A stretch of 64,000 nt of DNA from Chloroflexota bacterium (lineage in GTDB: Bacteria > Chloroflexota > Anaerolineae > Anaerolineales > Villigracilaceae), in contig QMIW01000001.1 of NCBI GenBank assembly GCA_024434165.1, positions 62,001-126,000 of the forward strand. The letters are read 5' to 3'. Of this stretch, positions 1 to 64,000 are shown one piece after another. The first letter of the stretch is position 1; each line of letters starts with the position of its first letter. Under the pieces are notes generated by a model. It was not told where the DNA came from. It searched no databases and was given only the letters and a program-made list of their open reading frames with translations. The position numbers and the translations under genes were made by a program.

Positions 1-494
1 TAAAAGACCCAGCGCCAGGAGAGCTGATCCACCAGGAAACCACCCAGAAGCGGCCCCACAATGGATGACACTCCCCACACGCCGGAGAACAATCCCTGCA
101 TTCGGGCACGTTGCTGGAGTGAGAACATTTCGCCGATCATAATGAATGCCAGAGGCTGGACACCGCCCGCGCCCAGTCCTTGAATGGCTCTGAAAATGAT
201 GAGCTGGGTCATGTTGCTCGCCTGTCCGCTCAATGCCGAACCGATCAAGAACAGTCCCATGGCGAAGATATAGAGGCGGCGGCGCCCGAACAGATCGGAC
301 AACTTGCCATAGAGGGGGACGGTGGCGGTCGAGGCCAGCATGAACGCCGAAAAGACCCACGAATAATGTTCCAGCCCGCCCAACTGCCCGATGATGGTGG
401 GCATGGCAGTGGCAATGACGGTGGATTCCATCGAAGCCATGAACAGGCTGAGCATGATGCCCAGCGTGACGATAATGATACGCTTTCGTGACAT
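1..494 (-). CDS. MFS drug efflux transporter, DHA2/EmrB type (partial, N-terminal part)
   Basis: My reading of the minus strand from an ATG at 494 gives an open frame to the window edge, so only about 164 N-terminal residues are visible. They start MSRKRIIIVTLG, followed by hydrophobic helices, an MFS motif A (GKLSDLFGRRRLYIF) and the RAIQGLGAGG segment typical of 14-helix DHA2 pumps such as EmrB/QacA. The family exports drugs or toxic organics using proton motive force in the cytoplasmic membrane. A MarR gene lies directly upstream on the same strand, a common regulator-pump pairing. No strong ribosome binding site is visible before the ATG. Substrate unknown. Confidence 0.85.
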   Translation of the reverse strand, partial: MSRKRIIIVTLGIMLSLFMASMESTVIATAMPTIIGQLGGLEHYSWVFSAFMLASTATVPLYGKLSDLFGRRRLYIFAMGLFLIGSALSGQASNMTQLIIFRAIQGLGAGGVQPLAFIMIGEMFSLQQRARMQGLFSGVWGVSSIVGPLLGGFLVDQLSWRWVF

Positions 495-696
495 ATTCTT
501 AAACTTATACTTCCTTTTAGGGGGATTTCTCGAATCTATTTGCAGACATCGCGCATGATCGTTCTATTCGGCATTTTCCAATGAAGTTGATCTGCAAAAC
601 AATGTGAAACACTGTTGATTTTTTCTGCACTGCCATTTTCGTGGATTAATTCCTGGGCAGCGATAACCATTTTCATTTTTCGGCTTGCATGACCGG

Positions 697-1149
697 TTAC
701 TTTTCCGGGCTGAGTACGAACAGGTCTTGAAGGATTTGCATTGCCTGAGAGATTGTCTTCAGTTCCTCTTTTGACAGGCGGGACATTTTGACCATTAGAA
801 ATTTCTGCGCGAAATCATAGGCAACATTCAGTTCCTCTTGCCCCTGCAGAGTCAGAAAAAGGCACATTTTGCGTCGGTCTTCCTCTCCACCACGAGCATC
901 GCGGCTCACCAACTTGCGATCCACCAGCTTGTCAATTAACACGGACATCGTTGGCAGTGACACTCCAACATGAGCAGCAACGTCTGAAAGGGAAGTGCCA
1001 TGATTGCGATTGATATATAGCATCGCACGGAATTGGTGGACATTAATGTCGGCGGCGCGCAGCTCATGAAGCTTGGCACGGATGCTGCGCATCACGAGTG
1101 GAACGACATCAATAATCCGCTCAGCGGTACCCCGAACCGTATCTATCAT
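697..1149 (-). CDS. MarR family transcriptional regulator
   Basis: 150 residues, the usual MarR length. The central winged helix-turn-helix is visible (SLSDVAAHVGVSLPTMSVLIDKLVDRKLVSR), followed by an acidic/basic wing (DARGGEEDRRK) and a C-terminal dimerisation helix. MarR proteins are dimeric repressors released by phenolic or drug ligands. The ATG at 1149 has AAGGA six bases upstream and a consensus promoter further up. It precedes the MFS pump gene at 494 by about 200 bases on the same strand, so the pump is the likely target; the ABC exporter operon upstream is another candidate. Ligand unknown. Confidence 0.92.
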   Translation of the reverse strand: MIDTVRGTAERIIDVVPLVMRSIRAKLHELRAADINVHQFRAMLYINRNHGTSLSDVAAHVGVSLPTMSVLIDKLVDRKLVSRDARGGEEDRRKMCLFLTLQGQEELNVAYDFAQKFLMVKMSRLSKEELKTISQAMQILQDLFVLSPEK

Positions 1150-1181
1150 TTCATTTCCTTTTCTAATAGTTTTGATTTCTA

Positions 1182-1210
1182 ATTATATTCCCTGCTAAAG
1201 GAATTGTCAA
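1182..1210 (-). promoter_or_regulatory. Sigma-70-type promoter of the MarR gene
   Basis: On the minus strand TTGACA (1205-1210) is followed after exactly 17 bases by TATAAT (1182-1187), a full consensus housekeeping promoter. It points to the MarR gene starting at 1149, which predicts a leader of about 25 bases. ATTAGAA occurs twice between the -10 box and the start codon and could be operator half-sites, but this is only suggestive. Confidence 0.8.
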
Positions 1211-1377
1211 ACAGGAATCCTGAGTCTTAAGCATCATCTAGATTTCTGATATGAGGGATAAAGAACACTCAGGCTTGCTTTGTGCTCATCATGACAGCAA
1301 GACGCGTCTCCTCAGTCCCATTGGTAGTTCAAGCTATTCTTCGCTGGCAGAAGCAAAATAAGCCAGACGCAAAAAAC

Positions 1378-1413
1378 AAAGACCGCCAGGATATGCTTAC
1401 CCTGGCGGTCTTT
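1378..1413 (-). terminator. Rho-independent terminator of the ABC exporter operon
   Basis: A perfect 13-bp stem (AAAGACCGCCAGG with its complement) with a 10-base loop. On the minus strand it is followed by a T-rich run (TTTGTTTTTT). It lies just downstream of the adaptor gene that ends at 1431. Confidence 0.85.
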
Positions 1414-1430
1414 ATTTTGTCTCGTTGTTT

Positions 1431-2726
1431 TTATGGGGTCATGAAGGTTACATCAGCTGGCATACCGGGCTTGAGTTTCAGTTCGGGGTTTGGCACACTT
1501 AACTTAATGGCATAAACGGTGGCCTGGCGTCCTTCCACGGTCTGAACGTTGCGCGGGGTAAATTCCGCCTTGTCGGAAATGTAGGTCACACTGCCGGTAA
1601 AGGTCTGTCCGGGGAAAGAATCCACTGCAATGGAAACCTGATCGCCGAGATTGACCTTGCCATATTCAGTTTCGGGGATATACACCACAAGTTCTACTTC
1701 CTGGAGTTGCCCGATGGTGATGACCACACCGCCCGGGGCGAGCGTCTCGCCGACTTCGATCCCGCGAGTTAAAACAACTCCATCCACCGGCGCAGTGACT
1801 ATCGTCTTTTCGAGTTGAACGTCAATCGCCGCTAGAGCCGCCTGCGCTTGCGCGAGAGCTGCTTCCGCTTGTTGGACACCAGCTTCGGCGGCTTTCAACT
1901 GCATGGACTGGTCGCCAGTAAGCAGGGAGTTGTGGTAATCCAGGGCGCGGTCAAAGCGTTCCTGCGCGACCTTCAGGCGGGCGCGAGCCTCGAGAACATC
2001 TTCGGCGGCTTTGGTGGTCAGCAGGCGGTCATAGTCAGTTTGAGCCGATTTTAGTTCGCTTTCGGCGGCGTCAAAAAGCGACTGGGCATAATCCTCCATA
2101 TATTCCTTGTCCTGGGCGGCTTGCGCCTGCGTCAGGACAAGGTCGGCGATGAGAAAAGCCGCTTGCGCGTCCGCGACTCGTTTTTCAGCCTCCAGAAAAT
2201 CCTGCGAAGTTAAATCGCCCAATACTTTTTCAAGATTTGCCTTCTCTTTATCAAGATTGGACTGGGAGGCTTCCACTTCCGAGGCAGCGGAGGCAATTTT
2301 TTCCTCCTTATCAAAATACCATACCGGCAGTTCAAATTGATCCAGCTGCGTGGCGTTCCATGCGCTGGTACGCGCCTGCTGGTCTTGCAAACGAACAGCG
2401 TTCAAAGCCACATCATACTGGGCTTTGGCTGTGGCGACTGCGGCTTCCGCCAACTGCACTGACGCTTGCGCCTGCTGTTGCTGCGCCTTGAGCAGGCTGT
2501 CATCGAGGCGGAAGAGTTCGTCTCCCGCTGTCACCTGCTGACCTTCCTCCACGTTGATGGAAACGACCTGCCCGCCAACCTGCGGGGCAATTCGCACTTC
2601 ACGTGAGGCAATCGTGCCGGATGCAGATAGATTGGAGGTATCCGAGCCATTGACTCCGGCGCAAGCGCCCAAGAGCAGGCTGGACACAACCAGCGCAACG
2701 ATTATGGAACTTTTTTGCTTTTTCAT
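1431..2726 (-). CDS. HlyD/YbhG-type lipoprotein membrane fusion (adaptor) protein
   Basis: 431 residues. A short lysine-rich N-terminus, a hydrophobic segment and a lipobox (LLLGAC, Cys22) predict a lipoprotein. The next part (ASGTIASREVRIAPQVGG) is the biotinyl-lipoyl beta strand, then comes a long Ala/Gln/Glu-rich coiled coil (about residues 75-300), the returning lipoyl half and a beta-barrel domain. This is the RND/ABC adaptor architecture that links an inner-membrane exporter to the outside. It is the last gene of the operon regulator-ATPase-ATPase-permease-adaptor and ends at a clear terminator. By analogy with YbhGFSR it serves drug or cation export; the substrate is not visible. Confidence 0.9.
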   Translation of the reverse strand: MKKQKSSIIVALVVSSLLLGACAGVNGSDTSNLSASGTIASREVRIAPQVGGQVVSINVEEGQQVTAGDELFRLDDSLLKAQQQQAQASVQLAEAAVATAKAQYDVALNAVRLQDQQARTSAWNATQLDQFELPVWYFDKEEKIASAASEVEASQSNLDKEKANLEKVLGDLTSQDFLEAEKRVADAQAAFLIADLVLTQAQAAQDKEYMEDYAQSLFDAAESELKSAQTDYDRLLTTKAAEDVLEARARLKVAQERFDRALDYHNSLLTGDQSMQLKAAEAGVQQAEAALAQAQAALAAIDVQLEKTIVTAPVDGVVLTRGIEVGETLAPGGVVITIGQLQEVELVVYIPETEYGKVNLGDQVSIAVDSFPGQTFTGSVTYISDKAEFTPRNVQTVEGRQATVYAIKLSVPNPELKLKPGMPADVTFMTP

Positions 2727-2750
2727 TTTTTTACTCCGAGATAATGGATA

Positions 2751-3887
2751 TTACAGACGTTTTCTGAACATGAACACGCTGGCGAAAAATACTACGATAC
2801 TGAAGACTGTCATGGGCCAGACCCAACTCCACAAGGTGACAAAGCCCACACCCTTCAGCATGATGCCGCGCACAATTTCAAGAAAGTAAGTGACGGGCAG
2901 CAAGTAACCGGCGTAGTAGGCGATCCACGGCATGTTTTCACGCGGATAGAGCAGCCCGGCAAGGATGAACGATGGCATCATAATGAAGGACGCCATATAC
3001 ATCGCCTGCATTTGCGTTTGGGAAATGTTGGAAATCAAAACGCCCAAGCCCAGGGAACCAAGCAGGAAAATCAAACTCAGGACGCTCAACAGCGTGATGC
3101 TGCCAGCCACTTCCACGCCAAACCAGATCGCTCCTACGGCAACTGTCATGGCAACATTGACAAAGGCAACCAGGACGAAGGGCAAAATCTTGCCCAGCAT
3201 TAATTCCCAGGAATGGATCGGCGTCACTATCAACTGTTCCAATGTGCCCTGCTCGCGCTCGCGCACGATGGCAAAAGCGGTCAATAGCAGGGTTTGAATT
3301 TGCAGGATGATCGCCACCAAACCCGGAATCATGAAGTTCATCTTTTTCAAGTTGGGATTGTACAGGTAGCGCACGCGGGCATCCACCGGCAGGCTGATTG
3401 CCAAACCTGTGCCGCTGCGCTCCAGCCGTTGAATTAGAATTTCCTGCGATGTGGACTGGCTGATGGTTTCAGCCGCCAACTGTGCGGTTTGCGCCACGGT
3501 GGGGTTTGAACCATCAATATAGAACTGGATAGTCCCGGTACCTCCCGTTGTAATTTCGCGTCCAAAACTTTCTGGGATATATAACCCTGCTTTGACTGTC
3601 CCAGCATCCAGCATGTCCAATATTTCGTCTTCACTATGGGCGGTGTGTGTAACCATGTAAAACCCGCTTACAGTAAATTTATCGACGAGCCATCGGCTAC
3701 TATCTGTATTCGAAAGGTCGGCGACCACCAATGGAATGTCTTCCACGTCATTGGCAACCGCGTATCCCATCAGAACCAACATCATAACCGGCATGACAAT
3801 CACCAGCATCAGAGTGCGCGGGTCACGGATGATATGCAGCCACTCCTTGCGAACAATCGTCGCCATACGGCGAAACCCTTGTCCCAT
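2751..3887 (-). CDS. ABC-2 type transporter permease (YbhS/YbhR-like)
   Basis: 378 residues. Topology is as in YbhS/YbhR: one N-terminal helix (LMLVIVMPVMMLVLMGYAV), a large extracytoplasmic domain (about residues 55-180), then five helices including the conserved amphipathic segment IVREREQGTLEQLIVTPIHS. The ATG at 3887 has a good GGAGG five bases upstream, so the longer start is preferred over the internal Met8. Only one permease gene is present although E. coli has ybhS and ybhR, so it probably homodimerises. It sits 9 bases after the second ATPase gene. Confidence 0.92.
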   Translation of the reverse strand: MGQGFRRMATIVRKEWLHIIRDPRTLMLVIVMPVMMLVLMGYAVANDVEDIPLVVADLSNTDSSRWLVDKFTVSGFYMVTHTAHSEDEILDMLDAGTVKAGLYIPESFGREITTGGTGTIQFYIDGSNPTVAQTAQLAAETISQSTSQEILIQRLERSGTGLAISLPVDARVRYLYNPNLKKMNFMIPGLVAIILQIQTLLLTAFAIVREREQGTLEQLIVTPIHSWELMLGKILPFVLVAFVNVAMTVAVGAIWFGVEVAGSITLLSVLSLIFLLGSLGLGVLISNISQTQMQAMYMASFIMMPSFILAGLLYPRENMPWIAYYAGYLLPVTYFLEIVRGIMLKGVGFVTLWSWVWPMTVFSIVVFFASVFMFRKRL

Positions 3888-3896
3888 AAAAACCTC

Positions 3897-4850
3897 CTAT
3901 TTAATTTCTGCCCGCGCTTGCAGGCGATTTTCTTGATCTACGAGCGAAACGAACACATCCTCCAGCGAAGGCAGGACTCTTTCGATACGCTCTACGGCGA
4001 TGTGATTGGACCTCAATGCCTTCTCCAACGCCGGCTTTTGTTTCTCAGAATCGACTTGAACATGAATCAACACGCCATGCGCGGCGGCATCATGCACGAT
4101 GGGCAGGTCTTTCAAAATCTGTTCGGCGCGTCCGGGGTCGTCGCAATCCACTTCAAAGAGCGTGCCTTTCATGCTTTCGCGCAATGCATCGGGGTCGCTC
4201 AGGGCAATCAGGCGTGAGCGGTACATCATCCCAATCACGTTGCAGAACTCGGCTTCATCCATGTAATGGGTAGTTGCCAACACGCTCACGCCCTCGCCAG
4301 CCAGACGATAGATCATCTCCCAAAATTCGCGTCGCGAAACCGGGTCTACGCCGGCTGTGGGTTCGTCGAGAAAAAGCATGGGAGGTTCATGCACAATGGC
4401 GCACGCCAGCGCCAGCCTTTGCCGCCATGCGCCCGAAAGGTCGCTGGTCAATTGTTTCTCGCGCCCGCGCAGCCCCGCCATGTCAATCAATTCGCCCAGT
4501 CGGCTTTTGACCTTGTTCTGCGGCACGCCGTAGAGGTTGGCATAAAAATCCAGGTTTTCGGAAACGGTCAGGTCGTTGTATAGCGAGAACTTTTGAGACA
4601 TATAGCCAATGCGCTGCTTGACCTCTTCCGATTGACTTGCCACGTTGTAGCCCATCACGAGCGCGCTTCCCGCTGTAGGGCGGATGATGCCGCATAACAT
4701 GCGCATCGTGGTTGTTTTTCCAGCCCCGTTGGGACCAAGCAAACCGAAAACCTCGCCGCGCGGAATATCAAACGTGACATGGTCTACTGCAATGAAATCA
4801 CCAAACTGGCAGACCAATTCCTGGGCTTCTACCGCTTTTTCAACGCTCAT
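3897..4850 (-). CDS. ABC transporter ATPase (C-terminal YbhF-like half)
   Basis: 317 residues. Walker A GPNGAGKT (39-46), Q-loop region (GYMSQKFSLY), Walker B MLFLDEPTAGVD and an intact H-loop (ATTHYMDEAE) are present. The signature motif reads LSGAWRQ instead of LSGGxxQ, a Gly-to-Ala change. It overlaps the stop of the preceding ATPase gene by four bases (ATGA), implying translational coupling. In E. coli YbhF the two ATPase domains are fused; here they are separate genes, presumably forming a heterodimer that drives the permease encoded next. Confidence 0.92.
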   Translation of the reverse strand: MSVEKAVEAQELVCQFGDFIAVDHVTFDIPRGEVFGLLGPNGAGKTTTMRMLCGIIRPTAGSALVMGYNVASQSEEVKQRIGYMSQKFSLYNDLTVSENLDFYANLYGVPQNKVKSRLGELIDMAGLRGREKQLTSDLSGAWRQRLALACAIVHEPPMLFLDEPTAGVDPVSRREFWEMIYRLAGEGVSVLATTHYMDEAEFCNVIGMMYRSRLIALSDPDALRESMKGTLFEVDCDDPGRAEQILKDLPIVHDAAAHGVLIHVQVDSEKQKPALEKALRSNHIAVERIERVLPSLEDVFVSLVDQENRLQARAEIK

Positions 4851-5791
4851 ACTTTCGCCTCCTGTGTTTCCGCAAGATGGATAAAGACGTCTTCCATCGA
4901 AACTTTTGCCTCGCGCAGGATGCTGACTTCCGCGCCTTCTTTCTTCAGGGATTTTTCGATTCTCGGCATGACCTCAGCCGGGTTGCTGACCGAGAGGCGC
5001 AGGCGGTCGCCGACGGCTCTCCAGCCAAGCACGCCCTTCGTCTGGTCGGCGACGGCGCGTAACGTTTTGCGCGGCTGGGCTTTGACTTCCACAATGCGGA
5101 ACGGCATCTGCTCTTCCAATTCCGCTGGCGCGCCCGTAATCAGCATCTGCCCGTGATAAAGCACGCCCACGCGGTTGCAACGTTCGGCTTCATCCATGTA
5201 CGGCGTACTGACCATCACCGTCACGCCGCGCTGAATGACTTTGGCTAATAACTGCCATAACTCGCGGCGCGAGACCGGGTCCACGCCTGTTGTGGGTTCA
5301 TCTAGCAACAGGATTTGCGGCTCGTGAATCAAGGCGCACGCCAGCGCCAGTTTTTTGCGCATCCCGCCCGAAAGGTTCTCGCTGCGGCGGGTGGTGAAAT
5401 CCGTTAGGCGCGCAAATTCCAGCAATTCGTCAATTCGTCTTTTTTGCACGTTGCGCGGCACACCATTCATATCCGCAAAGAAACGCAGGTTTTCCATCAC
5501 GCTTAAATCGGGGTACAAACTAAAGGCTTGCGGCATATACCCAAGCAGAGCGCGGATTTCCTCCGGTTGTTTGTGAACGTCAAAACTCGCCAGATGCGCC
5601 GACCCTGAGGTGGCTTCCATGACAGTGGAAAGGATTCTCAGCAGCGTGGTTTTCCCCGCTCCATCGGGTCCAACCACCCCATAGAGTTCACCTTTATTTA
5701 CTGAAAGGTCAATCTCTGTCAGGGCAGGTTCCGCATCCCTTCCTTTTGAGTAGTATTTTGTGAGTTGCTGCGCTATTACAATTCCTTCCAT
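4847..5791 (-). CDS. ABC transporter ATPase (N-terminal YbhF-like half, degenerate H-loop)
   Basis: 314 residues. Walker A GPDGAGKT (41-48), signature LSGGMRKKLALA and Walker B LLLDEPTTGVD are complete. The switch (H-loop) histidine is replaced by proline (VSTPYMDEAE, around residue 195), which should impair hydrolysis at this composite site. The second ATPase has the histidine but an altered signature, so the pair looks asymmetric. First structural gene of the exporter operon, 36 bases after the regulator gene. Confidence 0.92.
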   Translation of the reverse strand: MEGIVIAQQLTKYYSKGRDAEPALTEIDLSVNKGELYGVVGPDGAGKTTLLRILSTVMEATSGSAHLASFDVHKQPEEIRALLGYMPQAFSLYPDLSVMENLRFFADMNGVPRNVQKRRIDELLEFARLTDFTTRRSENLSGGMRKKLALACALIHEPQILLLDEPTTGVDPVSRRELWQLLAKVIQRGVTVMVSTPYMDEAERCNRVGVLYHGQMLITGAPAELEEQMPFRIVEVKAQPRKTLRAVADQTKGVLGWRAVGDRLRLSVSNPAEVMPRIEKSLKKEGAEVSILREAKVSMEDVFIHLAETQEAKV

Positions 5792-5827
5792 TTACTTCTC
5801 CTGTAGGGTAATTACTATGCCCAATGA

Positions 5828-6523
5828 TTATTCATTTCTCAAGGGCGCGATTATTTTTGAGAGCATGTCTCCTAAATGACTACGGGCTTCCTTATCCATG
5901 CGTTCGAGCAGGATTTCATATTTGCGAATTTTCTTGAGAAAACCATCTGTGAGTTCCACCGCATCATCTTCACTTGATGCCAGTCCCAGCATGAATCCCG
6001 GAAGCAGGTAGAGATCCCCCGCATTTTTTTTCTCAATTAATGCCAGTATCACGGAAGCGTAATAATCCATCATGCGATGCCGTCCCCTGGCACGCAACCT
6101 TGTAACCAGATCGCTAATCAGGTTTGAGCAATATAGCACATCGTCGAGCCCGCCTTCCACCTGAAGGAGGATGTCTTCGGCAAGTTTTGCGTCTTCAAAC
6201 TCCCCAGCTGCAATCTTTGTGATAATTCTTTCCTTGGCTTCCTCCCAGGATGTTGCTTCAGCCCCTGCCAACTTTCTGAAGGTTTCCTCAGCCTTTTTGG
6301 TAGGTTTAAATGAAACAGAAGCCCGCCCGGGACCCTCGCTATGGGTTTCATACACCGATTCAACATAGCCTTTTTCCTCCAACAATCGGAGCATGTCATA
6401 CGCAGTGTATTTGCTGAGATTCAATTGCTCCGCTACGGTTGAATAGTGGATGGGTTCCTGGATTTCCTTATAGATATCCAGCATTTTTTCAACAAATGCT
6501 TTTTGTCTTTTTGTGATTTTCAT
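5828..6523 (-). CDS. Winged-helix transcriptional regulator of the ABC exporter operon
   Basis: 231 residues. The N-terminal 65 residues form a helix-turn-helix with a wing (YSTVAEQLNLSKYTAYDMLRLLEEKGYVES), as in MarR/PadR/Lrp-like regulators. The remaining 160 residues are helical with no motif that I recognise and may be the effector or dimerisation domain. It is the first gene of the exporter operon and carries the operon's only good promoter, so autoregulation together with control of the pump is likely. Family assignment beyond winged helix is uncertain. Confidence 0.75.
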   Translation of the reverse strand: MKITKRQKAFVEKMLDIYKEIQEPIHYSTVAEQLNLSKYTAYDMLRLLEEKGYVESVYETHSEGPGRASVSFKPTKKAEETFRKLAGAEATSWEEAKERIITKIAAGEFEDAKLAEDILLQVEGGLDDVLYCSNLISDLVTRLRARGRHRMMDYYASVILALIEKKNAGDLYLLPGFMLGLASSEDDAVELTDGFLKKIRKYEILLERMDKEARSHLGDMLSKIIAPLRNE

Positions 6524-6529
6524 CAGAAT

Positions 6530-6565
6530 ACCAAAATAACAAATTTTCCCAAAAAAACCAAAATA
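6530..6565 (-). promoter_or_regulatory. Putative operator: two direct repeats of ACCAAAATA
   Basis: The nonamer ACCAAAATA (plus strand) occurs at 6530-6538 and 6557-6565, 27 bases apart, between the promoter and the start codon of the regulator gene. The position downstream of the -10 box would suit repression by road-block. Assignment as an operator is inference. Confidence 0.4.
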
Positions 6566-6573
6566 TAGGCGGA

Positions 6574-6602
6574 ATACTATCCCCTGTGAGTTAATTTGTC
6601 AA
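6574..6602 (-). promoter_or_regulatory. Sigma-70-type promoter of the ABC exporter operon
   Basis: On the minus strand TTGACA (6597-6602), a 17-base spacer and TAGTAT (6574-6579). It points towards the regulator gene starting at 6523 and the exporter genes behind it. Confidence 0.75.
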
Positions 6603-6644
6603 GTGAAAAAATACACAAACATGTAATCTCCCCATCCCCACAAA

Positions 6645-6674
6645 AAACTCCCGACTTCAGACCGTCGGGAGTTT
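6645..6674 (-). terminator. Rho-independent terminator after the alpha/beta hydrolase gene
   Basis: A perfect 11-bp stem (AAACTCCCGAC with its complement) with an 8-base loop. On the minus strand the stem ends in a run of six T. It closes the carbohydrate locus. Confidence 0.85.
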
Positions 6675-6692
6675 ATCTTTCTCTTTTGGGGC

Positions 6693-7541
6693 TTACCTCC
6701 CGCCGTACACTTCCGCGAGAAAATTCTTTAGCGCGGGCATGTACCCGTCAAAGCGCGTGCGGCGGATGTCATGACTTGCCCCTTCGAGGTGGACGAACTT
6801 CAATTTTGCGTTGGCTTCAGCCGCTTTTTGCGCCGCTTCAGGCGAGACAATGGACATCTTTTCCTTATCACCGATGATCAAAAGAATGGGCGACTGGATT
6901 TTGCGAATGACATCGAACGGCGCGGAGAGGTCCATCGGCATGGTCGCCATTGACCCCAGAAAGTTGAAACTCAGTCGCTTTTTCGAGTTCAGCCAGGGTT
7001 GGATTTCATCATCGGGGTAGGCTGCCATCCCCTTGCGCGCCATGTTTAATCCAATGAAGCGCGGCATCAGTTTGAACATGCGCATGTACTTCGCCATCAT
7101 CTTGCCGAGTTCCTTCGGATCCATCACCTGCTTCCCGTCGCCCAATTGCTCGCCAGGTAAGACGATGGGCGGGTCTTCGAGAAACACGCCGCGCACCAAA
7201 TGGGGGTACTCCGCCGCCAGGTGCATGGACGTATCCGCGCCCATTGAATGACCACCCACCACAGGGCGCTCCAGTTTCAGGGCTTCGATCAGCCCCGCCA
7301 AATCCGCCACGCGCTGTTGTGTTGCATAATCTCCCTTGCCAGACGCCGACTTTCCATGCCCGCGCGCGTCGGGCAGGATAACATCGTAATCGTGCTCCAA
7401 CCCCTTGACGACATGCGTCCAGCATAGACCGTCATCTCCCGCGCCGTGATTGATGACCACCTGCGGTTTGTCGCCACCTGTGCGATAGTAATGCAGGCGC
7501 AAGCCATTTGCGTTTACATACCCACCCGACCATTTTGTCAT
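6693..7541 (-). CDS. Alpha/beta hydrolase
   Basis: 282 residues, typical of the fold. Visible parts are the oxyanion-hole segment VINHGAGDD, the nucleophile elbow GGHSMGAD (Ser near residue 97), a late acid-bearing strand (LLIIGDKEKM) and the catalytic histidine in GASHDIRRTRF. The ATG has GAAAGGAG seven bases upstream. It lies at the end of a row of minus-strand genes for beta-glucoside use, so it may act on an ester or aglycone released there, but the sequence does not show a substrate. Confidence 0.85.
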   Translation of the reverse strand: MTKWSGGYVNANGLRLHYYRTGGDKPQVVINHGAGDDGLCWTHVVKGLEHDYDVILPDARGHGKSASGKGDYATQQRVADLAGLIEALKLERPVVGGHSMGADTSMHLAAEYPHLVRGVFLEDPPIVLPGEQLGDGKQVMDPKELGKMMAKYMRMFKLMPRFIGLNMARKGMAAYPDDEIQPWLNSKKRLSFNFLGSMATMPMDLSAPFDVIRKIQSPILLIIGDKEKMSIVSPEAAQKAAEANAKLKFVHLEGASHDIRRTRFDGYMPALKNFLAEVYGGR

Positions 7542-7597
7542 AGGATACTCCTTTCAATTATTACTACGCAGAACGCCCCGAAAGAAGTCTCACGCAG

Positions 7598-10015
7598 TTA
7601 CTTTTTCGTCGCCATGCTTGCGCGGACGAAGGCAAACAAGCCTCTAAAAAAGCGCCCATTAATTATCGTCAGAAGCGCTTCCAGTTTTGCACGGTTGAAG
7701 GCTCCGCCCATCATCAACATGCTGCGCAAGGGCATTTCCTGAACCATGTGCGCCATCATCGCGCCTGTTGGCGTATCTTCCTTGTCTTTGATCATCTTGC
7801 CAATCTGGTCTTTCATCATTTGGAACAGTTGCCTGCCAATGAACGAGCCGCTCATTTCACTGATGGGCGTATTGAGCGTGTACATCCCTTTGGGGGTTGG
7901 CGCATTAGCAGGGATGGGTCTCCCAAGCAGGGCTTCAAAATCCTTTTGACTGACGGATGCTCCTTTGGGGAAGTCGTAATAGGCGGCGAGCCGCTCCCTG
8001 TCAGCGGGGAAAGAAGCCTGCTGGTTAGAATCAAGCCGAATGGTCGCAGTGAGGCGGATGTCGCGTGAGGAAGCGCCGACGAGAATCTCGAAGTCGCCCG
8101 CCTCCACAATCCAATCGCACTGAGTCACATCATAAAACGCGAAGGCGCGGCGGTTCAACTCGATGCTCACTTCTTTTTCTTCGCCAGGCTGAAGTTCAAC
8201 TTTGATAAATCCATTGAGTTCTTTTTGCGGACGGAATGCGGTGGATTCGACATCCCGCACATAGACCTGCGCCGCTTCTTTTCCTAACCTATTGCCTGTG
8301 TTCTTGACCTTGAACGTTATCTTCGCTGAATCCTTTTCCGCTTTCACAGACAGGTCGCGGTACTCGAACGCAGTGTAACTCAAGCCATGCCCGAATGGAA
8401 ACAGCACGTCCTGACCGACGGTATCGTAATAGCGATAGCCAACGTAAATGCTTTCGCGGTATTCGACCACTTCGGGACCGCCAGGGTAAGGCTGGGCGGG
8501 AGTATCGGAAAATTTCAGGGGGAAGGTCTCAGCGAGTTTGCCGCTGGGGTTGACCCTGCCCGTGATAGTATCGGCAAGCGCGCCCGCGCCCGCCTGCCCG
8601 CCGAGGTAGCCTTCCAAAATGGCAGGCACATCATCCACCCAGGGCATTTCAACGGGCGCGCCGTTGCTCAACACGACGATAACTTTTTGATGCGCGGCAG
8701 CAAGGCGCTGAATGAGCGCGTTGTGACCAGACGGCATGTGCATGTGGGCGCGGTCAATGCCTTCGGTTTCGTACATATCGGGCAGCCCCGCGCAGACGAT
8801 GGCGACATCCGCTTTCCCTGCGGTTTCAATGGCTTCCTGAATCAGGGTGTCATCGGCGGCGTCGCCTTTTTCGGTGTAGCCCGCCGCGTACAGGATGTTT
8901 TCTGCGCCGATGAGTTTGACCAGTTCATCGTGGAGATTATCCAATTGGGTGGGGTTCATCAACGAACTGCCCGCGCCCTGGTAACGAGGCGTTTTCGCAA
9001 AGCGCCCAATCAGGGCGATTTTGGTATTGGCGGGAAAGGGCAGGAGTTGCCCATCGTTTTTGAGCAATACCGCACCTTCGGCGGCGGCGCGGCGTGCCAG
9101 TTCGTGATGCGCCTGTTTGTCGTAGGTGAAATCCTTTGAGAGGGTTTCATCGGCTTTGAAAATCAATGTCAAAATGCGTTCCACCGCGCGGTCGAGAACA
9201 GTGACATCCAACTCGCCAGATTTGACAGCCGCGATGATGCGTTCATCGTTTCCGTTTGGCGTACCAGGCATTTCGAGTTCCACGCCTGCGTTAAGAGCAT
9301 CCACGCGCTCGTTCATCGCGCCCCAGTCGGTGACAACCAATCCTTGATGCCCCCACTCTTCCTTGAGAATGTCGGTCATCAGATATTTGTTTTCGCAGGC
9401 GTAGGTCCCGTTGATGCGGTTGTAGGAACACATCACCGTCCAGGGTTGGGACTCCTTGACGGCGATCTCAAAACCCGCCAGATAGATTTCGCGCATAGCG
9501 CGTTCATCTACGACCGAGTCGCCGGTCATGCGGCGGTGTTCCTGATTGTTGAGGGCGTAATGTTTCATGGAAGTCCCCACGCCCTGACTCTGCACGCCGT
9601 TGATATGACTCTTGGCGATTTCGCCTGTGAGATACGGGTCTTCGGAGAAATACTCAAAATTGCGACCACACAAGGGAGAACGTTTGATATTGATGCCGGG
9701 TCCCAGGATAACGCCGACTTTTTCCTGACGGCATTCTTGTCCCAATGCTTTTCCGACTTCAAAGATCAAGTCTCGGTTCCATGTGGCCGCAAGCGCGGAG
9801 GCGGTGGGGAAACAGGTAGCGGGAACGCTTTCATTCAAGCCCACATGGTCTGCTTCCCCAGCCTGTTTTCGCAAACCATGTGGACCGTCTGTGACCATGA
9901 TGGATGGGATTTTGAGACGATCAATCCCTTTGAGATGCCAGAAATCTTTGCCAGAGCAAAGCGCGGCTTTTTCTTCAAGAGTCATTTGCGAAATGATGGA
10001 ATTGACGTTTTTCAT
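7598..10015 (-). CDS. Glycoside hydrolase family 3, beta-glucosidase-like (copy A)
   Basis: 805 residues. The N-terminal TIM-barrel part contains ILGPGINIKRSPLCGRNFEYFSED-type substrate-loop sequence, KHYALNNQE and the nucleophile aspartate in LVVTDWGAMNER (about residue 230). The alpha/beta sandwich has the acid/base region ETEGIDR, and a fibronectin-III-like domain follows (VKNTGNRLGKEAAQVYVRD). No signal peptide is seen, so it should act in the cytoplasm on imported oligosaccharides. About 120 residues beyond the Fn3 domain are shared with the neighbouring copy but are not part of the textbook GH3 core. It follows the paralogous gene by 30 bases in the same operon as a sugar symporter. Confidence 0.93.
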   Translation of the reverse strand: MKNVNSIISQMTLEEKAALCSGKDFWHLKGIDRLKIPSIMVTDGPHGLRKQAGEADHVGLNESVPATCFPTASALAATWNRDLIFEVGKALGQECRQEKVGVILGPGINIKRSPLCGRNFEYFSEDPYLTGEIAKSHINGVQSQGVGTSMKHYALNNQEHRRMTGDSVVDERAMREIYLAGFEIAVKESQPWTVMCSYNRINGTYACENKYLMTDILKEEWGHQGLVVTDWGAMNERVDALNAGVELEMPGTPNGNDERIIAAVKSGELDVTVLDRAVERILTLIFKADETLSKDFTYDKQAHHELARRAAAEGAVLLKNDGQLLPFPANTKIALIGRFAKTPRYQGAGSSLMNPTQLDNLHDELVKLIGAENILYAAGYTEKGDAADDTLIQEAIETAGKADVAIVCAGLPDMYETEGIDRAHMHMPSGHNALIQRLAAAHQKVIVVLSNGAPVEMPWVDDVPAILEGYLGGQAGAGALADTITGRVNPSGKLAETFPLKFSDTPAQPYPGGPEVVEYRESIYVGYRYYDTVGQDVLFPFGHGLSYTAFEYRDLSVKAEKDSAKITFKVKNTGNRLGKEAAQVYVRDVESTAFRPQKELNGFIKVELQPGEEKEVSIELNRRAFAFYDVTQCDWIVEAGDFEILVGASSRDIRLTATIRLDSNQQASFPADRERLAAYYDFPKGASVSQKDFEALLGRPIPANAPTPKGMYTLNTPISEMSGSFIGRQLFQMMKDQIGKMIKDKEDTPTGAMMAHMVQEMPLRSMLMMGGAFNRAKLEALLTIINGRFFRGLFAFVRASMATKK

Positions 10016-10045
10016 GGATTATCTTTTTTACACAGAATTAACTTT

Positions 10046-12463
10046 CTATTTTCTTACCAGCGACTTGACCAATGCGCCAAAGCCGCGCAAGCCCCTGCCG
10101 TTAATCATCATCAACAACGCTTCCAGTGTCCCGCGCTTGATCGCGCCGTTGGTCATCATCAGCATGGCGCGCAGGGGCATTTCCTTGAGCATGTTCTCGA
10201 CCATCGCCAGCAGGGGATTATCGGGGTCGTTTCCGCCTACCATCTTTTTGACCTGCGCGTTCATCAGGTTGAGCAGTTGACGGGCAAGCCATGAATCGCT
10301 CATGTCGCCGAAGGGCGTGTTGAGGGTGTAACTGCCCTTTTGCGGCTTCGTATTTTCGGGCAGGGGTTTTCCATAGAGCGCGGCAAAAGTGTCGCGGGAG
10401 ATGGGCGCAGGGGTCAGAGAAAAGTACGGGGCGAGGGCGGCTCTGTCAGTGTAAGCAGAAGCCTGCTGGTCAGAATCCAGCCGAAGGGTCGTTTTGAGGC
10501 GAATGTCCTGGGAGGATGCGCCCACCAAAATCTCGAAGTCGCCCGTTTCCAGAATCCAATCCTTTTTTCCGACATCGTAAAAGGAAAAGGCGCGGCGGTC
10601 GAGTTCGATTGTCACAGACTTTTCTTCTTTGGGCTGGAGATGGACTTTGGCAAAGCCCTTGAGTTCTTTGAACGGGCGAAAGTGGCTGGATTCGACATCC
10701 CGAACATAGACCTGCGCCGCTTCTTTTCCTGACCTGTTGCCCGTGTTCCGTACCTTGAATGTGACCGAGGCTGAATCGTTACGCGCCTGAATAGACAGCT
10801 CGCGGTATGCAAAGGTGGTGTAACTCAAGCCATGCCCGAAGGGGAACAGGACGGGTGCATTGGCGGTGTCGTAATAGCGATAACCAACGTAAATGCTTTC
10901 ACGATATTCGACGGCAGAGGGACCGCCGGGGAAATAAGGGTGAGATGGATTGTCTTCCAGTTTGATGGGGAAGGTCTCGCCGATTTTGCCACTGGGGTTG
11001 ACCTTGCCAAGCAGAATATCCGCTTGTGCGCTTGCTCCCGCCTGCCCCGCAAGATAGCCTTCGAGAACGGCAGACACGTTGTTGATCCAGGGCATTTCGA
11101 GCGGGTTGCCGTTGCTAAGCAGGACAATGACTTTCTTGTGCGCGGCAGCGACTTTTTCGATGAGTGCGGTGTGCGAAGCGTGAAGTTTCATGCTGGGCTG
11201 GTCGCCGCCTTCCGCGACTGCAACGCCAACCATGACAACGACATAATCGGCTTTGGCGGCAACTTCAAGGGCTTCAGCGAGAAGGGCTTCATCAATGGGC
11301 GCCCTGTCTTTTTCGGGGAAGCCGGGCGCGTACAACACATTGGACTCACCGATGCGCTCGACCATTTCATCGTACAGGTTGTCCACCATCGTGGGGTTGG
11401 TCAGTGAACTGCCCGTGCCTTGGAAACGCGGCTTTTTCGCAAAGTGACCGAGCAGGGCAACCTTGGCAGTTTCGGGGATGGGCAGAATCTGGTTTTCGTT
11501 TTTGAGCAAGACCGTGCCTTCTTCGGCGATGCGGCGGGCGAGATCGTGATGCGCCTGCTTGTTGTAAGTGAAATCGCCTTTGGCGAACGTCTCTTGCGCT
11601 TTGAAGATGAGCGCGAGCATGCGCTCCACGGCGCGGTCGAGGGTGGCTTCGGGCAAATCCCCCGCCCTGACCGCCGCGAGGATGGCACGCTGGTTATCCG
11701 TTGCAGGACCCGGCATTTCGAGGTCAATTTCCGCTTTCAACCCGGCAACGCGGTCATTAACCGAACCCCAGTCGGAAAGCACAACTCCTTGAAAGCCCCA
11801 CTCCTTTTTCAAGATGTCGCGGATAAGAAACGGATTTTCGGAGCAGTATGTACCATTGACGAGCGTGTACGCGTTCATCACCGTCCAGGGCTGGGCATCT
11901 TTGACGATGGTCTCGAAGCCCGCCAGGTAGATTTCTCGCAGGGCGCGTTCATCCACTACGGCGTTGATGGTCATGCGGCGGTATTCCTGATTGCCAACTG
12001 CAAAGTGCTTCAGCGATGCGCCGATCCCCTGACTCTCAATGCCCATGATGAGTTGCTTCGCCATTTCTCCCGCGAAATAGGGGTCTTCGGAGTAGTAGTC
12101 GTAGTTGCGTCCGCCAAGCGGGGAACGCTTGATGTTGATGCCAGGTCCGAGCAGGATGCTGACTTTTTCCTGACGGCATTCTTCGCCGAGGGCGACTCCC
12201 ATCTCGTGGATGAGTTCGCGGTTCCAGGTCGCTGCCTGGATGACGGCAGGCGGGAAACAGGTGGCTGGGATGCTGTTACTCATCCCGGCGAAGTCGGTTG
12301 CTTCGCCTGCCTGCTTCTGCACGCCGTGCGGTCCATTGGTCATCAAAATGGAAGGAATGCCCAGCCGTTCGATGGCTTGGGTCTGCCACATGTTCAGCCC
12401 GGCGACGAGCGCTGCTTTTTCTTCAAGCTTAAGTTGGGAGAGGAGAGTTTTGGGGTCTTGCAT
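10046..12463 (-). CDS. Glycoside hydrolase family 3, beta-glucosidase-like (copy B)
   Basis: 805 residues, the same length and domain order as the adjacent copy A, so a tandem duplication that has diverged. The nucleophile segment is VVLSDWGSVNDR and the acid/base region is AEGGDQ instead of ETEGIDR, suggesting altered specificity. The Fn3-like domain and the extra C-terminal tail (GSYTLNTPFGDMSDSW) are kept. No signal peptide. The ATG has AAGGA seven bases upstream. Likely hydrolyses beta-linked di- or oligosaccharides delivered by the GPH transporter. Confidence 0.92.
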   Translation of the reverse strand: MQDPKTLLSQLKLEEKAALVAGLNMWQTQAIERLGIPSILMTNGPHGVQKQAGEATDFAGMSNSIPATCFPPAVIQAATWNRELIHEMGVALGEECRQEKVSILLGPGINIKRSPLGGRNYDYYSEDPYFAGEMAKQLIMGIESQGIGASLKHFAVGNQEYRRMTINAVVDERALREIYLAGFETIVKDAQPWTVMNAYTLVNGTYCSENPFLIRDILKKEWGFQGVVLSDWGSVNDRVAGLKAEIDLEMPGPATDNQRAILAAVRAGDLPEATLDRAVERMLALIFKAQETFAKGDFTYNKQAHHDLARRIAEEGTVLLKNENQILPIPETAKVALLGHFAKKPRFQGTGSSLTNPTMVDNLYDEMVERIGESNVLYAPGFPEKDRAPIDEALLAEALEVAAKADYVVVMVGVAVAEGGDQPSMKLHASHTALIEKVAAAHKKVIVLLSNGNPLEMPWINNVSAVLEGYLAGQAGASAQADILLGKVNPSGKIGETFPIKLEDNPSHPYFPGGPSAVEYRESIYVGYRYYDTANAPVLFPFGHGLSYTTFAYRELSIQARNDSASVTFKVRNTGNRSGKEAAQVYVRDVESSHFRPFKELKGFAKVHLQPKEEKSVTIELDRRAFSFYDVGKKDWILETGDFEILVGASSQDIRLKTTLRLDSDQQASAYTDRAALAPYFSLTPAPISRDTFAALYGKPLPENTKPQKGSYTLNTPFGDMSDSWLARQLLNLMNAQVKKMVGGNDPDNPLLAMVENMLKEMPLRAMLMMTNGAIKRGTLEALLMMINGRGLRGFGALVKSLVRK

Positions 12464-12481
12464 AAAAATTCCTTGTCAAAT

Positions 12482-12530
12482 GACCGTGGATAATAGACCG
12501 TTGCCCATCGTCCACGGTCTTCGGTCTATT
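12482..12530. repeat. Intergenic self-complementary repeat, homologous to 59319-59364
   Basis: The spacer contains two complementary word pairs in crossing order: GACCGTGGA (12482-12490) with TCCACGGTC (12511-12519), and AATAGACC (12492-12499) with GGTCTATT (12523-12530). The same words with few changes occur before nuoN, so this is a dispersed repeat. Its end overlaps the last codons of the PAP2 gene. Confidence 0.7.
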
Positions 12531-13329
12531 GTACAAACTTGTTTTTCAGGAACCAGAACCAGAGCAAGGTCTGACCCGCGCCGAACAGGGTGTCAGAGGC
12601 GAAGTGCGCGCCAATCACCACGCGGCTGAGCGCGCCGACGATGCCCCACAGCAAAAGCACAGGAAGCAGGATATTACGGGCGTTACTTCCTTTTTTCAAG
12701 AAGAGGATAAATCCTATCACTACAAACGAAAGCGCGGTATGCCCGGAGATGAAGGAGTGATGTCCGTTATTGCCTTGCGGCAGGTACCAGGGTGTGAACA
12801 AGGCAGTATTCCCGGCGTCAAGAATATCGCGGTATGTCCAGCGTCCCCAGGGAATCTTGATCGCCCAGACCGTCACGAAGCCTGCAACAAACATGAGCGT
12901 CAAACCGACTTTGGCGGCGTTTTTGTACTGGCTGACGGTTTCCAGTGGGAAGCGGCGCAGGATAACTTGCCCTAGAATCAGCGTGAGGATTGCAACACCA
13001 ATGACCACAGCGAAATTGACTTCTGCCCCAGTTTGCAAGCCGAAGGCATCCCCGAAAAAGCCCAGCCCGGCGAAGGCGGTCAGAAGGAAAAGCCCGATCA
13101 CGCCGAGGATGCTTTTGGTGTTTTTCTCAACACGATAAGTGCGTAGGAGAATGCTGCCAGACAAAAAGCCGAGAAATGAACCAGGTAGTTGTCCGTAACC
13201 TTCGAGAAAATGCGCCCAGCCCGATTCGGGGTCATAGAGCGCTTGTGAGATTTGCCAGTCGGTGAAAGCAAAGATGACTGCCAGCAGTACAAATACAGTA
13301 ACCGAAATCCAGAGTGCCTTGTTTTTCAT
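12526..13329 (-). CDS. PAP2-family membrane phosphatase
   Basis: 267 residues with about six hydrophobic helices. Motif 2 appears as SFISGHTA (canonical PSGH, Pro changed to Ile) and motif 3 as SRVVIGAHFASD, matching SRxxxxxHxxxD. Motif 1 is only loosely present (KIPWGRW before motif 2). The family removes phosphate from lipid or sugar phosphates on the outer face of the membrane. A GGAG site precedes the ATG at 13329. It lies between the symporter and GH3 genes; its role in that locus is not obvious. Confidence 0.83.
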   Translation of the reverse strand: MKNKALWISVTVFVLLAVIFAFTDWQISQALYDPESGWAHFLEGYGQLPGSFLGFLSGSILLRTYRVEKNTKSILGVIGLFLLTAFAGLGFFGDAFGLQTGAEVNFAVVIGVAILTLILGQVILRRFPLETVSQYKNAAKVGLTLMFVAGFVTVWAIKIPWGRWTYRDILDAGNTALFTPWYLPQGNNGHHSFISGHTALSFVVIGFILFLKKGSNARNILLPVLLLWGIVGALSRVVIGAHFASDTLFGAGQTLLWFWFLKNKFVQ

Positions 13330-13364
13330 GCGATTTCTCCTTTGGGGTTTGGGTAAGTGTTACA

Positions 13365-13401
13365 AAAACAGCCAGAGCAAATAAGTTGCAATGGCTGTTT
13401 T
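13365..13401 (-). terminator. Terminator-like hairpin after the GPH symporter gene
   Basis: A 10-bp stem, AAAACAGCCA with TGGCTGTTTT, and a 17-base loop. On the minus strand the stem runs into five T. It lies between the symporter and PAP2 genes and may reduce read-through to the hydrolases. Confidence 0.65.
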
Positions 13402-13429
13402 GTGATATACCGATGATGCTCCCTGATAA

Positions 13430-14821
13430 TTATTTGAAATGGAATTCTTCAGGCAGAAGTTTGAAGGCTTCTTCGCGTGTAATTTCGCCGTTATTGGCTT
13501 GCGCCATGACCTGCACATGGTTATCGCGCAGTTTGAACATTCTCAGCAACGGCAGGGAAAGCAACGCGCCAAAAATGGGGAAGATGGAATACATGAACCA
13601 GATGCCGTTCAGCGTCTCCGCTGATTGAACCGCGCCCGTGCCTTCCATAAACCCGAAGTAAGCCAGTCCAGCCATCGCAATGCTCGCCGAAAGTCCGTTC
13701 ATCAACTTGGTGGCAAAGGTTTGCAGCGAGAAGGTGATACCTTCGGCGCGCTCGCCAGTCTTGAAGGTTCCATATTCGACGCAATCCGGGGTAAACATGA
13801 ACATCATGATGCCTGTCAGCGCCGCACCAATACTGCGCAGGAGCAGGAGAACCATAAAGAGGGGGTAATTCTCGTATCCGGCAAAATAGATGATCAGGCT
13901 GAAAACGATATACCAGATGATGGAGAAGACATACAGGTTGAATTTGCCAAAACGTTTGGAAAGCGCAGGGACAAATCCCGCCAGCAGAACCATTGGGAGG
14001 ATGGTAATTCCAAGAAGCGCAGTCGCCGCTTCAGCGCCGCCGAGATTGTTGACCGCAAAAAATGGCGTGATGGTAAAAGCGGAATTGGTCAAAAAGTAGA
14101 TCACCATCGAAGCGTAAAAAATGAAAAGGTACTTGTTGCCTTTGAGATATTTCCAAATCGCATCCAGCGATGGCGCTTCTTCTTTGCGGCTGAGAATGCG
14201 TTCCTTCGCCAGCCCGGTAATGGGAAACATGGTCGCCACCCCCACGATTGCCAGTCCAATCGCGGTGGGAAGCCAGCCGAGGTTGGGATATAGCATAGGC
14301 ACGCCAAGCGCGATAATCATCGCGCCGAGCATTCCGCCCAAACGCCCAATGGAAATCAGGACGGTGCGCTCCTGGATGTTTTCGGTCATCGCTGTGGTCA
14401 GGGCAAAGACAGGCGCGTCACATAAGGTGTATGCCAGATCCCAAAGCAGGTAGGCAATAACCGTCCACGCGATTTTTGCCCCCAGGGACATCGAGGCGGG
14501 CATGGCAAAAATCATAACAGTTGTGATTGCAATTGGCAGCACAGAGCCGCGCACCCAGGGCAGGAATTTTCCACTCTTGGGCTTGGAACGGTCAATGATT
14601 ACGCCAAAGAGCGGGTCGTTGACTGCATCCCAGACTTTAGCGACCAGGAAGATGGTCGCTACTGCGGCGGCGGTAATTCCCTGATCGGTCAGGAAGATTT
14701 GAAGAAAGTTCAATACAAGAATGTAAAAAACATTCTGCCCGAAGAAATAAAAACCATAGGCGGTACGTTCTGCTTTTGAAGTTTGAAAAGCGATGGGGGG
14801 ATTACCTGCTTGCGCTGCCAT
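13430..14821 (-). CDS. GPH-family sugar:cation symporter (MelB/XylP-like)
   Basis: 463 residues with twelve hydrophobic helices. The segment WDAVNDPLFGVIIDRSK is the signature loop of glycoside-pentoside-hexuronide symporters, and YGFYFFGQN lies in helix 1. These proteins import glycosides with Na+ or H+. The frame is open 18 codons further upstream, but the ATG at 14821 has a perfect GGAGG and yields MAAQAGNPPI, so the shorter start is chosen. First gene of a minus-strand carbohydrate locus with two GH3 enzymes, divergent from a TetR regulator whose probable operator lies in the shared promoter region. Confidence 0.92.
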   Translation of the reverse strand: MAAQAGNPPIAFQTSKAERTAYGFYFFGQNVFYILVLNFLQIFLTDQGITAAAVATIFLVAKVWDAVNDPLFGVIIDRSKPKSGKFLPWVRGSVLPIAITTVMIFAMPASMSLGAKIAWTVIAYLLWDLAYTLCDAPVFALTTAMTENIQERTVLISIGRLGGMLGAMIIALGVPMLYPNLGWLPTAIGLAIVGVATMFPITGLAKERILSRKEEAPSLDAIWKYLKGNKYLFIFYASMVIYFLTNSAFTITPFFAVNNLGGAEAATALLGITILPMVLLAGFVPALSKRFGKFNLYVFSIIWYIVFSLIIYFAGYENYPLFMVLLLLRSIGAALTGIMMFMFTPDCVEYGTFKTGERAEGITFSLQTFATKLMNGLSASIAMAGLAYFGFMEGTGAVQSAETLNGIWFMYSIFPIFGALLSLPLLRMFKLRDNHVQVMAQANNGEITREEAFKLLPEEFHFK

Positions 14822-14877
14822 TGTTCCTCCGAATGAGTGAAATAGGACGCTGAATCGAGAATCGCATTGTAACACCG

Positions 14878-14899
14878 TTACCTAACTTGCGCTAGGTAA
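14878..14899. promoter_or_regulatory. Palindromic operator between the symporter and TetR genes
   Basis: Inverted repeat TTACCTA (14878-14884) and TAGGTAA (14893-14899) around an 8-base centre. It lies just upstream of the -10 box of the TetR gene and about 60 bases before the symporter start, where a dimeric TetR protein could control both directions. Binding is inferred. Confidence 0.65.
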
Positions 14900-14914
14900 G
14901 TAATGAGAAAGAGT

Positions 14915-14920
14915 TATAAT
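14915..14920 (+). promoter_or_regulatory. -10 box of the TetR gene (leaderless transcript expected)
   Basis: Consensus TATAAT ends seven bases before the ATG at 14928, so transcription should start at or within a base or two of the start codon. No Shine-Dalgarno sequence is present. The operator at 14878-14899 covers the -35 region. Confidence 0.65.
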
Positions 14921-14927
14921 ACATGGC

Positions 14928-15545
14928 ATGAACAAATACAATAGTACAACCAAGAAAAAACGAGTGCGGCGGGATCGTACCGAAGAAATACTGGAAACCG
15001 CCACACGCCTTTTTAGCGAACATGGGTATCAAGGCACGACCTTCTCGCTCCTTGCCGAAGCAGTCCAATTGACCGAGCCGGGCGTTCTGCATTACTTCCC
15101 CAGCAAAATCCATTTATTGCAGGGCGTGTTGGAATATCACGAACAAAAAAATGCCGAAAGATATCTTTCCATGCTTCAGGCAGAGAAGAAAAATATCCCG
15201 GACTTGTTCAGCCTGTTGGAAGACCTGGTTGCTGAAAACGAGAAAATCCCCGGGTTGATTCAACTCTTCACGGTGCTGGTCAGTGAAAGCATCCGCAGCG
15301 ATCACCCCGCCCACGATTATTTTATCGAGCGTTACCGCCGCGTCAGGGAGGGCTATGTCAACCAATTTTTTGGGGAAATCAAGGACAAAATCCGCCCGGA
15401 TGTGGACCTGAATGAACTGACCATATTAATTCTGGCGGTCATGGATGGACTGCAAATCCAATGGCTGCTTGATCCCAAGAAAGTGGATATGGTAGCGGTC
15501 TATCGCTTATTCTCTAAAATCATTGTTGAGTATTTGGAAAATTGA
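14928..15545 (+). CDS. TetR family transcriptional regulator
   Basis: 205 residues. The N-terminal DNA-binding domain is canonical: ILETATRLFSEHGYQGTT, then SLLAEAVQLTEPGVLHYFPSK as helix-turn-helix. The C-terminal helical domain would bind a ligand and dimerise. Divergent from the GPH symporter gene; with the palindrome in between, it is most likely an autoregulated repressor of the beta-glucoside locus. The start has no ribosome binding site but a -10 box seven bases upstream, pointing to leaderless translation. Confidence 0.92.
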   Translation: MNKYNSTTKKKRVRRDRTEEILETATRLFSEHGYQGTTFSLLAEAVQLTEPGVLHYFPSKIHLLQGVLEYHEQKNAERYLSMLQAEKKNIPDLFSLLEDLVAENEKIPGLIQLFTVLVSESIRSDHPAHDYFIERYRRVREGYVNQFFGEIKDKIRPDVDLNELTILILAVMDGLQIQWLLDPKKVDMVAVYRLFSKIIVEYLEN

Positions 15546-15593
15546 TCGCCTAAGAAGCAAGGACTTCTTCAACGACAGGGATGTCATTGACGC

Positions 15594-15599
15594 TATAAT
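15594..15599 (+). promoter_or_regulatory. -10 box of the first two-component operon (leaderless transcript expected)
   Basis: TATAAT ends six bases before the ATG at 15606, and no ribosome binding site is seen. The arrangement matches the TetR gene 680 bases upstream. No good -35 hexamer was found. Confidence 0.6.
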
Positions 15600-15605
15600 A
15601 GCGGC

Positions 15606-16784
15606 ATGAAAAGGAATCGCGCCGCTCTTCCAACCTTTGTCCACACTTTTTGGATGCGCATTATCTCAGCACCTGCCGCTCTCAAACTTGTGGGGCTGGC
15701 AGTCCTGCCAGTAGCGACGATTATTATTTCCGCGTGGCTGTACGCGGAATTTTACATATTCAGACCCTTGCGCGCGAGTCCTGATATTACGCTAAACGCC
15801 CAAACCTTGTTTGATCTTTCGTGGCGGGCGTTTCTCTGGCTTGGCTTGGGCGCGTTGATCGGGATCGGCGCCTCCGTCACGCTGACCTGGGTTCTGATCC
15901 GCCAGCTCAGCGGATTGGTCAAAACGATGGGGCGAGTCGAAGCGGACGACCTGACGGCGCGCTCGCCCGTCTGGTCGCAGGATGAAATCGGACAGGTGCA
16001 AGCCGCCTTCAACACAATGGTCAGCGGTCTGCAGCAATCGCGCGATGACTTGATGAAGAATCAGCGCGAACTGGAATCGCTCGATGCCGAGAACAAACGC
16101 CTGATCGAGGAATTGCGGGACAAAGAAACCGAATTGCGGTTTGCCCTGCGCCGCGCGGTGGATGTGCAGGAAGAGGAGCGCAAACGTATCGCCCGCGAAC
16201 TGCATGATGAAATCGGGCAAGCCCTCACGTCCATTTTGATCCGCCTCAAGAGTCTCCAAAACATAACCGACCTGGACGTGATGACCGACCGCCTTGACGG
16301 CATCCGTTACCTTGCATCGCAGACCATCGAAGAAATGCGCCGCCTCTCCATGGACCTGCGACCTGCCGCGCTGGACAACTTGGGCATTCTCCCCGCCTTG
16401 CGCTGGCACATCGGGCAAAGTATGGAGCAGAACCAGATCGAGATTCAATTCACCGCACCCGAACGCATGGAACGTCTGCCGCCCGAAGTGGAAATTGTGC
16501 TATACCGTGTCGCGCAGGAGGGACTAAATAACGCCATCCGTCACAGCCAGGCGAAACACATCGAAGTAAAACTGGAGCATACGCCGCTCTTCGTCTGGTT
16601 GAGCGTCAGCGACGACGGGCAGGGCTTTGACGCGGACGGATTGCATCGCGGTTTGGGGCTTGTGGGCATCCGTGAGCGCGTGACTCTACTCAAAGGTAAA
16701 TGTGGAATCGAATCACAGCGCGGTAGCGGGGCGCGGCTGTGGGTGGAGATTCCGCTGACGGAGGCAAATCCCGCCCATGCTTGA
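15606..16784 (+). CDS. NarL-type sensor histidine kinase (first pair)
   Basis: 392 residues. Two membrane helices (LVGLAVLPVATIIISAWLYA and a second near residue 85) flank a short extracytoplasmic loop. A HAMP domain, a coiled coil, a HisKA_3 dimerisation domain with the phospho-acceptor histidine in ARELHDEIGQALTSI, and an HATPase_c domain (SDDGQGFD, GLGLVGIRERV) follow. The sensing loop is short, so the signal may be membrane-based or internal. Its stop overlaps the response regulator start by 8 bases. Lies at the head of the molybdoenzyme island. Confidence 0.93.
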   Translation: MKRNRAALPTFVHTFWMRIISAPAALKLVGLAVLPVATIIISAWLYAEFYIFRPLRASPDITLNAQTLFDLSWRAFLWLGLGALIGIGASVTLTWVLIRQLSGLVKTMGRVEADDLTARSPVWSQDEIGQVQAAFNTMVSGLQQSRDDLMKNQRELESLDAENKRLIEELRDKETELRFALRRAVDVQEEERKRIARELHDEIGQALTSILIRLKSLQNITDLDVMTDRLDGIRYLASQTIEEMRRLSMDLRPAALDNLGILPALRWHIGQSMEQNQIEIQFTAPERMERLPPEVEIVLYRVAQEGLNNAIRHSQAKHIEVKLEHTPLFVWLSVSDDGQGFDADGLHRGLGLVGIRERVTLLKGKCGIESQRGSGARLWVEIPLTEANPAHA

Positions 16785-17418
16785 AAATATCCGCATCCTG
16801 CTCGTGGACGACCATGCCATCATGCGCAGCAGTCTGGGTATGCTGCTTGAGTCTTATGGGGCGCGCATCGTGGGAGAAGCCGCAACGGGAGAAGAAGCCA
16901 TCGCTCAGGCGCAGGCGCTCAAACCCGATGTGATCCTGATGGATATCACCCTGCCTGGTATGGACGGGGTAGAAGCGACGCGACGTATCACGGCGGAATG
17001 GGCGCAGGCGCGAGTTGTAGCGCTGACCATGCACGCCGAAGAGGTGTACCTTTCGCCGTTTCTTGAAGCGGGCGGAGCGGGTTACATCCGCAAATCTGCC
17101 GCCGACCGCGATGTGCTGGACGCCATCCAAAAGGTTGTGCAGGGACAGACGATTCTCGATACCCAAAGCGTGCAGGATTTGTTGAAACATGGCAGGAAAT
17201 CGGCGGACGCGCAAGAGGCTCTGGCGTCCCTTTCGGAGCGCGAGCGGGACGTGCTGGTACGCGTGGTGCGCGGATTCACCAGTTCCGAGATTGGCGAACA
17301 GTTGAACATCAGCCCGCGCACGGTGGATACCTACCGCGCTCGCATCATGCAAAAACTGGGGTTGGAACACCGTCATCAACTGGTGGAGTATGCAGTAAAA
17401 AATCACCTGCTGGATTGA
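16777..17418 (+). CDS. NarL/FixJ-type response regulator (first pair)
   Basis: 213 residues. The receiver domain has the acidic pair (LLVDDHAIMRS), the phospho-acceptor aspartate in DVILMDITLPGMDG, Thr in ALTMHAEE and Lys in YIRKSAAD. The C-terminal LuxR-type helix-turn-helix reads SSEIGEQLNISPRTVDTYRARIMQKLGL. It overlaps its kinase gene and is followed by a terminator, so kinase and regulator form a two-gene operon. The genes just downstream (Mo oxidoreductase onwards) are the obvious candidates for control. Confidence 0.94.
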   Translation: MLENIRILLVDDHAIMRSSLGMLLESYGARIVGEAATGEEAIAQAQALKPDVILMDITLPGMDGVEATRRITAEWAQARVVALTMHAEEVYLSPFLEAGGAGYIRKSAADRDVLDAIQKVVQGQTILDTQSVQDLLKHGRKSADAQEALASLSERERDVLVRVVRGFTSSEIGEQLNISPRTVDTYRARIMQKLGLEHRHQLVEYAVKNHLLD

Positions 17419-17442
17419 GATTGATTCCTGCTTTGAAGAATT

Positions 17443-17474
17443 ACGTCCCGAAGGCTTCAACACCTTCGGGACGT
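17443..17474 (+). terminator. Rho-independent terminator after the first response regulator
   Basis: A perfect 12-bp stem (ACGTCCCGAAGG with its complement) with an 8-base loop, followed by TGTTTTT. It separates the two-component operon from the molybdoenzyme gene, which therefore needs its own promoter. Confidence 0.85.
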
Positions 17475-17584
17475 TGTTTTTCCTTGTGGTGAAAACCACT
17501 ACGCAATCGCGCATCTTTTTGGACAGACAAAGGCAATTGACTGGAATATCATAAAGGTCGCAAGCCGAGTTTCCAGCTTTTGCC

Positions 17585-20452
17585 ATGCAGCCACAATCTC
17601 CCCTTCAAATCCTTTTCATCGTCCGCCAGCCCAGTCTGCGCGATTCACTGGCGCAGGTCTTAAGCGGATTCGGCTCCGCGCTGCGCTGGACGAGCGCCGC
17701 CACGCCCGCTGACGTGGCACAGGCGTTGGAATCCAAACTGGACTTAATCCTTGCTGACCCGTTTGCGCTGGAACAGGGCGATACCATCGCGTATTACAAG
17801 GCGTTGCGCTGTCGTTTGGGAGCCGCGCCCCTGATTGCCCTGCTCCCCGCCGATACGCCCGAGTACCGTGACGCGGCGGTGCAAATGGGAGCCAACTACA
17901 CGCTCGCATGGAGCGAGACCGCCACCGAGCTGCTGCCCGTCATGGAACGCCTCTTGGGGCGGAAACGGCTGATTACGGGCGTATCGAAGTATATCGAAAA
18001 CGCCGCCAGCCTCAGCGCCCCCGCTGGCGCGCCAGCCTTTGACCCCAGCCTGACCGAGCGCAGCCGCATCAAAATTGAGCGGCTTGCCCAAAAAAGATCC
18101 ATCCCCGAAAACTACAGCCTCCCCCCGATATCCCAATCCACCTTCCTGCGCGGGCTGACCTTTTCCGTCGCCGCGCCGATTTCGCCCGATACCGAGCGCG
18201 TCGTCCGCACCGCCTGCAATCTGAACTGCGGCTCGCATTTCTGCGGATTGAACGCGACCGTGCGTGGCGGGGAGATCGTCAAGATCGAAGCGGCGGATTT
18301 TCCCGACCCGCGCTACCGCCGTTTGTGCATGAAAGGCATTAGCCACGTGCAAATGCAGGCGCATCCAGAACGTCTGCTCACCCCGCTCAAACGCAATGGA
18401 CAGCGCGGACAAGGAGAGTGGGAGTCAATTTCCTGGGAGCAGGCATTGGATGAAATCGCCAAAAAAATGCGCCGCCTGCGGGATGACTTTGGGGCGGAAA
18501 GCCTTGTTTTTCTGCCGTACTCGGGGCAACTCAGCGTGCTGAACGGATTCAATGGAGTCTACCTGCGGCTGGCGGCGGCGCTGGGCGCGTCTGGCACGAG
18601 CCTGCGCGAATACGGAATTGACAGCGCCGTCCCGAGCGGAATCGAAGACACGCTCGGAGCGGGGTCAGGCTATTTGGCAAATGACTTTTCGGATCTGCCC
18701 AACTCGCGGCTGATTCTGATCTGGGGCGGCAACCCCGCCCAAAGCCGCATGAACTGGTGGAGTTTCTTCATGGACGCCAAACGGGCGGGTGCGCGGCTGG
18801 TGACGATTGACCCGCGCTTCAGCCTGACCGCCAGCAAAAGCGACGAGTGGCTTCCCATCCGCGCTGGCACGGATTTACATCTGGCGCTTGCCATGCTCAG
18901 GCTGATTATCGAAAACGACTGGATGGACAGGGAATTCGTCCTGCGTCACACCGTCGCGCCGCTGTTGGTGCGCGAAGATAACGGGGAATTTCTCAGGCTG
19001 GAAAATGCCTCTCGAAACGGCGACCAACCCCAAAGTCTGGTTTGGGATGCGGAAGCGGGGCGCGCACTTCCCGCCGCGCAGTCGTCATCCCCAGCATTAA
19101 GCGGACGACATGTCGTCGCTGGAATCCCGTGCCGCACGGCTTTCGATTTCCTGCGCGAAATGCTCGCGCCTTACACGCCCGAATTTGCCGCCGAAAAGAC
19201 GGGGCTGGACGCGGTGCAGATTTTACGGCTGACGCGCGAATATGCCACTGTCAAGCCTGCCCGCATCATGACCTTGTACGGCATTGACCGCTGGAATCAC
19301 GGCGCGACCTTCGGGCGGCTAATTGTCACGCTGGCGGCGTTTACAGGCAATTTGGGGGTTCACGGCGGCGGCGTGGGCGTGGACGGCTCGCGCGAAGCGA
19401 CCCTACCCGCCAGTGATTTCCCCACGCCCAACGGGAAGAGTCATCGCCCTATCAACCCGCTGCTGCTCCCCGAACAGATTATTTCCGAACAGCCGCATCC
19501 CATCAAGTCCGTCTTCGTGGCGTTCGGCAACTGGATCAACCAACTGCCCGACCAGAACCGCTTATTGCACGAAGCCCTGCCCAAACTGGAATTACTGGTG
19601 GTGGCGGATCATTTTATGACCGAGACAGCGCGTTTCGCCGACTACGTTTTGCCCGCCGCGACTTTCTTTGAGCGGGAAGACATGGTGAAGGGACCTGGAC
19701 CCTACATCCAATACCAGCCCGCCATCGTCGCGCCGCGCGGCGAATGCCGCTCCGATTTCGAGATTGCGGCGGAGTTGGCGAAGCGGCTGGGCTGCGGGGA
19801 CGCTTTCGAAAAGCCGCCGCGCGAATATCTGGTGGAGGTTCTGGCTCGCAACGAAGATACCCGTGCCATTGCGCTGGATGAGTTAATCGCGCAAGGCGTG
19901 ATGAAACGCCGCCTGCCTCTGGACTGGGAAGTGATGCACCGCGATTTGCATTTCCACACCCCCAGCGGGCGTGTGGAATTTTACGTCGAGCGGCTGCTGC
20001 CTTTCGGACGCGCCCTGCCCAAGTACGAACCGCCGCTGGAAGCCTTTCCAGGGAACGAACTTTCGCCGCGTTACCCGCTGGTCTGCCTGACGGAACACAG
20101 CCGTTACCGCGTCCATTCCACCTTTAGCAATGCGCCCTGGTTGCGCGAAATCGAAACCGAACCCCGCGCCGCTGTCCATCCGCTCGAATCGGAACGGCGC
20201 GGCATCGTCGAGCGCGATTGGGTTCGCATCTACAACGGGCGCGGGCACGTCACCCTGCGCGTCCACCTAAGTCAAGCCGTGCCGCCTGGAACAGTTTATC
20301 TCAGCCAGGGCTGGCAATCTGTGGATTTTCAGAATGGGCATGCCCAATCGCTCACGCACGCGCGCGGCAACGCCGCCAACGCTTTCGGCGAAAACAGTTC
20401 CTTCTCCGACGTGTTGGTGGAGATGGAGAAAACAGGGGAGAGCCTGCCATGA
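17585..20452 (+). CDS. Mo-bisPGD oxidoreductase (DMSO reductase family) with N-terminal receiver-like domain
   Basis: 955 residues. Residues 1-125 look like a degenerate response-regulator receiver: alternating strands and helices, an aspartate at the phospho-site position (LDLILADPFAL), but no acidic pair after strand 1 and no conserved lysine. From about residue 205 a molybdopterin oxidoreductase follows. The 4Fe-4S cysteines are CNLNCGSHFC plus a Cys in RRLCMKG, GGNPAQSRMNWW lies in the cofactor region, and the C-terminus is a molydopterin dinucleotide-binding domain. A serine in YGIDSAVP sits where DMSO reductases place the Mo ligand. No twin-arginine signal is seen, so it is probably cytoplasmic. 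It overlaps the FeS subunit gene by four bases. Electron acceptor or donor unknown. Confidence 0.9.
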   Translation: MQPQSPLQILFIVRQPSLRDSLAQVLSGFGSALRWTSAATPADVAQALESKLDLILADPFALEQGDTIAYYKALRCRLGAAPLIALLPADTPEYRDAAVQMGANYTLAWSETATELLPVMERLLGRKRLITGVSKYIENAASLSAPAGAPAFDPSLTERSRIKIERLAQKRSIPENYSLPPISQSTFLRGLTFSVAAPISPDTERVVRTACNLNCGSHFCGLNATVRGGEIVKIEAADFPDPRYRRLCMKGISHVQMQAHPERLLTPLKRNGQRGQGEWESISWEQALDEIAKKMRRLRDDFGAESLVFLPYSGQLSVLNGFNGVYLRLAAALGASGTSLREYGIDSAVPSGIEDTLGAGSGYLANDFSDLPNSRLILIWGGNPAQSRMNWWSFFMDAKRAGARLVTIDPRFSLTASKSDEWLPIRAGTDLHLALAMLRLIIENDWMDREFVLRHTVAPLLVREDNGEFLRLENASRNGDQPQSLVWDAEAGRALPAAQSSSPALSGRHVVAGIPCRTAFDFLREMLAPYTPEFAAEKTGLDAVQILRLTREYATVKPARIMTLYGIDRWNHGATFGRLIVTLAAFTGNLGVHGGGVGVDGSREATLPASDFPTPNGKSHRPINPLLLPEQIISEQPHPIKSVFVAFGNWINQLPDQNRLLHEALPKLELLVVADHFMTETARFADYVLPAATFFEREDMVKGPGPYIQYQPAIVAPRGECRSDFEIAAELAKRLGCGDAFEKPPREYLVEVLARNEDTRAIALDELIAQGVMKRRLPLDWEVMHRDLHFHTPSGRVEFYVERLLPFGRALPKYEPPLEAFPGNELSPRYPLVCLTEHSRYRVHSTFSNAPWLREIETEPRAAVHPLESERRGIVERDWVRIYNGRGHVTLRVHLSQAVPPGTVYLSQGWQSVDFQNGHAQSLTHARGNAANAFGENSSFSDVLVEMEKTGESLP

Positions 20453-21069
20453 CAAAGCGCCTGGTGATGGTCATTGACCTGCAAGCCTGCACGGGATGCA
20501 ACACCTGCTCGGTGGCGTGCAAACAGGAGAATAACCTACCCGACGGCGTGTGGTGGACTCAGGTGGTCACGCTGGGCGACAACGGCAATGATTCGCCTGC
20601 GGGCGAATACCCGAATTTGTTCATGGATTATCTGCCGCTGGGCTGCCAGCACTGCGTCAACGCGCCCTGTGTGGAAGTCTGCCCGTCGGGCGCAACGGCA
20701 CAAACCGAAGACGGGCTGGTCATTCAAGACCCCACCCAATGCGGCGGCTGCCGCTACTGTATGCTGGTCTGTCCCTACACGGGTGTGCGCGTCTTCGCGG
20801 GCGAAACCCTGCGCTACTCTCTGCCCTTCCCGACGGGCGACAACCCAATGATTCATCGTCCATTCACGGTGGAGAAGTGCAATTTCTGCGCCCACCGCCT
20901 CAAGCGCGGACTACTCCCCGCCTGCGTGGATTCCTGCCCGATGGTGGCGCGTACCTTCGGCGATTTGGGCGACCCAAACAGCGAAGTTTCCAAACTGTTG
21001 CGCGAACGTCCGCATTTTCAACTGCTGGTGGAAAAAGGCGCCGACCCCTCCACCTTTTACCTGACCTGA
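20449..21069 (+). CDS. Four-cluster FeS electron-transfer subunit (DmsB/PsrB type)
   Basis: 206 residues from the ATG that overlaps the preceding stop (ATGA); the open frame extends upstream but without homology. Four cysteine groups are visible: CTGCNTCSVAC, CQHCVNAPCVEVCP, CGGCRYCMLVCP and CNFC with CVDSCP. This is the NrfC/PsrB/DmsB family that passes electrons between a quinone-linked anchor or another carrier and the Mo subunit. No anchor gene follows here, unlike the second enzyme set at 29-33 kb, so its redox partner is unknown. Confidence 0.93.
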   Translation: MTKRLVMVIDLQACTGCNTCSVACKQENNLPDGVWWTQVVTLGDNGNDSPAGEYPNLFMDYLPLGCQHCVNAPCVEVCPSGATAQTEDGLVIQDPTQCGGCRYCMLVCPYTGVRVFAGETLRYSLPFPTGDNPMIHRPFTVEKCNFCAHRLKRGLLPACVDSCPMVARTFGDLGDPNSEVSKLLRERPHFQLLVEKGADPSTFYLT

Positions 21070-21072
21070 ACC

Positions 21073-21771
21073 ATGCTGAACCCTGTCTCCGTTTCTGACC
21101 CTTTCCAAAACGCCTTTGGCATCCTCACACAGGTTGCCAGGGATCGCGGCTGCGTCTATCGCTGGCTGGCGCTTGGGTTTTACGCGCCCGATGAAGAATT
21201 GCTTCGGTCACTGCGGGAAGGGTTGCTGAAACAGGAATTGACTCAGGCAACCTACTGGCTCGGCATGGATCAGCGTCCACTGTCGGATTGTTTAAATGAA
21301 GTGAACGCCTATGCTAACGCCAGCCTGCCTGAATTGCAGGCTGCCTACGAAGCGCTCTTCGGCAAGAACGTCTCGCGCATTGCCGCCCGCGAATCCGCCT
21401 ATTTGTGGCGCTCGGTCACGCACCCTGCGGACGCAGCGGGAGAGTTGGACCGCGCCCTCATCAACATCTACAGGCAATACGGACTTAAACCGCAAACAGG
21501 CGCGGAAGACAGCCTGCCCGTTCAACTGGAATTTATCGCCTACCTCTGCCAGTTGGAGACCCAAGCCTGGCAGGCGGGGACTTCCCAAACCGCCCGCGAA
21601 CTGCGCCGTCAGGAACGCGCCTTCCTCACCGACCACTTGGGACGCTGGCTGCCCGAATTTTGTCAGCGCGTGGAGGAAAGGGCATTGCCATCCTTTTATA
21701 CAGCATTATCCGCGTTCGCCTTCCGATGGACGAAACTGGAATACGGACCTGGATATTCCTCTTTGAGTTAA
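21073..21771 (+). CDS. TorD/DmsD-type molybdoenzyme chaperone (first copy)
   Basis: 232 residues, almost entirely helical. The central region has features of the TorD family: YEALFGKNVSRIAARESAYLW and later LPVQLEFIAYLCQLE. These chaperones bind apo-molybdoenzymes and hold them until the cofactor is inserted. It starts 3 bases after the FeS subunit gene. As the neighbouring Mo enzyme lacks a Tat signal, this copy would serve folding and cofactor insertion rather than export proofreading. Confidence 0.85.
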   Translation: MLNPVSVSDPFQNAFGILTQVARDRGCVYRWLALGFYAPDEELLRSLREGLLKQELTQATYWLGMDQRPLSDCLNEVNAYANASLPELQAAYEALFGKNVSRIAARESAYLWRSVTHPADAAGELDRALINIYRQYGLKPQTGAEDSLPVQLEFIAYLCQLETQAWQAGTSQTARELRRQERAFLTDHLGRWLPEFCQRVEERALPSFYTALSAFAFRWTKLEYGPGYSSLS

Positions 21772-21772
21772 C

Positions 21773-23692
21773 ATGCCTGCCATTTACTTCATCTACGGTC
21801 TCGCATTTTTCAGCCTCGGCATGGTCATCTGGGTGGAGAAGCGCCACGCCAGTGACCTGCCGCTGGCGCACCAACTTCCCTGGCTGGCGGCGTTTGCATT
21901 TACTCACAGTCTGGTGGAGTGGCTGGAGATGTTTGTCATGCTCCAGCCCCTACACACTCCGCATGCCGCGCTGGATATCGCCCATGCCGCGCTCTTGCCG
22001 CTCTCCAGCCTGTTCCTGGTTCGCTTCGGCATCGGTCTGATTAATGAAGCAGGTCCCCTGCCCGATTGGATGACCCTCGCTCCCGTCGTCCTGATCGTGC
22101 CGCTGGGTCTGTTACTCGGCTTTGCCCTCATCGTCATCCTCAGTTCAAATTCCACACTGCTGATGGCGGAAATTTGGTCGCGCTATCTCCTTTATTTCCC
22201 TGGCAACCTGTTGGCGGGGTTTGGCTTTCTCAGGCAGTCGCGCCACATTCGAGATTCATATCCTGTACAGGCTTCGCGTTTTCTCAAATTCATATCCACC
22301 GCCTTCTTTATCAACGCCGTCGCAGCGGGGTTGATTCCCCCCGCTGGAACGGGGGGACTGCCCGCCCTAATCAACGAAGAAAGTTTCCTCACCCTTGCCG
22401 GACATCCCGTTCAAATCTGGCGGGCTGTCATGGCGGTTGCCATTGCCCTGTTGTTCGTGGGCGTGCTGCGAATTTTCGAGTTCGAGCGCAGCCGCAAGGT
22501 GACGGAACTCGAAAACCAAAAAGAAGAGGCCCAACGCGCCACTCTCTCCGCCCAGACTCAAGCGCTCCAAACATCCGAAGCCTGGACCGACTCGCTGGTG
22601 GACATTAGCCGCCGCATCGCCAATCTCGAGGATGTAGACTCAATTCTTCGCGTTATCACACACAGCGCCCGCTGCCTGCTGCAAGCGGATATTGCCGCCC
22701 TGGCATTATGGAACGAAGATCTGACCGCGCTGGAGATTCGCTGTGCCGCCCTGCCCGAAGGCGCGCCGCCCAGGAATTTCGGCAGGGTTGAAACGCCCCT
22801 CCTATTGACCGCCGCCCGAAAAGCCGACCCCAGCCTCTTCCCGCAGAACTTCGCTTCTTCTCTGGACTTTTGGGATTGTCCCGCCCTCGAACGGGAAATC
22901 CGCGCCGCCGCCTTTGTGCCGCTTCGCCTGGATGCCCAACCCATCGGCGTTTTCTGGGTCGGCAGGGAAGCAGGCTCCATCTTCTCCACAGGCGACCTGC
23001 TGGGGCTGGAGCGTCTCGCCGCCCAGACCGTCATCGCTCTCGAACACGCCATGATGACCTCCCGCCTGCAATCCCTGGCAACGATGGAAGAACGCGGACG
23101 CATTGCCCGCGAAATGCACGATGGGCTGGCGCAGGTACTGGGCTATGTCGGTATGGAACTCCAAACCATCGAAGCCCTGACGCATGCCCAGAATCAAGAA
23201 GCGGTTCTGTCCGAACTCCAGCAGGCACAGCGCAGCGTCCAACTCGCCCAAGCGGACGTGCGCGAAAACATCCTCAGCCTGCGTACCACTCTGTCCAACG
23301 AAAAGGGCTTGCTCCCCGCTTTGCGCGAATACATCGAAGAGTTTGGTGTGCAAACGGGCATCCAAATGCAATTCCAATGTGGGCTGACCAGCGACCCCGC
23401 CCTATCTCCGCTGGCGGAGGCCCAGCTGACGCGCATCATTCAGGAAGCCCTCACGAACGTCCGCAAACACGCCCGCGCCGAACACGCCCAAGTGCAGATT
23501 GCCCAGCGCAACGGTTCCCTGCGCGTTATCGTCAGCGACGACGGCATCGGCTTCGAGTGCGCTTCCAAGCCTGGGCATTACGGACTGGTCACCATGCGCG
23601 AGCGCGCGGAATCAGCAGGCGGCGGATTGATTGTCACCTCGCAGCCAGGTACAGGCACCAGCGTCGAAACCTGGTTGCCTGTGCTGAAATAG
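21773..23692 (+). CDS. Multi-TM GAF sensor histidine kinase, NarL type (second pair)
   Basis: 639 residues. The N-terminal 240 residues contain about seven hydrophobic helices, starting MPAIYFIYGLAFFSLGMVIW. A coiled coil, a GAF domain (about 275-430), HisKA_3 with the acceptor histidine in GRIAREMHDGLAQVLGYV, and an HATPase domain (SDDGIGFE) follow. Such membrane-embedded N-termini may sense quinones or lipophilic ligands, but nothing here shows the ligand. It begins one base after the chaperone stop, so kinase and oxidoreductase are co-transcribed. Confidence 0.92.
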   Translation: MPAIYFIYGLAFFSLGMVIWVEKRHASDLPLAHQLPWLAAFAFTHSLVEWLEMFVMLQPLHTPHAALDIAHAALLPLSSLFLVRFGIGLINEAGPLPDWMTLAPVVLIVPLGLLLGFALIVILSSNSTLLMAEIWSRYLLYFPGNLLAGFGFLRQSRHIRDSYPVQASRFLKFISTAFFINAVAAGLIPPAGTGGLPALINEESFLTLAGHPVQIWRAVMAVAIALLFVGVLRIFEFERSRKVTELENQKEEAQRATLSAQTQALQTSEAWTDSLVDISRRIANLEDVDSILRVITHSARCLLQADIAALALWNEDLTALEIRCAALPEGAPPRNFGRVETPLLLTAARKADPSLFPQNFASSLDFWDCPALEREIRAAAFVPLRLDAQPIGVFWVGREAGSIFSTGDLLGLERLAAQTVIALEHAMMTSRLQSLATMEERGRIAREMHDGLAQVLGYVGMELQTIEALTHAQNQEAVLSELQQAQRSVQLAQADVRENILSLRTTLSNEKGLLPALREYIEEFGVQTGIQMQFQCGLTSDPALSPLAEAQLTRIIQEALTNVRKHARAEHAQVQIAQRNGSLRVIVSDDGIGFECASKPGHYGLVTMRERAESAGGGLIVTSQPGTGTSVETWLPVLK

Positions 23693-23706
23693 ATAAAGGA
23701 GTATGA

Positions 23707-24363
23707 ATGAATCCCCTCAAAACCCTGATCGTAGATGATCATGCCCTCTTTCGGCAGGGACTCATCAGCCTGATGAAGACACGCCCCGATCTGGTGCAAG
23801 TCATTGGCGAAGCCTCCAGTGGAGCGCAGGCGGTGCAACTCGCCGCCAAAATGCGCCCTGACCTGGCGCTGCTCGATATTTACATGCCCGAAGGGGACGG
23901 GCTTCACGCCGCGCGCGAGATTCGCAAAATCTCACCCGAAACCGCCATCGTCATCCTGACCTCTTCCGAGCAGGACGAACATCTGCGTGAGGCATTTCGG
24001 CTGGGCGCAGCGGGCTACCTGCTAAAAGACCTCAACGCCAACGAGTTGTTCGACCTGCTGGCGGGCGTGACCAGCGGCGAACCCGTCATCACCCGCGCCA
24101 TGGCAGCCCGCCTGCTCAAACAGACTCTCTACATGCCCGAAAAATCGCGGCCGCATCTTGAAACGCTGACCGAGCGCGAAGTCGAAGTGTTGAGACTGGT
24201 GGCACAGGGCGAGAGCAACCCGCACATCGCCGAAACGCTGTGCATCACGGTTAACACCGTCAAGACTCATCTGAAAAACATCCTGGCGAAACTGCAATTG
24301 GAAAACCGCACCCAGGTCGCGGCGTACGCAGCGCAAAACGGATTTATTTCACAGACTGATTAA
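23707..24363 (+). CDS. NarL/FixJ-type response regulator (second pair)
   Basis: 218 residues. Receiver: LIVDDHALFRQG, phospho-acceptor Asp in LALLDIYMPEGDG, Thr/Ser in ILTSSEQDE, Lys in YLLKDLNA. LuxR-type DNA-binding domain: ESNPHIAETLCITVNTVKTHLKNIL. It lies 14 bases after its kinase and 10 before the next chaperone gene, inside the molybdoenzyme operon, so autoregulation of the whole operon is plausible. Confidence 0.94.
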   Translation: MNPLKTLIVDDHALFRQGLISLMKTRPDLVQVIGEASSGAQAVQLAAKMRPDLALLDIYMPEGDGLHAAREIRKISPETAIVILTSSEQDEHLREAFRLGAAGYLLKDLNANELFDLLAGVTSGEPVITRAMAARLLKQTLYMPEKSRPHLETLTEREVEVLRLVAQGESNPHIAETLCITVNTVKTHLKNILAKLQLENRTQVAAYAAQNGFISQTD

Positions 24364-24373
24364 GGAGACTCAA

Positions 24374-25054
24374 GTGACCACACCCACCACCCTCGATTGG
24401 ACAGAAACTCTGACAGGCGAAATGCTCTTATTCGGCTTGCTGGGGCGCGCATTCCAAAACTACCCCGCCGCCGAAGAACGTCCCTGGCTGCAAACACTCG
24501 TAGACGAAGAGATGTTTGAGGAAGCGCCCTTCGCCGCCTCACAGCCTGACGTGATCGAAGGCTTGCGGCTTTTGCAGGAATGGAGCCGCGCAGGTTTGAG
24601 CGACTCCGCTTGTGAAGACCTGCAGAGCGACTACACCCACACCTTCATCGGTCCTGACAAGGTGCGAGTCGCCCTGTGGGAATCGGTATATTTCAGCAAG
24701 GAACGCCTCACCTTTCAGGAACAAACCCTAGGCGTGCGCGGCTGGTATCGCCGCTTCGGCTTGCAGGCGGAACGCATCTACCACGAACCCGACGACCACA
24801 TCGGTCTCGAACTGGCGTTCCTCGCCCTTCTGGCGCAGCGCGGCATCTCCGCGCTGGAGCGGGGCGAACAGGACGAATTCAACCAACTCCTGCGCGCCCA
24901 GCGCGAATTTTTCGACCAGCATCCCAACCAGTGGGCTACCACATTCTGCGAAGGTGTCCTCGAACACGCCCGCACGCCCTTCTACAAAGGACTGGCGCTG
25001 CTGACGCGTGGCGCATTGATCGAACTGGCGGAAATCCTTCCCAACGGGAGATAA
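24374..25054 (+). CDS. TorD-type molybdoenzyme chaperone (second copy)
   Basis: 226 residues. The TorD core is clear: QSDYTHTFIGPDKVRVALWESVYF and the hinge-like EPDDHIGLELAFLALLAQRG. The start is GTG with AAGGAG seven bases upstream. It is quite different from the first copy at 21 kb; two chaperones match the two Mo oxidoreductases in the island, and this one may serve the Tat-exported enzyme at 29 kb. That pairing is inference. Confidence 0.9.
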   Translation: MTTPTTLDWTETLTGEMLLFGLLGRAFQNYPAAEERPWLQTLVDEEMFEEAPFAASQPDVIEGLRLLQEWSRAGLSDSACEDLQSDYTHTFIGPDKVRVALWESVYFSKERLTFQEQTLGVRGWYRRFGLQAERIYHEPDDHIGLELAFLALLAQRGISALERGEQDEFNQLLRAQREFFDQHPNQWATTFCEGVLEHARTPFYKGLALLTRGALIELAEILPNGR

Positions 25055-25060
25055 TAGCCT

Positions 25061-26245
25061 GTGAATCTCTTTACTGCGGCAGAACGACTGGCAGCGATTG
25101 ACCGCTCCGAAATCACGCTGGACGCGGCGCGTTGTTTGCATTCCCGCGATAAATTCTCCACTTGCGAAGCCTGCCTGAACGTCTGCCCTGCAGATGCGAT
25201 TCAAGCGGATAAACCGCCGCTCCTCGACTCCACCGCCTGCATCTCCTGCCTGACCTGTTTACCGCTCTGTCCATCAGGCGCTTTCTCCGCTGATGATTCC
25301 GTCGCCGATCTGCTGAACTGCGCGGCGCGCGTCGAAAGCCGCGCCGTGGAATTGGTCTGTCAGGCGCACCCCCGCGCTGAAATGGGTCTCTCCGCCGAAG
25401 CGACGGGAATCCGACTGCGCGGCTGTCTGGCGGGACTGGGCGGCGGAACGTACCTCGCGCTGGCGGCGCTGGGCGTGGAGCAAATCACGCTGCGGCTGGA
25501 CGCCTGCGGCGAATGTCCCTGGGTTTCCCTGCGCGGACAGGTGGAGAGGCAATTCAATGAAGCGAAGCAATTGTTGTCTGCTTGGGGCAGGGCGGAGACT
25601 CTACGCCTGACCAACGCGCTGACCGAACCCGTCGAACGCCCATTGTGGGACGCGAAAAATCCACCTCTCTCGCGGCGTGATATGTTCTTACTGGTTTCCC
25701 GTCAGGGACAGATTGCCCTGGCGCGCGCTATCGAGAACCAGCCCGCTAAAGCGGGCAAAAGCATTGGGCGGAATCGGACGCGCATGATCCATGCCGCCGC
25801 GCAATTTGGAGACTTACAGGACAGCGGCGTATCGCTGGCGGGCATGGACTTTGCTATGCTGACGGTCAACGACTCCTGCTCGGCATGTGGCTCGTGTGCC
25901 CGCATCTGTCCCACCGCCGCGCTGACTATTGAGTTGGATGAAGAAGCCCATCGTTACGCCCTGCGCTTTTCGCCCAAAGAGTGCATCAACTGTGAAGCCT
26001 GCCTGCACGTCTGCATGGAAAAAGCCGTCGGCGTGGATTCGGCTCCTACGGCGGAACAGGTTTGGGGTCCGAAAGAGGCGGTTCTTCTTCAAAGTGGGGA
26101 ACTCTCGCGCTGTGAGCATTGCAGTGCGCTGTTCGCCGCCCGCGAGGAAAACCACCTTTGTCCCACCTGCGAATATCGCAGAAAAAATCCGTTTGGCTCG
26201 CGCCTGCCAGCAGGCATGGTCCTGCCTGGAGGAATGAAACGATGA
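25061..26245 (+). CDS. Polyferredoxin-like protein with four 4Fe-4S motifs and a zinc-ribbon tail
   Basis: 394 residues, GTG start. Two N-terminal cluster motifs (CEACLNVCP, CISCLTCLPLCP), a middle domain of about 170 residues with further cysteines (LVCQAHP, CGECPW), then two more cluster motifs (CSACGSCARICP, CINCEACLHVC). The C-terminus has CEHC...CPTC, like a zinc ribbon. Proteins of this layout occur beside TorD and Mo-bisPGD enzymes and probably carry electrons for enzyme maturation or turnover; the exact role is not established by the sequence. Overlaps the radical SAM gene by four bases. Confidence 0.85.
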   Translation: MNLFTAAERLAAIDRSEITLDAARCLHSRDKFSTCEACLNVCPADAIQADKPPLLDSTACISCLTCLPLCPSGAFSADDSVADLLNCAARVESRAVELVCQAHPRAEMGLSAEATGIRLRGCLAGLGGGTYLALAALGVEQITLRLDACGECPWVSLRGQVERQFNEAKQLLSAWGRAETLRLTNALTEPVERPLWDAKNPPLSRRDMFLLVSRQGQIALARAIENQPAKAGKSIGRNRTRMIHAAAQFGDLQDSGVSLAGMDFAMLTVNDSCSACGSCARICPTAALTIELDEEAHRYALRFSPKECINCEACLHVCMEKAVGVDSAPTAEQVWGPKEAVLLQSGELSRCEHCSALFAAREENHLCPTCEYRRKNPFGSRLPAGMVLPGGMKR

Positions 26246-27564
26246 TTACCGAAATTGACCGCGCCGCGTTGGGGGATATCCGCAACCCCGCCTTCCGCGC
26301 TTACGCTTCGCGCTACGTTGACATTAGCGAAGACTTTATTGAACAGATTGGCAAGTTTGGCGTGCCGCTCAAAGCGGAGGACGGGCAGGAGATGAAAACC
26401 CGTTTGGAGCGATTGCGCGAAAAAGGCGCGCATGTCCGCAACGATGAGCGCAGCGTGTATATCAATAACATCTCGCCCGCCTGCCTTGCCTGCCAGACGG
26501 GCGTGGGCAGCGCCACGCTGTTCGTTTCCTTGAAATGTCATCGGCAGTGTTTCTTTTGCTTCAACCCGAATCAAGAAAATTACGAGGGCTTCTCGGCGCA
26601 GACCCGCGACCTGAGCGCCGACCTGCAAGAGTTCAAGCGCCGCGACGCGTGTATGAAGCATTTGGCGCTGACGGGCGGCGAGCCGCTTTTATACAAGGAA
26701 GAAACGCTGGAATTTTTCCGTGAAGCGCAGCGGCTGTTCCCTGGCGTTTACACGCGCCTCTACACCAGCGGCGACCACGCCGATACCGCCACGCTGACGG
26801 CGTTGAAAGAGGCGGGCTTGCAGGAGATTCGCTTCAGCATCCGCGTGGAGGACAGCCCGCAGGCGATCCGTCACACGCTGGGAAGAATCGAAGAAGCGAA
26901 AGAGTACATCCCGTTTGTGATGGTCGAAATGCCCGTCCTGCCTGGCAAACTGGACGAGATGAAAGACCTCCTGCGCGAGTTGGAGCGCATCGGCATTTTC
27001 AGCATCAACCTGCTGGAGTTTTGCTTCCCACTCTTCAACGCCGAGGAATACAACCAGCGCGGTTACGCGGTCAAGACGCCGCCCTATCGCGTTACGTACA
27101 ACTACTGGTACGCGGGCGGACTGCCTGTGGCGCAAAGCGAACTGGACTCGCTGGAACTGCTCGAATTTGCATTGGACAACGGTTTCAAGATGGGCGTCCA
27201 TTACTGCTCACTGGAGAACAAGCACACCGGGCAGGTCTATCAGCAGAATCACAGCGGGTTTGCGCCAGAGATGGCGTTGGCGTCGAAAAAGGATTTTTTC
27301 TTTAAGACCGCCAAAGTCTTCGGCGAGGATGTTCCCCGCGTGAAAAAAGTTTTGGAAAAGAGGAAAAAAGCCATATACAACTACCAGAAACAATTCGATT
27401 GCCTGGAGTTTCACGTCCGCGACATCCGCGCCCTGCAGGGCTTGGACGTGGAAATCGGCATCGCTACCAGCATCCTGGAACAGCGCGGTGGCAAAACGCT
27501 GACGCGCGAACTCAAAATGGAATTCACCACCCCCAGACTTTTCGATCTGGAGATGGATATCTAA
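26242..27564 (+). CDS. Radical SAM protein of the molybdoenzyme island
   Basis: 440 residues from the ATG overlapping the previous stop; the longer open frame upstream is not used. The radical SAM cluster motif is SLKCHRQCFFCF (CxxxCxxC), followed by LTGGEPLLY. Extra cysteines precede the motif (CLACQTGVG). The TIM-barrel core runs to about residue 260, and the rest has no domain I recognise. Co-translation with a polyferredoxin suggests that the latter supplies electrons for SAM cleavage. What it modifies is unknown; a tailored cofactor or peptide modification of the island's enzymes is possible. Confidence 0.85.
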   Translation: MITEIDRAALGDIRNPAFRAYASRYVDISEDFIEQIGKFGVPLKAEDGQEMKTRLERLREKGAHVRNDERSVYINNISPACLACQTGVGSATLFVSLKCHRQCFFCFNPNQENYEGFSAQTRDLSADLQEFKRRDACMKHLALTGGEPLLYKEETLEFFREAQRLFPGVYTRLYTSGDHADTATLTALKEAGLQEIRFSIRVEDSPQAIRHTLGRIEEAKEYIPFVMVEMPVLPGKLDEMKDLLRELERIGIFSINLLEFCFPLFNAEEYNQRGYAVKTPPYRVTYNYWYAGGLPVAQSELDSLELLEFALDNGFKMGVHYCSLENKHTGQVYQQNHSGFAPEMALASKKDFFFKTAKVFGEDVPRVKKVLEKRKKAIYNYQKQFDCLEFHVRDIRALQGLDVEIGIATSILEQRGGKTLTRELKMEFTTPRLFDLEMDI

Positions 27565-27594
27565 CTCAGTTATTTGCGATAAGGAGAAAACACC

Positions 27595-27777
27595 ATGTTT
27601 CATTTGGGAACCACTGAACTGATCATCATCCTGGTCATTGTCCTGCTGCTCTTCGGCGTTGGGCGCATCGGTAAAATTGCCGGCGAACTGGGCGGCGGTA
27701 TTCGCGCCTTCCGCGACGGCTTGAACAAGGATGAAGAAAACAAGGCTACAAAACAGGAACAGGAGGTCAAATCATAA
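27595..27777 (+). CDS. tatA: Sec-independent translocase subunit TatA
   Basis: 60 residues. N-terminal helix (TELIIILVIVLLLFG), the FG motif, then the amphipathic helix GRIGKIAGELGGGIRAFRDG and a short charged tail. TatA forms the protein-conducting part of the twin-arginine system in the cytoplasmic membrane. GGAG precedes the ATG. It lies directly before tatC in the molybdoenzyme operon. Confidence 0.93.
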   Translation: MFHLGTTELIIILVIVLLLFGVGRIGKIAGELGGGIRAFRDGLNKDEENKATKQEQEVKS

Positions 27778-27783
27778 ACCGCC

Positions 27784-28575
27784 GTGACCGCTAAACCTGA
27801 CCTAATTTCCAAGCCCCGCCGTGGCTGGGCGGGGTACTTCCGCGCTTTCGGGCGCGCCCATCGCAAAGCTAGCGCGCAGATGGAAACTTCCATGCCGCTC
27901 TTGCGTCACCTGGATGAACTGCGCAAGCGCGTCTTCAAGGCGTTTGCGGCGGTCATCGTTGGCGTAGGAGTTAGTTTCGCCTTCACCGAGCAGGCGATCA
28001 ACTACCTTGCTTCTCCCATCGGCGGGAGCGAGGCGCTGGTCTCCATCGAAGTCACCGAAAACATCGCGGTCTATATGCGCGTCGCCCTGCTCGGCGGGGT
28101 GATTCTGGGGATGCCAGTCATCCTCTATCAAGCCATGCGCTTCATCCTGCCCGGCTTGCAGGGGCGCGAGAAACTCTGGCTCATTCTGGGCATTCCCTTT
28201 GCCAGCCTGCTCTTCGCCGGGGGGATGGCATTCACCTGGTTCGTGATGATTCCCACCGCCGTACCGTTCCTGACCAGTTTCATCGGCATCACCACGCAGG
28301 TGCGCCCCGCCAGTTACTTCGACTTCATTACCAACCTGATGTTTTGGATTGGCTTGAGTTTTGAAATGCCCATCGTCTTCACGCTGTTGGCGCGGCTGAA
28401 ATTTGTCACCGCCAAACAACTGGCAAGCGGCTGGCGCTACGCGGTGGTTGCCATCACCATCGTGGCGGCGGCGATCACCCCCACCGTGGATCCGGTCAAC
28501 ATGGGGCTGGTGACGCTTCCGCTGATGGGCTTGTATATCGTCAGCATTGTTCTGGCGTGGATCGCCGGGAGGTAA
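27784..28575 (+). CDS. tatC: Sec-independent translocase subunit TatC
   Basis: 263 residues. Conserved N-terminal motif PLLRHLDELRKRVFKAF and six membrane helices; RPASYFDFITNLMFWIGLSFEMP is the family's signature region. TatC binds the twin-arginine signal. The GTG at 27784 has AGGAGG about 15 bases upstream; an internal ATG at 27880 would remove an unusual basic 32-residue extension before the conserved region. Likely dedicated to the Tat-exported reductase encoded 0.5 kb downstream. Confidence 0.94.
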   Translation: MTAKPDLISKPRRGWAGYFRAFGRAHRKASAQMETSMPLLRHLDELRKRVFKAFAAVIVGVGVSFAFTEQAINYLASPIGGSEALVSIEVTENIAVYMRVALLGGVILGMPVILYQAMRFILPGLQGREKLWLILGIPFASLLFAGGMAFTWFVMIPTAVPFLTSFIGITTQVRPASYFDFITNLMFWIGLSFEMPIVFTLLARLKFVTAKQLASGWRYAVVAITIVAAAITPTVDPVNMGLVTLPLMGLYIVSIVLAWIAGR

Positions 28576-28577
28576 AC

Positions 28578-28811
28578 ATGGACATCTTTGGAATTGGCGG
28601 CGCGGAACTGCTGGTCATCCTGCTTGTTGCGGGCATCATCCTGGGACCTGAGCGGCTTGCCCGCGTGGGGCGCGAAGCGGGAAAATTCATCCGCAACGCC
28701 AAAGCCTACTTCAGTTCACTGAGCGGCGAATTGAAAACTGAACTCGACATGCTGGACGAATTGCGTGACGTCAAACGTGAGGTGGATAAAACATTGGAAA
28801 AATCCACCTGA
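28578..28811 (+). CDS. TatA/TatB-family translocase subunit
   Basis: 77 residues from the ATG at 28578, which has GGGAGG eight bases upstream; the frame extends six codons into tatC without support. The N-terminal DIFGIGGAELLVILLVAGIILGPERL helix has the Gly-Pro hinge (GPERL) that favours TatB over TatA, followed by a charged helix. With tatA and tatC it completes a three-component Tat set ending at a strong terminator. Confidence 0.88.
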   Translation: MDIFGIGGAELLVILLVAGIILGPERLARVGREAGKFIRNAKAYFSSLSGELKTELDMLDELRDVKREVDKTLEKST

Positions 28812-28854
28812 AACCCCCGCCTCGTTCCTGACCTTGAAGCGGGTCCCCCGACCA

Positions 28855-28880
28855 AAACTCCGTCCCTGTTGACGGAGTTT
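28855..28880 (+). terminator. Rho-independent terminator after the Tat genes
   Basis: A 10-bp stem (AAACTCCGTC with its complement) with a 6-base loop and a run of eight T. It ends the operon that runs from the first Mo oxidoreductase to the Tat genes. The next 230 bases hold no gene. Confidence 0.88.
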
Positions 28881-29114
28881 TTTTTCGTCCCCAAAAATCA
28901 CCCGACTGGGTGAGGGCGGAATTCCACCGTAGAGTGATGACCGCTGGAGAGCAAATAGTTACACTGATGGTATAGAAAACCACAAGGGCTTCCCTTGTCC
29001 ACTTCGATTTTTGGAGAATGCATTTGAGCAAAAAAACGAAACCGATCAACTGTTTTGTCCCGCTCCTGGTGGAGCAAATTGTCCATTCCGCAGAAACAAT
29101 TCTGGAGGAAGAAA

Positions 29115-31712
29115 ATGAATGAAGAAAGCATGATTCAAAAAGCCCTGACCGACACGGTCCTCACCCGGCGCAGTTTCCTAAAATGGAGCGCGGCGCTGGG
29201 CGGAACCGCCGCGTTGGCAGGCGGCATGAACCTCGGCTTGAAAACAGTCGAGGCGGCTGTGCAAAACGCCGCAGAGACAGACGGAAAATGGGTGACGGTA
29301 GCCTGCTGGCATAACTGCGGCGGACGCTGTCTGCTCAAAGCCCATGTGGTTGATGGTGTGGTGACCCGGGTTAAGTCTGACGACACTCACCCCGACAGCC
29401 CCAATTTCCCGGTTCAGCGCGCGTGCGTACGCGGACGTTCCCAGCGTATGCAGGTCTTTGGCGCAGACCGATTGAAATACCCCATGAAGCGAAAGAACTG
29501 GGCGCCTGGTGGCGGCAAGAAGGAACTGCGCGGCAAGGATGAATGGGTGCGCATTTCGTGGGATGAAGCGCTGGATATATTTGCGACCGAAACCAAACGA
29601 ATCTTAGATGAACACGGGAACAAATCCATCTATGCCACCTCGTATGGAGACGCGTTTGGCGCTCTGTATTACGACCCCATGTCGCGCATCTTCAGCGTTT
29701 TGGGCGGTAATGTCGGCGCCTGGGGAACGGTCTCTTGGGGAGCATGGCCTGCGCCAAGCATCCACATGATGGGTGGATTCCCCAATACCAACGATCGCCT
29801 AGACCTTCAAAATTCTAAGCTAATTGTGCTTTGGGGAGCCAATCCTGCCTGGAGCCGTCAGGGAAACACGACTTCGTTCTACATGGAAGCGAAGCGGGCT
29901 GGAGCAAGGATTATCTGTGTGGATCCGATGTACTCTGCCACGGCAAAGACACTGGCGGACGAATGGATTCCCTGCCGCCCTGGCACGGATACCGCTCTGC
30001 TGTTGGCTATTGCTTACCACATGATCGAAAACAACCTGCAGGATCAGGCTTTCCTTGACACCTACGCGGTTGGTTTTGATCGCGATCACATGCCGGAGGG
30101 CGCAGACCCCAAGGAGAATTTTAAGGACTATGTGCTCGGTAAGTATGATGGCACACCCAAGTCTCCTGAATGGGCTTCGGAAATTTGCGGTACCCATCCC
30201 AGCGTGATTCGCTCGCTGGCTCAGCAAATAGCAACCACCAAACCTGCGGCATTTATCAGCTCCTATGCGCCTGCGCGAACGAACCGCGGCGAGCAATATG
30301 CCCAGGCATTTTTCACAGTTGGTTGGATGACCGGCAATGTCGGCATTCCGGGCGGCGTGGTAACCTGGGATCCACTGCCAGGCGGACCGCCACTGGTCAA
30401 ACTTGGACCTCGTGGAACAAGTTATAAAGACAATCCCGTATTTCCATCAAAATACCTGTTCCCGTTCCCTGATCCGGCGGATGAGACTTGGACGGGGCTC
30501 AACTGGTCCGAACAATGGGACGCCATCCTGAACGGAGAATACACTGCAGGCGTGCGCGGGAAACAGCCCATTGACATCCGCATGATCTACCACGGTCACA
30601 GCGCCATGCTCAATCAATCGCCAAGTTTAAACAAAGGCATTGAAGCACATCGCAAAGTAGAGTTTGTCGTGTCAGCGTCGCAGTTTCTTACCACCAACTC
30701 CAAGTACGCTGATCTGGTCTTCCCAGTAACGACCTACTGGGAGCGCGTTGGAGACTTAATATCCGCCAATCGCGAGTCCATCTTCTGGTGGCAGCAAGCC
30801 AGCCAGCCGTTGTTCGAGGCGAAGAGTGACCTTGACATTGCGCTTGCTCTGGCTGAGAAAATGGGAATTGATATTGAAATGATTCCCTTTGAACAGGTTA
30901 TATTTAACCAGGTCGCTGGGGCTGAAGTCATCAAACCTGACGGCTCAGGTTTTGAAAAGCTAGTCACCATTACCACCGATGACATTAAGGAATGGGGTGT
31001 GGAAGGCGAACCCCAAAAAGGGCGCATCGCGCTCAAAGAGTTCCAGGAGCAGGGTGTTTACCAGGTCGAACGCAAACCCGGTGACAGATTCACCCACATT
31101 CAACTAAAGGCTTTCCGGGATGACCCAGTCGCTAACCCGGTTGGCACTCCCAGCGGAAAGTTGCAAATTCACAGCGCCAACCTCGCCGGTCATATCGCCG
31201 CGTTTGGGTGGGATGAGATCGCGCCAATTGCAAAGTATGAGCCGCCCGTGGAAGGATACGAAGGAACGCTAGACGGCAAATATCCGTTACAGTTGTGGAC
31301 ACCGCATTATTTGCGTCGCAGCCACTCGGTCTTCGACAATGTTACCTGGCTGCGTGAAGCTTTCCCGCAGGAAGTCTGGATGAACCCCATGGACGCCAAA
31401 GCGCGCGGCATCGAACAGGGCGACACCATTAAAATCACGACAAAGCACGGCACCGCATTACGCCACGTCAAGGTGGATGCCGGTATCATGCCCGGCACGA
31501 TCGCAACCGGCGAAGGCGCCTGGGCCGACCGTGACGATAATACAGGAATTGACATGGCTGGTGCAACCAATAGTCTGTGCGGTCCTGTTCCAACAGGGCA
31601 GGGTGTTCAAGGGTGGAATACTACCAATGCCCAAGTCGAAATATGGACTGGGAAATCAATTGGAGCGGATTATAAACAGCCTCAACGCATCATCTTTGGA
31701 GAGGAGGCATAA
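29115..31712 (+). CDS. Tat-exported Mo-bisPGD oxidoreductase, DmsA-type catalytic subunit
   Basis: 865 residues from the ATG at 29115, which has GGAGG upstream; the frame is open 20 codons further but unsupported. A twin-arginine signal (TRRSFLKW, Arg18-Arg19) and a hydrophobic stretch predict Tat export. The 4Fe-4S cysteines are CWHNCGGRC plus a Cys in RACVRG. The serine in WGTVSWGAWP is at the position of the Mo ligand of DMSO reductases. A C-terminal dinucleotide-binding domain is present (RGIEQGDTIKITTKHG). Followed after 2 bases by the FeS subunit and then the anchor. DMSO, N-oxide, selenate, tetrathionate or another acceptor cannot be told apart by eye. Confidence 0.92.
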   Translation: MNEESMIQKALTDTVLTRRSFLKWSAALGGTAALAGGMNLGLKTVEAAVQNAAETDGKWVTVACWHNCGGRCLLKAHVVDGVVTRVKSDDTHPDSPNFPVQRACVRGRSQRMQVFGADRLKYPMKRKNWAPGGGKKELRGKDEWVRISWDEALDIFATETKRILDEHGNKSIYATSYGDAFGALYYDPMSRIFSVLGGNVGAWGTVSWGAWPAPSIHMMGGFPNTNDRLDLQNSKLIVLWGANPAWSRQGNTTSFYMEAKRAGARIICVDPMYSATAKTLADEWIPCRPGTDTALLLAIAYHMIENNLQDQAFLDTYAVGFDRDHMPEGADPKENFKDYVLGKYDGTPKSPEWASEICGTHPSVIRSLAQQIATTKPAAFISSYAPARTNRGEQYAQAFFTVGWMTGNVGIPGGVVTWDPLPGGPPLVKLGPRGTSYKDNPVFPSKYLFPFPDPADETWTGLNWSEQWDAILNGEYTAGVRGKQPIDIRMIYHGHSAMLNQSPSLNKGIEAHRKVEFVVSASQFLTTNSKYADLVFPVTTYWERVGDLISANRESIFWWQQASQPLFEAKSDLDIALALAEKMGIDIEMIPFEQVIFNQVAGAEVIKPDGSGFEKLVTITTDDIKEWGVEGEPQKGRIALKEFQEQGVYQVERKPGDRFTHIQLKAFRDDPVANPVGTPSGKLQIHSANLAGHIAAFGWDEIAPIAKYEPPVEGYEGTLDGKYPLQLWTPHYLRRSHSVFDNVTWLREAFPQEVWMNPMDAKARGIEQGDTIKITTKHGTALRHVKVDAGIMPGTIATGEGAWADRDDNTGIDMAGATNSLCGPVPTGQGVQGWNTTNAQVEIWTGKSIGADYKQPQRIIFGEEA

Positions 31713-31714
31713 CC

Positions 31715-32338
31715 ATGGCTAAGCAAAAAGCTTTTTACTTTGATGCAAGCGCCTGCATTGGCTGTAAAGCCTGTCAAATCGCCTGCAAAGATAAGCATGA
31801 TCTTCCACTTGGCGTACGCTGGCGCAGGGTATTTGAGTATGGTGGAGGAAGTTGGGTAGAGCAAAATGGAGTCAAGGTTCCAAGTTCTCTTTTCTCCAGT
31901 TACCTCTCCACCGCCTGTCAGCACTGCGAGAGTCCGGTCTGTCGCGATGTCTGCCCAGTGCAAGCCATCACCAAACGGGACGATGGCATCGTCATCCTGG
32001 ACAGCGAAAAGTGCATTGGCTGCCGCTACTGTGAATGGGCGTGCCCCTATGGCGCGCCGCAGTTCAATGAAGAAACCAAAGCCATGACCAAGTGCCACTT
32101 CTGCTACGACCTGCAGGCACAGGGACTGAACCCCGCCTGCGTGGACGCCTGCGTCATGCGCTGTCTGGATTATGGCGAGCTGGATGAACTACGCGCCAAA
32201 TACGGCGATCTCAACGAAATTGAACCTCTGCCGACCAATGAGATCACCCACCCGTCGCTTGTGATTACCCCGCACAAGCACTCGCAAAAAAGCGGCGCGG
32301 GCACCGGCAGAATCCTCAACCTAGAAGAGGAGGTGTGA
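31715..32338 (+). CDS. DmsB-type four-cluster FeS subunit
   Basis: 207 residues. Cysteine groups CIGCKACQIAC, CQHCESPVCRDVCP, CIGCRYCEWACP and CHFC with CVDAC give four 4Fe-4S clusters. It wires the anchor's quinol site to the catalytic subunit. No signal of its own, so it should be co-exported with the catalytic subunit as in E. coli DmsAB. GAGGAGG precedes the ATG. Ends one base before the anchor gene. Confidence 0.94.
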   Translation: MAKQKAFYFDASACIGCKACQIACKDKHDLPLGVRWRRVFEYGGGSWVEQNGVKVPSSLFSSYLSTACQHCESPVCRDVCPVQAITKRDDGIVILDSEKCIGCRYCEWACPYGAPQFNEETKAMTKCHFCYDLQAQGLNPACVDACVMRCLDYGELDELRAKYGDLNEIEPLPTNEITHPSLVITPHKHSQKSGAGTGRILNLEEEV

Positions 32339-32339
32339 T

Positions 32340-33260
32340 ATGAACGTACATGATTGGGCGCTAATAACATTCACCATCCTGGTGCAAATGTCCGTTGGCA
32401 GTATGTGGGTACTGGGCACGGTTCACTTCTTCTCCGCCCGTAAGTACGGCATGGAAGAGGCAGACCGCATGAGCGACCGCGCCTTGCTTGCCATTGTGCC
32501 GGTCATCGCTCTGGGCTTTCTGGCGTCTCTGCTTCACCTAGGCGATCCGTTCAACGCGCCGCGCGCCGTGACGAACATCACCAACTCCTGGTTGAGCCGC
32601 GAGATTTTCTTCGGCGTGGTCTTTGCCGGGCTGGCAGTGGTCTTCGCCTTCATGCAATGGCGCAAGCTCGGTTCATTCGGACTGCGCAACGTCGTCGCCT
32701 GGCTGTCTGCCCTGGCAGGGCTGGTCCTGGTTCTCAGCATGTCCATGGTCTACATGTTGCCTTCGCAACCAGCATGGAATTCATGGAATACGCCAATATC
32801 CTTCTTCACTACCACTTTCCTGTTGGGCGTGATGGCAATGGGTGCCGCCTTGGTTGCCAATTTCGTCTATGAAAAACGCAAAAATACTGGAAAGACCTCA
32901 AACCAGTTGGAAATATTGCGCGCAACCTTGCGGTGGATTTCCATCGCTGCCATCGTCCTGCTTGGCATTCACCTGATCGCCCTGCCGCTTTACATGGTCA
33001 CGCTTGCCGCCGGAAGCAAAGCCGGGCTGGCAACCGTTCAGCTGCTGGCTGGCTCCTTTGGCTGGTATCTGGGGTTGCGCGTGGCGTTTTTGGTGATCGG
33101 GGCTGGCGTCTTTGCCATGTTCCTCTATCGCTATGCCTTGAGCGCGGGCGAAGAGAAAATATTAAGTACCCTCGCCTACGCCGCCTTTGTGATGGTCCTT
33201 GCAGCGGAAGTTCTGGGACGCTTCATGTTCTACGCAGCACACGTTCGCATTGGCATCTAG
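32340..33260 (+). CDS. DmsC-type membrane anchor subunit
   Basis: 306 residues with about eight hydrophobic helices, beginning VHDWALITFTILVQMSVGSMWV, and the DmsC-like stretch LLHLGDPFNAPRAVTNITNSWLSREI. DmsC subunits hold the AB dimer on the membrane and oxidise menaquinol. AGGAGG overlaps the end of the FeS gene just before the start. This completes a quinol-linked terminal reductase. Confidence 0.92.
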   Translation: MNVHDWALITFTILVQMSVGSMWVLGTVHFFSARKYGMEEADRMSDRALLAIVPVIALGFLASLLHLGDPFNAPRAVTNITNSWLSREIFFGVVFAGLAVVFAFMQWRKLGSFGLRNVVAWLSALAGLVLVLSMSMVYMLPSQPAWNSWNTPISFFTTTFLLGVMAMGAALVANFVYEKRKNTGKTSNQLEILRATLRWISIAAIVLLGIHLIALPLYMVTLAAGSKAGLATVQLLAGSFGWYLGLRVAFLVIGAGVFAMFLYRYALSAGEEKILSTLAYAAFVMVLAAEVLGRFMFYAAHVRIGI

Positions 33261-33270
33261 CTAAATTCAT

Positions 33271-33297
33271 GGGTGGGGAGGCTGCGCCTCCCCACCC
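33271..33297 (+). promoter_or_regulatory. Strong hairpin between the anchor gene and the WD40/haem gene
   Basis: A perfect 12-bp GC-rich stem (GGGTGGGGAGGC with its complement) around a 3-base loop, starting 10 bases after the anchor stop. There is no T-run, so it may act as an RNA stabiliser or processing site, or as a weak attenuator, rather than a full terminator. Confidence 0.6.
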
Positions 33298-33308
33298 TCA
33301 AATCCCCC

Positions 33309-36269
33309 ATGCCAAAAAAGATATACAATTTTTCATTACTCCGGATTATCTTGCTGACCGCTCTGGCAAGCCTGATTCTGGCATGGGATGTTTCAGCGCA
33401 AGAGGCGGGACCGCAAATCCTCCCGCTTTCAGCCACGGGGCAGGGGCGCGGACATGCAATCGCTTATTCACCAGACGGGGGGACAGTAGCCGTAGGCACA
33501 TCGCTAGGCATTTATTTTTTCGACTCATCCTCATTGGAACAAACCCGCTTCATCCCCACCGACACTTGGGTGCGCGCCCTGGCATTTTCTCCCGACGGGC
33601 GCTGGCTGGCGAGCGGATCGTACGACCCCACCGTCCGTTTGTGGAACGTAAAAGACGGTACGCTGACAAAAGAACTGAACGGACATACTGCCTGGGTGCG
33701 CGGGCTGGCGTTCTCGCCCGATGGCAACTATCTGGCAACCGCCTCGGACGACAACACCGTGCGTCTCTGGCGGCTTGCCGATGGAAACGTTATCCACATC
33801 CTGCCCGAAGCGGGTGCGCGCGCCGTTACCTTCTCGCCCGATGGAACGCTGCTGGCGACGGGCGGATACGACAAAGTCATCCGCTTGTGGCGGGTAGGAG
33901 ATGGAACTCTCGTCCGCGAATTAACGGGTCATACCGACTGGGTGCGCGCCCTGGCATTCTCCCCAAATGGTGAATTTCTGGCTTCGGGCGCATTCGACGC
34001 CACCCTGCGCCTGTGGCGCGTAATGGATGGCGAATTGCTCGCCACCCGCGAAGAACACAACGCCAGCGTCTTGAGTGTAGCCTTCTCGCCCGACGGTAAC
34101 CTGCTGGCTTCCGCCTCGGTGGACACGACCGTGCGCATGTGGAGCATACCCAACGCTGAACCCTACGCCCTCCTGCGCGGACATGACGACTTCGTTTTTG
34201 GTGTGGCGTTTTCACCCGATGGCAAGACTCTCGTTTCCGCTTCCGTAGACAACACCGCCCGACTCTGGAGTGTGCCCGATTCATCCAACCCATCCGCATT
34301 GGAACAGGTTTCAGCACCGTCCAATTGCGCCGCCTGCCACCACCCGCGCGGCAAGCAGGGTCCGCCGCGCGTCATCGAGACTGGTTGCATTGTCTGCCAT
34401 CAAAACGGCGCGCTCGCCCTCAATTGGTGTCCTTTCCTGCCCCGCTCATCAGAACCGATGCGTCTCTCGATGTCATTACCGGGCTGGCAAAACGCGCTGG
34501 ATGTTCCAACAGACAACAACGAGATCAGCGTTATCATATTTCAACCCGGCAATGGTGAGCATTTTTATTCCAAAGGTGAAACCTTTAACACATTCCAAAT
34601 CAACGGAAAAGTGTTTTCGTCCACAACGCCGCTTGAACAGGTTTCAGTTAGATTGGAAGCGTGGTCAGGAACGGAACAAATAACATTTGTCTTATCCCAA
34701 CCTAGCTCCGCCGGTCAATTTTCATTTTCCTTCAACCTGACAGACTTGGGAAACCCACCTAACACAGACGCCCCGCAAGAATATAAATGCCTCGAATGTC
34801 ATCACAGGTCGCCGAATGGCGTTTTAACGGAGGGTGAAATTCTTTTGAAAGTTACCGCCTCCACACCAGAAGGAAAACATGCAGTAGACCGAAGACTCAT
34901 TTTTATCAATAAAAGTGGTGTCGCTACCCTTCCTGCGGATATAGCCTTGGAGAATGGACAACCTGTTCATGGCGTCGCCATTCAGGCTGTGACCAAACTT
35001 TATCAATGGCGTGAACGCGCGTTTCAATCGTTCAGCGACTCGAATGGAAATGCCACCCTGCAAGTGGAATCTCTCGCGCAAATTCCCACCACCTATCAAA
35101 TCTCCGTTCCGCCCACAGTAGTGGACGGCGTTCTTTATGAAAGCATTGAGTCAGTGGAGGTAATCCTGCCTCCGGCCGCAGACTCCGCGCCCGCCGTCAC
35201 TATTCAAGTGCGAGCGCGTTTGGGGCAAATCAACGGGCGCATTACCAACTTCAAAGAGCCGCTCCAACTTTGGGCAATTGAGATGCCCAATGGAGCCGTT
35301 CAGCGCGTCACTACTTCGAGTGACGGCACATTCTCCTTTGCCAACCTGCGAGTCGGCAAGTATCTTTTAACAGCCGACTTGCAGGCTCTGGCAGCGTCTG
35401 GCTTGACGATGGAGCCACAAATTGTTGATTTGAGCCAGTCACCCTCATCGGAAATCGAACTCACGCTGCAGCCACTCGAAGGTGAGACGCTTCCTGGACG
35501 AGTGACTGATGAAACAAACACGGCGCTGCCCTTTGCTTGGGTCAGCGCCGGGATGCAGACACAACAGACTTTACCCAACGCAGGCCCGTACTCGCTTTTT
35601 GGATTACCCGCCGACCCGCCCACTGTAATCGTCACCGCGCCTGGCTATTATAGTCAGGCGCAGATTGCGAACGCTTCTTCTCTCGACTTTGAGTTGGTGC
35701 CCCAACCCGAGACCCGATTCTTGCCCTGGGGTTCAGGAACCATCACCCTGCCGCCAGAGTCCGTTGCCAATGTGAATGGGCTGGAGATTGCATTTGAGCA
35801 GGGCTGGCTGTGGGGTCAGGGCGGAGACGCAGAACCGCTGATCCTGCAAGTGGATGGCGCTCAAATCACTCTCTCGTCGGGGTCGTTTGCGCTCGAACGC
35901 CTCCCCGCGCAAGAGACCTGGTTCTATTTGCTTGACGGCGAGGCGCGCATCCAGCCTTCGGGTGGGAAAATGCCCATCGAATTGGAAGCAGGTCAAATGG
36001 TCCGCATTGAAGCGGGGGAATCCATTCAAGCGGTGGATTATGACCCCATTGTCACACAGGCGCTTCACCCCACAACCGAATCCCCTCTTTCCCCTCAATG
36101 GCAGCCGAGTCTTTCCGCACAGATTCGCAACCGCCTGGCGCTGGCGGGCATCGGCGCGGCGCAAGTGGTTACGTTTGTCACCTATTCTTTAATGACTTTA
36201 TTGGTTCTCGTTTTGCCCTTTGTCGGTTTATATTGGTGGATGAGGCGCCGAAATACCTACGCTTCGTAG
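33309..36269 (+). CDS. Exported WD40 beta-propeller protein with three haem c motifs and C-terminal anchor
   Basis: 986 residues from the ATG at 33309; an upstream GTG at 33273 lies inside a hairpin and is rejected. A signal peptide (SLLRIILLTALASLILAW) is followed by seven WD40 blades (about residues 40-335), each with an AFSPDG/VRLW pattern, enough for a closed propeller. Haem c motifs follow: CAACHH (about 339), CIVCHQ (about 359) and CLECHH (about 494). Then come beta-rich regions resembling carboxypeptidase-regulatory/Ig-like domains and a terminal membrane helix (TYSLMTLLVLVLPFVGLYWW). It lies downstream of the DmsABC-type genes, so a role as extracytoplasmic electron carrier or sensor is plausible. 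I know no named family with this exact order. Confidence 0.85.
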   Translation: MPKKIYNFSLLRIILLTALASLILAWDVSAQEAGPQILPLSATGQGRGHAIAYSPDGGTVAVGTSLGIYFFDSSSLEQTRFIPTDTWVRALAFSPDGRWLASGSYDPTVRLWNVKDGTLTKELNGHTAWVRGLAFSPDGNYLATASDDNTVRLWRLADGNVIHILPEAGARAVTFSPDGTLLATGGYDKVIRLWRVGDGTLVRELTGHTDWVRALAFSPNGEFLASGAFDATLRLWRVMDGELLATREEHNASVLSVAFSPDGNLLASASVDTTVRMWSIPNAEPYALLRGHDDFVFGVAFSPDGKTLVSASVDNTARLWSVPDSSNPSALEQVSAPSNCAACHHPRGKQGPPRVIETGCIVCHQNGALALNWCPFLPRSSEPMRLSMSLPGWQNALDVPTDNNEISVIIFQPGNGEHFYSKGETFNTFQINGKVFSSTTPLEQVSVRLEAWSGTEQITFVLSQPSSAGQFSFSFNLTDLGNPPNTDAPQEYKCLECHHRSPNGVLTEGEILLKVTASTPEGKHAVDRRLIFINKSGVATLPADIALENGQPVHGVAIQAVTKLYQWRERAFQSFSDSNGNATLQVESLAQIPTTYQISVPPTVVDGVLYESIESVEVILPPAADSAPAVTIQVRARLGQINGRITNFKEPLQLWAIEMPNGAVQRVTTSSDGTFSFANLRVGKYLLTADLQALAASGLTMEPQIVDLSQSPSSEIELTLQPLEGETLPGRVTDETNTALPFAWVSAGMQTQQTLPNAGPYSLFGLPADPPTVIVTAPGYYSQAQIANASSLDFELVPQPETRFLPWGSGTITLPPESVANVNGLEIAFEQGWLWGQGGDAEPLILQVDGAQITLSSGSFALERLPAQETWFYLLDGEARIQPSGGKMPIELEAGQMVRIEAGESIQAVDYDPIVTQALHPTTESPLSPQWQPSLSAQIRNRLALAGIGAAQVVTFVTYSLMTLLVLVLPFVGLYWWMRRRNTYAS

Positions 36270-36274
36270 ACTAC

Positions 36275-36408
36275 CAACCCTCCGATCCGCCTGACCTACG
36301 GCTTACGCAATGGTCGCGCGGACATCCGCTTCACCCGAGGCGGCAGGGCTTTCAAGGAAACGCGAAAGCCTCCCGAAATCCTATTTTGGATTTCCTTGGA
36401 AAGGAGAC
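36275..36408 (+). promoter_or_regulatory. Moco-type riboswitch aptamer
   Basis: Folds by eye into the layout of the Moco RNA motif. Stem CCGCCT (36287-36292) pairs with AGGCGG (36338-36343) and encloses GACC/GGTC and GCGGA/TCCGC hairpins. Next is a hairpin with stem GGCTTTC (36347-36353) / GAAAGCC (36364-36370) and the conserved AAGGAAA in its loop, then CTCCCG, and finally GGAAAGG (36398-36404). These words match the E. coli moaA leader as I remember it. An extra hairpin (36375-36394) precedes GGAAAGG. It lies directly upstream of a molybdenum cofactor operon. The outer stem P1 could not be fixed by eye. Confidence 0.8.
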
Positions 36409-36421
36409 TCCAGCCTGCATT

Positions 36422-36451
36422 AAGGCTGTCTCCTTTCTGCGAGACAGCCTT
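36422..36451 (+). terminator. Riboswitch-controlled terminator with competing antiterminator
   Basis: An 11-bp stem, AAGGCTGTCTC (36422-36432) with GAGACAGCCTT (36441-36451), followed by TTTGTTT. The aptamer's 3' end GAAAGGAGAC (36399-36408) is complementary to GTCTCCTTTC (36428-36437), which overlaps the terminator's left arm. The two folds exclude each other, so cofactor binding would free the terminator and switch the operon off. Confidence 0.8.
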
Positions 36452-36470
36452 TTTGTTTAGGAGAAACCTC

Positions 36471-37085
36471 ATGGACATTCAACCACTGCTCGAAAAATCC
36501 TCCCGCGACCATTCCCATCTTTGCCCGCGCCAGATTCTCGGCGTGCGCCTTGGACTGACAGGGATGGCGGCTCTCGGTTTCGACACGCCGCCTGCAGGCA
36601 AGCGTCTGCTTGTCATTGCCGAAGCAGATGGCTGTTTTGTAGACGGAGTGACCGCCGCCACCAACTGCACGGTGGGGCATCGCACCTTGCGCGTGGAAGA
36701 CTATGGCAAAACCGCCGCAACTTTCGTGGATACACAAACGGGACGCGCCTTCCGCATTGCGCCCGCAACGGACATACGCCAAAAGGCGTATGCCTATTCT
36801 CCCGATGAGCCGCGTCACTACTTCGCGCAAATGGCGGCGTATCAAATCATGCCCGATGAAGAGATGTTCACCGTCACCGAAGTACAACTGGTCATGTCCA
36901 TCGAAGCCATCGTCTCGCGCCCAGGCATCCGCGTGGACTGCGATGTGTGCGGCGAAGAAATCATGAACGAGCGCGAAGTCAGACAGAACGGTCTCACCCT
37001 TTGCCGTCTTTGTGCGCACGGCGGATATTATGTAGGACAAAATTCCATTTTGTCCTATCCCCTCCAACAGGAAGCCGCGCTATGA
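36471..37085 (+). CDS. FmdE-family protein (molybdenum-associated, zinc finger)
   Basis: 204 residues from the ATG at 36471, with GGAG upstream and located just after the riboswitch terminator. The N-terminus has the FmdE pattern RDHSHLCPRQILGVRLGL, followed by the cofactor-like pocket region (DGCFVDGV). The C-terminus has a CDVC...CRLC zinc finger. The family is named after a formylmethanofuran dehydrogenase-associated protein and occurs widely in molybdenum enzyme loci; its biochemical role is not settled. First gene of the operon, overlapping moaD by four bases. Confidence 0.87.
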   Translation: MDIQPLLEKSSRDHSHLCPRQILGVRLGLTGMAALGFDTPPAGKRLLVIAEADGCFVDGVTAATNCTVGHRTLRVEDYGKTAATFVDTQTGRAFRIAPATDIRQKAYAYSPDEPRHYFAQMAAYQIMPDEEMFTVTEVQLVMSIEAIVSRPGIRVDCDVCGEEIMNEREVRQNGLTLCRLCAHGGYYVGQNSILSYPLQQEAAL

Positions 37086-37330
37086 ACCTCACAGTCAAAC
37101 TCTTCGCCACTCTCAAAGACAAAGCGCAAGCCAGCCAACTCGTGCTGGACATCGAACAGGAGCAACCGACCGTGCAAGATTTACTATCTCAAATCATCGT
37201 GCAAAAACCTTCGCTTGCCTCGTCGATGAAATCGATCCTCGTCGCGGTCAACCACGAATTCGCCTTTTCCGAACAAATCCTTGGTCCGAACGATGATATC
37301 GCGATCTTCCCTCCCGTCAGTGGAGGCTGA
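37082..37330 (+). CDS. moaD: MoaD-family sulfur carrier (molybdopterin synthase small subunit)
   Basis: 82 residues from the ATG that overlaps the fmdE-like stop. Ubiquitin-like fold with the C-terminus PPVSGG, the Gly-Gly tail that is thiocarboxylated. With MoaE it converts cyclic pyranopterin monophosphate to molybdopterin. The frame is open upstream but within the preceding gene. Next gene overlaps by one base. Confidence 0.9.
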   Translation: MNLTVKLFATLKDKAQASQLVLDIEQEQPTVQDLLSQIIVQKPSLASSMKSILVAVNHEFAFSEQILGPNDDIAIFPPVSGG

Positions 37331-38094
37331 TGATGACGTCCCTCCTGTATTTGCTTGTTCCCCTGATTGCTTTCTTCTACGCCAGCGTAGGCTTTGGCGG
37401 CGCGACAGGCTATCTGGCTGCGATGAGTTTTTTCGGTATCCCGCCGCAGGAAATGGCATCCACCGCGCTGGTTTTGAATATCCTGGTCTCCAGCATATCC
37501 TTTTCATCTTTCTACCGCGCGGGACATCTGCGCCGCGACCTGCTTCTCCCCTTCCTTGTTACGTCGGTTCCTGCCGCATTCCTTGGCGGCTACTTCAAAA
37601 TCACCGACGAGACCTATTCGATCATTCTTTATATCGTTCTCACCTTCGTAGCCGTTCGTCTTTTATTTTTCTCTACACGACGCGACGTGGAAACTGAAAC
37701 GAATCTTAATCGCCAATTACCCTCGACCAATTACCTCCTCGCTCTCATCATTGGTCTCCTCATCGGCCTCCTCTCTGGTATGGTCGGAATCGGCGGTGGG
37801 ATTTTTCTAGCCCCCATCATCATTTTTGCGCGCTGGGGGACATCCAAACACGCCTCCGCCGTCGCCGCGGCTTTTATTGCTCTCAATTCCATCAGTGGAT
37901 TACTTGGGCGCGTGGCGGGCGGCACATTGATCATCACCTCTTTCGGGTTGTCGTTGATTCCGTTTGGTCTGCTCGGCGCGTTGGCAGGCAGTTATTTGGG
38001 AGCGGTGCGGATCAACGGTCTCAACCTGCGTCGCACCCTGGGCGCGATCATGTCTTTCGCTGTATCCAATTTCTGGTTGACATTCTGGAGATGA
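37330..38094 (+). CDS. TauE/SafE-family membrane permease
   Basis: 254 residues with eight or so hydrophobic helices and the two family repeats (FFYASVGFGGATGYLAAMSF and LLIGLLSGMVGIGGGIFLAP). Members export sulfite, sulfoacetate or other small organosulfur anions. Its place inside a molybdenum cofactor operon suggests a link to sulfur or oxyanion chemistry of the enzymes, or to molybdate/sulfite traffic, but the substrate is not readable. Two ATG codons are available at 37330 and 37333. Confidence 0.88.
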   Translation: MMTSLLYLLVPLIAFFYASVGFGGATGYLAAMSFFGIPPQEMASTALVLNILVSSISFSSFYRAGHLRRDLLLPFLVTSVPAAFLGGYFKITDETYSIILYIVLTFVAVRLLFFSTRRDVETETNLNRQLPSTNYLLALIIGLLIGLLSGMVGIGGGIFLAPIIIFARWGTSKHASAVAAAFIALNSISGLLGRVAGGTLIITSFGLSLIPFGLLGALAGSYLGAVRINGLNLRRTLGAIMSFAVSNFWLTFWR

Positions 38095-38095
38095 A

Positions 38096-38908
38096 GTGCA
38101 TTCTGCGTGGCGCATTCTTGTAAGAGGCAGCGGCGACATCGGTTCAGCGGTCGCACACCAATTGTACAAGTCGGGTTATGCCGTTGCACTTCACGATTCT
38201 CCTCTCCCCATGGTCGCCCGTCGCAAGATGTCCTTCGCTGACGCTATTTTTGATGGAAACACAACGCTCGAAGCCGTGCAAGCCAGCAGAGTAAATAACC
38301 TTTCCATCCTGAGAGGCATATTGATCCAACCCACATTCATTCCTGTACTTGTCGGCGATTTCAATCGCCTCCTGTCAAAACTGCGTCCACACATCCTGGT
38401 GGACGCACGTATGAAAAAACACAGCCAACCCGAAAGGCAGATCCATCTTGCTCCGCTCACCATTGGGTTGGGACCCAATTTCACAGCAGGGCGCACCGTT
38501 CATACCGCCATCGAAACCGCCTGGGGCGAACGATTGGGGCAGGTGCTCACCCACGGCAGCACATGTCCGCTAGAGGGCGAACCCATCTCCATAGAAGGGC
38601 ATTCCCGTGATCGCTACGTCTATGCGCCTGTGGCTGGAAAATTTTCAACATCACATCAAATTGGCGATGTCGTAACCGAAGGACAGGAAATCGCCCGCAT
38701 TGGCGGAACGATTCTCCATGCGCCCATTTGTGGCATCTTGCGTGGACTGACCCATGATGGCGTTCCTGTTGAAATCAAGACCAAGATCATCGAAGTGGAT
38801 CCGCGTCTTGAACATGCGCAAATTTCGGGAATTCCCCCGCGTCCCGCCCGCATCGCCGAAAGCGTTCTCACAACCATTCAAAACTGGGAAGCCAGCCATG
38901 CTCATTGA
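38096..38908 (+). CDS. YqeB/EF2563-family molybdoenzyme maturation protein
   Basis: 270 residues, GTG start just after the permease stop. Starts with an NAD-type Rossmann strand (ILVRGSGDIGSAVAHQLY), then GLGPNFTAG and VHTAIETAWGERLG. The C-terminal part (PVAGKFSTSHQIGDVV) resembles a lipoyl-like hammerhead. The family is known from selenium-dependent molybdenum hydroxylase loci in Clostridia and Enterococcus and was proposed to act in maturation. No Mo hydroxylase lies in this window, so its client must be elsewhere or its role is broader. Overlaps moaA by 11 bases. Confidence 0.82.
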   Translation: MHSAWRILVRGSGDIGSAVAHQLYKSGYAVALHDSPLPMVARRKMSFADAIFDGNTTLEAVQASRVNNLSILRGILIQPTFIPVLVGDFNRLLSKLRPHILVDARMKKHSQPERQIHLAPLTIGLGPNFTAGRTVHTAIETAWGERLGQVLTHGSTCPLEGEPISIEGHSRDRYVYAPVAGKFSTSHQIGDVVTEGQEIARIGGTILHAPICGILRGLTHDGVPVEIKTKIIEVDPRLEHAQISGIPPRPARIAESVLTTIQNWEASHAH

Positions 38909-39887
38909 TCCGTTCGGCCGCGCCATCACCTATTTCCGCATCTCGCTCACCGATCGCTGCAACCTGCGCTGCGTTTACTGTATGCCGCGCAAGGGACTGC
39001 AATGGCAGCCGCGCGAAGAACAACTATCAGTGGGGGAAATTGTTCGGGTGGTCGAAGCCGCCGCGAGCGAAGGCGTGACGCGTGTCCGTCTTACCGGGGG
39101 CGAACCGTTGGTTCATCCACATGTGGTCGAAATCGTGCGCGGCATCGCGTCCATCAAAGGAATCGATGAAGTCAGCCTGACGACCAACGCCATGTTGCTC
39201 GCTCAACTCGCGCAGCCTCTCGCCGACGCGGGACTCAAACGCGTTAACATAAGTTTGGATTCATTGGATGCCGACAAGTTCAGACGCATCACACGCGGGG
39301 GAAAGATTGACCGCGTCTGGAAGGGAATCGCCGCCGCCGAACGCGCGCATCTCGCGCCGCTCAAACTGAATACTGTAATCGTGCGCGGACTCAACGCTGA
39401 CGAATTGCCCGCGCTCGCGCAACTGACGATTGAGAATGATTGGCATGTGCGCTTTATCGAAGTCATGCCCATCGGCAACGCGCAAGATTGGGGCGAAGGC
39501 TTCTCCGCTCCCGATGAAAGATATGTTTCAGTTCAGGAGATGCGTGCTGCCCTTTCGACTTTTGACCTTCAACCCGTGACCGCACCGATAGGCAATGGTC
39601 CCGCACGCACTTATCGCATCCCAGGCGCACTTGGCACAGTTGGATTTATCTCCCCGCTTGGCGAGCATTTTTGTCAAAATTGCAATCGCCTGCGATTGAC
39701 ATCGGATGGCAAGTTGCGTTCCTGTCTTGTAATTCCCGCTGAAGTATCCTTGCGCGACGCGGTGCGGCATGGAAAACCGCTCGAAGATTTTTTTCGTCAA
39801 GCCCTTGCCCAAAAACCTGAACATCACGATATGCTTGTCTCTGTGCCTGCTGGTTCACAACGCGGCATGAGTCAGATTGGCGGATAG
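38898..39887 (+). CDS. moaA: GTP 3',8-cyclase MoaA
   Basis: 329 residues from the ATG at 38898; the frame is open 48 codons upstream within the preceding gene. Radical SAM motif TDRCNLRCVYCMP, the second cluster site HFCQNCNRLRLTSDGKLRSC, and the C-terminal QIGG tail needed for activity are all present. It performs the first step of molybdenum cofactor synthesis, GTP to 3',8-cyclo-GTP. moaC, normally its partner, is not in the window. Confidence 0.95.
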   Translation: MLIDPFGRAITYFRISLTDRCNLRCVYCMPRKGLQWQPREEQLSVGEIVRVVEAAASEGVTRVRLTGGEPLVHPHVVEIVRGIASIKGIDEVSLTTNAMLLAQLAQPLADAGLKRVNISLDSLDADKFRRITRGGKIDRVWKGIAAAERAHLAPLKLNTVIVRGLNADELPALAQLTIENDWHVRFIEVMPIGNAQDWGEGFSAPDERYVSVQEMRAALSTFDLQPVTAPIGNGPARTYRIPGALGTVGFISPLGEHFCQNCNRLRLTSDGKLRSCLVIPAEVSLRDAVRHGKPLEDFFRQALAQKPEHHDMLVSVPAGSQRGMSQIGG

Positions 39888-39890
39888 TAG

Positions 39891-40352
39891 ATGAATTACC
39901 CAACGATTTTTTCGATCACCGAAAGTAAGATTGACCTGGACGACCTGCTTGCCAAAATCACGCTTGATTCCACAGGTGCGGCGGCAATTTTCACGGGCAT
40001 GGTACGGGGAATCACAGCGCGCAGCGACCCGCACGAGACCACCTATCTCGAATACGAATCCTATAAGCCGATGGCAGAGTTGAAAATGAGGCAGGTGGCG
40101 GACGAAATCCGCGAACGCTGGAGCGCCATCGAAGGGATTGCTATTGTGCAGAGAATCGGCAAACTGTATCCCGGCACACCTACGGTTCTAATTGCATGCA
40201 CGGCAGCCCATCGAGACACAGGCGTATTCGAGGCAGCGCGTTATGGGATTGACCGCCTCAAAGAAATTGTGCCTGTCTGGAAAAAAGAAGTGGGACCCAA
40301 AGGCGAGGAATGGGTGGAAGGGGATTATATTCCTCAGGTAGGGGAATGTTAA
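39891..40352 (+). CDS. moaE: Molybdopterin synthase catalytic subunit MoaE
   Basis: 153 residues. Family features: GAAAIFTGMVRGITA, YESYKPMAELKMRQVADEI, the histidine-rich AAHRDTGVFEAARYGID, and the active-site lysine region WKKEVGPKGEEW. It transfers sulfur from MoaD to precursor Z. Last gene of the riboswitch-controlled operon, three bases after moaA. Confidence 0.94.
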   Translation: MNYPTIFSITESKIDLDDLLAKITLDSTGAAAIFTGMVRGITARSDPHETTYLEYESYKPMAELKMRQVADEIRERWSAIEGIAIVQRIGKLYPGTPTVLIACTAAHRDTGVFEAARYGIDRLKEIVPVWKKEVGPKGEEWVEGDYIPQVGEC

Positions 40353-40743
40353 TGAATGTTCCAGAGTACACCCTGTCAACAAGGAGGCAGTCGCTACCCT
40401 ATCTCGAACGGCTCCATCCTTGACGACAGGGCAGCGACACTAGGGTAACAATCCTACTAAAATTGGATGTGAAGTCAAAACAGTCAATTCAACCGCAATC
40501 GGATCTGTCCAGAGTGGCATATATCATGTATATGGGTATAAGTTTCGGTCCACATTGAACTACAAATAATACATGCCACACCCTGCTCCCTAGACGATTG
40601 CTGCACTTTTCATTCAGGAGTGCGTACTTAAAAGAGAAGCGCCTTGACAATTCTTCCCCTTTAGCGGGATTGCCGAGGTGTTATCTTTTTCATTAATGAC
40701 TGTTCATTATAGCTAAACTATAATTTCGCTATTATTCGGAAAA
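40353..40743. other. Intergenic scar region without genes
   Basis: No plausible gene. It is visibly more AT-rich than its surroundings. It contains three complementary word pairs in crossing order: CCCTGTC (40371-40377)/GACAGGG (40425-40431), GTCGCT (40390-40395)/AGCGAC (40433-40438) and ACCCTA (40396-40401)/TAGGGT (40441-40446). An AT-rich hairpin ATTATAG/CTATAAT (40706-40724) lies near the end of the recombinase fragment. Confidence 0.6.
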
Positions 40744-41106
40744 TCAAGTAATTGCTATCTCACCGCCAAATCTTGGTGTGAAGCTCCACCTGAATGTCTC
40801 GCTTGCCAATATAGCTCGTATTCCATGATACAGTTTGTCTTCGCGCCAGGTAATAACCACATCGAATTTGTCCCTGGCGGCGGCTTTGAGAATGGACTGC
40901 AAGGCAGGGCGATCTGAGCGACTCCCCGATGGTTCGACTAGCCTGTTCCTCACCTGATATTTTTCGACATCCCGGTAGATGTGAACTATTTGCAATCCCT
41001 TTTCTTCTGCCAAACGCCGGCAATCCGATTCTTGTTCAACCGGGCTTGAACTTTCACCTAGGGTTTCAGAAGAAGTACGAATATAGATTACTACTCCTCG
41101 AGACAT
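40744..41106 (-). pseudogene. Serine recombinase N-terminal domain fragment
   Basis: 120 residues from the ATG at 41106, which has AAGGA seven bases upstream. The sequence follows the resolvase catalytic fold: VVIYIRTSSETLG (nucleophile serine region), VEQESDCRRLAEEKG, RPALQSILKAAARDKFDVVITWREDKLYH. The segment that normally reads DRLSR is here DKLYH, so catalytic arginines are changed. No DNA-binding domain follows before the stop; full-length small resolvases have about 180 residues and large ones over 450. Most likely a decayed mobile-element recombinase. Confidence 0.75.
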
Positions 41107-41586
41107 TCCGATATCCTTGATACCGAAGAAATTAGAACCTACCATTCAAATATACCGGAGACACAGTAAGGGTAGTTTCGAAGTGTCGCTACAACCACAT
41201 CTCTGACATTATCATTGCAAATGGTTGGGGCAGCATTGGGGAATTAATGATTGCCGTCTGTAGTCAGGTGTAAGCATATTAGATGAGTCCGCCTCACGAA
41301 TTTTTTCAGAGTCACACCTGCATAAACAGTGCATAAACAGATGAAGATAGTGACCCCGTAATAGACTTGATTACAGCCTTGGGATGGCGTATGGAGAAAG
41401 AAATATCCCACACAAAACCTGCCTTCTGTTTGAATGTAATCACAACCCGGGATGTTCCAGTAACCAACTGAATCTATTTTTTCCGTCCAAGAGCCTTATC
41501 TGCATATACAAGATTCTCAAGACTATACAACGTTAACCGATCATACCTGACTTTCTCTACAATTTCAGGGCTAAATTCAAGGTGAA
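41107..41586. other. Intergenic scar region upstream of truncated comM
   Basis: No convincing gene. Lower GC than neighbours. On the minus strand 41474-41586 reads as an open tail ending in YSLENLVYADKALGRKK, which could be the C-terminus of a destroyed gene, but this is weak. A TAA stop lies in the comM frame just before 41587, confirming that the comM 5' part does not continue leftwards. A tandem 11-base repeat is listed separately. Confidence 0.5.
41319..41340. repeat. Tandem 11-base repeat TGCATAAACAG x2
   Basis: Two perfect adjacent copies in the region between the recombinase fragment and truncated comM. Could be remnant recombinase-binding or attachment sequence, but nothing proves it. 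Confidence 0.55.
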
Positions 41587-42498
41587 ATGCGATGGTTTTT
41601 TGGGCATAACATGCTGATGGTTGGGTCACCAGGCAGCGGAAAAACACTTCTGGCTCGCGCCCTGCCTGGGATCCTTCCTGAAATGTCCATCGAAGAATCA
41701 TTGGATGTGACCCGCATTTATTCCGTCGCAGATCAACTCCCGCCGGGGACGCCGCTTATCAAACATCGTCCGTTCCGCGCACCGCATCACACCATTTCCC
41801 ATGCGGGCCTGGTGGGCGGCGGGAATATCCCCAAGCCCGGAGAAATATCGCTTGCCCACAGGGGTGTTTTGTTTTTGGACGAGTTCCCCGAATTCGGTCC
41901 GCGCGTGCTCGAAGTCATGCGCCAGCCGATGGAGGATAAAGTCGTCACCATCAGCCGCGCCAAGGGATCGTTGACTTTTTCGGCAAACTTCCAATTGATT
42001 GCGGCGATGAATCCCTGTCCCTGCGGATATCATGGAGATTCCCAAAAGCCCTGCACCTGCGCGCCCGCTGTCGTGACCAAATACCAAAAACGCATCTCCG
42101 GTCCCATCCTTGACCGCATTGACATCCACATCGAAGTCCCGCGTGTGGACTACGAGAAACTCAGCGGCGACCGGTTGGGAGAGTCGAGCGAATCCATCCG
42201 TAAACGAGTGCAATCTGCACGTGAAATTCAGCAGGCTCGATTCTCCGGTCTCCAATCTCAAGACATCGTCTGCAACGCAGACATGCGCATCGGGGAGGTA
42301 CGGCAGTTTTGCAGGTTACAGCCCGAAGGTCAAAGCCTGATGCGGGCGGCGATGAGTCAACTCAATCTATCGGCGAGAGCCTATCACCGCATCCTCAAAC
42401 TGGCACGCACAATTGCGGATTTGGCGGGGAGCGAAGATATCCAATCTGCCCATCTGGCAGAGGCGCTGCAATACAGACCAAAATTGATGCTGGGGTAG
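41587..42498 (+). pseudogene. comM: ComM/YifB-type Mg-chelatase-like AAA+ ATPase, 5'-truncated
   Basis: 303 residues remain of a family of about 500. Homology begins abruptly at GHNMLMVGSPGSGKT (Walker A), and the whole N-terminal Lon-protease-like domain is missing. The rest is intact: Walker B GVLFLDEF, the sensor region MNPCPCGYHGD with CTC, and the C-terminal helical domain to the end (AEALQYRPKL). ComM is a branch-migration helicase in natural transformation. A weak AAGGTG precedes the ATG, so a truncated protein could be made, but loss of the 5' part beside a recombinase fragment points to a broken gene. Confidence 0.85.
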
Positions 42499-42522
42499 AT
42501 TAATCGCAACTTGCAGCGAATT

Positions 42523-44499
42523 TCACGGCGAACCTGTATCCAGACGCAAGGCTTGGGCGGCGGCGAGCAGTTCTTCGGGGCTTACCACCCCCTGGTGTTG
42601 ATCGAGACATGCCAGGAGGGTCTCATCGAATTGGGTTCCCGGACAGGTTTCAGCATCGAGCGCGCCAATGCGCTCCAGATACGCCTGCAACAAGCGGTTG
42701 CCGGGCGTGGCTTCAAAAGTGGGGTTGTCGCGATAGCGATCCCAAAAACTTACAAAATCCACAGTACTGCCGGGCAGGATGGGGCGGTTGCCATTGGCAG
42801 CCAGCAGCCCAAGTTGCGCGCCAACCCCTGAGTTCAGCCTTGCCAGGGCGTTCGTGTTATGGAAACGCGCCAGCCAGGAACCTTCAGAAGCCAGTTCCGG
42901 GTGGCGTGCCAGTTGGTGCAAATACACCAGGGTATCGAGCGCCGTGATGAGACCTTCTTCATAGACGCCGTTCGTATCGTCCTGATGAAGCGGCTCATGA
43001 GCAAAGGTGCGGGTGAAAAGGAAGGGGTTTTCTGCGCGGAACGCCTCATTGAAGACGATGCGAAACTGCTCGTCACCGGCTGGCAGGACCGTCGCCACTA
43101 CATTCGGTTCCAGTTTGCCAAACTCCGCCTGCACGAACAAAGGTTTCCCCCGACTGTTCTGGGCGGATAGAATCGTTTCGATGGCTGGTTCCGCAAACGT
43201 GTTGAGCAAGCCAACGAGTCCAGCCCGCAAACTGGGATGAGGGATCTTCTGCCGGGCGGCATCGCTGTTGAAAATATCCATACCGGCTTGGATCTTTTCT
43301 TCCGCCCCGTCGAATTCGACAGACAGATATTGGCGCAGCAGGAGCGCAACCTGTTCTTCCGCCCGCTCCGGTCCTTCGGCGGGCAGCGCCTCACTGCCGG
43401 GATACACGCTTGGGTTAAGAAGACCGATGTCCCTTGGCGCCCACGGACGCTGCTCAAGGAGTTTTGTGATCACCTCTGGCGGGAAGGCATTTAAAACGAA
43501 TGGCTCTGTCACGATGGTCATCCCGTGTTGCAGCCACTCGCTCATATCGAGAACGGCAATGAATTCGCCGCCGGTATTCAATTTGACCAGCCGCCAATTG
43601 GCGTTATAGACGTAGATATTCCCCTGGCTGTCCGTCGCGATCATCTCCGGGCGGTTGAACTGACCCTGTTCCTCACCACTGCCTTTGCCCCATTCCGCAA
43701 GGATGTTCCCCTGTGCGTCCAGTTTCAGCACCTTGTGGTCGCCTGTGATGTCATCCACATATTGGGTGACAAAGACGTTTCCCTGCTGGTCTATCGTAAT
43801 GCCGCGCAGCCCCGGAATATCGAAGGTCGCCAAAGCCTCCATCGTCTCGCCGGATAAGACCACCAGCCGGCTTTCCGAGAATATGTCTGCAACCACGCTG
43901 ATCGCCCAGATATTTCCCTGAGGATCAACGGCATAGTCCGCTATATTATTCAGCCCTTGGGAAAGCGCAACGAAGTTACCCTCTGGGTCACATTTCAACA
44001 ACCCTTTGGATGAATAACTGGCGGCGAGCATGACGATCAAATTCCCCTGCGAGTCCACGCGCGACTTGAGAGCCGTGGTGTCGCGGAATCCCGGGTTTGC
44101 CGTCAGACATTCGACTTCTCCCAGCGGCTCCAATTCTGCCCCTGTCAGGTCATATTGACCGATTTGGGTGCCGCCAGCCCAAACCGTATACAAGCGTCCC
44201 TGCACCGGATCAACGGCAAACGCCTGTTCATTCGAGCCGGTCAAGGTCCATTCACACACCAGGTTTCCGTTCAAATCATACTTCTGGATTTTTTTCTCTT
44301 TATCTTCGTAAAAGTAAATAAATTCTCCCCCGGTCGGGCATGGACCCGGCGGCGGCGCTGTTGGGGTCGGCATGACCAATGCGGCTCCTGTTGCCGTTGA
44401 CGTAGCGTTGACCTCTTCTGTTGCTGCTGTTAATCCACAGGCGCTGCCCGATAAAAGTAAAACAGGAAACAAGATAAACAAGATTGTCCTATGCTTCAT
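42523..44499 (-). CDS. Lipoprotein with NHL-like beta-propeller and HEPLH (possible metalloprotease) domain
   Basis: 658 residues from the ATG at 44499, which has AAAGGAG upstream; the frame is open 30 codons further without support. Lipobox LLLSGSAC (Cys21). Residues 55-370 contain repeats of the type VDSQGNLIV, VDPQGNIWAI, IDQQGNVFVT, TDSQGNIYVY, as in NHL propellers. The C-terminal third has FAHEPLHQDDTNGVYEEG, where HEPLH fits HExxH (about residue 503) and the downstream Glu could be a third zinc ligand; a proline inside HExxH is unusual. A surface-anchored protease or a non-catalytic relative is possible. Divergent from nuoA. Confidence 0.7.
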   Translation of the reverse strand: MKHRTILFILFPVLLLSGSACGLTAATEEVNATSTATGAALVMPTPTAPPPGPCPTGGEFIYFYEDKEKKIQKYDLNGNLVCEWTLTGSNEQAFAVDPVQGRLYTVWAGGTQIGQYDLTGAELEPLGEVECLTANPGFRDTTALKSRVDSQGNLIVMLAASYSSKGLLKCDPEGNFVALSQGLNNIADYAVDPQGNIWAISVVADIFSESRLVVLSGETMEALATFDIPGLRGITIDQQGNVFVTQYVDDITGDHKVLKLDAQGNILAEWGKGSGEEQGQFNRPEMIATDSQGNIYVYNANWRLVKLNTGGEFIAVLDMSEWLQHGMTIVTEPFVLNAFPPEVITKLLEQRPWAPRDIGLLNPSVYPGSEALPAEGPERAEEQVALLLRQYLSVEFDGAEEKIQAGMDIFNSDAARQKIPHPSLRAGLVGLLNTFAEPAIETILSAQNSRGKPLFVQAEFGKLEPNVVATVLPAGDEQFRIVFNEAFRAENPFLFTRTFAHEPLHQDDTNGVYEEGLITALDTLVYLHQLARHPELASEGSWLARFHNTNALARLNSGVGAQLGLLAANGNRPILPGSTVDFVSFWDRYRDNPTFEATPGNRLLQAYLERIGALDAETCPGTQFDETLLACLDQHQGVVSPEELLAAAQALRLDTGSP

Positions 44500-44656
44500 A
44501 ATATGCTCCTTTGGAACGGAATTATGGTATCTCACCTTACGCGATTTTGTCGCAGGGGGCGCCCCGTTTGGGCAAAACAGGCAGCCCATCTGCTAGAAAG
44601 GGTCGCCCCTGCCGCGTAACATGAGTAATTAAGACAATTTTTATCCTTAATTCGGC

Positions 44657-44665
44657 AGTATATCA
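44657..44665 (-). promoter_or_regulatory. Extended -10 promoter of the lipoprotein gene
   Basis: TGATATACT on the minus strand, identical to the extended -10 used by nuoA on the other strand. No clear -35. Confidence 0.5.
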
Positions 44666-44848
44666 TAGGCAGGGATGATGGCGGGGGAAGTTTGGACGCG
44701 ACCACTGAAGGCGGGGCGAAAGGCAGGATTTGAACAAACATTTTCAGCGGGTCAAAAAAATGGCATTTCGCCGCCTGGTCTCTCAATATGACAATTATCA
44801 CCAATTTTGTGAAAAGAGGCACTTTTTCTAGGCTTTAAAAAACCTTTG

Positions 44849-44857
44849 TGATATACT
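44849..44857 (+). promoter_or_regulatory. Extended -10 promoter of the nuo operon
   Basis: TGATATACT with the TGn extension, 43 bases before the nuoA ATG, predicting a leader of about 37 bases with a GAGGTG ribosome binding site. No clear -35. Confidence 0.6.
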
Positions 44858-44900
44858 TCGCAAAACTGTGCCAAATTTCACGCATCAATGAGGTGTGAAC

Positions 44901-45257
44901 ATGCTGCTTGAATACATTGCCATCGGGGTGATGATCTTCGTCGCCACCCTGATCGCCTTCATTGCAATCGGATTGGGGGAATTGTTTGGACCAAAGAAAA
45001 AGTCTGCCGCAAAAGACACCCCGTATGAATCGGGCATGAACCCCTATGGCGAAGGGACGCGGCGCATGCCGGTGCGCTTTTACCTCATTGCGGTGCTGTT
45101 CATATTGTTCGATATCGAAGTGGTGTTCTTTTTGCCGTGGGCGATCGCCTTTCGCCAGCTGGGTCTGTTCGGCTTGATCGAAATGGTGGTATTTATCGTC
45201 ATCCTGCTTATCGGTTATGTGTACGCCTGGAAAAAAGGAGCCCTGGAATGGGAGTAG
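44901..45257 (+). CDS. nuoA: NADH-quinone oxidoreductase subunit A
   Basis: 118 residues, three membrane helices. The loop between helices 1 and 2 has the family sequence [11 protein letters not shown] and then [21 protein letters not shown] at 44901 is preferred to the GTG at 44895, which overlaps the GAGGTG ribosome binding site. First gene of a complete fourteen-gene complex I operon. Note that the usual Cys of the ESG(C/M)E loop is Met here, as in many bacteria. Confidence 0.95.
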
Positions 45258-45742
45258 AACAGAAACTCGGAAACATGGGCGTGGTCACCACCACGCTGGA
45301 AAATGTCGTCAACTGGTCGCGTACGAACGCAATGTGGCCCATGCTGTTCGGACTGGCATGCTGCGCCATCGAGATGATGTCGGCGCAGGCGGCGCACTAC
45401 GACATGAGCCGCTTCGGCATGGAACTGATGCGCGCCAGCCCGCGCCAGTCGGATTTGATGATCGTGGCGGGGCGCGTCTCGAAGAAAATGGGACCCGTCC
45501 TGCGCCGCCTGTACGACCAGATGCCCGAACCGAAATGGGTAATCGCCATGGGCGATTGCGCCTCCTGCGGTGGTGTGTTCAACAACTACGCCATCTATCA
45601 GGGCGTGGATGAGGTCGTGCCGGTGGATGTGTATGTGGCGGGTTGTCCGCCGCGCCCGGAAGCGTTGATTCACGGCGTCATTACGCTCCATGAAAAAGTG
45701 AAGGGCATCAAGTTCGCAGATATGGCGGCGGAGACCAAATAG
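45248..45742 (+). CDS. nuoB: NADH-quinone oxidoreductase subunit B
   Basis: 164 residues from the ATG that overlaps the end of nuoA; the longer frame upstream is inside nuoA. N2 cluster ligands are seen in [11 protein letters not shown] (adjacent cysteines), GDCASCGG and [11 protein letters not shown]. It carries the last FeS cluster before quinone. Confidence 0.96.
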
Positions 45743-45749
45743 ATTATCA

Positions 45750-45799
45750 GACCTGCCGGGTTTTTTACGACCCCCCCCGAAGGGGAAGCCCGACAGGTC
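45750..45799. repeat. Hairpin repeat between nuoB and nuoC
   Basis: GACCTGCCGGG (45750-45760) pairs with CCCGACAGGTC (45789-45799), 10 of 11 positions. The loop contains TTTTTT and a C8 run opposed by GGGG. Resembles a dispersed palindromic element; no second copy was found in this window. Confidence 0.6.
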
Positions 45800-45811
45800 C
45801 CAGGTGTCATC

Positions 45812-46324
45812 ATGGAAAAACCCCTCGAACCCATTGTAAAGAAACTACAGGAAAAATTCGGCGCAGCGTACGAAGAGTTCCGCGGCGAAGTTCATTGTTT
45901 CATCAAACCGGAGCAGATCGCGGGCGCGCTGACCCTGCTCCGCGACGAGCATCAGTTTGAACTGCTCTCCGCCCAAACGGCGGTGGATTATTACCCGCAG
46001 ACCTCGCCGCGTTTTCATGTCATCTATCAACTCACGTCGCTGGCGCACAATCTGTCGGTGCAGTTGAGAGTCCCGGTGGACGGAGACAACCCCAGGGTCC
46101 CGACTGCGGCGCGGATATACAAGACGGCGGTCTGGCGCGAGCGTGAAATCCTCGATATGTTCGGCATCGAGTTCGAGGGTCATCCCGATCCGCGTCGTAT
46201 TCTGATGCCGGAGGGAACGGAAGGACATCCGCTGCGAAGGGATTTTCCGCTTGGTTACGAAGAACCGCAGTTCACTTTCAATTTCGATGAGATTGACCTG
46301 CGCAAACCGTACGCAAAGGAATAA
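45812..46324 (+). CDS. nuoC: NADH-quinone oxidoreductase subunit C
   Basis: 170 residues. The 30-kDa subunit signature is present: WREREILDMFGIEFEGHPDPRRILMPE, followed by HPLRRDFPLGYEEP. It is a separate gene and not fused to nuoD. It forms part of the peripheral arm next to the quinone module. AGGTG lies before the ATG. Confidence 0.95.
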   Translation: MEKPLEPIVKKLQEKFGAAYEEFRGEVHCFIKPEQIAGALTLLRDEHQFELLSAQTAVDYYPQTSPRFHVIYQLTSLAHNLSVQLRVPVDGDNPRVPTAARIYKTAVWREREILDMFGIEFEGHPDPRRILMPEGTEGHPLRRDFPLGYEEPQFTFNFDEIDLRKPYAKE

Positions 46325-46326
46325 AC

Positions 46327-47556
46327 ATGGCACAGCTCGAAGAAGTCACCATAGATCAATATAAGCATCTCGTCTCGGAGCGTGCCATCACCGGCGAGAC
46401 CATGCTTTTGAACATGGGTCCCCAACATCCGTCCACGCACGGCGTTCTGCGCTTGTTGCTCGAGCTGGACGGCGAAGTCATTGTCAATTGCATTCCCGAC
46501 ATCGGCTTTTTGCATACGGGCATTGAAAAGAACATGGAAGCCAAGACCTATCAAAAAGCCGAGGTGATGACCGACCGCCTCGATTACATGAACACGATGG
46601 GCAACAACCTTGCCTATGTGATGGCGGTGGAAAAACTGGTGGAGTTGGACGTGCCGCCGCGCGCGCAGGCTTTGCGCGTGATTTTGGTGGAACTTCAGCG
46701 CATCGCCTCGCATTTGGTCTGGCTCGGCACCTCGGGGCTCGACCTCGCTGCGATGTCCATGTTCCTTTATTGTTTCCGCGAACGTGAGCAGATCCTCGAT
46801 ATTTTCGAACTGGTCTCCGGCCAGCGCATGATGACAACCTACATCCGTCCCGGCGGCGTGTGGCGCGATGTGCCGGTGGAGTTTGAAACCGCGGTGCGCG
46901 AATTCATCAAGATCTTCCCCAGGCGTATTGACGAATACGAACGGCTGCTGACGAAGAACCCGCTCTTCATTGACCGCATGGTGGACATCGGCTACCTGAG
47001 CAGGGAAACCGCGCTGTCCTGCGGGGTGACGGGTCCCATGCTGCGCGCTTCGGGCGTGAACTGGGATCTGCGCAAAGTCCGCCCATACATGGGCTATGAA
47101 CAGTACGATTTCGATGTGCCGGTGCTGACCGAAGGCGACACCTACGCTCGTTACCTTGTGCGCATCGAAGAACTGCGCCAGTCCCTGCGCATCGTGGAGC
47201 AGGCGTTGAACAAACTGCCCATGGGACCGGTTCGCTCGGATAACCGCAAGTTCGTCCCGCCGCCGCGCTCGGAGATCGGCGTCAGCATGGAGGCGCTGAT
47301 TCATCACTTCAAGTTATGGACGGAAGGCTTCTCTGCGCCGAATGCGTCGGTGTACAGCGCCATCGAGTCCCCGCGCGGAGAGTTGGGCGTGCTGCTCGAA
47401 GGCGATGGCGGACCCAAGCCCCGGCGCGTTCACATGCGAACCCCATCCTTCGATAATCTTTCCGTCCTTTCGGAGATCGTCAAGGGACATCTGGTGGCGG
47501 ACCTGGTCGCCATCCTCGCTTCCACCGACATCGTCCTCGGAGATATTGACCGATGA
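46327..47556 (+). CDS. nuoD: NADH-quinone oxidoreductase subunit D
   Basis: 409 residues. Opens with LLNMGPQHPSTHGVLRLLLELDGE, the 49-kDa subunit motif with the quinone-site histidines, followed by RLDYMNTMGNNLAY and the C-terminal DLVAILASTDIVLGDIDR. Forms the quinone cavity with NuoB. Two bases after nuoC; overlaps nuoE by four bases (ATGA). Confidence 0.96.
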   Translation: MAQLEEVTIDQYKHLVSERAITGETMLLNMGPQHPSTHGVLRLLLELDGEVIVNCIPDIGFLHTGIEKNMEAKTYQKAEVMTDRLDYMNTMGNNLAYVMAVEKLVELDVPPRAQALRVILVELQRIASHLVWLGTSGLDLAAMSMFLYCFREREQILDIFELVSGQRMMTTYIRPGGVWRDVPVEFETAVREFIKIFPRRIDEYERLLTKNPLFIDRMVDIGYLSRETALSCGVTGPMLRASGVNWDLRKVRPYMGYEQYDFDVPVLTEGDTYARYLVRIEELRQSLRIVEQALNKLPMGPVRSDNRKFVPPPRSEIGVSMEALIHHFKLWTEGFSAPNASVYSAIESPRGELGVLLEGDGGPKPRRVHMRTPSFDNLSVLSEIVKGHLVADLVAILASTDIVLGDIDR

Positions 47557-48050
47557 GCCTTGAGAAGAAATACCCAAAGGAAATGAAACAAATTCTTGCC
47601 AAATACCCGCCGGAGCACAAGCGCTCGGCGGTGATGCCGCTCCTGTACCTTGCCCAGCGCGAGGAAGGCTACATCACCAAGGAGGCGATGCAGGACATCG
47701 CGCGCATCCTCGATATCACCGAGACGGAAGTGGCTTCCATCGTCGGCTTTTACACGCTGTATCACGACAAAAAAGCGGGCAAGTACCGTATGCAGGTCTG
47801 CACCGATTTGCCCTGCGCCCTGCGCGGCGCGGATGAATTCCTCGATAATCTTTGCGAGAATCTCGGAATCAAAGTCGGTGAAACGACGGAAGACGGTTTG
47901 ATCACGCTCGAGTCGGTGATGTGTCTCGCCGCGTGTGACCGCGCCCCCATGTTCCAGACACAGGGACCCGACGGCATCAAATATCACGAGTACATGACCG
48001 TGGACCGGACGATGGAGTTGATCGAGGCGTTGAAGAAGGATTCCGTGTAG
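47553..48050 (+). CDS. nuoE: NADH-quinone oxidoreductase subunit E
   Basis: 165 residues. The thioredoxin-like [2Fe-2S] domain has ligands in VCTDLPCALRGAD and VMCLAACDRAP. N-terminal helical region begins KYPKEMKQILAKYPPEHKRSA. Part of the NADH dehydrogenase module with NuoF and NuoG. Usually nuoF follows at once, but here two small unrelated genes intervene. Confidence 0.95.
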   Translation: MSLEKKYPKEMKQILAKYPPEHKRSAVMPLLYLAQREEGYITKEAMQDIARILDITETEVASIVGFYTLYHDKKAGKYRMQVCTDLPCALRGADEFLDNLCENLGIKVGETTEDGLITLESVMCLAACDRAPMFQTQGPDGIKYHEYMTVDRTMELIEALKKDSV

Positions 48051-48066
48051 CGCATATCTCAAAACC

Positions 48067-48258
48067 ATGAGCGAAGAAACAGAGTTCGATGTCGAGAAAC
48101 ATGTTGCATATTGGCGCGATGGCGCTCTTGAAACATGGAAGGATGTTGTACATAAAATGAACATCGAAACCCGTTCCCCCGGTATTTTTGGAAGATTGCC
48201 CTCTAAAGAGGAAGCGCAGGCTATTGTCGAACGAACCAAGGTTGTTTGGAATGGCTAA
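48067..48258 (+). CDS. Small protein of unknown function, partner of the nucleotidyltransferase
   Basis: 63 residues, not recognised. Charged and probably helical: DVEKHVAYWRDGALETWKDV, ending in SKEEAQAIVERTKVVWNG. It lies 16 bases after nuoE and overlaps the next gene by 8 bases, so the two are translationally coupled. The AYW...A...W pattern is faintly like the start of HEPN proteins, frequent partners of small nucleotidyltransferases, but it is too short for a full HEPN domain. Could be an antitoxin or a truncated toxin. Confidence 0.6.
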   Translation: MSEETEFDVEKHVAYWRDGALETWKDVVHKMNIETRSPGIFGRLPSKEEAQAIVERTKVVWNG

Positions 48259-48580
48259 TCAGCGAATTATAAAGTCTATCAAGAATTATCTCCATGCTGT
48301 AACAAAGTCAGGAATTCCTGTTCGATACGGCGATTTGTTCGGCTCGTACGCGAGAGGGCAGGAACATGAGTGGAGCGATATTGACCTGCTCGTGGTCTCC
48401 TCCCGCTACGATAAAAAATGGACCTATAAGGATTGGGCGAAATTATGGGTCATTGCCGCGCATACCGATGTTCGCATCGAACCAATCCCTGTCGGTGAAA
48501 AACAATACAGGGAAGACGACAGCAGTTTAATCATCGAGATCGCCCGCCGCGAAGGGCAGATCATCCCTCTTGCAAAATAA
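48251..48580 (+). CDS. Minimal nucleotidyltransferase (MNT type)
   Basis: 109 residues from the ATG at 48251 that overlaps the preceding stop. The polymerase-beta-type motif is clear: GDLFGSYARGQEHEWSDIDLLV, with Gly31-Ser32 and metal-binding Asp43 and Asp45. A third acidic residue may lie in TDVRIEPIPV. MNT proteins often act as the antitoxin in HEPN-MNT systems by AMP-transfer to the HEPN toxin. Inserted between nuoE and nuoF, 9 bases before nuoF. Confidence 0.85.
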   Translation: MANQRIIKSIKNYLHAVTKSGIPVRYGDLFGSYARGQEHEWSDIDLLVVSSRYDKKWTYKDWAKLWVIAAHTDVRIEPIPVGEKQYREDDSSLIIEIARREGQIIPLAK

Positions 48581-48589
48581 AAGAGACCC

Positions 48590-49837
48590 ATGACCCACAT
48601 CCTTTTACGTCACCGTGATATTCCCGATATCAACACCCTGACCGTTTACAAAAAGAACGGTGGTTTTGCTGCGTTCAAAAAAGCCGTGACCAAAATGAAA
48701 CCCGCCGAAGTGACCGAGGTGGTCAAGAACTCCGGCTTGCGCGGACGCGGGGGCGCGGGCTTCCCCACCGGCATGAAATGGGCGTTTATTGACAAGAACA
48801 ACTGGCCCCATTACGTCGTCGCCAATGCGGATGAATCCGAGCCGGGCACCTTCAAAGACCGCGAGATCATGGAGGGGAACCCCTTCCAGTTTTTGGAAGG
48901 CGTGGCGATCGCCTCCTACGCCGTCGGCGCGAACGCGGCGTATGTGTATCTGCGCGGCGAGTTCTGGCAGATTGCCGCCTTCCTCGATGAGAAGATCGCG
49001 GAAATGGAAGAGGCGGGCTATCTTGGCGAGAACCTCTTCGGCACCGATTACTCGCTGAAGATTTACACCCACCTCGGCGCAGGCGCATACATCTGCGGCG
49101 AAGAAACCGCCCTGCTCGAATCGCTCGAAGGCAAACGCGGGCAGCCGCGCGTCCGCCCGCCCTTTCCGCCTTCCTATGGTCTCTACGGCAAACCGACCAT
49201 CATCAACAACGTCGAAACCTTCACCAACGTGCCGCCCATCCTTGCCAACGGCGCAGACTGGTACAAGAGCATCGGCACGGTGGACAGCGCCGGGGTGAAG
49301 ATTTTCTCGCTTTCGGGGCGCGTGCGCAAACCGGGCAATTACGAACTGCCCTTTGGCGCCACCTTCCGTCAGTTGATCTACGAACATGGCATGGGCGTTC
49401 AGGAGGGACGTCCCGTCAAGGCGATCATGCCTGCGGGCGCTTCCTCCTCCCTGATCGCAGTGGACGACAAGGTGCTGGATACGCCGATGGACTACGCCAC
49501 CGTCCGCACGCTTGGCGCGGACCTCGGCTCTGCCTCGGTCATCGTGCTGGACGACACCGTCAGCATGGACTGGGTCGTCAACAAGACCATCCACTTCTTC
49601 AAACACGAATCCTGCGGCAAATGCACCACCTGCCGCGAGGGCAATTACTGGATGCGCAACCTTACCGAACGCATTCACTCCGGCAAGGGCACCGGCGCAG
49701 ACGTGGACCTGCTGCTGAACGTTGCCAAACAAATGCAGGGCAAGTGCCTGTGCGCGCTGGGCGAATTTTCCACGATGGCGGTGGTAACGGGTATCGAACG
49801 GTTCCCGCAGGATTTCAAGCAGGCAGTAAAGGTGTGA
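48590..49837 (+). CDS. nuoF: NADH-quinone oxidoreductase subunit F
   Basis: 415 residues. FMN/NADH-binding GLRGRGGAGFPTGMKW and ADESEPGTFKDREIM, then AYICGEETALLESLEGKRGQPR, and the 4Fe-4S N3 ligands ESCGKCTTCREGNYWM plus a later Cys in GKCLCALG. Oxidises NADH and passes electrons into the FeS chain. Separated from nuoE by the nucleotidyltransferase pair. Confidence 0.96.
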   Translation: MTHILLRHRDIPDINTLTVYKKNGGFAAFKKAVTKMKPAEVTEVVKNSGLRGRGGAGFPTGMKWAFIDKNNWPHYVVANADESEPGTFKDREIMEGNPFQFLEGVAIASYAVGANAAYVYLRGEFWQIAAFLDEKIAEMEEAGYLGENLFGTDYSLKIYTHLGAGAYICGEETALLESLEGKRGQPRVRPPFPPSYGLYGKPTIINNVETFTNVPPILANGADWYKSIGTVDSAGVKIFSLSGRVRKPGNYELPFGATFRQLIYEHGMGVQEGRPVKAIMPAGASSSLIAVDDKVLDTPMDYATVRTLGADLGSASVIVLDDTVSMDWVVNKTIHFFKHESCGKCTTCREGNYWMRNLTERIHSGKGTGADVDLLLNVAKQMQGKCLCALGEFSTMAVVTGIERFPQDFKQAVKV

Positions 49838-49899
49838 TCTGTCTGTGTATTCATGTTTAATGGTTTCGTAATTGGCGTGAAAAAAGATTGGAGCTTCGC

Positions 49900-50130
49900 A
49901 TGGATGCTTTGAGTTATCGGGTGCTGCTTAGAAAAGAGCCGGAAGGCGGCTTTACCATCAGCGTACCTTCCCTGCCCGGATGTGTGACGTTTGGTGAAAC
50001 GCTGGAAGAATCTGTGAGCACGGCGCGTGAAGCCATTGAATTGTATATTGAAAGCCCGTTGAAACACGGTGAAAAAGACGTGTTCAAATATACATTAGTT
50101 TCCCGCCTTGACGCCCCAGCGGGTGATTAA
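49900..50130 (+). CDS. hicB: HicB-family antitoxin
   Basis: 76 residues from the ATG at 49900 (GGAG six bases upstream). Typical HicB N-terminal partial-RNase-H fold: YRVLLRKEPEGGFTISVPSLPGCVTFGETLEESVSTAREAIELYIE. The usual C-terminal DNA-binding part is minimal. It sits 62 bases after nuoF and is followed by a frameshifted hicA. Confidence 0.88.
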   Translation: MDALSYRVLLRKEPEGGFTISVPSLPGCVTFGETLEESVSTAREAIELYIESPLKHGEKDVFKYTLVSRLDAPAGD

Positions 50131-50307
50131 AATCATCGAAAAGAAAGGCTTTGTTCTGGACAGGAGCAAAGGCAGTCATGGAATTTACATCATCCTGAAA
50201 CCCGGAAAAGAGTTGTTATCCCTTTTCATCGCAAAGACCTGCCCCAGGGAACGCTGCGTGAAATCCTCAGGCAGGCCGGCATCGCAAGGGAAGATATTCA
50301 GGACTGA
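50108..50307 (+). pseudogene. hicA: HicA-family mRNA interferase with a -1 frameshift
   Basis: Start is probably TTG at 50108 (MTPQRVIKIIEKKGFVLDRS, GSHGIYIILKPGK), 23 bases inside the end of hicB. Near the AAAA run at 50206-50209 the frame slips. The HicA reading then continues in another frame as VVIPFHRKDLPQGTLREILR, to a TGA at 50305-50307. One extra A in the run would restore a normal HicA of about 66 residues with the catalytic histidine (GSHG). Either a real inactivating deletion or a homopolymer sequencing error; in the frame as given the protein ends in unrelated residues. Confidence 0.85.
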
Positions 50308-50319
50308 GTTGGAGCATTG

Positions 50320-52767
50320 ATGACGAAACAAGTTAATCTTACGATCAATGGAAAACAAATCACCGTGCCGGATGGGACCCTGGTGGTGGATGCGGCGAAG
50401 ATGGCTGGCATTGACATCCCCGTGTTCTGCCATCACCCCAAACTGGAGCCGGTCGGCATGTGCCGCATGTGTCTCGTCGAGATCGGCAGACCCATGCTCG
50501 ACCGCAACACCGGTCAGGTGGTGATGGAGAACGGACAGCCCAAAATCCAGTTCATGCCCAAACTCGAAACCGCCTGTACCAACCGCGTTTCGGAAGGCAT
50601 GGTGGTGATGACCGTTTCGGACAAGGCAAAGGAAGGACAGCGCGGAACGGTGGAACTCCTGCTCACTTCGCACCCGCTGGATTGCCCGATCTGCGACAAG
50701 GGCGGCGAGTGCCCGCTTCAAAACCTGACGATGCAGTTTGGTCCCGGCAAAAGCCGCTTCATCTACGACGAGAAACTGCATCTCGAAAAGCAGGTTCCGC
50801 TCGGCGAGTTGATCTGGCTGGACCGCGAACGCTGCATCCAGTGCGCGCGCTGTATCCGCTTTCAGGATGAGATTGCAGGCGAAGCGGTGCTCGGTTTCGA
50901 CGAGCGCGGACGCAACACGCAGATCATCTCGCTCTCCGACCCCGGCTTCGACTCCGTGTTTTCCGGCAACACCACCGACATCTGTCCCGTCGGCGCGCTG
51001 ACCACCGCGGACTTCCGCTTTGGGGCGCGTCCCTGGGAACTGAAAGCGCAGGCGTCCATTTGTACGCAATGTCCCGTCGGGTGCAATACCACGCTCAACA
51101 CGCGGCGCGAAGCGAAGGCGGGCGGCGAGTTCGTGGTGAAGCGCGTCATGCCGCGCCAGAACGAGGAAGTCAACGAAATCTGGCTGTGCGACAAGGGACG
51201 CTTCGCCTATCACTACACGGAAAGCAAAAAACGATTGACCAGACCCCTCGTCCGCAAGGACGACAAACTTGCGCGCGCCTCATGGGATGCCGCAGCCAAA
51301 TTTGCCGCCGAGAAATTCTCCGCGAACAAAAAGGATTTCGTGGTGCTGGCTTCGGGCAGGCTTGCCAACGAAGACCTGTTCAACCTCAAGTCGCTGGCGG
51401 ATACGGTGGGCGGCAGAGCCATTCTGTATTCCGATATGGGCGGCGGCGAGCTGACCCGCCTGGTGGGCGTGGGCGCCGGGACGAACATCGGTACGATGGG
51501 CGCGGGGGATGCCATCCTGGTCATCGCTTCAGACTTGTATGAAGAGGCGCCCATCTGGTGGCTGCGCGTCAAGCAGGCGGCGGACCGCGGCGCGACGTTG
51601 ATCGTTGCCAACCCGCGCCAGACCAAACTGGATCGTTTTGCGAAGTACGCCATCCGCTATGCGTACGGCGATGAGGTGAAGACCGTTCACGATTTCGAAA
51701 AGAAGAGCAAAATCTCCGATGAATTTGCGAAGGCGAAGAACGCGCTCATTTTCTTCGGAAGCGAAGGCTTGGGCGTGAACGGCACGTCTGCGCTGGCTTC
51801 GGCTTGCGCGAACCTGTTGAAGGAAACGAATCACATCGGGCGCGCGAACAACGGCTTGATCGGCGTATGGCAGCGAGCCAACGACCAGGGCGCGTTCGAG
51901 ATCGGCTTTGAACCCGAAGAAGACCTGGCGAAGGCGCTCAAGGGCAAGGCGGTTTACATCGTGGGCGCGGACCCGGCAGGCGATGACCCAAACCTGGCAA
52001 AGGCGCTGAAGGGAGCCAGGTTCGTGGCGGTGCAGGATATTCTCGAAACCGCCACCGCCGAACTTGCGGATGTGGTCTTCCCCGCGCAGGCGTTTACCGA
52101 GCGCGAGGGCACGTTCGTCTCCGGCGAGCGCCGCGTGCAGCGCTTCTACGCGGCTGTGCCCCCAAAAGGCGACAGCAAACCGGACTTTGCAATCACCTCG
52201 ATGGTTGCCAAACAGATGGGCGTCATCCTCGAAGGGTCGTCGCCCTCGGTGGTGTTCGACATCATGGCGCATTCCATTGACGCCTTCAACGAATTGACCT
52301 ACGAGAAACTCGCCGAGGTGCGCGGTCAGTGGCCCATTGTGGGACGCGGCGACCTGTATTACGGCGGTACAACCTATGAGAATACGCAGGGCTTGGGCGT
52401 ACAACTCGTCCCGGCGGCTCAGGCTGGAGGAACGGTGCGCATCTCCAGGGTCAGAAAAGAAGCGGCTCTTCGTCCCAAAGAAAAGGAATTGCTGGCGGTG
52501 CCGGTCAACAAGTTGTATGACCTCGGCGTAACCGTGCAGACGACGGAACTCCTCAGCCGGCGCATTGGGGAGGCGCGCGTTGCGATGCACCCGGCGACGG
52601 CGAAGAAACTCAACGTGCAGGCGGGACAGGTTGTGAAGGTCAGTTTCGACGGCGTGACCGGCGAGGCGGCGGTGAAGATTGACGATACCGTTGCAACGGG
52701 CGTGGCGCTCCTGCCGCGCAGCATGGGAATCGCCATTCACGAACCGACTCTTGCGAAGGTGAAATAA
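50320..52767 (+). CDS. nuoG: NADH-quinone oxidoreductase subunit G
   Basis: 815 residues from the ATG at 50320 with GGAG six bases upstream. The N-terminal [2Fe-2S] domain (CHHPKLEPVGMCRMC) is followed by a His-Cys cluster region (HPLDCPICDKGGECPLQ), CIQCARCIRF and CTQCPVGC. Then comes a molybdopterin-oxidoreductase-like domain without the cofactor, as in all NuoG. It starts 12 bases after the frameshifted hicA. Confidence 0.95.
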   Translation: MTKQVNLTINGKQITVPDGTLVVDAAKMAGIDIPVFCHHPKLEPVGMCRMCLVEIGRPMLDRNTGQVVMENGQPKIQFMPKLETACTNRVSEGMVVMTVSDKAKEGQRGTVELLLTSHPLDCPICDKGGECPLQNLTMQFGPGKSRFIYDEKLHLEKQVPLGELIWLDRERCIQCARCIRFQDEIAGEAVLGFDERGRNTQIISLSDPGFDSVFSGNTTDICPVGALTTADFRFGARPWELKAQASICTQCPVGCNTTLNTRREAKAGGEFVVKRVMPRQNEEVNEIWLCDKGRFAYHYTESKKRLTRPLVRKDDKLARASWDAAAKFAAEKFSANKKDFVVLASGRLANEDLFNLKSLADTVGGRAILYSDMGGGELTRLVGVGAGTNIGTMGAGDAILVIASDLYEEAPIWWLRVKQAADRGATLIVANPRQTKLDRFAKYAIRYAYGDEVKTVHDFEKKSKISDEFAKAKNALIFFGSEGLGVNGTSALASACANLLKETNHIGRANNGLIGVWQRANDQGAFEIGFEPEEDLAKALKGKAVYIVGADPAGDDPNLAKALKGARFVAVQDILETATAELADVVFPAQAFTEREGTFVSGERRVQRFYAAVPPKGDSKPDFAITSMVAKQMGVILEGSSPSVVFDIMAHSIDAFNELTYEKLAEVRGQWPIVGRGDLYYGGTTYENTQGLGVQLVPAAQAGGTVRISRVRKEAALRPKEKELLAVPVNKLYDLGVTVQTTELLSRRIGEARVAMHPATAKKLNVQAGQVVKVSFDGVTGEAAVKIDDTVATGVALLPRSMGIAIHEPTLAKVK

Positions 52768-52768
52768 C

Positions 52769-53938
52769 ATGGATTGGACGATCTGGCTCGAATGGTTTTT
52801 GAAGGGACTGGTTTTGTGCCTGGCTCTGCTGACCGGGTTTGCCTACCTGACGTTGTATGAACGCCGCGCGCTGGCGCGCATTCAAATTCGCGTGGGTCCG
52901 AATCGCGCGGGACCCCAGGGGCTGCTCCAGCCGATTGCGGATGCGGTCAAACTGATCTTCAAAGAAGAACTGACCCCCGGCAAGGTGTACAAGGTTGTGT
53001 TTTTGCTTGCGCCGGTGTTGACGGTGGTGCCTTCGCTGATTATTGCGGCGGTCATTCCGCTTGGGACGTCGTTTCCATTGTTCGGGCGCGAGATCACGCT
53101 GTACGTTGCGGATTTGAACGTGGGCGTCCTGTACCTGACTTCGATTGCCTCCATTGCGGTGTACGGCATCGTGCTGGCGGGCTGGTCGAGCAATAACAAG
53201 TATGCGATGCTTGGCGGCATCCGCTCTTCGGCGCAGATGATCTCCTACGAGCTTTCGCTTGGTTTGTGCTTTGTGATCGCCATCATGCTGGGCAATTCGA
53301 TGAACCTGAACGAGATCGTGAACGCCCAGAAGGATATGTGGTTTGCGCTGATTCAACCGGCGGGCGCGCTGGTCTTTCTGATCGTGACGCTGGCGGAGGT
53401 GAACCGCGCCCCGTTCGACATGCCGGAAGCCGAGCAGGAATTGACCGCCGGGTATCACGCGGAATATTCGGGCATGAAGTTTGCGCTGTTCTTCATGGCG
53501 GAATACCAGAAGATGATCGTGATTTCGATGATCGCGGCGACGCTGTATTTCGGCGGCTACCGCGAGTTCTGGTTCCTGAAGGATACCTTCCTGAGCGTGG
53601 ATGCCATCTGGCGCATCGGTTCGTGGCAGTTCCAGGCGTGGTTCCTCGGACCGATCTACCTGCTGTTGAAAGTTGTTGTGCTGTTGTTCTTCATGATCTG
53701 GGTGCGCGCCACGTGGCCCCGCATCCGCTATGACCGGCTGATGGCGTTCGGCTGGAAGGTGCTGCTGCCGCTGTCGCTGGCGCTGGCGTTCATCACGGCG
53801 GTGGGGATTCTGCTGGCGCAGGAGTTGAAGAACCCCATGATTATTTGGGGTATTCCTGTCGCTTCGACCATTGGTGTTTTAGTGGCGGTTTCCTTTATTT
53901 ATGCCGATTTGAGGAGAAAATCTCATGGGCGTATTTGA
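52769..53938 (+). CDS. nuoH: NADH-quinone oxidoreductase subunit H
   Basis: 389 residues, eight membrane helices. Quinone-tunnel signatures are visible: [28 protein letters not shown] and [20 protein letters not shown] with the loop [19 protein letters not shown]. Links the peripheral arm to the proton-pumping arm. Overlaps nuoI by 14 bases. Confidence 0.96.
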
Positions 53939-54446
53939 TCCCATTATCGAACTTTCGAAGGGGCTCGGCGAGACCCTGCGGTCGTTCTGGCTCGAAAAGA
54001 CCGTCACGGTTCAGTACCCCGAAGAGAAGCGCCCCGTGCGTCCACGCTTCCGCGGACGTCATGTGTTGAAGCGCTACGAGAACGGTCTCGAAAAGTGCAT
54101 CGGCTGTTCGCTGTGCGCCGCCGCCTGCCCGGCGGATGCGATCTTCGTGGAAGCCTCGGAGAATACGGATGAAAAACGCTTCTCGCCCGGCGAGCGCTAT
54201 GCCTCGACCTACGAGATCAACATGCTGCGCTGCATCTATTGCGGTTTCTGCGAGGATGCGTGTCCGACCGAGGCGATCGTGCTGGGCGATAACTACGAAC
54301 TTTCCTTCTATGACCGCCGCGAGGCGATCTATACCAAGGAAATGCTGTTGGAGCCCGTCCCCTCCGAGCAGATGCTGACCCCGCGCAAGGTGGAGCCGGG
54401 TGTGTTCACCCGTTCTGTGCCGGAGATGAAGGATCCTGCGGATTAG
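53925..54446 (+). CDS. nuoI: NADH-quinone oxidoreductase subunit I
   Basis: 173 residues. Two 4Fe-4S motifs, [16 protein letters not shown] and [16 protein letters not shown], carry clusters N6a and N6b. N-terminal [14 protein letters not shown] is typical. Ends before a spacer of 158 bases filled with repeat elements. Confidence 0.95.
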
Positions 54447-54461
54447 AGATTGGATGACTAG
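54445..54461. repeat. 17-base repeat AGAGATTGGATGACTAG (copy 1)
   Basis: Near-identical copies at 54546-54562 (AGAGATTAGATGACTGG) and 55430-55446 (AGACATTAGATGATTAG). Copies 1 and 2 flank the 90-base palindrome; copy 3 starts at the nuoK stop codon. Confidence 0.65.
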
Positions 54462-54547
54462 TGCCCAAACAACTTAAAAAGTGGAGGGGCAAAAGCGGTT
54501 GAAATTCACCGCTTTTGCCCTACACCTTCATGTTGTTTGAGTACTAG
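54458..54547. repeat. 90-base imperfect palindrome (MITE-like) between nuoI and nuoJ
   Basis: Terminal arms CTAGTGCCCAAACAAC (54458-54473) and GTTGTTTGAGTACTAG (54532-54547) match in 14 of 16 positions. An inner stem GGCAAAAGCGGT/ACCGCTTTTGCC is perfect. Flanked by AGAGATTRGATGA copies. Looks like a small non-autonomous element or a large hairpin in the operon transcript. Confidence 0.7.
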
Positions 54548-54566
54548 AGATTAGATGACTGGCACT

Positions 54567-54587
54567 ACTCTCTACTCTCTATTCTCT
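54567..54587 (+). repeat. Heptamer repeat ACTCTCT x3 before nuoJ
   Basis: ACTCTCT, ACTCTCT, ATTCTCT in perfect 7-base phase, ending 17 bases before the nuoJ start. The same heptamer is expanded before nuoL. Confidence 0.75.
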
Positions 54588-54604
54588 ACCAACTAAAGGT
54601 AATT

Positions 54605-55128
<524 letters not shown>

Positions 55129-55129
<1 letters not shown>

Positions 55130-55431
55130 TGGTCCTTGTTGATTATTATATTGTGTTATCGGCGATCCTGTTTGCCATCGGCGCGCTGGGCGTGCTCACA
55201 CGCCGCAACCCGCTCATCATTTTCATGTCCATCGAGTTGATGCTCAATGCCGCCAACCTTGCCTTTGTGGCCTTCGCCAGGGTCTACCAGACCTTCAGCG
55301 GACAGATCTTCGTCTTCTTCGTCATCGCGGTTGCCGCGGCGGAGGTGGCGGTGGGGCTGGCGCTGATCGTGGAAATTTTCAAGACGCGCAGGAACATCAA
55401 CATTGACGAGATGAATTCCTTGAAGGGATAG
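55129..55431 (+). CDS. nuoK: NADH-quinone oxidoreductase subunit K
   Basis: 100 residues, three helices. Conserved glutamates lie in [15 protein letters not shown] and [16 protein letters not shown], both on the proton path. Overlaps nuoJ by one base with AGGAGG upstream. Confidence 0.96.
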
Positions 55432-55479
55432 ACATTAGATGATTAGAGAGTAGCTGATCGGATAAATAGTGGAAATACC

Positions 55480-55535
55480 ACTCACCACTCACTATTCACT
55501 ATTCTCTACTCTCTACTCTCTACTTTCTACTCTCT
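55480..55535 (+). repeat. Heptamer repeat (8 units, consensus ACTCTCT) before nuoL
   Basis: Eight units in strict 7-base phase: ACTCACC, ACTCACT, ATTCACT, ATTCTCT, ACTCTCT, ACTCTCT, ACTTTCT, ACTCTCT. A complementary AGAGAGTAG lies at 55445-55453. The array ends just before the nuoL ribosome binding site (GGAG at 55536). Confidence 0.8.
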
Positions 55536-55545
55536 GGAGACTTCC

Positions 55546-57728
<2,183 letters not shown>

Positions 57729-57729
<1 letters not shown>

Positions 57730-57770
57730 TCAAAGGTCGAAAGTCAAAAGTCGGACTTTCGACCTTTGAC
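57729..57770. repeat. Perfect 17-bp inverted repeat between nuoL and nuoM
   Basis: GTCAAAGGTCGAAAGTC (57729-57745) pairs perfectly with 57754-57770 around an 8-base loop, beginning on the last base of the nuoL stop. No T-run follows, so it probably stabilises or processes mRNA rather than ending transcription. Confidence 0.8.
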
Positions 57771-57800
57771 CTGCGACGATCTCTCATTCGAGGACAGAAC

Positions 57801-59315
57801 ATGGAATTTCTTTTGCAACCTCTTACGATCCTGACCTTCCTGCCGCTGGCGGGCGTGCTTGTGATCCTGTTCCTGAATTCCGAACAGAAGACCGCCATCC
57901 GCTGGGTTGCGCTGGTCACTTCTCTCGTCACGTTCGGCGTTTCGCTGTGGGTGTTTTCGATGTTCGAATCGTTGAACCCCGACCTGCAGCTGGAAGCCAA
58001 ATATCCCTGGATTCAGGTGGCGGGATGGAACATCTACTACTACCTGGCGGTGGACGGTTTGAGCATCCTGCTCGTTCTGCTGACCGCCCTCCTCACCCCC
58101 ATTTCCATCCTCTCCACGTGGAGCGCCGTCGAAGAGCGCGTGAAGGATTTCATGCTCTTCTTCCTCCTGCTCGAAGTGGGCATGACCGGCGTCTTCCTCG
58201 CGCAGGATCTGTTCCTGTTCTACATCTTCTGGGAATTCACGCTCGTGCCGATGTACTTCCTCATCGGCATCTGGGGCGGACCGCGCCGCATCTATGCCGC
58301 CATCAAGTTCTTCCTCTACACCATGGCGGGCTCCATCCTGATGCTTTTGGCGATTCTCTTCCTCGGCATCAAGGCAAACACCTTCAACCTGCCCGACCTG
58401 CTCGTGCGCCTGCCGGATATTTACGCGCGCGGCGATATTTCCGCCGCGACCCAGATGCTGCTTTTCGTTGCCTTTGCCGCCGCCTTTGCCATCAAAGTCC
58501 CGATGTGGCCCCTGCACTCCTGGCTGCCCGACGCCCACGTGGAAGCGCCCACCGCCGGTTCGGTCATCCTAGCGGGTGTGCTGCTGAAGATGGGAACCTA
58601 CGGCTTCCTGCGCTTCAACATCCCGCTCTTCCCGGATGCCGCCATTCAAGCCGCCCCATGGATCGCGCTTCTCGCCACCATTGGCATTATCTACGGCGCT
58701 GCCGTCTCCTACGCCCAGGCAGACGTGAAAAAACTGGTCGCTTATTCCTCGGTAAGCCACCTCGGTTTCGTCATGCTCGGTCTGTTTGCGCTCAACGCTG
58801 AAGGCGTCTCCGGCGCGATTCTTCAGATGGTCAATCACGGGTTGAGCACCGGCGCGCTGTTTCTCCTCATCGGCATGATCTACGAACAGACTCACACCCG
58901 CGAGATCAAGGTCTATGGCGGGCTGTGGAAGATCACCCCGATCTTCGGCACCATCATGCTCATTGCCTCGCTCTCCTCGATGGGCTTGCCCGGTCTCAAC
59001 GGTTTCGTGGGCGAGTTCACCATCCTGCTCGGCGCGTTCGGCTCCGAAGCCATCGGCAGTCCCTGGTATGCCGGTCTCTCCGCGCTCGGCGTCATCATGG
59101 CGGCGGTCTACATCCTGTACATGTTCCAGAAAGTCTTCTTGGGACCCGCCGGTGAAGTCACGCACCATCACGAACTCAAGGACCTCAACTGGCGCGAAAT
59201 CCTCACCATGGTTCCGCTGATCGTCCTCATGTTCTGGATTGGCTTGTACCCCAAGCCCTTCTTCGATATTCTCGCCCCCGCGGTTGAGAAGTTGCTGTCC
59301 GCTTTACCTTTGTAA
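57801..59315 (+). CDS. nuoM: NADH-quinone oxidoreductase subunit M
   Basis: 504 residues, about 14 helices. Family core: FLFYIFWEFTLVPMYFLIGIWGG, KVPMWPLHSWLPDAHVEAPTAGSVILAGVLLKMGTYG and SSVSHLGFVMLGLFALN. Proton-pumping antiporter-like subunit. Confidence 0.96.
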   Translation: MEFLLQPLTILTFLPLAGVLVILFLNSEQKTAIRWVALVTSLVTFGVSLWVFSMFESLNPDLQLEAKYPWIQVAGWNIYYYLAVDGLSILLVLLTALLTPISILSTWSAVEERVKDFMLFFLLLEVGMTGVFLAQDLFLFYIFWEFTLVPMYFLIGIWGGPRRIYAAIKFFLYTMAGSILMLLAILFLGIKANTFNLPDLLVRLPDIYARGDISAATQMLLFVAFAAAFAIKVPMWPLHSWLPDAHVEAPTAGSVILAGVLLKMGTYGFLRFNIPLFPDAAIQAAPWIALLATIGIIYGAAVSYAQADVKKLVAYSSVSHLGFVMLGLFALNAEGVSGAILQMVNHGLSTGALFLLIGMIYEQTHTREIKVYGGLWKITPIFGTIMLIASLSSMGLPGLNGFVGEFTILLGAFGSEAIGSPWYAGLSALGVIMAAVYILYMFQKVFLGPAGEVTHHHELKDLNWREILTMVPLIVLMFWIGLYPKPFFDILAPAVEKLLSALPL

Positions 59316-59318
59316 GAG

Positions 59319-59364
59319 ACCATGGACGATAGACCATTGACCATGGTCTGCGGTCTGTCGTCCA
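59319..59364. repeat. Intergenic self-complementary repeat before nuoN, homologous to 12482-12530
   Basis: GACCATGG pairs with CCATGGTC (59341-59348), and TGGACGATAGACC (59323-59335) with GGTCTGTCGTCCA (59352-59364; 12 of 13). Word order and sequence match the repeat at 12.5 kb. Confidence 0.7.
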
Positions 59365-59386
59365 TCGTCAGAATTTCGGAGCGTTC

Positions 59387-60847
59387 ATGACGCCGCCTGT
59401 CAATTACCTCGACTTTTACACCCTCCTCCCATACCTCATTCTCACCGCGTGGGCGTGCCTGCTTTTGTTCGTGGATGCCTTCTTCATTCCGAAAACCAGC
59501 AAGGGCATTACGGCTTTCCTCGCCGCCGTTGGGCTTGCAGGCGCATTGGGATACTCCATCACCCAGGTCGGCATCCCGCCCGCCTCGGGTTTCAACCGCA
59601 TGGTCGCGCTGGATGGCTTCTCCACCTTTGCCGGCATCCTCCTGCTCGCCAGCGGATTGTTCGGCGTGGCGCTGGCTTATGGATACACCAAACGCATGGA
59701 CATCGAGCGGGGCGAATACTACACCCTCCTGCTGTTCAGCGTCTCCGGCATGATGCTCATGGCGCAGGCGACCGACCTCATCGTCATCTTCCTCGCGCTC
59801 GAACTGCTTTCCATCCCGCTTTACGTCCTCTCCGCCATCGCCCGCAAACTGGACTCGGAAGAATCCGGCGTCAAATACTTTCTGCTGGGCGCATTCGCCA
59901 GCGGATTTGTGGTGTACGGGACGGCGTTGATCTTCGGCGCGACGGGCACCACGAACCTTGCCCTCATCTTCGTCAAAGCCGCTTCCGGCGGGACCTCGAC
60001 CCTGCTCCTGACCATTGGGGCGGCGCTCCTGCTGGTGGGGTTTGGCTTCAAGGTCGCCGCCGTTCCCTTCCACATGTGGACTCCCGACGTCTATCAAGGC
60101 GCGCCGACGGCGGTCACTGCCTTCATGGCGGCGGGTGCAAAGATTGCGGGCTTCGTGGCGTTGTTCCGTGTGTTTACCACCGCTTTCCCGATCCTCGCCC
60201 CCGACCTGACGGATATTCTCTGGGTCATCTCCGCATTGACCATGATCGTCGGCAACGTCATCGCCATCTCGCAGACGAACATCAAGCGGATGCTGGCGTA
60301 CTCCGCCATTGCGCACGCGGGCTACATCCTCATGGCATTCGTGCCGTTCGGAAACAGCGCAGCCGCTCCGACGGCGGTTGCGGCTGGCTTGTTCTACCTC
60401 GTGGCGTACGCCGTCAGCAACTTTGGTTCGTGGGCTGTGGTCATCTCGCTCGAGAAAGCCGAAGGCAAGGGGCTCGAACTCGAAGATTATTCCGGTCTCG
60501 CAAGGAAATATCCCGCCCTCGCCGCCGCCATGACCGTCTTCATGCTTTCGCTCATCGGCTTCCCACCCACGCTTGGCATGGTGGGCAAGTTCTACCTCTT
60601 CCGCTCGGCGATTGCAGGCGGCTTCCCCGGTCTGGCTGTCATCGGCGTGGCGACGTCGCTGATCTCCGCGTACTACTACCTGCGCGTCGTGGTCAACATG
60701 TACATGAAGGAAGGCGACCCGGAAATCGAACGCGAACCCTGGCTTGGTTTCACCGCCGCGCTCACTGCGCTGGCTACGGTTGCCGTCAGTTTCGTCCCGC
60801 AATTTCTTTTCCTGCTCGCAAGCACGGCAGTCTTGAAGTCGTATTAG
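59387..60847 (+). CDS. nuoN: NADH-quinone oxidoreductase subunit N
   Basis: 486 residues, about 14 helices. Family core: LIVIFLALELLSIPLYVLSAIAR, KVAAVPFHMWTPDVYQGAPTAVTAFMAAGAK, NIKRMLAYSAIAHAGYILMA. Third antiporter-like subunit and last gene of the complex I operon. Confidence 0.96.
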   Translation: MTPPVNYLDFYTLLPYLILTAWACLLLFVDAFFIPKTSKGITAFLAAVGLAGALGYSITQVGIPPASGFNRMVALDGFSTFAGILLLASGLFGVALAYGYTKRMDIERGEYYTLLLFSVSGMMLMAQATDLIVIFLALELLSIPLYVLSAIARKLDSEESGVKYFLLGAFASGFVVYGTALIFGATGTTNLALIFVKAASGGTSTLLLTIGAALLLVGFGFKVAAVPFHMWTPDVYQGAPTAVTAFMAAGAKIAGFVALFRVFTTAFPILAPDLTDILWVISALTMIVGNVIAISQTNIKRMLAYSAIAHAGYILMAFVPFGNSAAAPTAVAAGLFYLVAYAVSNFGSWAVVISLEKAEGKGLELEDYSGLARKYPALAAAMTVFMLSLIGFPPTLGMVGKFYLFRSAIAGGFPGLAVIGVATSLISAYYYLRVVVNMYMKEGDPEIEREPWLGFTAALTALATVAVSFVPQFLFLLASTAVLKSY

Positions 60848-60862
60848 TGTAAATTCAAACGA

Positions 60863-60900
60863 AACAGACGGAGACGGTAAAGACACCGTCTCCGTCTGTT
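60863..60900 (+). terminator. Terminator hairpin at the end of the nuo operon
   Basis: A perfect 16-bp stem (AACAGACGGAGACGGT with its complement) and a 6-base loop, 15 bases after nuoN. The T-run is poor (TTGATTTAA), so termination may be partial. Confidence 0.75.
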
Positions 60901-61281
60901 GATTTAACCCTCACCTCATTCTGCCAGTTTTTTTTCTCGATGATAAGTCTGTAGAACGAGATACTATCTCGCTCATTTACGCAAACCCGCAGCCTTTCCC
61001 GGCGTTATAAAAGGAACGCCAAGTAACTAAACTCAAGTTGCCACCTTCCAATAGATTTTCTAGGTTCCCCGCCCAAAGCCCTCACCCTGCCCTCTCCCAT
61101 CGGGGGAGGGGGAAGCCATTCCAGAATATATAACCTTGTTTGGGGTGAGGGAAGCCTCTTGAAACCAAGGTAGCAACTCGGGTTAAGTAGTCGGTCGAAA
61201 TAAATTTTACAAAAACATGCTCTCGGCGGCTTGAGCGGGAATTTGTTTTCTAATGACTTACGACCGACCACTTAACGCGGG
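60901..61281. other. Intergenic region between nuoN and the HD-GYP gene
   Basis: No gene seen. Contains a GC-rich palindromic repeat at 61079-61151 and AT-rich stretches. The two flanking genes converge here. Confidence 0.6.
61079..61151. repeat. Palindromic intergenic repeat (CCCTCACCC...GGGTGAGGG)
   Basis: Outer arms CCCTCACCC (61079-61087) and GGGTGAGGG (61143-61151); inner CTCTCCC/GGGGGAG hairpin around 61091-61109. This word combination is common in dispersed intergenic repeats of bacteria; only one copy is in this window. Confidence 0.6.
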
Positions 61282-64000
61282 TTAATCGCCTGTCTTGCGT
61301 TTGCCGCGCTGACTGCTCATCTGCCCGCTGCCGTCTTCGTCCATCATCTGAAAGAATAGTTCCACCGCCTGCGGGTCGAAGTGAGTCCCGGCTTGCGTGC
61401 GGATGTAGTCCCGCACCTTCTTCGGGGACCAGGCTTTGCGGTAAGGACGGTCCGAACGAAGCGCATCCCACACATCCACCACCGCAAACAGCCGCGCGGC
61501 GAGCGGAATCTGACTTCCTGCGAGCCCGCGCGGATAGCCCGTGCCGTCCCATTTTTCGTGGTGGCAATAGGGAATATCCAGCGCCGGGCGCAGGTATTGA
61601 ATGGGATAAAGCATTTCATAGGCATACTGCGGATGCCGCCGCATAATGTCCCATTCTTCGGCTGTCAGTCTGGTTCGTTTGAACAGTATCGCATCGGGAA
61701 TGCCGAGTTTGCCCATATCGTGCAGGAGTGCGCCGCGTCTGACGTGCAGCAACTCCTCGCTGGGCATGCCAGCCATGCGCGCCAGCCGCAGCGTCATCTC
61801 GGTCACGCGCTGGGTGTGTCCTTCGGTCTCCTTGTCGCGCAGGTCCATTGCCCGTGACCAGCCTTCGATGGTGGTATCGTAGGCAAGCGTCAGTTCGGTG
61901 ATGGAGCGCTGCAGGTTCTCGAACGACCTGGCGTTGTCAATGGCGATGGCAGCCTGACCTGCAAGCGTTTCAAACAAGTCAAGCCATTCGTCGTTGGGTT
62001 GGAACGACGAGCGATGAAAGACCTCCAGTGCGCCCAGCAGTTGCCCTTTAACGATGAGCGGCGTGACGATAAGACCGACCACCCCTTCATCTGCCAGCAG
62101 CCCGCCGCGCGGGAAAACATCGGGCTCCTCCTTCACGTTGGCGACCCGCAAAGTACGCCGTTCCAAAGCGGCGCGCCCGGCAATGCCCTGTCCCACCTGC
62201 ACCTGGGATCGCTCCGCCTGGGACGAGCGAAAACCGCGTCCGGCGAAGTATTCCAGGCTTTGGGCGTGGGGAACAAACACCAGCACGTCGGCGGCGTCTG
62301 CATTGAGCAGGGTGGTAACCTTCTCCAGCAGAATCCCCAATGACACTCGCAGGTCGAAGCTGGAAGTGATGGCGCGGTCAATGGCTTGCAGGGCTTGCAT
62401 CTGGTTCAGGCGGCGCACCGTCTCTTCATACAGGGATAAACGATGCAGGGCAATGCCGGTCATTTCCGCCAGCGATTCGATCAGTTTCATCTCCTCCGGC
62501 GTGACCTGACGCGGCAGGCGCGCCGAAATGAAGATGACGCCGAGGGTTGCGGCGGCTGAACGGATCGGCACGCATACCCCGCCCCAGCCGGTTGGAATCG
62601 TCCTTCCGGCGGGCGCGCGGGCAAGGGGGTCGCTGGCAAACTCAGCCGAGCGGTGTGCCTCCCCGCTGGAGAAGACGCTCCCTGCGATGCCCTCGCCGGG
62701 CTTGAGGGGCAGTTCCTGGAATTGCGCGAACCAGCCTCGGGCGACGGCGACGCGCAAGCGCTCTTTATCCGGGTGATATATCCAGACGGCGCCGTCCGTA
62801 CAATCCAATGCGGCAAGGGTTTCATCCAACAGGGCGGGAAACATACTCTCCCCGGCTTGCGCCGTGCGCAAAACCGTGGAGACGCGGTTCAGTGCCTCCA
62901 GTTCCGCCAGGTGGCGCTGGATTTTCTTCTCCGCCAGCCGGTGATCGGTAACATCCAGCGTCGAGACGATCACTTTGGCAAGGTTGTCCTCGTAGCCGGG
63001 TGCGACCGCCCAGCGAACGCTGACGATGATCTCACTGCCTGTGAGCGTGCGGTCCGTCTCCTCGCGTTCGAAGACGAGCCTGCCGTTTGCCATCTGAATC
63101 AGTTCTTGTTCGAACTGCTCCACCGAAAGGGTCGCCAGAGTATCCGCGAGGCTGCCCAGCAGTTCGCTTTTTTTCCTGGCGTGGTACAACTTCAACGCGG
63201 CGGAATTGACGTCCTGGATCTGCACCAGCGCGGCGCATTCATGGACAAAGCCGGGGTTGGCGCGGAAGTAGGCGGGAAGGTCCTTCACTCCGTTTCGTTT
63301 CAATTTATCCAGGCGCTGTTTTACCTTCGAGAAATCCTCCACCCACAAGGCGATGGGCGAATCTTCGAAAAGTTTGCGATATTCCTCCTCGCTTTTTCGC
63401 AAAGCCTCCTCCGCCTGTTTGCGTTCGGTCACATCGCGGAAGTTGGCGACCAGTGCGTTTGTGTGCGGCTCGGCGAGCAGGTTCGTGCCGGTCACGTCGA
63501 GCCAATGCCATGTTCCGTCCCTGTGAAGCGCGCGGCACTCGAAATGCACGCGGCTCGCTGCATGCCCAAGAATTTTCTCGAACTGCTCTCCCGCCCGCGC
63601 CTGATCGTCCGGATGGATGAAATCAAAGATGGATATGTGAATGGCTTCATTCGGCTGGGCGCCCATGACGTGAAAGGCAGAGGGGGAGACGTATGTGACG
63701 ACCCCCTCGGCGCTGACCAGCGCGATAACGTCGGCGCTGTTTTCGATCAGGGAGCGAAAACGCTTCTCGCTCTCGACCAGGGCCTGCTCGGCGTGCCAGA
63801 GTTCACGCTTCGCCCCGACTTCCTCCAGCGCGCGGCGCACCACCGGCGCCAGGCGCGAGAGACGCTGTTTCAACACATAATCGGTGGCGCCGTTCTTGAG
63901 CGCTTCGATGGCAACCTCTTCGCCGAGCGTTCCCGAAACAAAAATAAACGGCAGGTCGGGCGCAATGGAGCGTGAGTCGGCCAGGGCGTGCAAGCCGTTG
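61282..64000 (-). CDS. Receiver-PAS-GAF HD-GYP cyclic-di-GMP phosphodiesterase (partial, 5' end outside window)
   Basis: About 905 residues visible; the frame continues past the window edge. The visible start is the second half of a receiver domain (LPFIFVSGTLGEEVAIEALKNGATDYVLK, with the conserved Lys). A PAS domain (FRSLIENSADVIALVSAEGV), a second PAS-like domain, two GAF domains, then HD-GYP follow: HDMGKLGIP, HHEKWDGTGYPRGLAG and DVWDALRSDRPYRKAW. HD-GYP domains hydrolyse cyclic di-GMP. A soluble, multi-input response regulator; a cognate kinase may lie just beyond 64000. Confidence 0.92.
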   Translation of the reverse strand, partial: NGLHALADSRSIAPDLPFIFVSGTLGEEVAIEALKNGATDYVLKQRLSRLAPVVRRALEEVGAKRELWHAEQALVESEKRFRSLIENSADVIALVSAEGVVTYVSPSAFHVMGAQPNEAIHISIFDFIHPDDQARAGEQFEKILGHAASRVHFECRALHRDGTWHWLDVTGTNLLAEPHTNALVANFRDVTERKQAEEALRKSEEEYRKLFEDSPIALWVEDFSKVKQRLDKLKRNGVKDLPAYFRANPGFVHECAALVQIQDVNSAALKLYHARKKSELLGSLADTLATLSVEQFEQELIQMANGRLVFEREETDRTLTGSEIIVSVRWAVAPGYEDNLAKVIVSTLDVTDHRLAEKKIQRHLAELEALNRVSTVLRTAQAGESMFPALLDETLAALDCTDGAVWIYHPDKERLRVAVARGWFAQFQELPLKPGEGIAGSVFSSGEAHRSAEFASDPLARAPAGRTIPTGWGGVCVPIRSAAATLGVIFISARLPRQVTPEEMKLIESLAEMTGIALHRLSLYEETVRRLNQMQALQAIDRAITSSFDLRVSLGILLEKVTTLLNADAADVLVFVPHAQSLEYFAGRGFRSSQAERSQVQVGQGIAGRAALERRTLRVANVKEEPDVFPRGGLLADEGVVGLIVTPLIVKGQLLGALEVFHRSSFQPNDEWLDLFETLAGQAAIAIDNARSFENLQRSITELTLAYDTTIEGWSRAMDLRDKETEGHTQRVTEMTLRLARMAGMPSEELLHVRRGALLHDMGKLGIPDAILFKRTRLTAEEWDIMRRHPQYAYEMLYPIQYLRPALDIPYCHHEKWDGTGYPRGLAGSQIPLAARLFAVVDVWDALRSDRPYRKAWSPKKVRDYIRTQAGTHFDPQAVELFFQMMDEDGSGQMSSQRGKRKTGD

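Follow-up and report, generated by a model that had tools for sequence, protein, structure and literature searches.

A DMSO reductase-family catalytic subunit with an N-terminal pseudo-receiver domain, encoded between two kinase-regulator pairs in Chloroflexota: a possible cytoplasmic sensor enzyme

Two-component systems can receive their input from redox metalloenzymes, and the available text of two papers (PMC10073562, PMC6978683) describes HoxBC as a cytoplasmic sensor enzyme that acts on HoxJ. Atypical response regulators form a second relevant group, and 18 of the 20 described in the accessible part of PMC12632262 are orphans. The locus analysed here lies in a window of 64,000 nucleotides from Chloroflexota bacterium GCA_024434165.1 (contig QMIW01000001.1, 62,001-126,000), whose own numbering is used for all coordinates below, and all the features discussed are on the forward strand. 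A fusion gene (17585-20452; ATG start, 955 amino acids) was found there by Pfam, profile and AlphaFold2 analyses to encode a receiver-like domain joined to a catalytic subunit of the DMSO reductase family, and the enzyme may report its own state to the gene switches of the cell.

Pfam searches with the full 955-residue protein recognised the molybdoenzyme domains alone, namely Molybdop_Fe4S4 (205-256), Molybdopterin (263-734) and Molydop_binding (833-924), all above cut-off, and the receiver was not called. The body (residues 205-955, 18197-20449; Pfam, PDB matches and alignment) thus begins where the earlier note had placed it, at about residue 205. Its top PDB matches are to the perchlorate reductase PcrA (5e7o, 4ydd), and D346 is aligned with PcrA D170, which binds Mo. 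The body falls under the NCBIfam cut-offs for the 25 listed of 27 families, including DMSO reductase type II (TIGR03479, 339.8 bits against a cut-off of 984.75). C211, C215, C220 and C248 of the FeS motif and D346/S347, the candidate Mo ligand, are identical in all the seven aligned homologues. The adjacent gene for the ferredoxin-like subunit FeS1 (20449-21069; Pfam, NCBIfam and alignment) encodes 16 Cys residues, which are kept in 6/6 loci, and no hydrophobic segment was found in FeS1. Since these metal-site residues are retained throughout, the fusion enzyme can be expected, as judged from the alignments, to bind its cofactors.

The N-terminal domain (residues 1-129, 17585-17971) was examined by PDB profile search, Pfam, AlphaFold2, Foldseek, VIA-align and hhalign. 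A family profile was needed because a single-sequence search of the PDB with the window N-terminus gave no better than E 0.38 (PmrA); likewise, the Pfam family Response_reg (PF00072) scored only E 0.053 on it (14.1 bits, under the curated cut-off of 30.2 bits). The profile of seven homologous N-termini matched 13 different PDB sequences with E<=0.001 (best 2.4e-6), named as response regulators, PmrA, CheY2, a transcriptional regulator or a hybrid two-component protein, and Response_reg was matched by five of the seven N-termini at E<=10 (best E 2e-5), with no other Pfam family among the listed matches. Comparison by hhalign with the receivers of the two response regulators encoded nearby, RR1 and RR2, gave probabilities of 93.3 (E 2.8e-7) and 92.5 (E 4.7e-7), respectively, against 0.1-0.2 for four unrelated control sets from the same loci. 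The AlphaFold2 model of residues 1-208 follows the order b1 a1 b2 a2 b3 a3 b4 a4 b5 a5, that is (beta-alpha)5, with block pLDDT of 70-90 through residue 130 and low values past about 145. With this N-terminal model Foldseek returned 399 matches in the PDB at E<=0.001; judged by title, the 50 that were listed are receiver or response-regulator entries. VIA-align gave a best Z of 16.5 (135 residues, rmsd 2.3) with Z>=8 for 713 of 998 chains. Family profile, hhalign and predicted fold agree, confirming that residues 1-129 adopt the CheY-like receiver fold that the earlier note had suspected and had proposed to check by structure prediction and fold search.

Purifying selection on residues 1-128 resembles that on the body in comparisons of the window with two relatives, dN/dS being 0.081/0.964 and 0.106/0.934 for N-terminus and body, respectively, against L041, and 0.029/0.262 and 0.037/0.304 against L040. 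Against the more diverged L043, in which synonymous sites are saturated, identity is 43% over the N-terminus, 31% over the linker (129-204) and 63% over the body. It is hardly conceivable that the receiver resemblance is due to chance or that the start codon is wrong and the true protein begins near residue 185. Distant relatives (about 25-41% identity) do lack the N-terminal region and begin near residue 185, with a Tat signal or directly, but residues 1-128 are constrained like the body, the region is kept in eight genomes and sequence profile and fold both indicate a receiver. Moreover, homologues starting near residue 185, which the earlier note had named as evidence against its reading, do not include any of the relatives found whose bodies are more than 50% identical, as all of these carry the region.

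The residues that support phosphorylation of receivers are largely gone. In the hhalign alignment to RR1 the acidic pair corresponds to V13-R14 in the window, with Val in 7/7 homologues followed by R, R, H, K, P, P and S; the position of the conserved Lys (108) is occupied by A, A, A, L, N, R and A, and that of the Thr (87) by Leu in six and Ile in one. The acidic pair and the Lys, noted earlier as missing from the window's domain, are therefore absent in the whole set of seven. The phospho-site position (58) reads D, D, D, A, E, E and D, so the earlier account stands corrected in that the window does have an Asp there, which is however not conserved in the family. Because the acidic pair and Lys are absent in 7/7, the domain is, by its sequence, a pseudo-receiver devoid of phosphorylation chemistry, although the source of the pseudo-receiver criterion, in the text available, drew its sequences from PF00072 hits and the window domain falls short of PF00072.

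The linker (residues 130-204, 17972-18196) comprises the end of the long helix a5, a predicted helix at 154-171 and a variable stretch, as delineated by alignment and AlphaFold2 (low confidence past about 145). No Tat motif was found by the scan in any of the six fusion rows, the Arg pair is missing from all seven aligned homologues and no hydrophobic segment was found in the fusion protein of the window; the protein is therefore predicted to be cytoplasmic. Residues 182-196 (ISQSTFLRGLTFSVA, 18128-18172) resemble an eroded Tat signal, which is offered as no more than a suggestion: the motif had been spotted ahead of its test, the scan omitted the two Arg columns, and significance was reached in four of the seven homologues, three of which are close kin (the window, L040 and L041), against p values of 0.12, 0.62 and 0.58 in L085, L043 and L087, respectively. 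This motif, together with the chaperone TorD1 encoded in all the loci, would suit a domain that took over from the Tat signal in maturation or retention, for instance through contact with TorD1, and that plays no part in signalling. Such a replacement is very unlikely, as the motif is without significance in 3/7 homologues, a receiver fold would be unnecessary and the linkage to the kinase gene HK1 would be left unexplained.

The earlier note had placed histidine kinases on both sides of the fusion gene, and Pfam identifies both. Upstream, HK1 (15606-16784; Pfam, hydrophobicity, H-box and orthologue search) is a HAMP/HisKA_3/HATPase kinase with two hydrophobic segments; the hydrophobic clusters are about 15-35 residues apart, which leaves very little outside the membrane and hardly any outside input domain, and the H-box is intact in 6/6. 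RR1 (16777-17418; Pfam and gene order), a NarL-type response regulator with receiver and GerE domains, is followed by a terminator-like hairpin of 12 pairs with a T tract (17443-17474) located between RR1 and the fusion gene by a pattern scan that found two sites in 261 bases versus 0.4 expected from shuffles. Downstream of FeS1 lie TorD1, a TorD/Nitrate_red_del-type chaperone (21073-21771; Pfam, NCBIfam), HK2 with a hydrophobic N-terminal region, GAF, HisKA_3 and HATPase (21773-23692; Pfam, homology search, hydrophobicity) and the NarL-type regulator RR2 (23707-24363; Pfam, gene order). Pfam and gene order further identified a second chaperone, TorD2 (24374-25054), and the polyferredoxin-like FeS2 (25061-26245), both missing from some fusion loci, and a radical SAM protein (26242-27564). 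These precede a TatC-like open reading frame named by eye (27784-28575; kept in L039, L040 and L043), an exported DmsA-like catalytic subunit with a TRRSFLK Tat motif (29115-31712; ORF, motif scan and tree), and a DmsB-like FeS subunit (31715-32338) with a DmsC-like membrane protein (32340-33260), both also named by eye from their ORFs and kept in L085, L086, L088 and L133.

The order HK1-RR1-fusion-FeS1-TorD1-HK2-RR2 was observed in all eight fusion genomes found in Chloroflexota, which represent three families of the class; in one the locus is split between two contigs. A full-length HK1 orthologue is present in 6/6 fusion genomes tested (best E 2.8e-259 to 8.2e-92). One genome, G534, provides the contrast: it has HK2-RR2-DmsABC and neither the fusion nor HK1, its best HK1 match covering the general kinase core only (residues 165-385, E 7.4e-52). 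Gene order and co-occurrence indirectly support the inference of the earlier note that the pseudo-receiver may dock to the kinases or exert allosteric control. In G018 a 94% match to the HK1 N-terminus lies at a contig edge with no fusion match beside it, a finding that weighs against a sensor role; domain matches there are weak (E about 0.002), no close HK2 is present, and the cause may be an assembly gap or a loss; the genome itself was counted neither way. G248 does not figure among the listed rows of the HK1 N-terminus search.

Some hits, considered as stand-alone or divergent copies, proved to be other proteins. A profile hit in G795 (E 1.6e-13) is a 127-residue receiver that by eye keeps the acidic pair and Lys; it sits among other kinases and regulators. 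A hit in G525 (E 3.4e-6) is a 974-residue protein with a receiver at the start and, by eye, no molybdoenzyme part, and a hit in G534, aligned from query residue 53, is a molybdoenzyme that has a Tat signal and lacks the domain. Descent of the fusion from the DmsA of its own cluster was also rejected, as the two form separate clades far apart in a tree of 23 rows (fusion clade of six rows, 100/100; cluster DmsA clade of five rows, 100/100), in which L086 is a 606-residue piece and the halves of the G594 fusion gene were left out.

The reading we tentatively favour, with somewhat less than even confidence, is a sensor enzyme of the cytoplasm that acts on HK1 and works like the regulatory hydrogenase without belonging to it. 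It is suggested by the receiver fold without phosphorylation chemistry, by the fixed gene order in 8/8 genomes and the HK1 orthologues in 6/6 versus G534, by the close hydrophobic clusters and intact H-box of HK1, by the retained metal sites and FeS1 Cys in a protein with no Tat motif or hydrophobic segment found, and by the HoxBC-HoxJ precedent. The catalytic subunit and FeS1 would form the sensor, whose turnover or redox state would mirror the compound that the exported molybdoenzyme, encoded further downstream, takes as substrate. The pseudo-receiver would dock on the cytoplasmic part of HK1 as a receiver would, without taking a phosphoryl group, and the state of the enzyme would set the output of HK1-RR1 and, together with HK2-RR2, how strongly the cluster is expressed. 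The arrangement would parallel HoxBC with HoxJ and HoxA, but built from a molybdoenzyme with the docking domain fused on. In the fuller scenario, of a regulatory molybdoenzyme, an enzyme of the DMSO reductase family would have exchanged its Tat signal for a pseudo-receiver and come to serve as cytoplasmic input module for a kinase that has no sensor domain of its own; by signalling substrate or redox state it would control a respiratory reductase. We regard this scenario too as a serious possibility, clearly below even.

Further observations weigh against the sensor enzyme. Intact metal sites suit a working enzyme equally well, and surface conservation of the pseudo-receiver is highest at b4-a4 (0.79-1.00) and 0.65 on helix a1, the side by which receivers usually meet kinases. 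Both would fit an ordinary cytoplasmic reductase or dehydrogenase whose pseudo-receiver is structural, mediating dimerisation or subunit contact through a5 and the b4-a4 face, with the two-component systems controlling transcription only. The FeS1 Cys in 6/6 loci, the dedicated chaperone TorD1 in all loci and the long helix a5, predicted to span 109-143, also favour such an enzyme, which we regard as a serious possibility while placing it clearly below even; it would leave unexplained why the fusion accompanies HK1-RR1, why both fusion and HK1 are missing in G534, and why this is the sole molybdoenzyme among those seen here with a receiver-type domain. It is unlikely that the signal runs in reverse, with HK1, RR1 or another two-component protein binding the pseudo-receiver and switching the enzyme on or off without phosphorylation. 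The same conserved gene order, and pseudo-receivers acting through binding of two-component proteins in the text available of PMC12632262, speak for it, but the receiver has lost its chemistry, conservation is lowest in the linker and the full-length AlphaFold2 model (seven alignment rows, mean pLDDT 41) showed no fixed position of the domain relative to the enzyme.

In the literature searched, a partial coverage, no description of a pseudo-receiver/molybdoenzyme fusion was found. If the sensor reading is true, this would be, to our knowledge, the first sensor enzyme of the DMSO reductase family and also the first case of a pseudo-receiver whose effector is a molybdoenzyme; molybdoenzymes would then join the metalloenzymes serving as two-component inputs, and a way in which some Chloroflexota tune anaerobic respiration would be suggested. 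The question is directly testable because the pseudo-receiver is fused to an enzyme of measurable redox state and is encoded beside a likely kinase.

Among the described systems, AmiR of Pseudomonas (PDB 1qo0_D) shares the fold (Z 15.0, VIA-align); its receiver-like domain works through binding of a partner protein and not through phosphorylation, but its effector binds RNA and no enzyme is involved. Catalytic subunits of the DMSO reductase family, including PcrA, share the three molybdopterin domains of Pfam, whereas the fusion has the added pseudo-receiver and no Tat signal was found in it; unlike in exported Tat molybdoenzymes such as DmsA, the twin-Arg signal was not found in its N-terminus. 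Bacterial pseudo-receivers, as described in the accessible part of PMC12632262, likewise have a receiver fold without active-site residues, but the effector here is a molybdoenzyme and the gene lies between two kinase-regulator pairs. The regulatory [NiFe] hydrogenase system HoxBC-HoxJ-HoxA, as far as the available text of PMC10073562 and PMC6978683 describes it, is alike in that the gene for a redox metalloenzyme, here predicted to be cytoplasmic, stands with those for a kinase and a regulator, and in that most of the fusion loci seen also encode an exported member of the same broad enzyme family. It differs in that the fusion is a molybdoenzyme and not a hydrogenase, a docking-type domain is fused on and HK1 is a membrane protein. 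The fusion is thus, by this comparison, not a member of the regulatory hydrogenases (HoxBC/HupUV), and the resemblance concerns a possible mode of working only.

The fusion gene occupies positions 17585-20452 (+) of the window and encodes 955 residues, counted from the first start codon past the upstream stop. A Pfam scan of the full-length protein placed three molybdopterin-oxidoreductase domains within residues 205-955, in keeping with the earlier note, which had the molybdoenzyme body begin at about residue 205, and gave no match at E<=1 for residues 1-204. The receiver-like N-terminus proposed in that note is likewise borne out: AlphaFold2, Foldseek and VIA-align all assign residues 4-144, approximately, to a CheY-like fold, and the profile of an alignment (A2) of seven fusion N-termini, six of them 31-94% identical to that of the window, matched 13 PDB sequences at E<=0.001 (best 2.4e-6, response regulator 4e7o). 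The best 60 of the 65 matches to this profile at E<=1 were mostly named receivers or response regulators, with one de novo protein, and hhalign probabilities were 93.3% and 92.5% against the receivers of the neighbouring NarL-type regulators RR1 and RR2, compared with 0.1-0.2% for four control sets. By the definition in section 5 of a 2025 review (PMC12632262, in its available portion), the domain is a pseudo-receiver, though the window copy scores under the Pfam cut-off.

The fusion is rare, yet spread across the families f1, f118 and f105. N-terminus and body occur together in eight genomes: that of the window, G482 (stretch L039, DDSH01000012.1), G522 (L040, JAUQXA010000050.1), G028 (L041, JAJYLQ010000025.1), G248, G624, G657 and G594, the gene in the last being divided over two contig ends. 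It was found in 3 of 400 genomes drawn evenly from the phylum (two candidates scored per genome; the same 3 are among the matches listed by another search), in 6 of 396 drawn from the class and in 5 of 152 of the family (E 1.9e-100 or better; next match 1.1e-7), while six short peptide patterns, a method reaching close kin only, retrieved three fusion loci from a contig collection. The G657 copy (L086 2112-4718) is interrupted close to its 3' end, with the last part of the body lying in another frame in an ORF near 4476-4935; this is either an assembly error or real. Relatives without the domain are at most 41% identical over several hundred residues, and the fusion rows form a single clade in the body tree (100/100). 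Within it G248 (L043) groups with the f118 rows (L085, L086) at 91/89, short of the program's mark of 95/80, and away from its genus mate G028, which groups with the window; this hints at transfer of the cluster between lineages, possibly horizontal, or at an old duplication.

The enzyme part looks whole, to judge from its residues. C211, C215, C220, C248 and D346/S347 are identical in 7/7 fusion homologues, and D346 aligns to PcrA D170, a Mo ligand. The ferredoxin-type FeS1 has 16 Cys in 6/6 loci, and a search of it for a hydrophobic segment found none. As a scan of six fusion rows found no Tat motif and the window's fusion protein showed no hydrophobic segment, the fusion is predicted to be cytoplasmic. 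The stretch 182-196 (ISQSTFLRGLTFSVA) is similar to the VSRRTFLKGLGALGA with which another molybdoenzyme, in L040, begins, and a motif derived from 11 Tat stretches, Arg columns left out, scored better than shuffles in four of the seven homologues. The chance that this is an eroded Tat signal is put somewhat below even, lowered slightly by L085 being among the three that were not significant.

The order and strand of histidine kinase HK1, RR1, fusion, FeS1, chaperone TorD1, kinase HK2 and RR2 are constant by tblastn of the window genes in L039, L040, L041, L043, L085, L086 and L087/L088, that is, with the window, in 8/8 genomes, the G594 cluster spanning the last two stretches. In the window RR1 is separated from the fusion gene by a terminator-like hairpin, so the two may be transcribed separately. 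Within the stretches covered, tblastn found no separate TorD2 chaperone in L040, L043, L085, L086 and L088 and no ferredoxin-type FeS2 in L040, L085, L086 and L088; both are therefore placed outside the core. The polyferredoxin-like FeS2 adjoins a radical SAM gene after RR2 in the window (25061-27564), and the pair recurs in L039 (17477-19977), L041 (17640-20146) and L043 (16411-18911); L040 has the radical SAM gene without FeS2. The radical SAM protein scored under the cut-offs of all 12 NCBIfam families listed, and its role is perhaps in maturation. Farther downstream a Tat-bearing molybdoenzyme is encoded in the window and in L085, L086 and L088, where it is DmsABC-like, and also in G028 and L040, the L039 and L043 stretches ending short of that position. 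Past the DmsC-like gene, a long ORF (33273-36269) with WD40-looking repeats, by eye, and three CxxCH motifs may encode a haem protein that partners the exported enzyme.

Of 392 class genomes, seven have a close orthologue of the HK2 N-terminal part (E<1e-85; next match 1e-41), and six of these seven carry the fusion. The exception, G534 (96% complete), has HK2-RR2-DmsABC flanked by other genes, with no fusion found elsewhere in the genome, and lacks the full-length HK1 orthologue present in all six fusion genomes. HK2-RR2-DmsABC thus appears separable, and this one contrasting genome is suggestive of HK1-RR1-fusion-FeS1-TorD1 behaving as a single module. HK1 residues 1-170 were matched over their whole length, among 224 genomes, only in G000 (the window's own), G028, G594, G624, G657 and G018. 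The match in G018 (94%; C26:360-869, L147) is cut at a contig edge, and no fusion gene was found in this genome, which belongs to the same genus as the window. In HK1 only some 15-35 residues separate two hydrophobic clusters, and the H-box is intact in 6/6; judged by these features, the kinase has little capacity to sense the outside by itself. The hydrophobic N-terminal region of HK2 (21773-22630) recurs in 190 of 392 class genomes at E<=1e-8 and has no Pfam name at E<=1; it may be a membrane sensor domain, so far undescribed, found in Chloroflexota kinases.

The observed architecture, conservation, gene order and co-occurrence enter into a tentative reading, held at a little under even probability, in which the fusion would be a cytoplasmic sensor enzyme and its pseudo-receiver the route by which it acts on HK1; the cellular location, the contact, the direction of the signal and the substrate are what we infer. 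The strongest rival, a plain cytoplasmic enzyme whose pseudo-receiver is structural, is judged only slightly less probable and is favoured by the conservation of the domain, in which b4, a4 and their loops (0.79-1.00) score above a1 (0.65). Both pseudo-receivers and sensor enzymes are already known, and there are also response regulators that carry an enzyme domain. A pseudo-receiver partnered with a DMSO-reductase-family enzyme was not found in a search of papers that reached part of the literature; a survey of Asp-less receivers (PMC4395418) has no word beginning 'molybd', and the available portion of PMC12632262 has no 'oxidoreductase'. For the sensor enzyme reading, the nearest worked example, from the portions available of PMC10073562 and PMC6978683, is the HoxBC-HoxJ-HoxA system.
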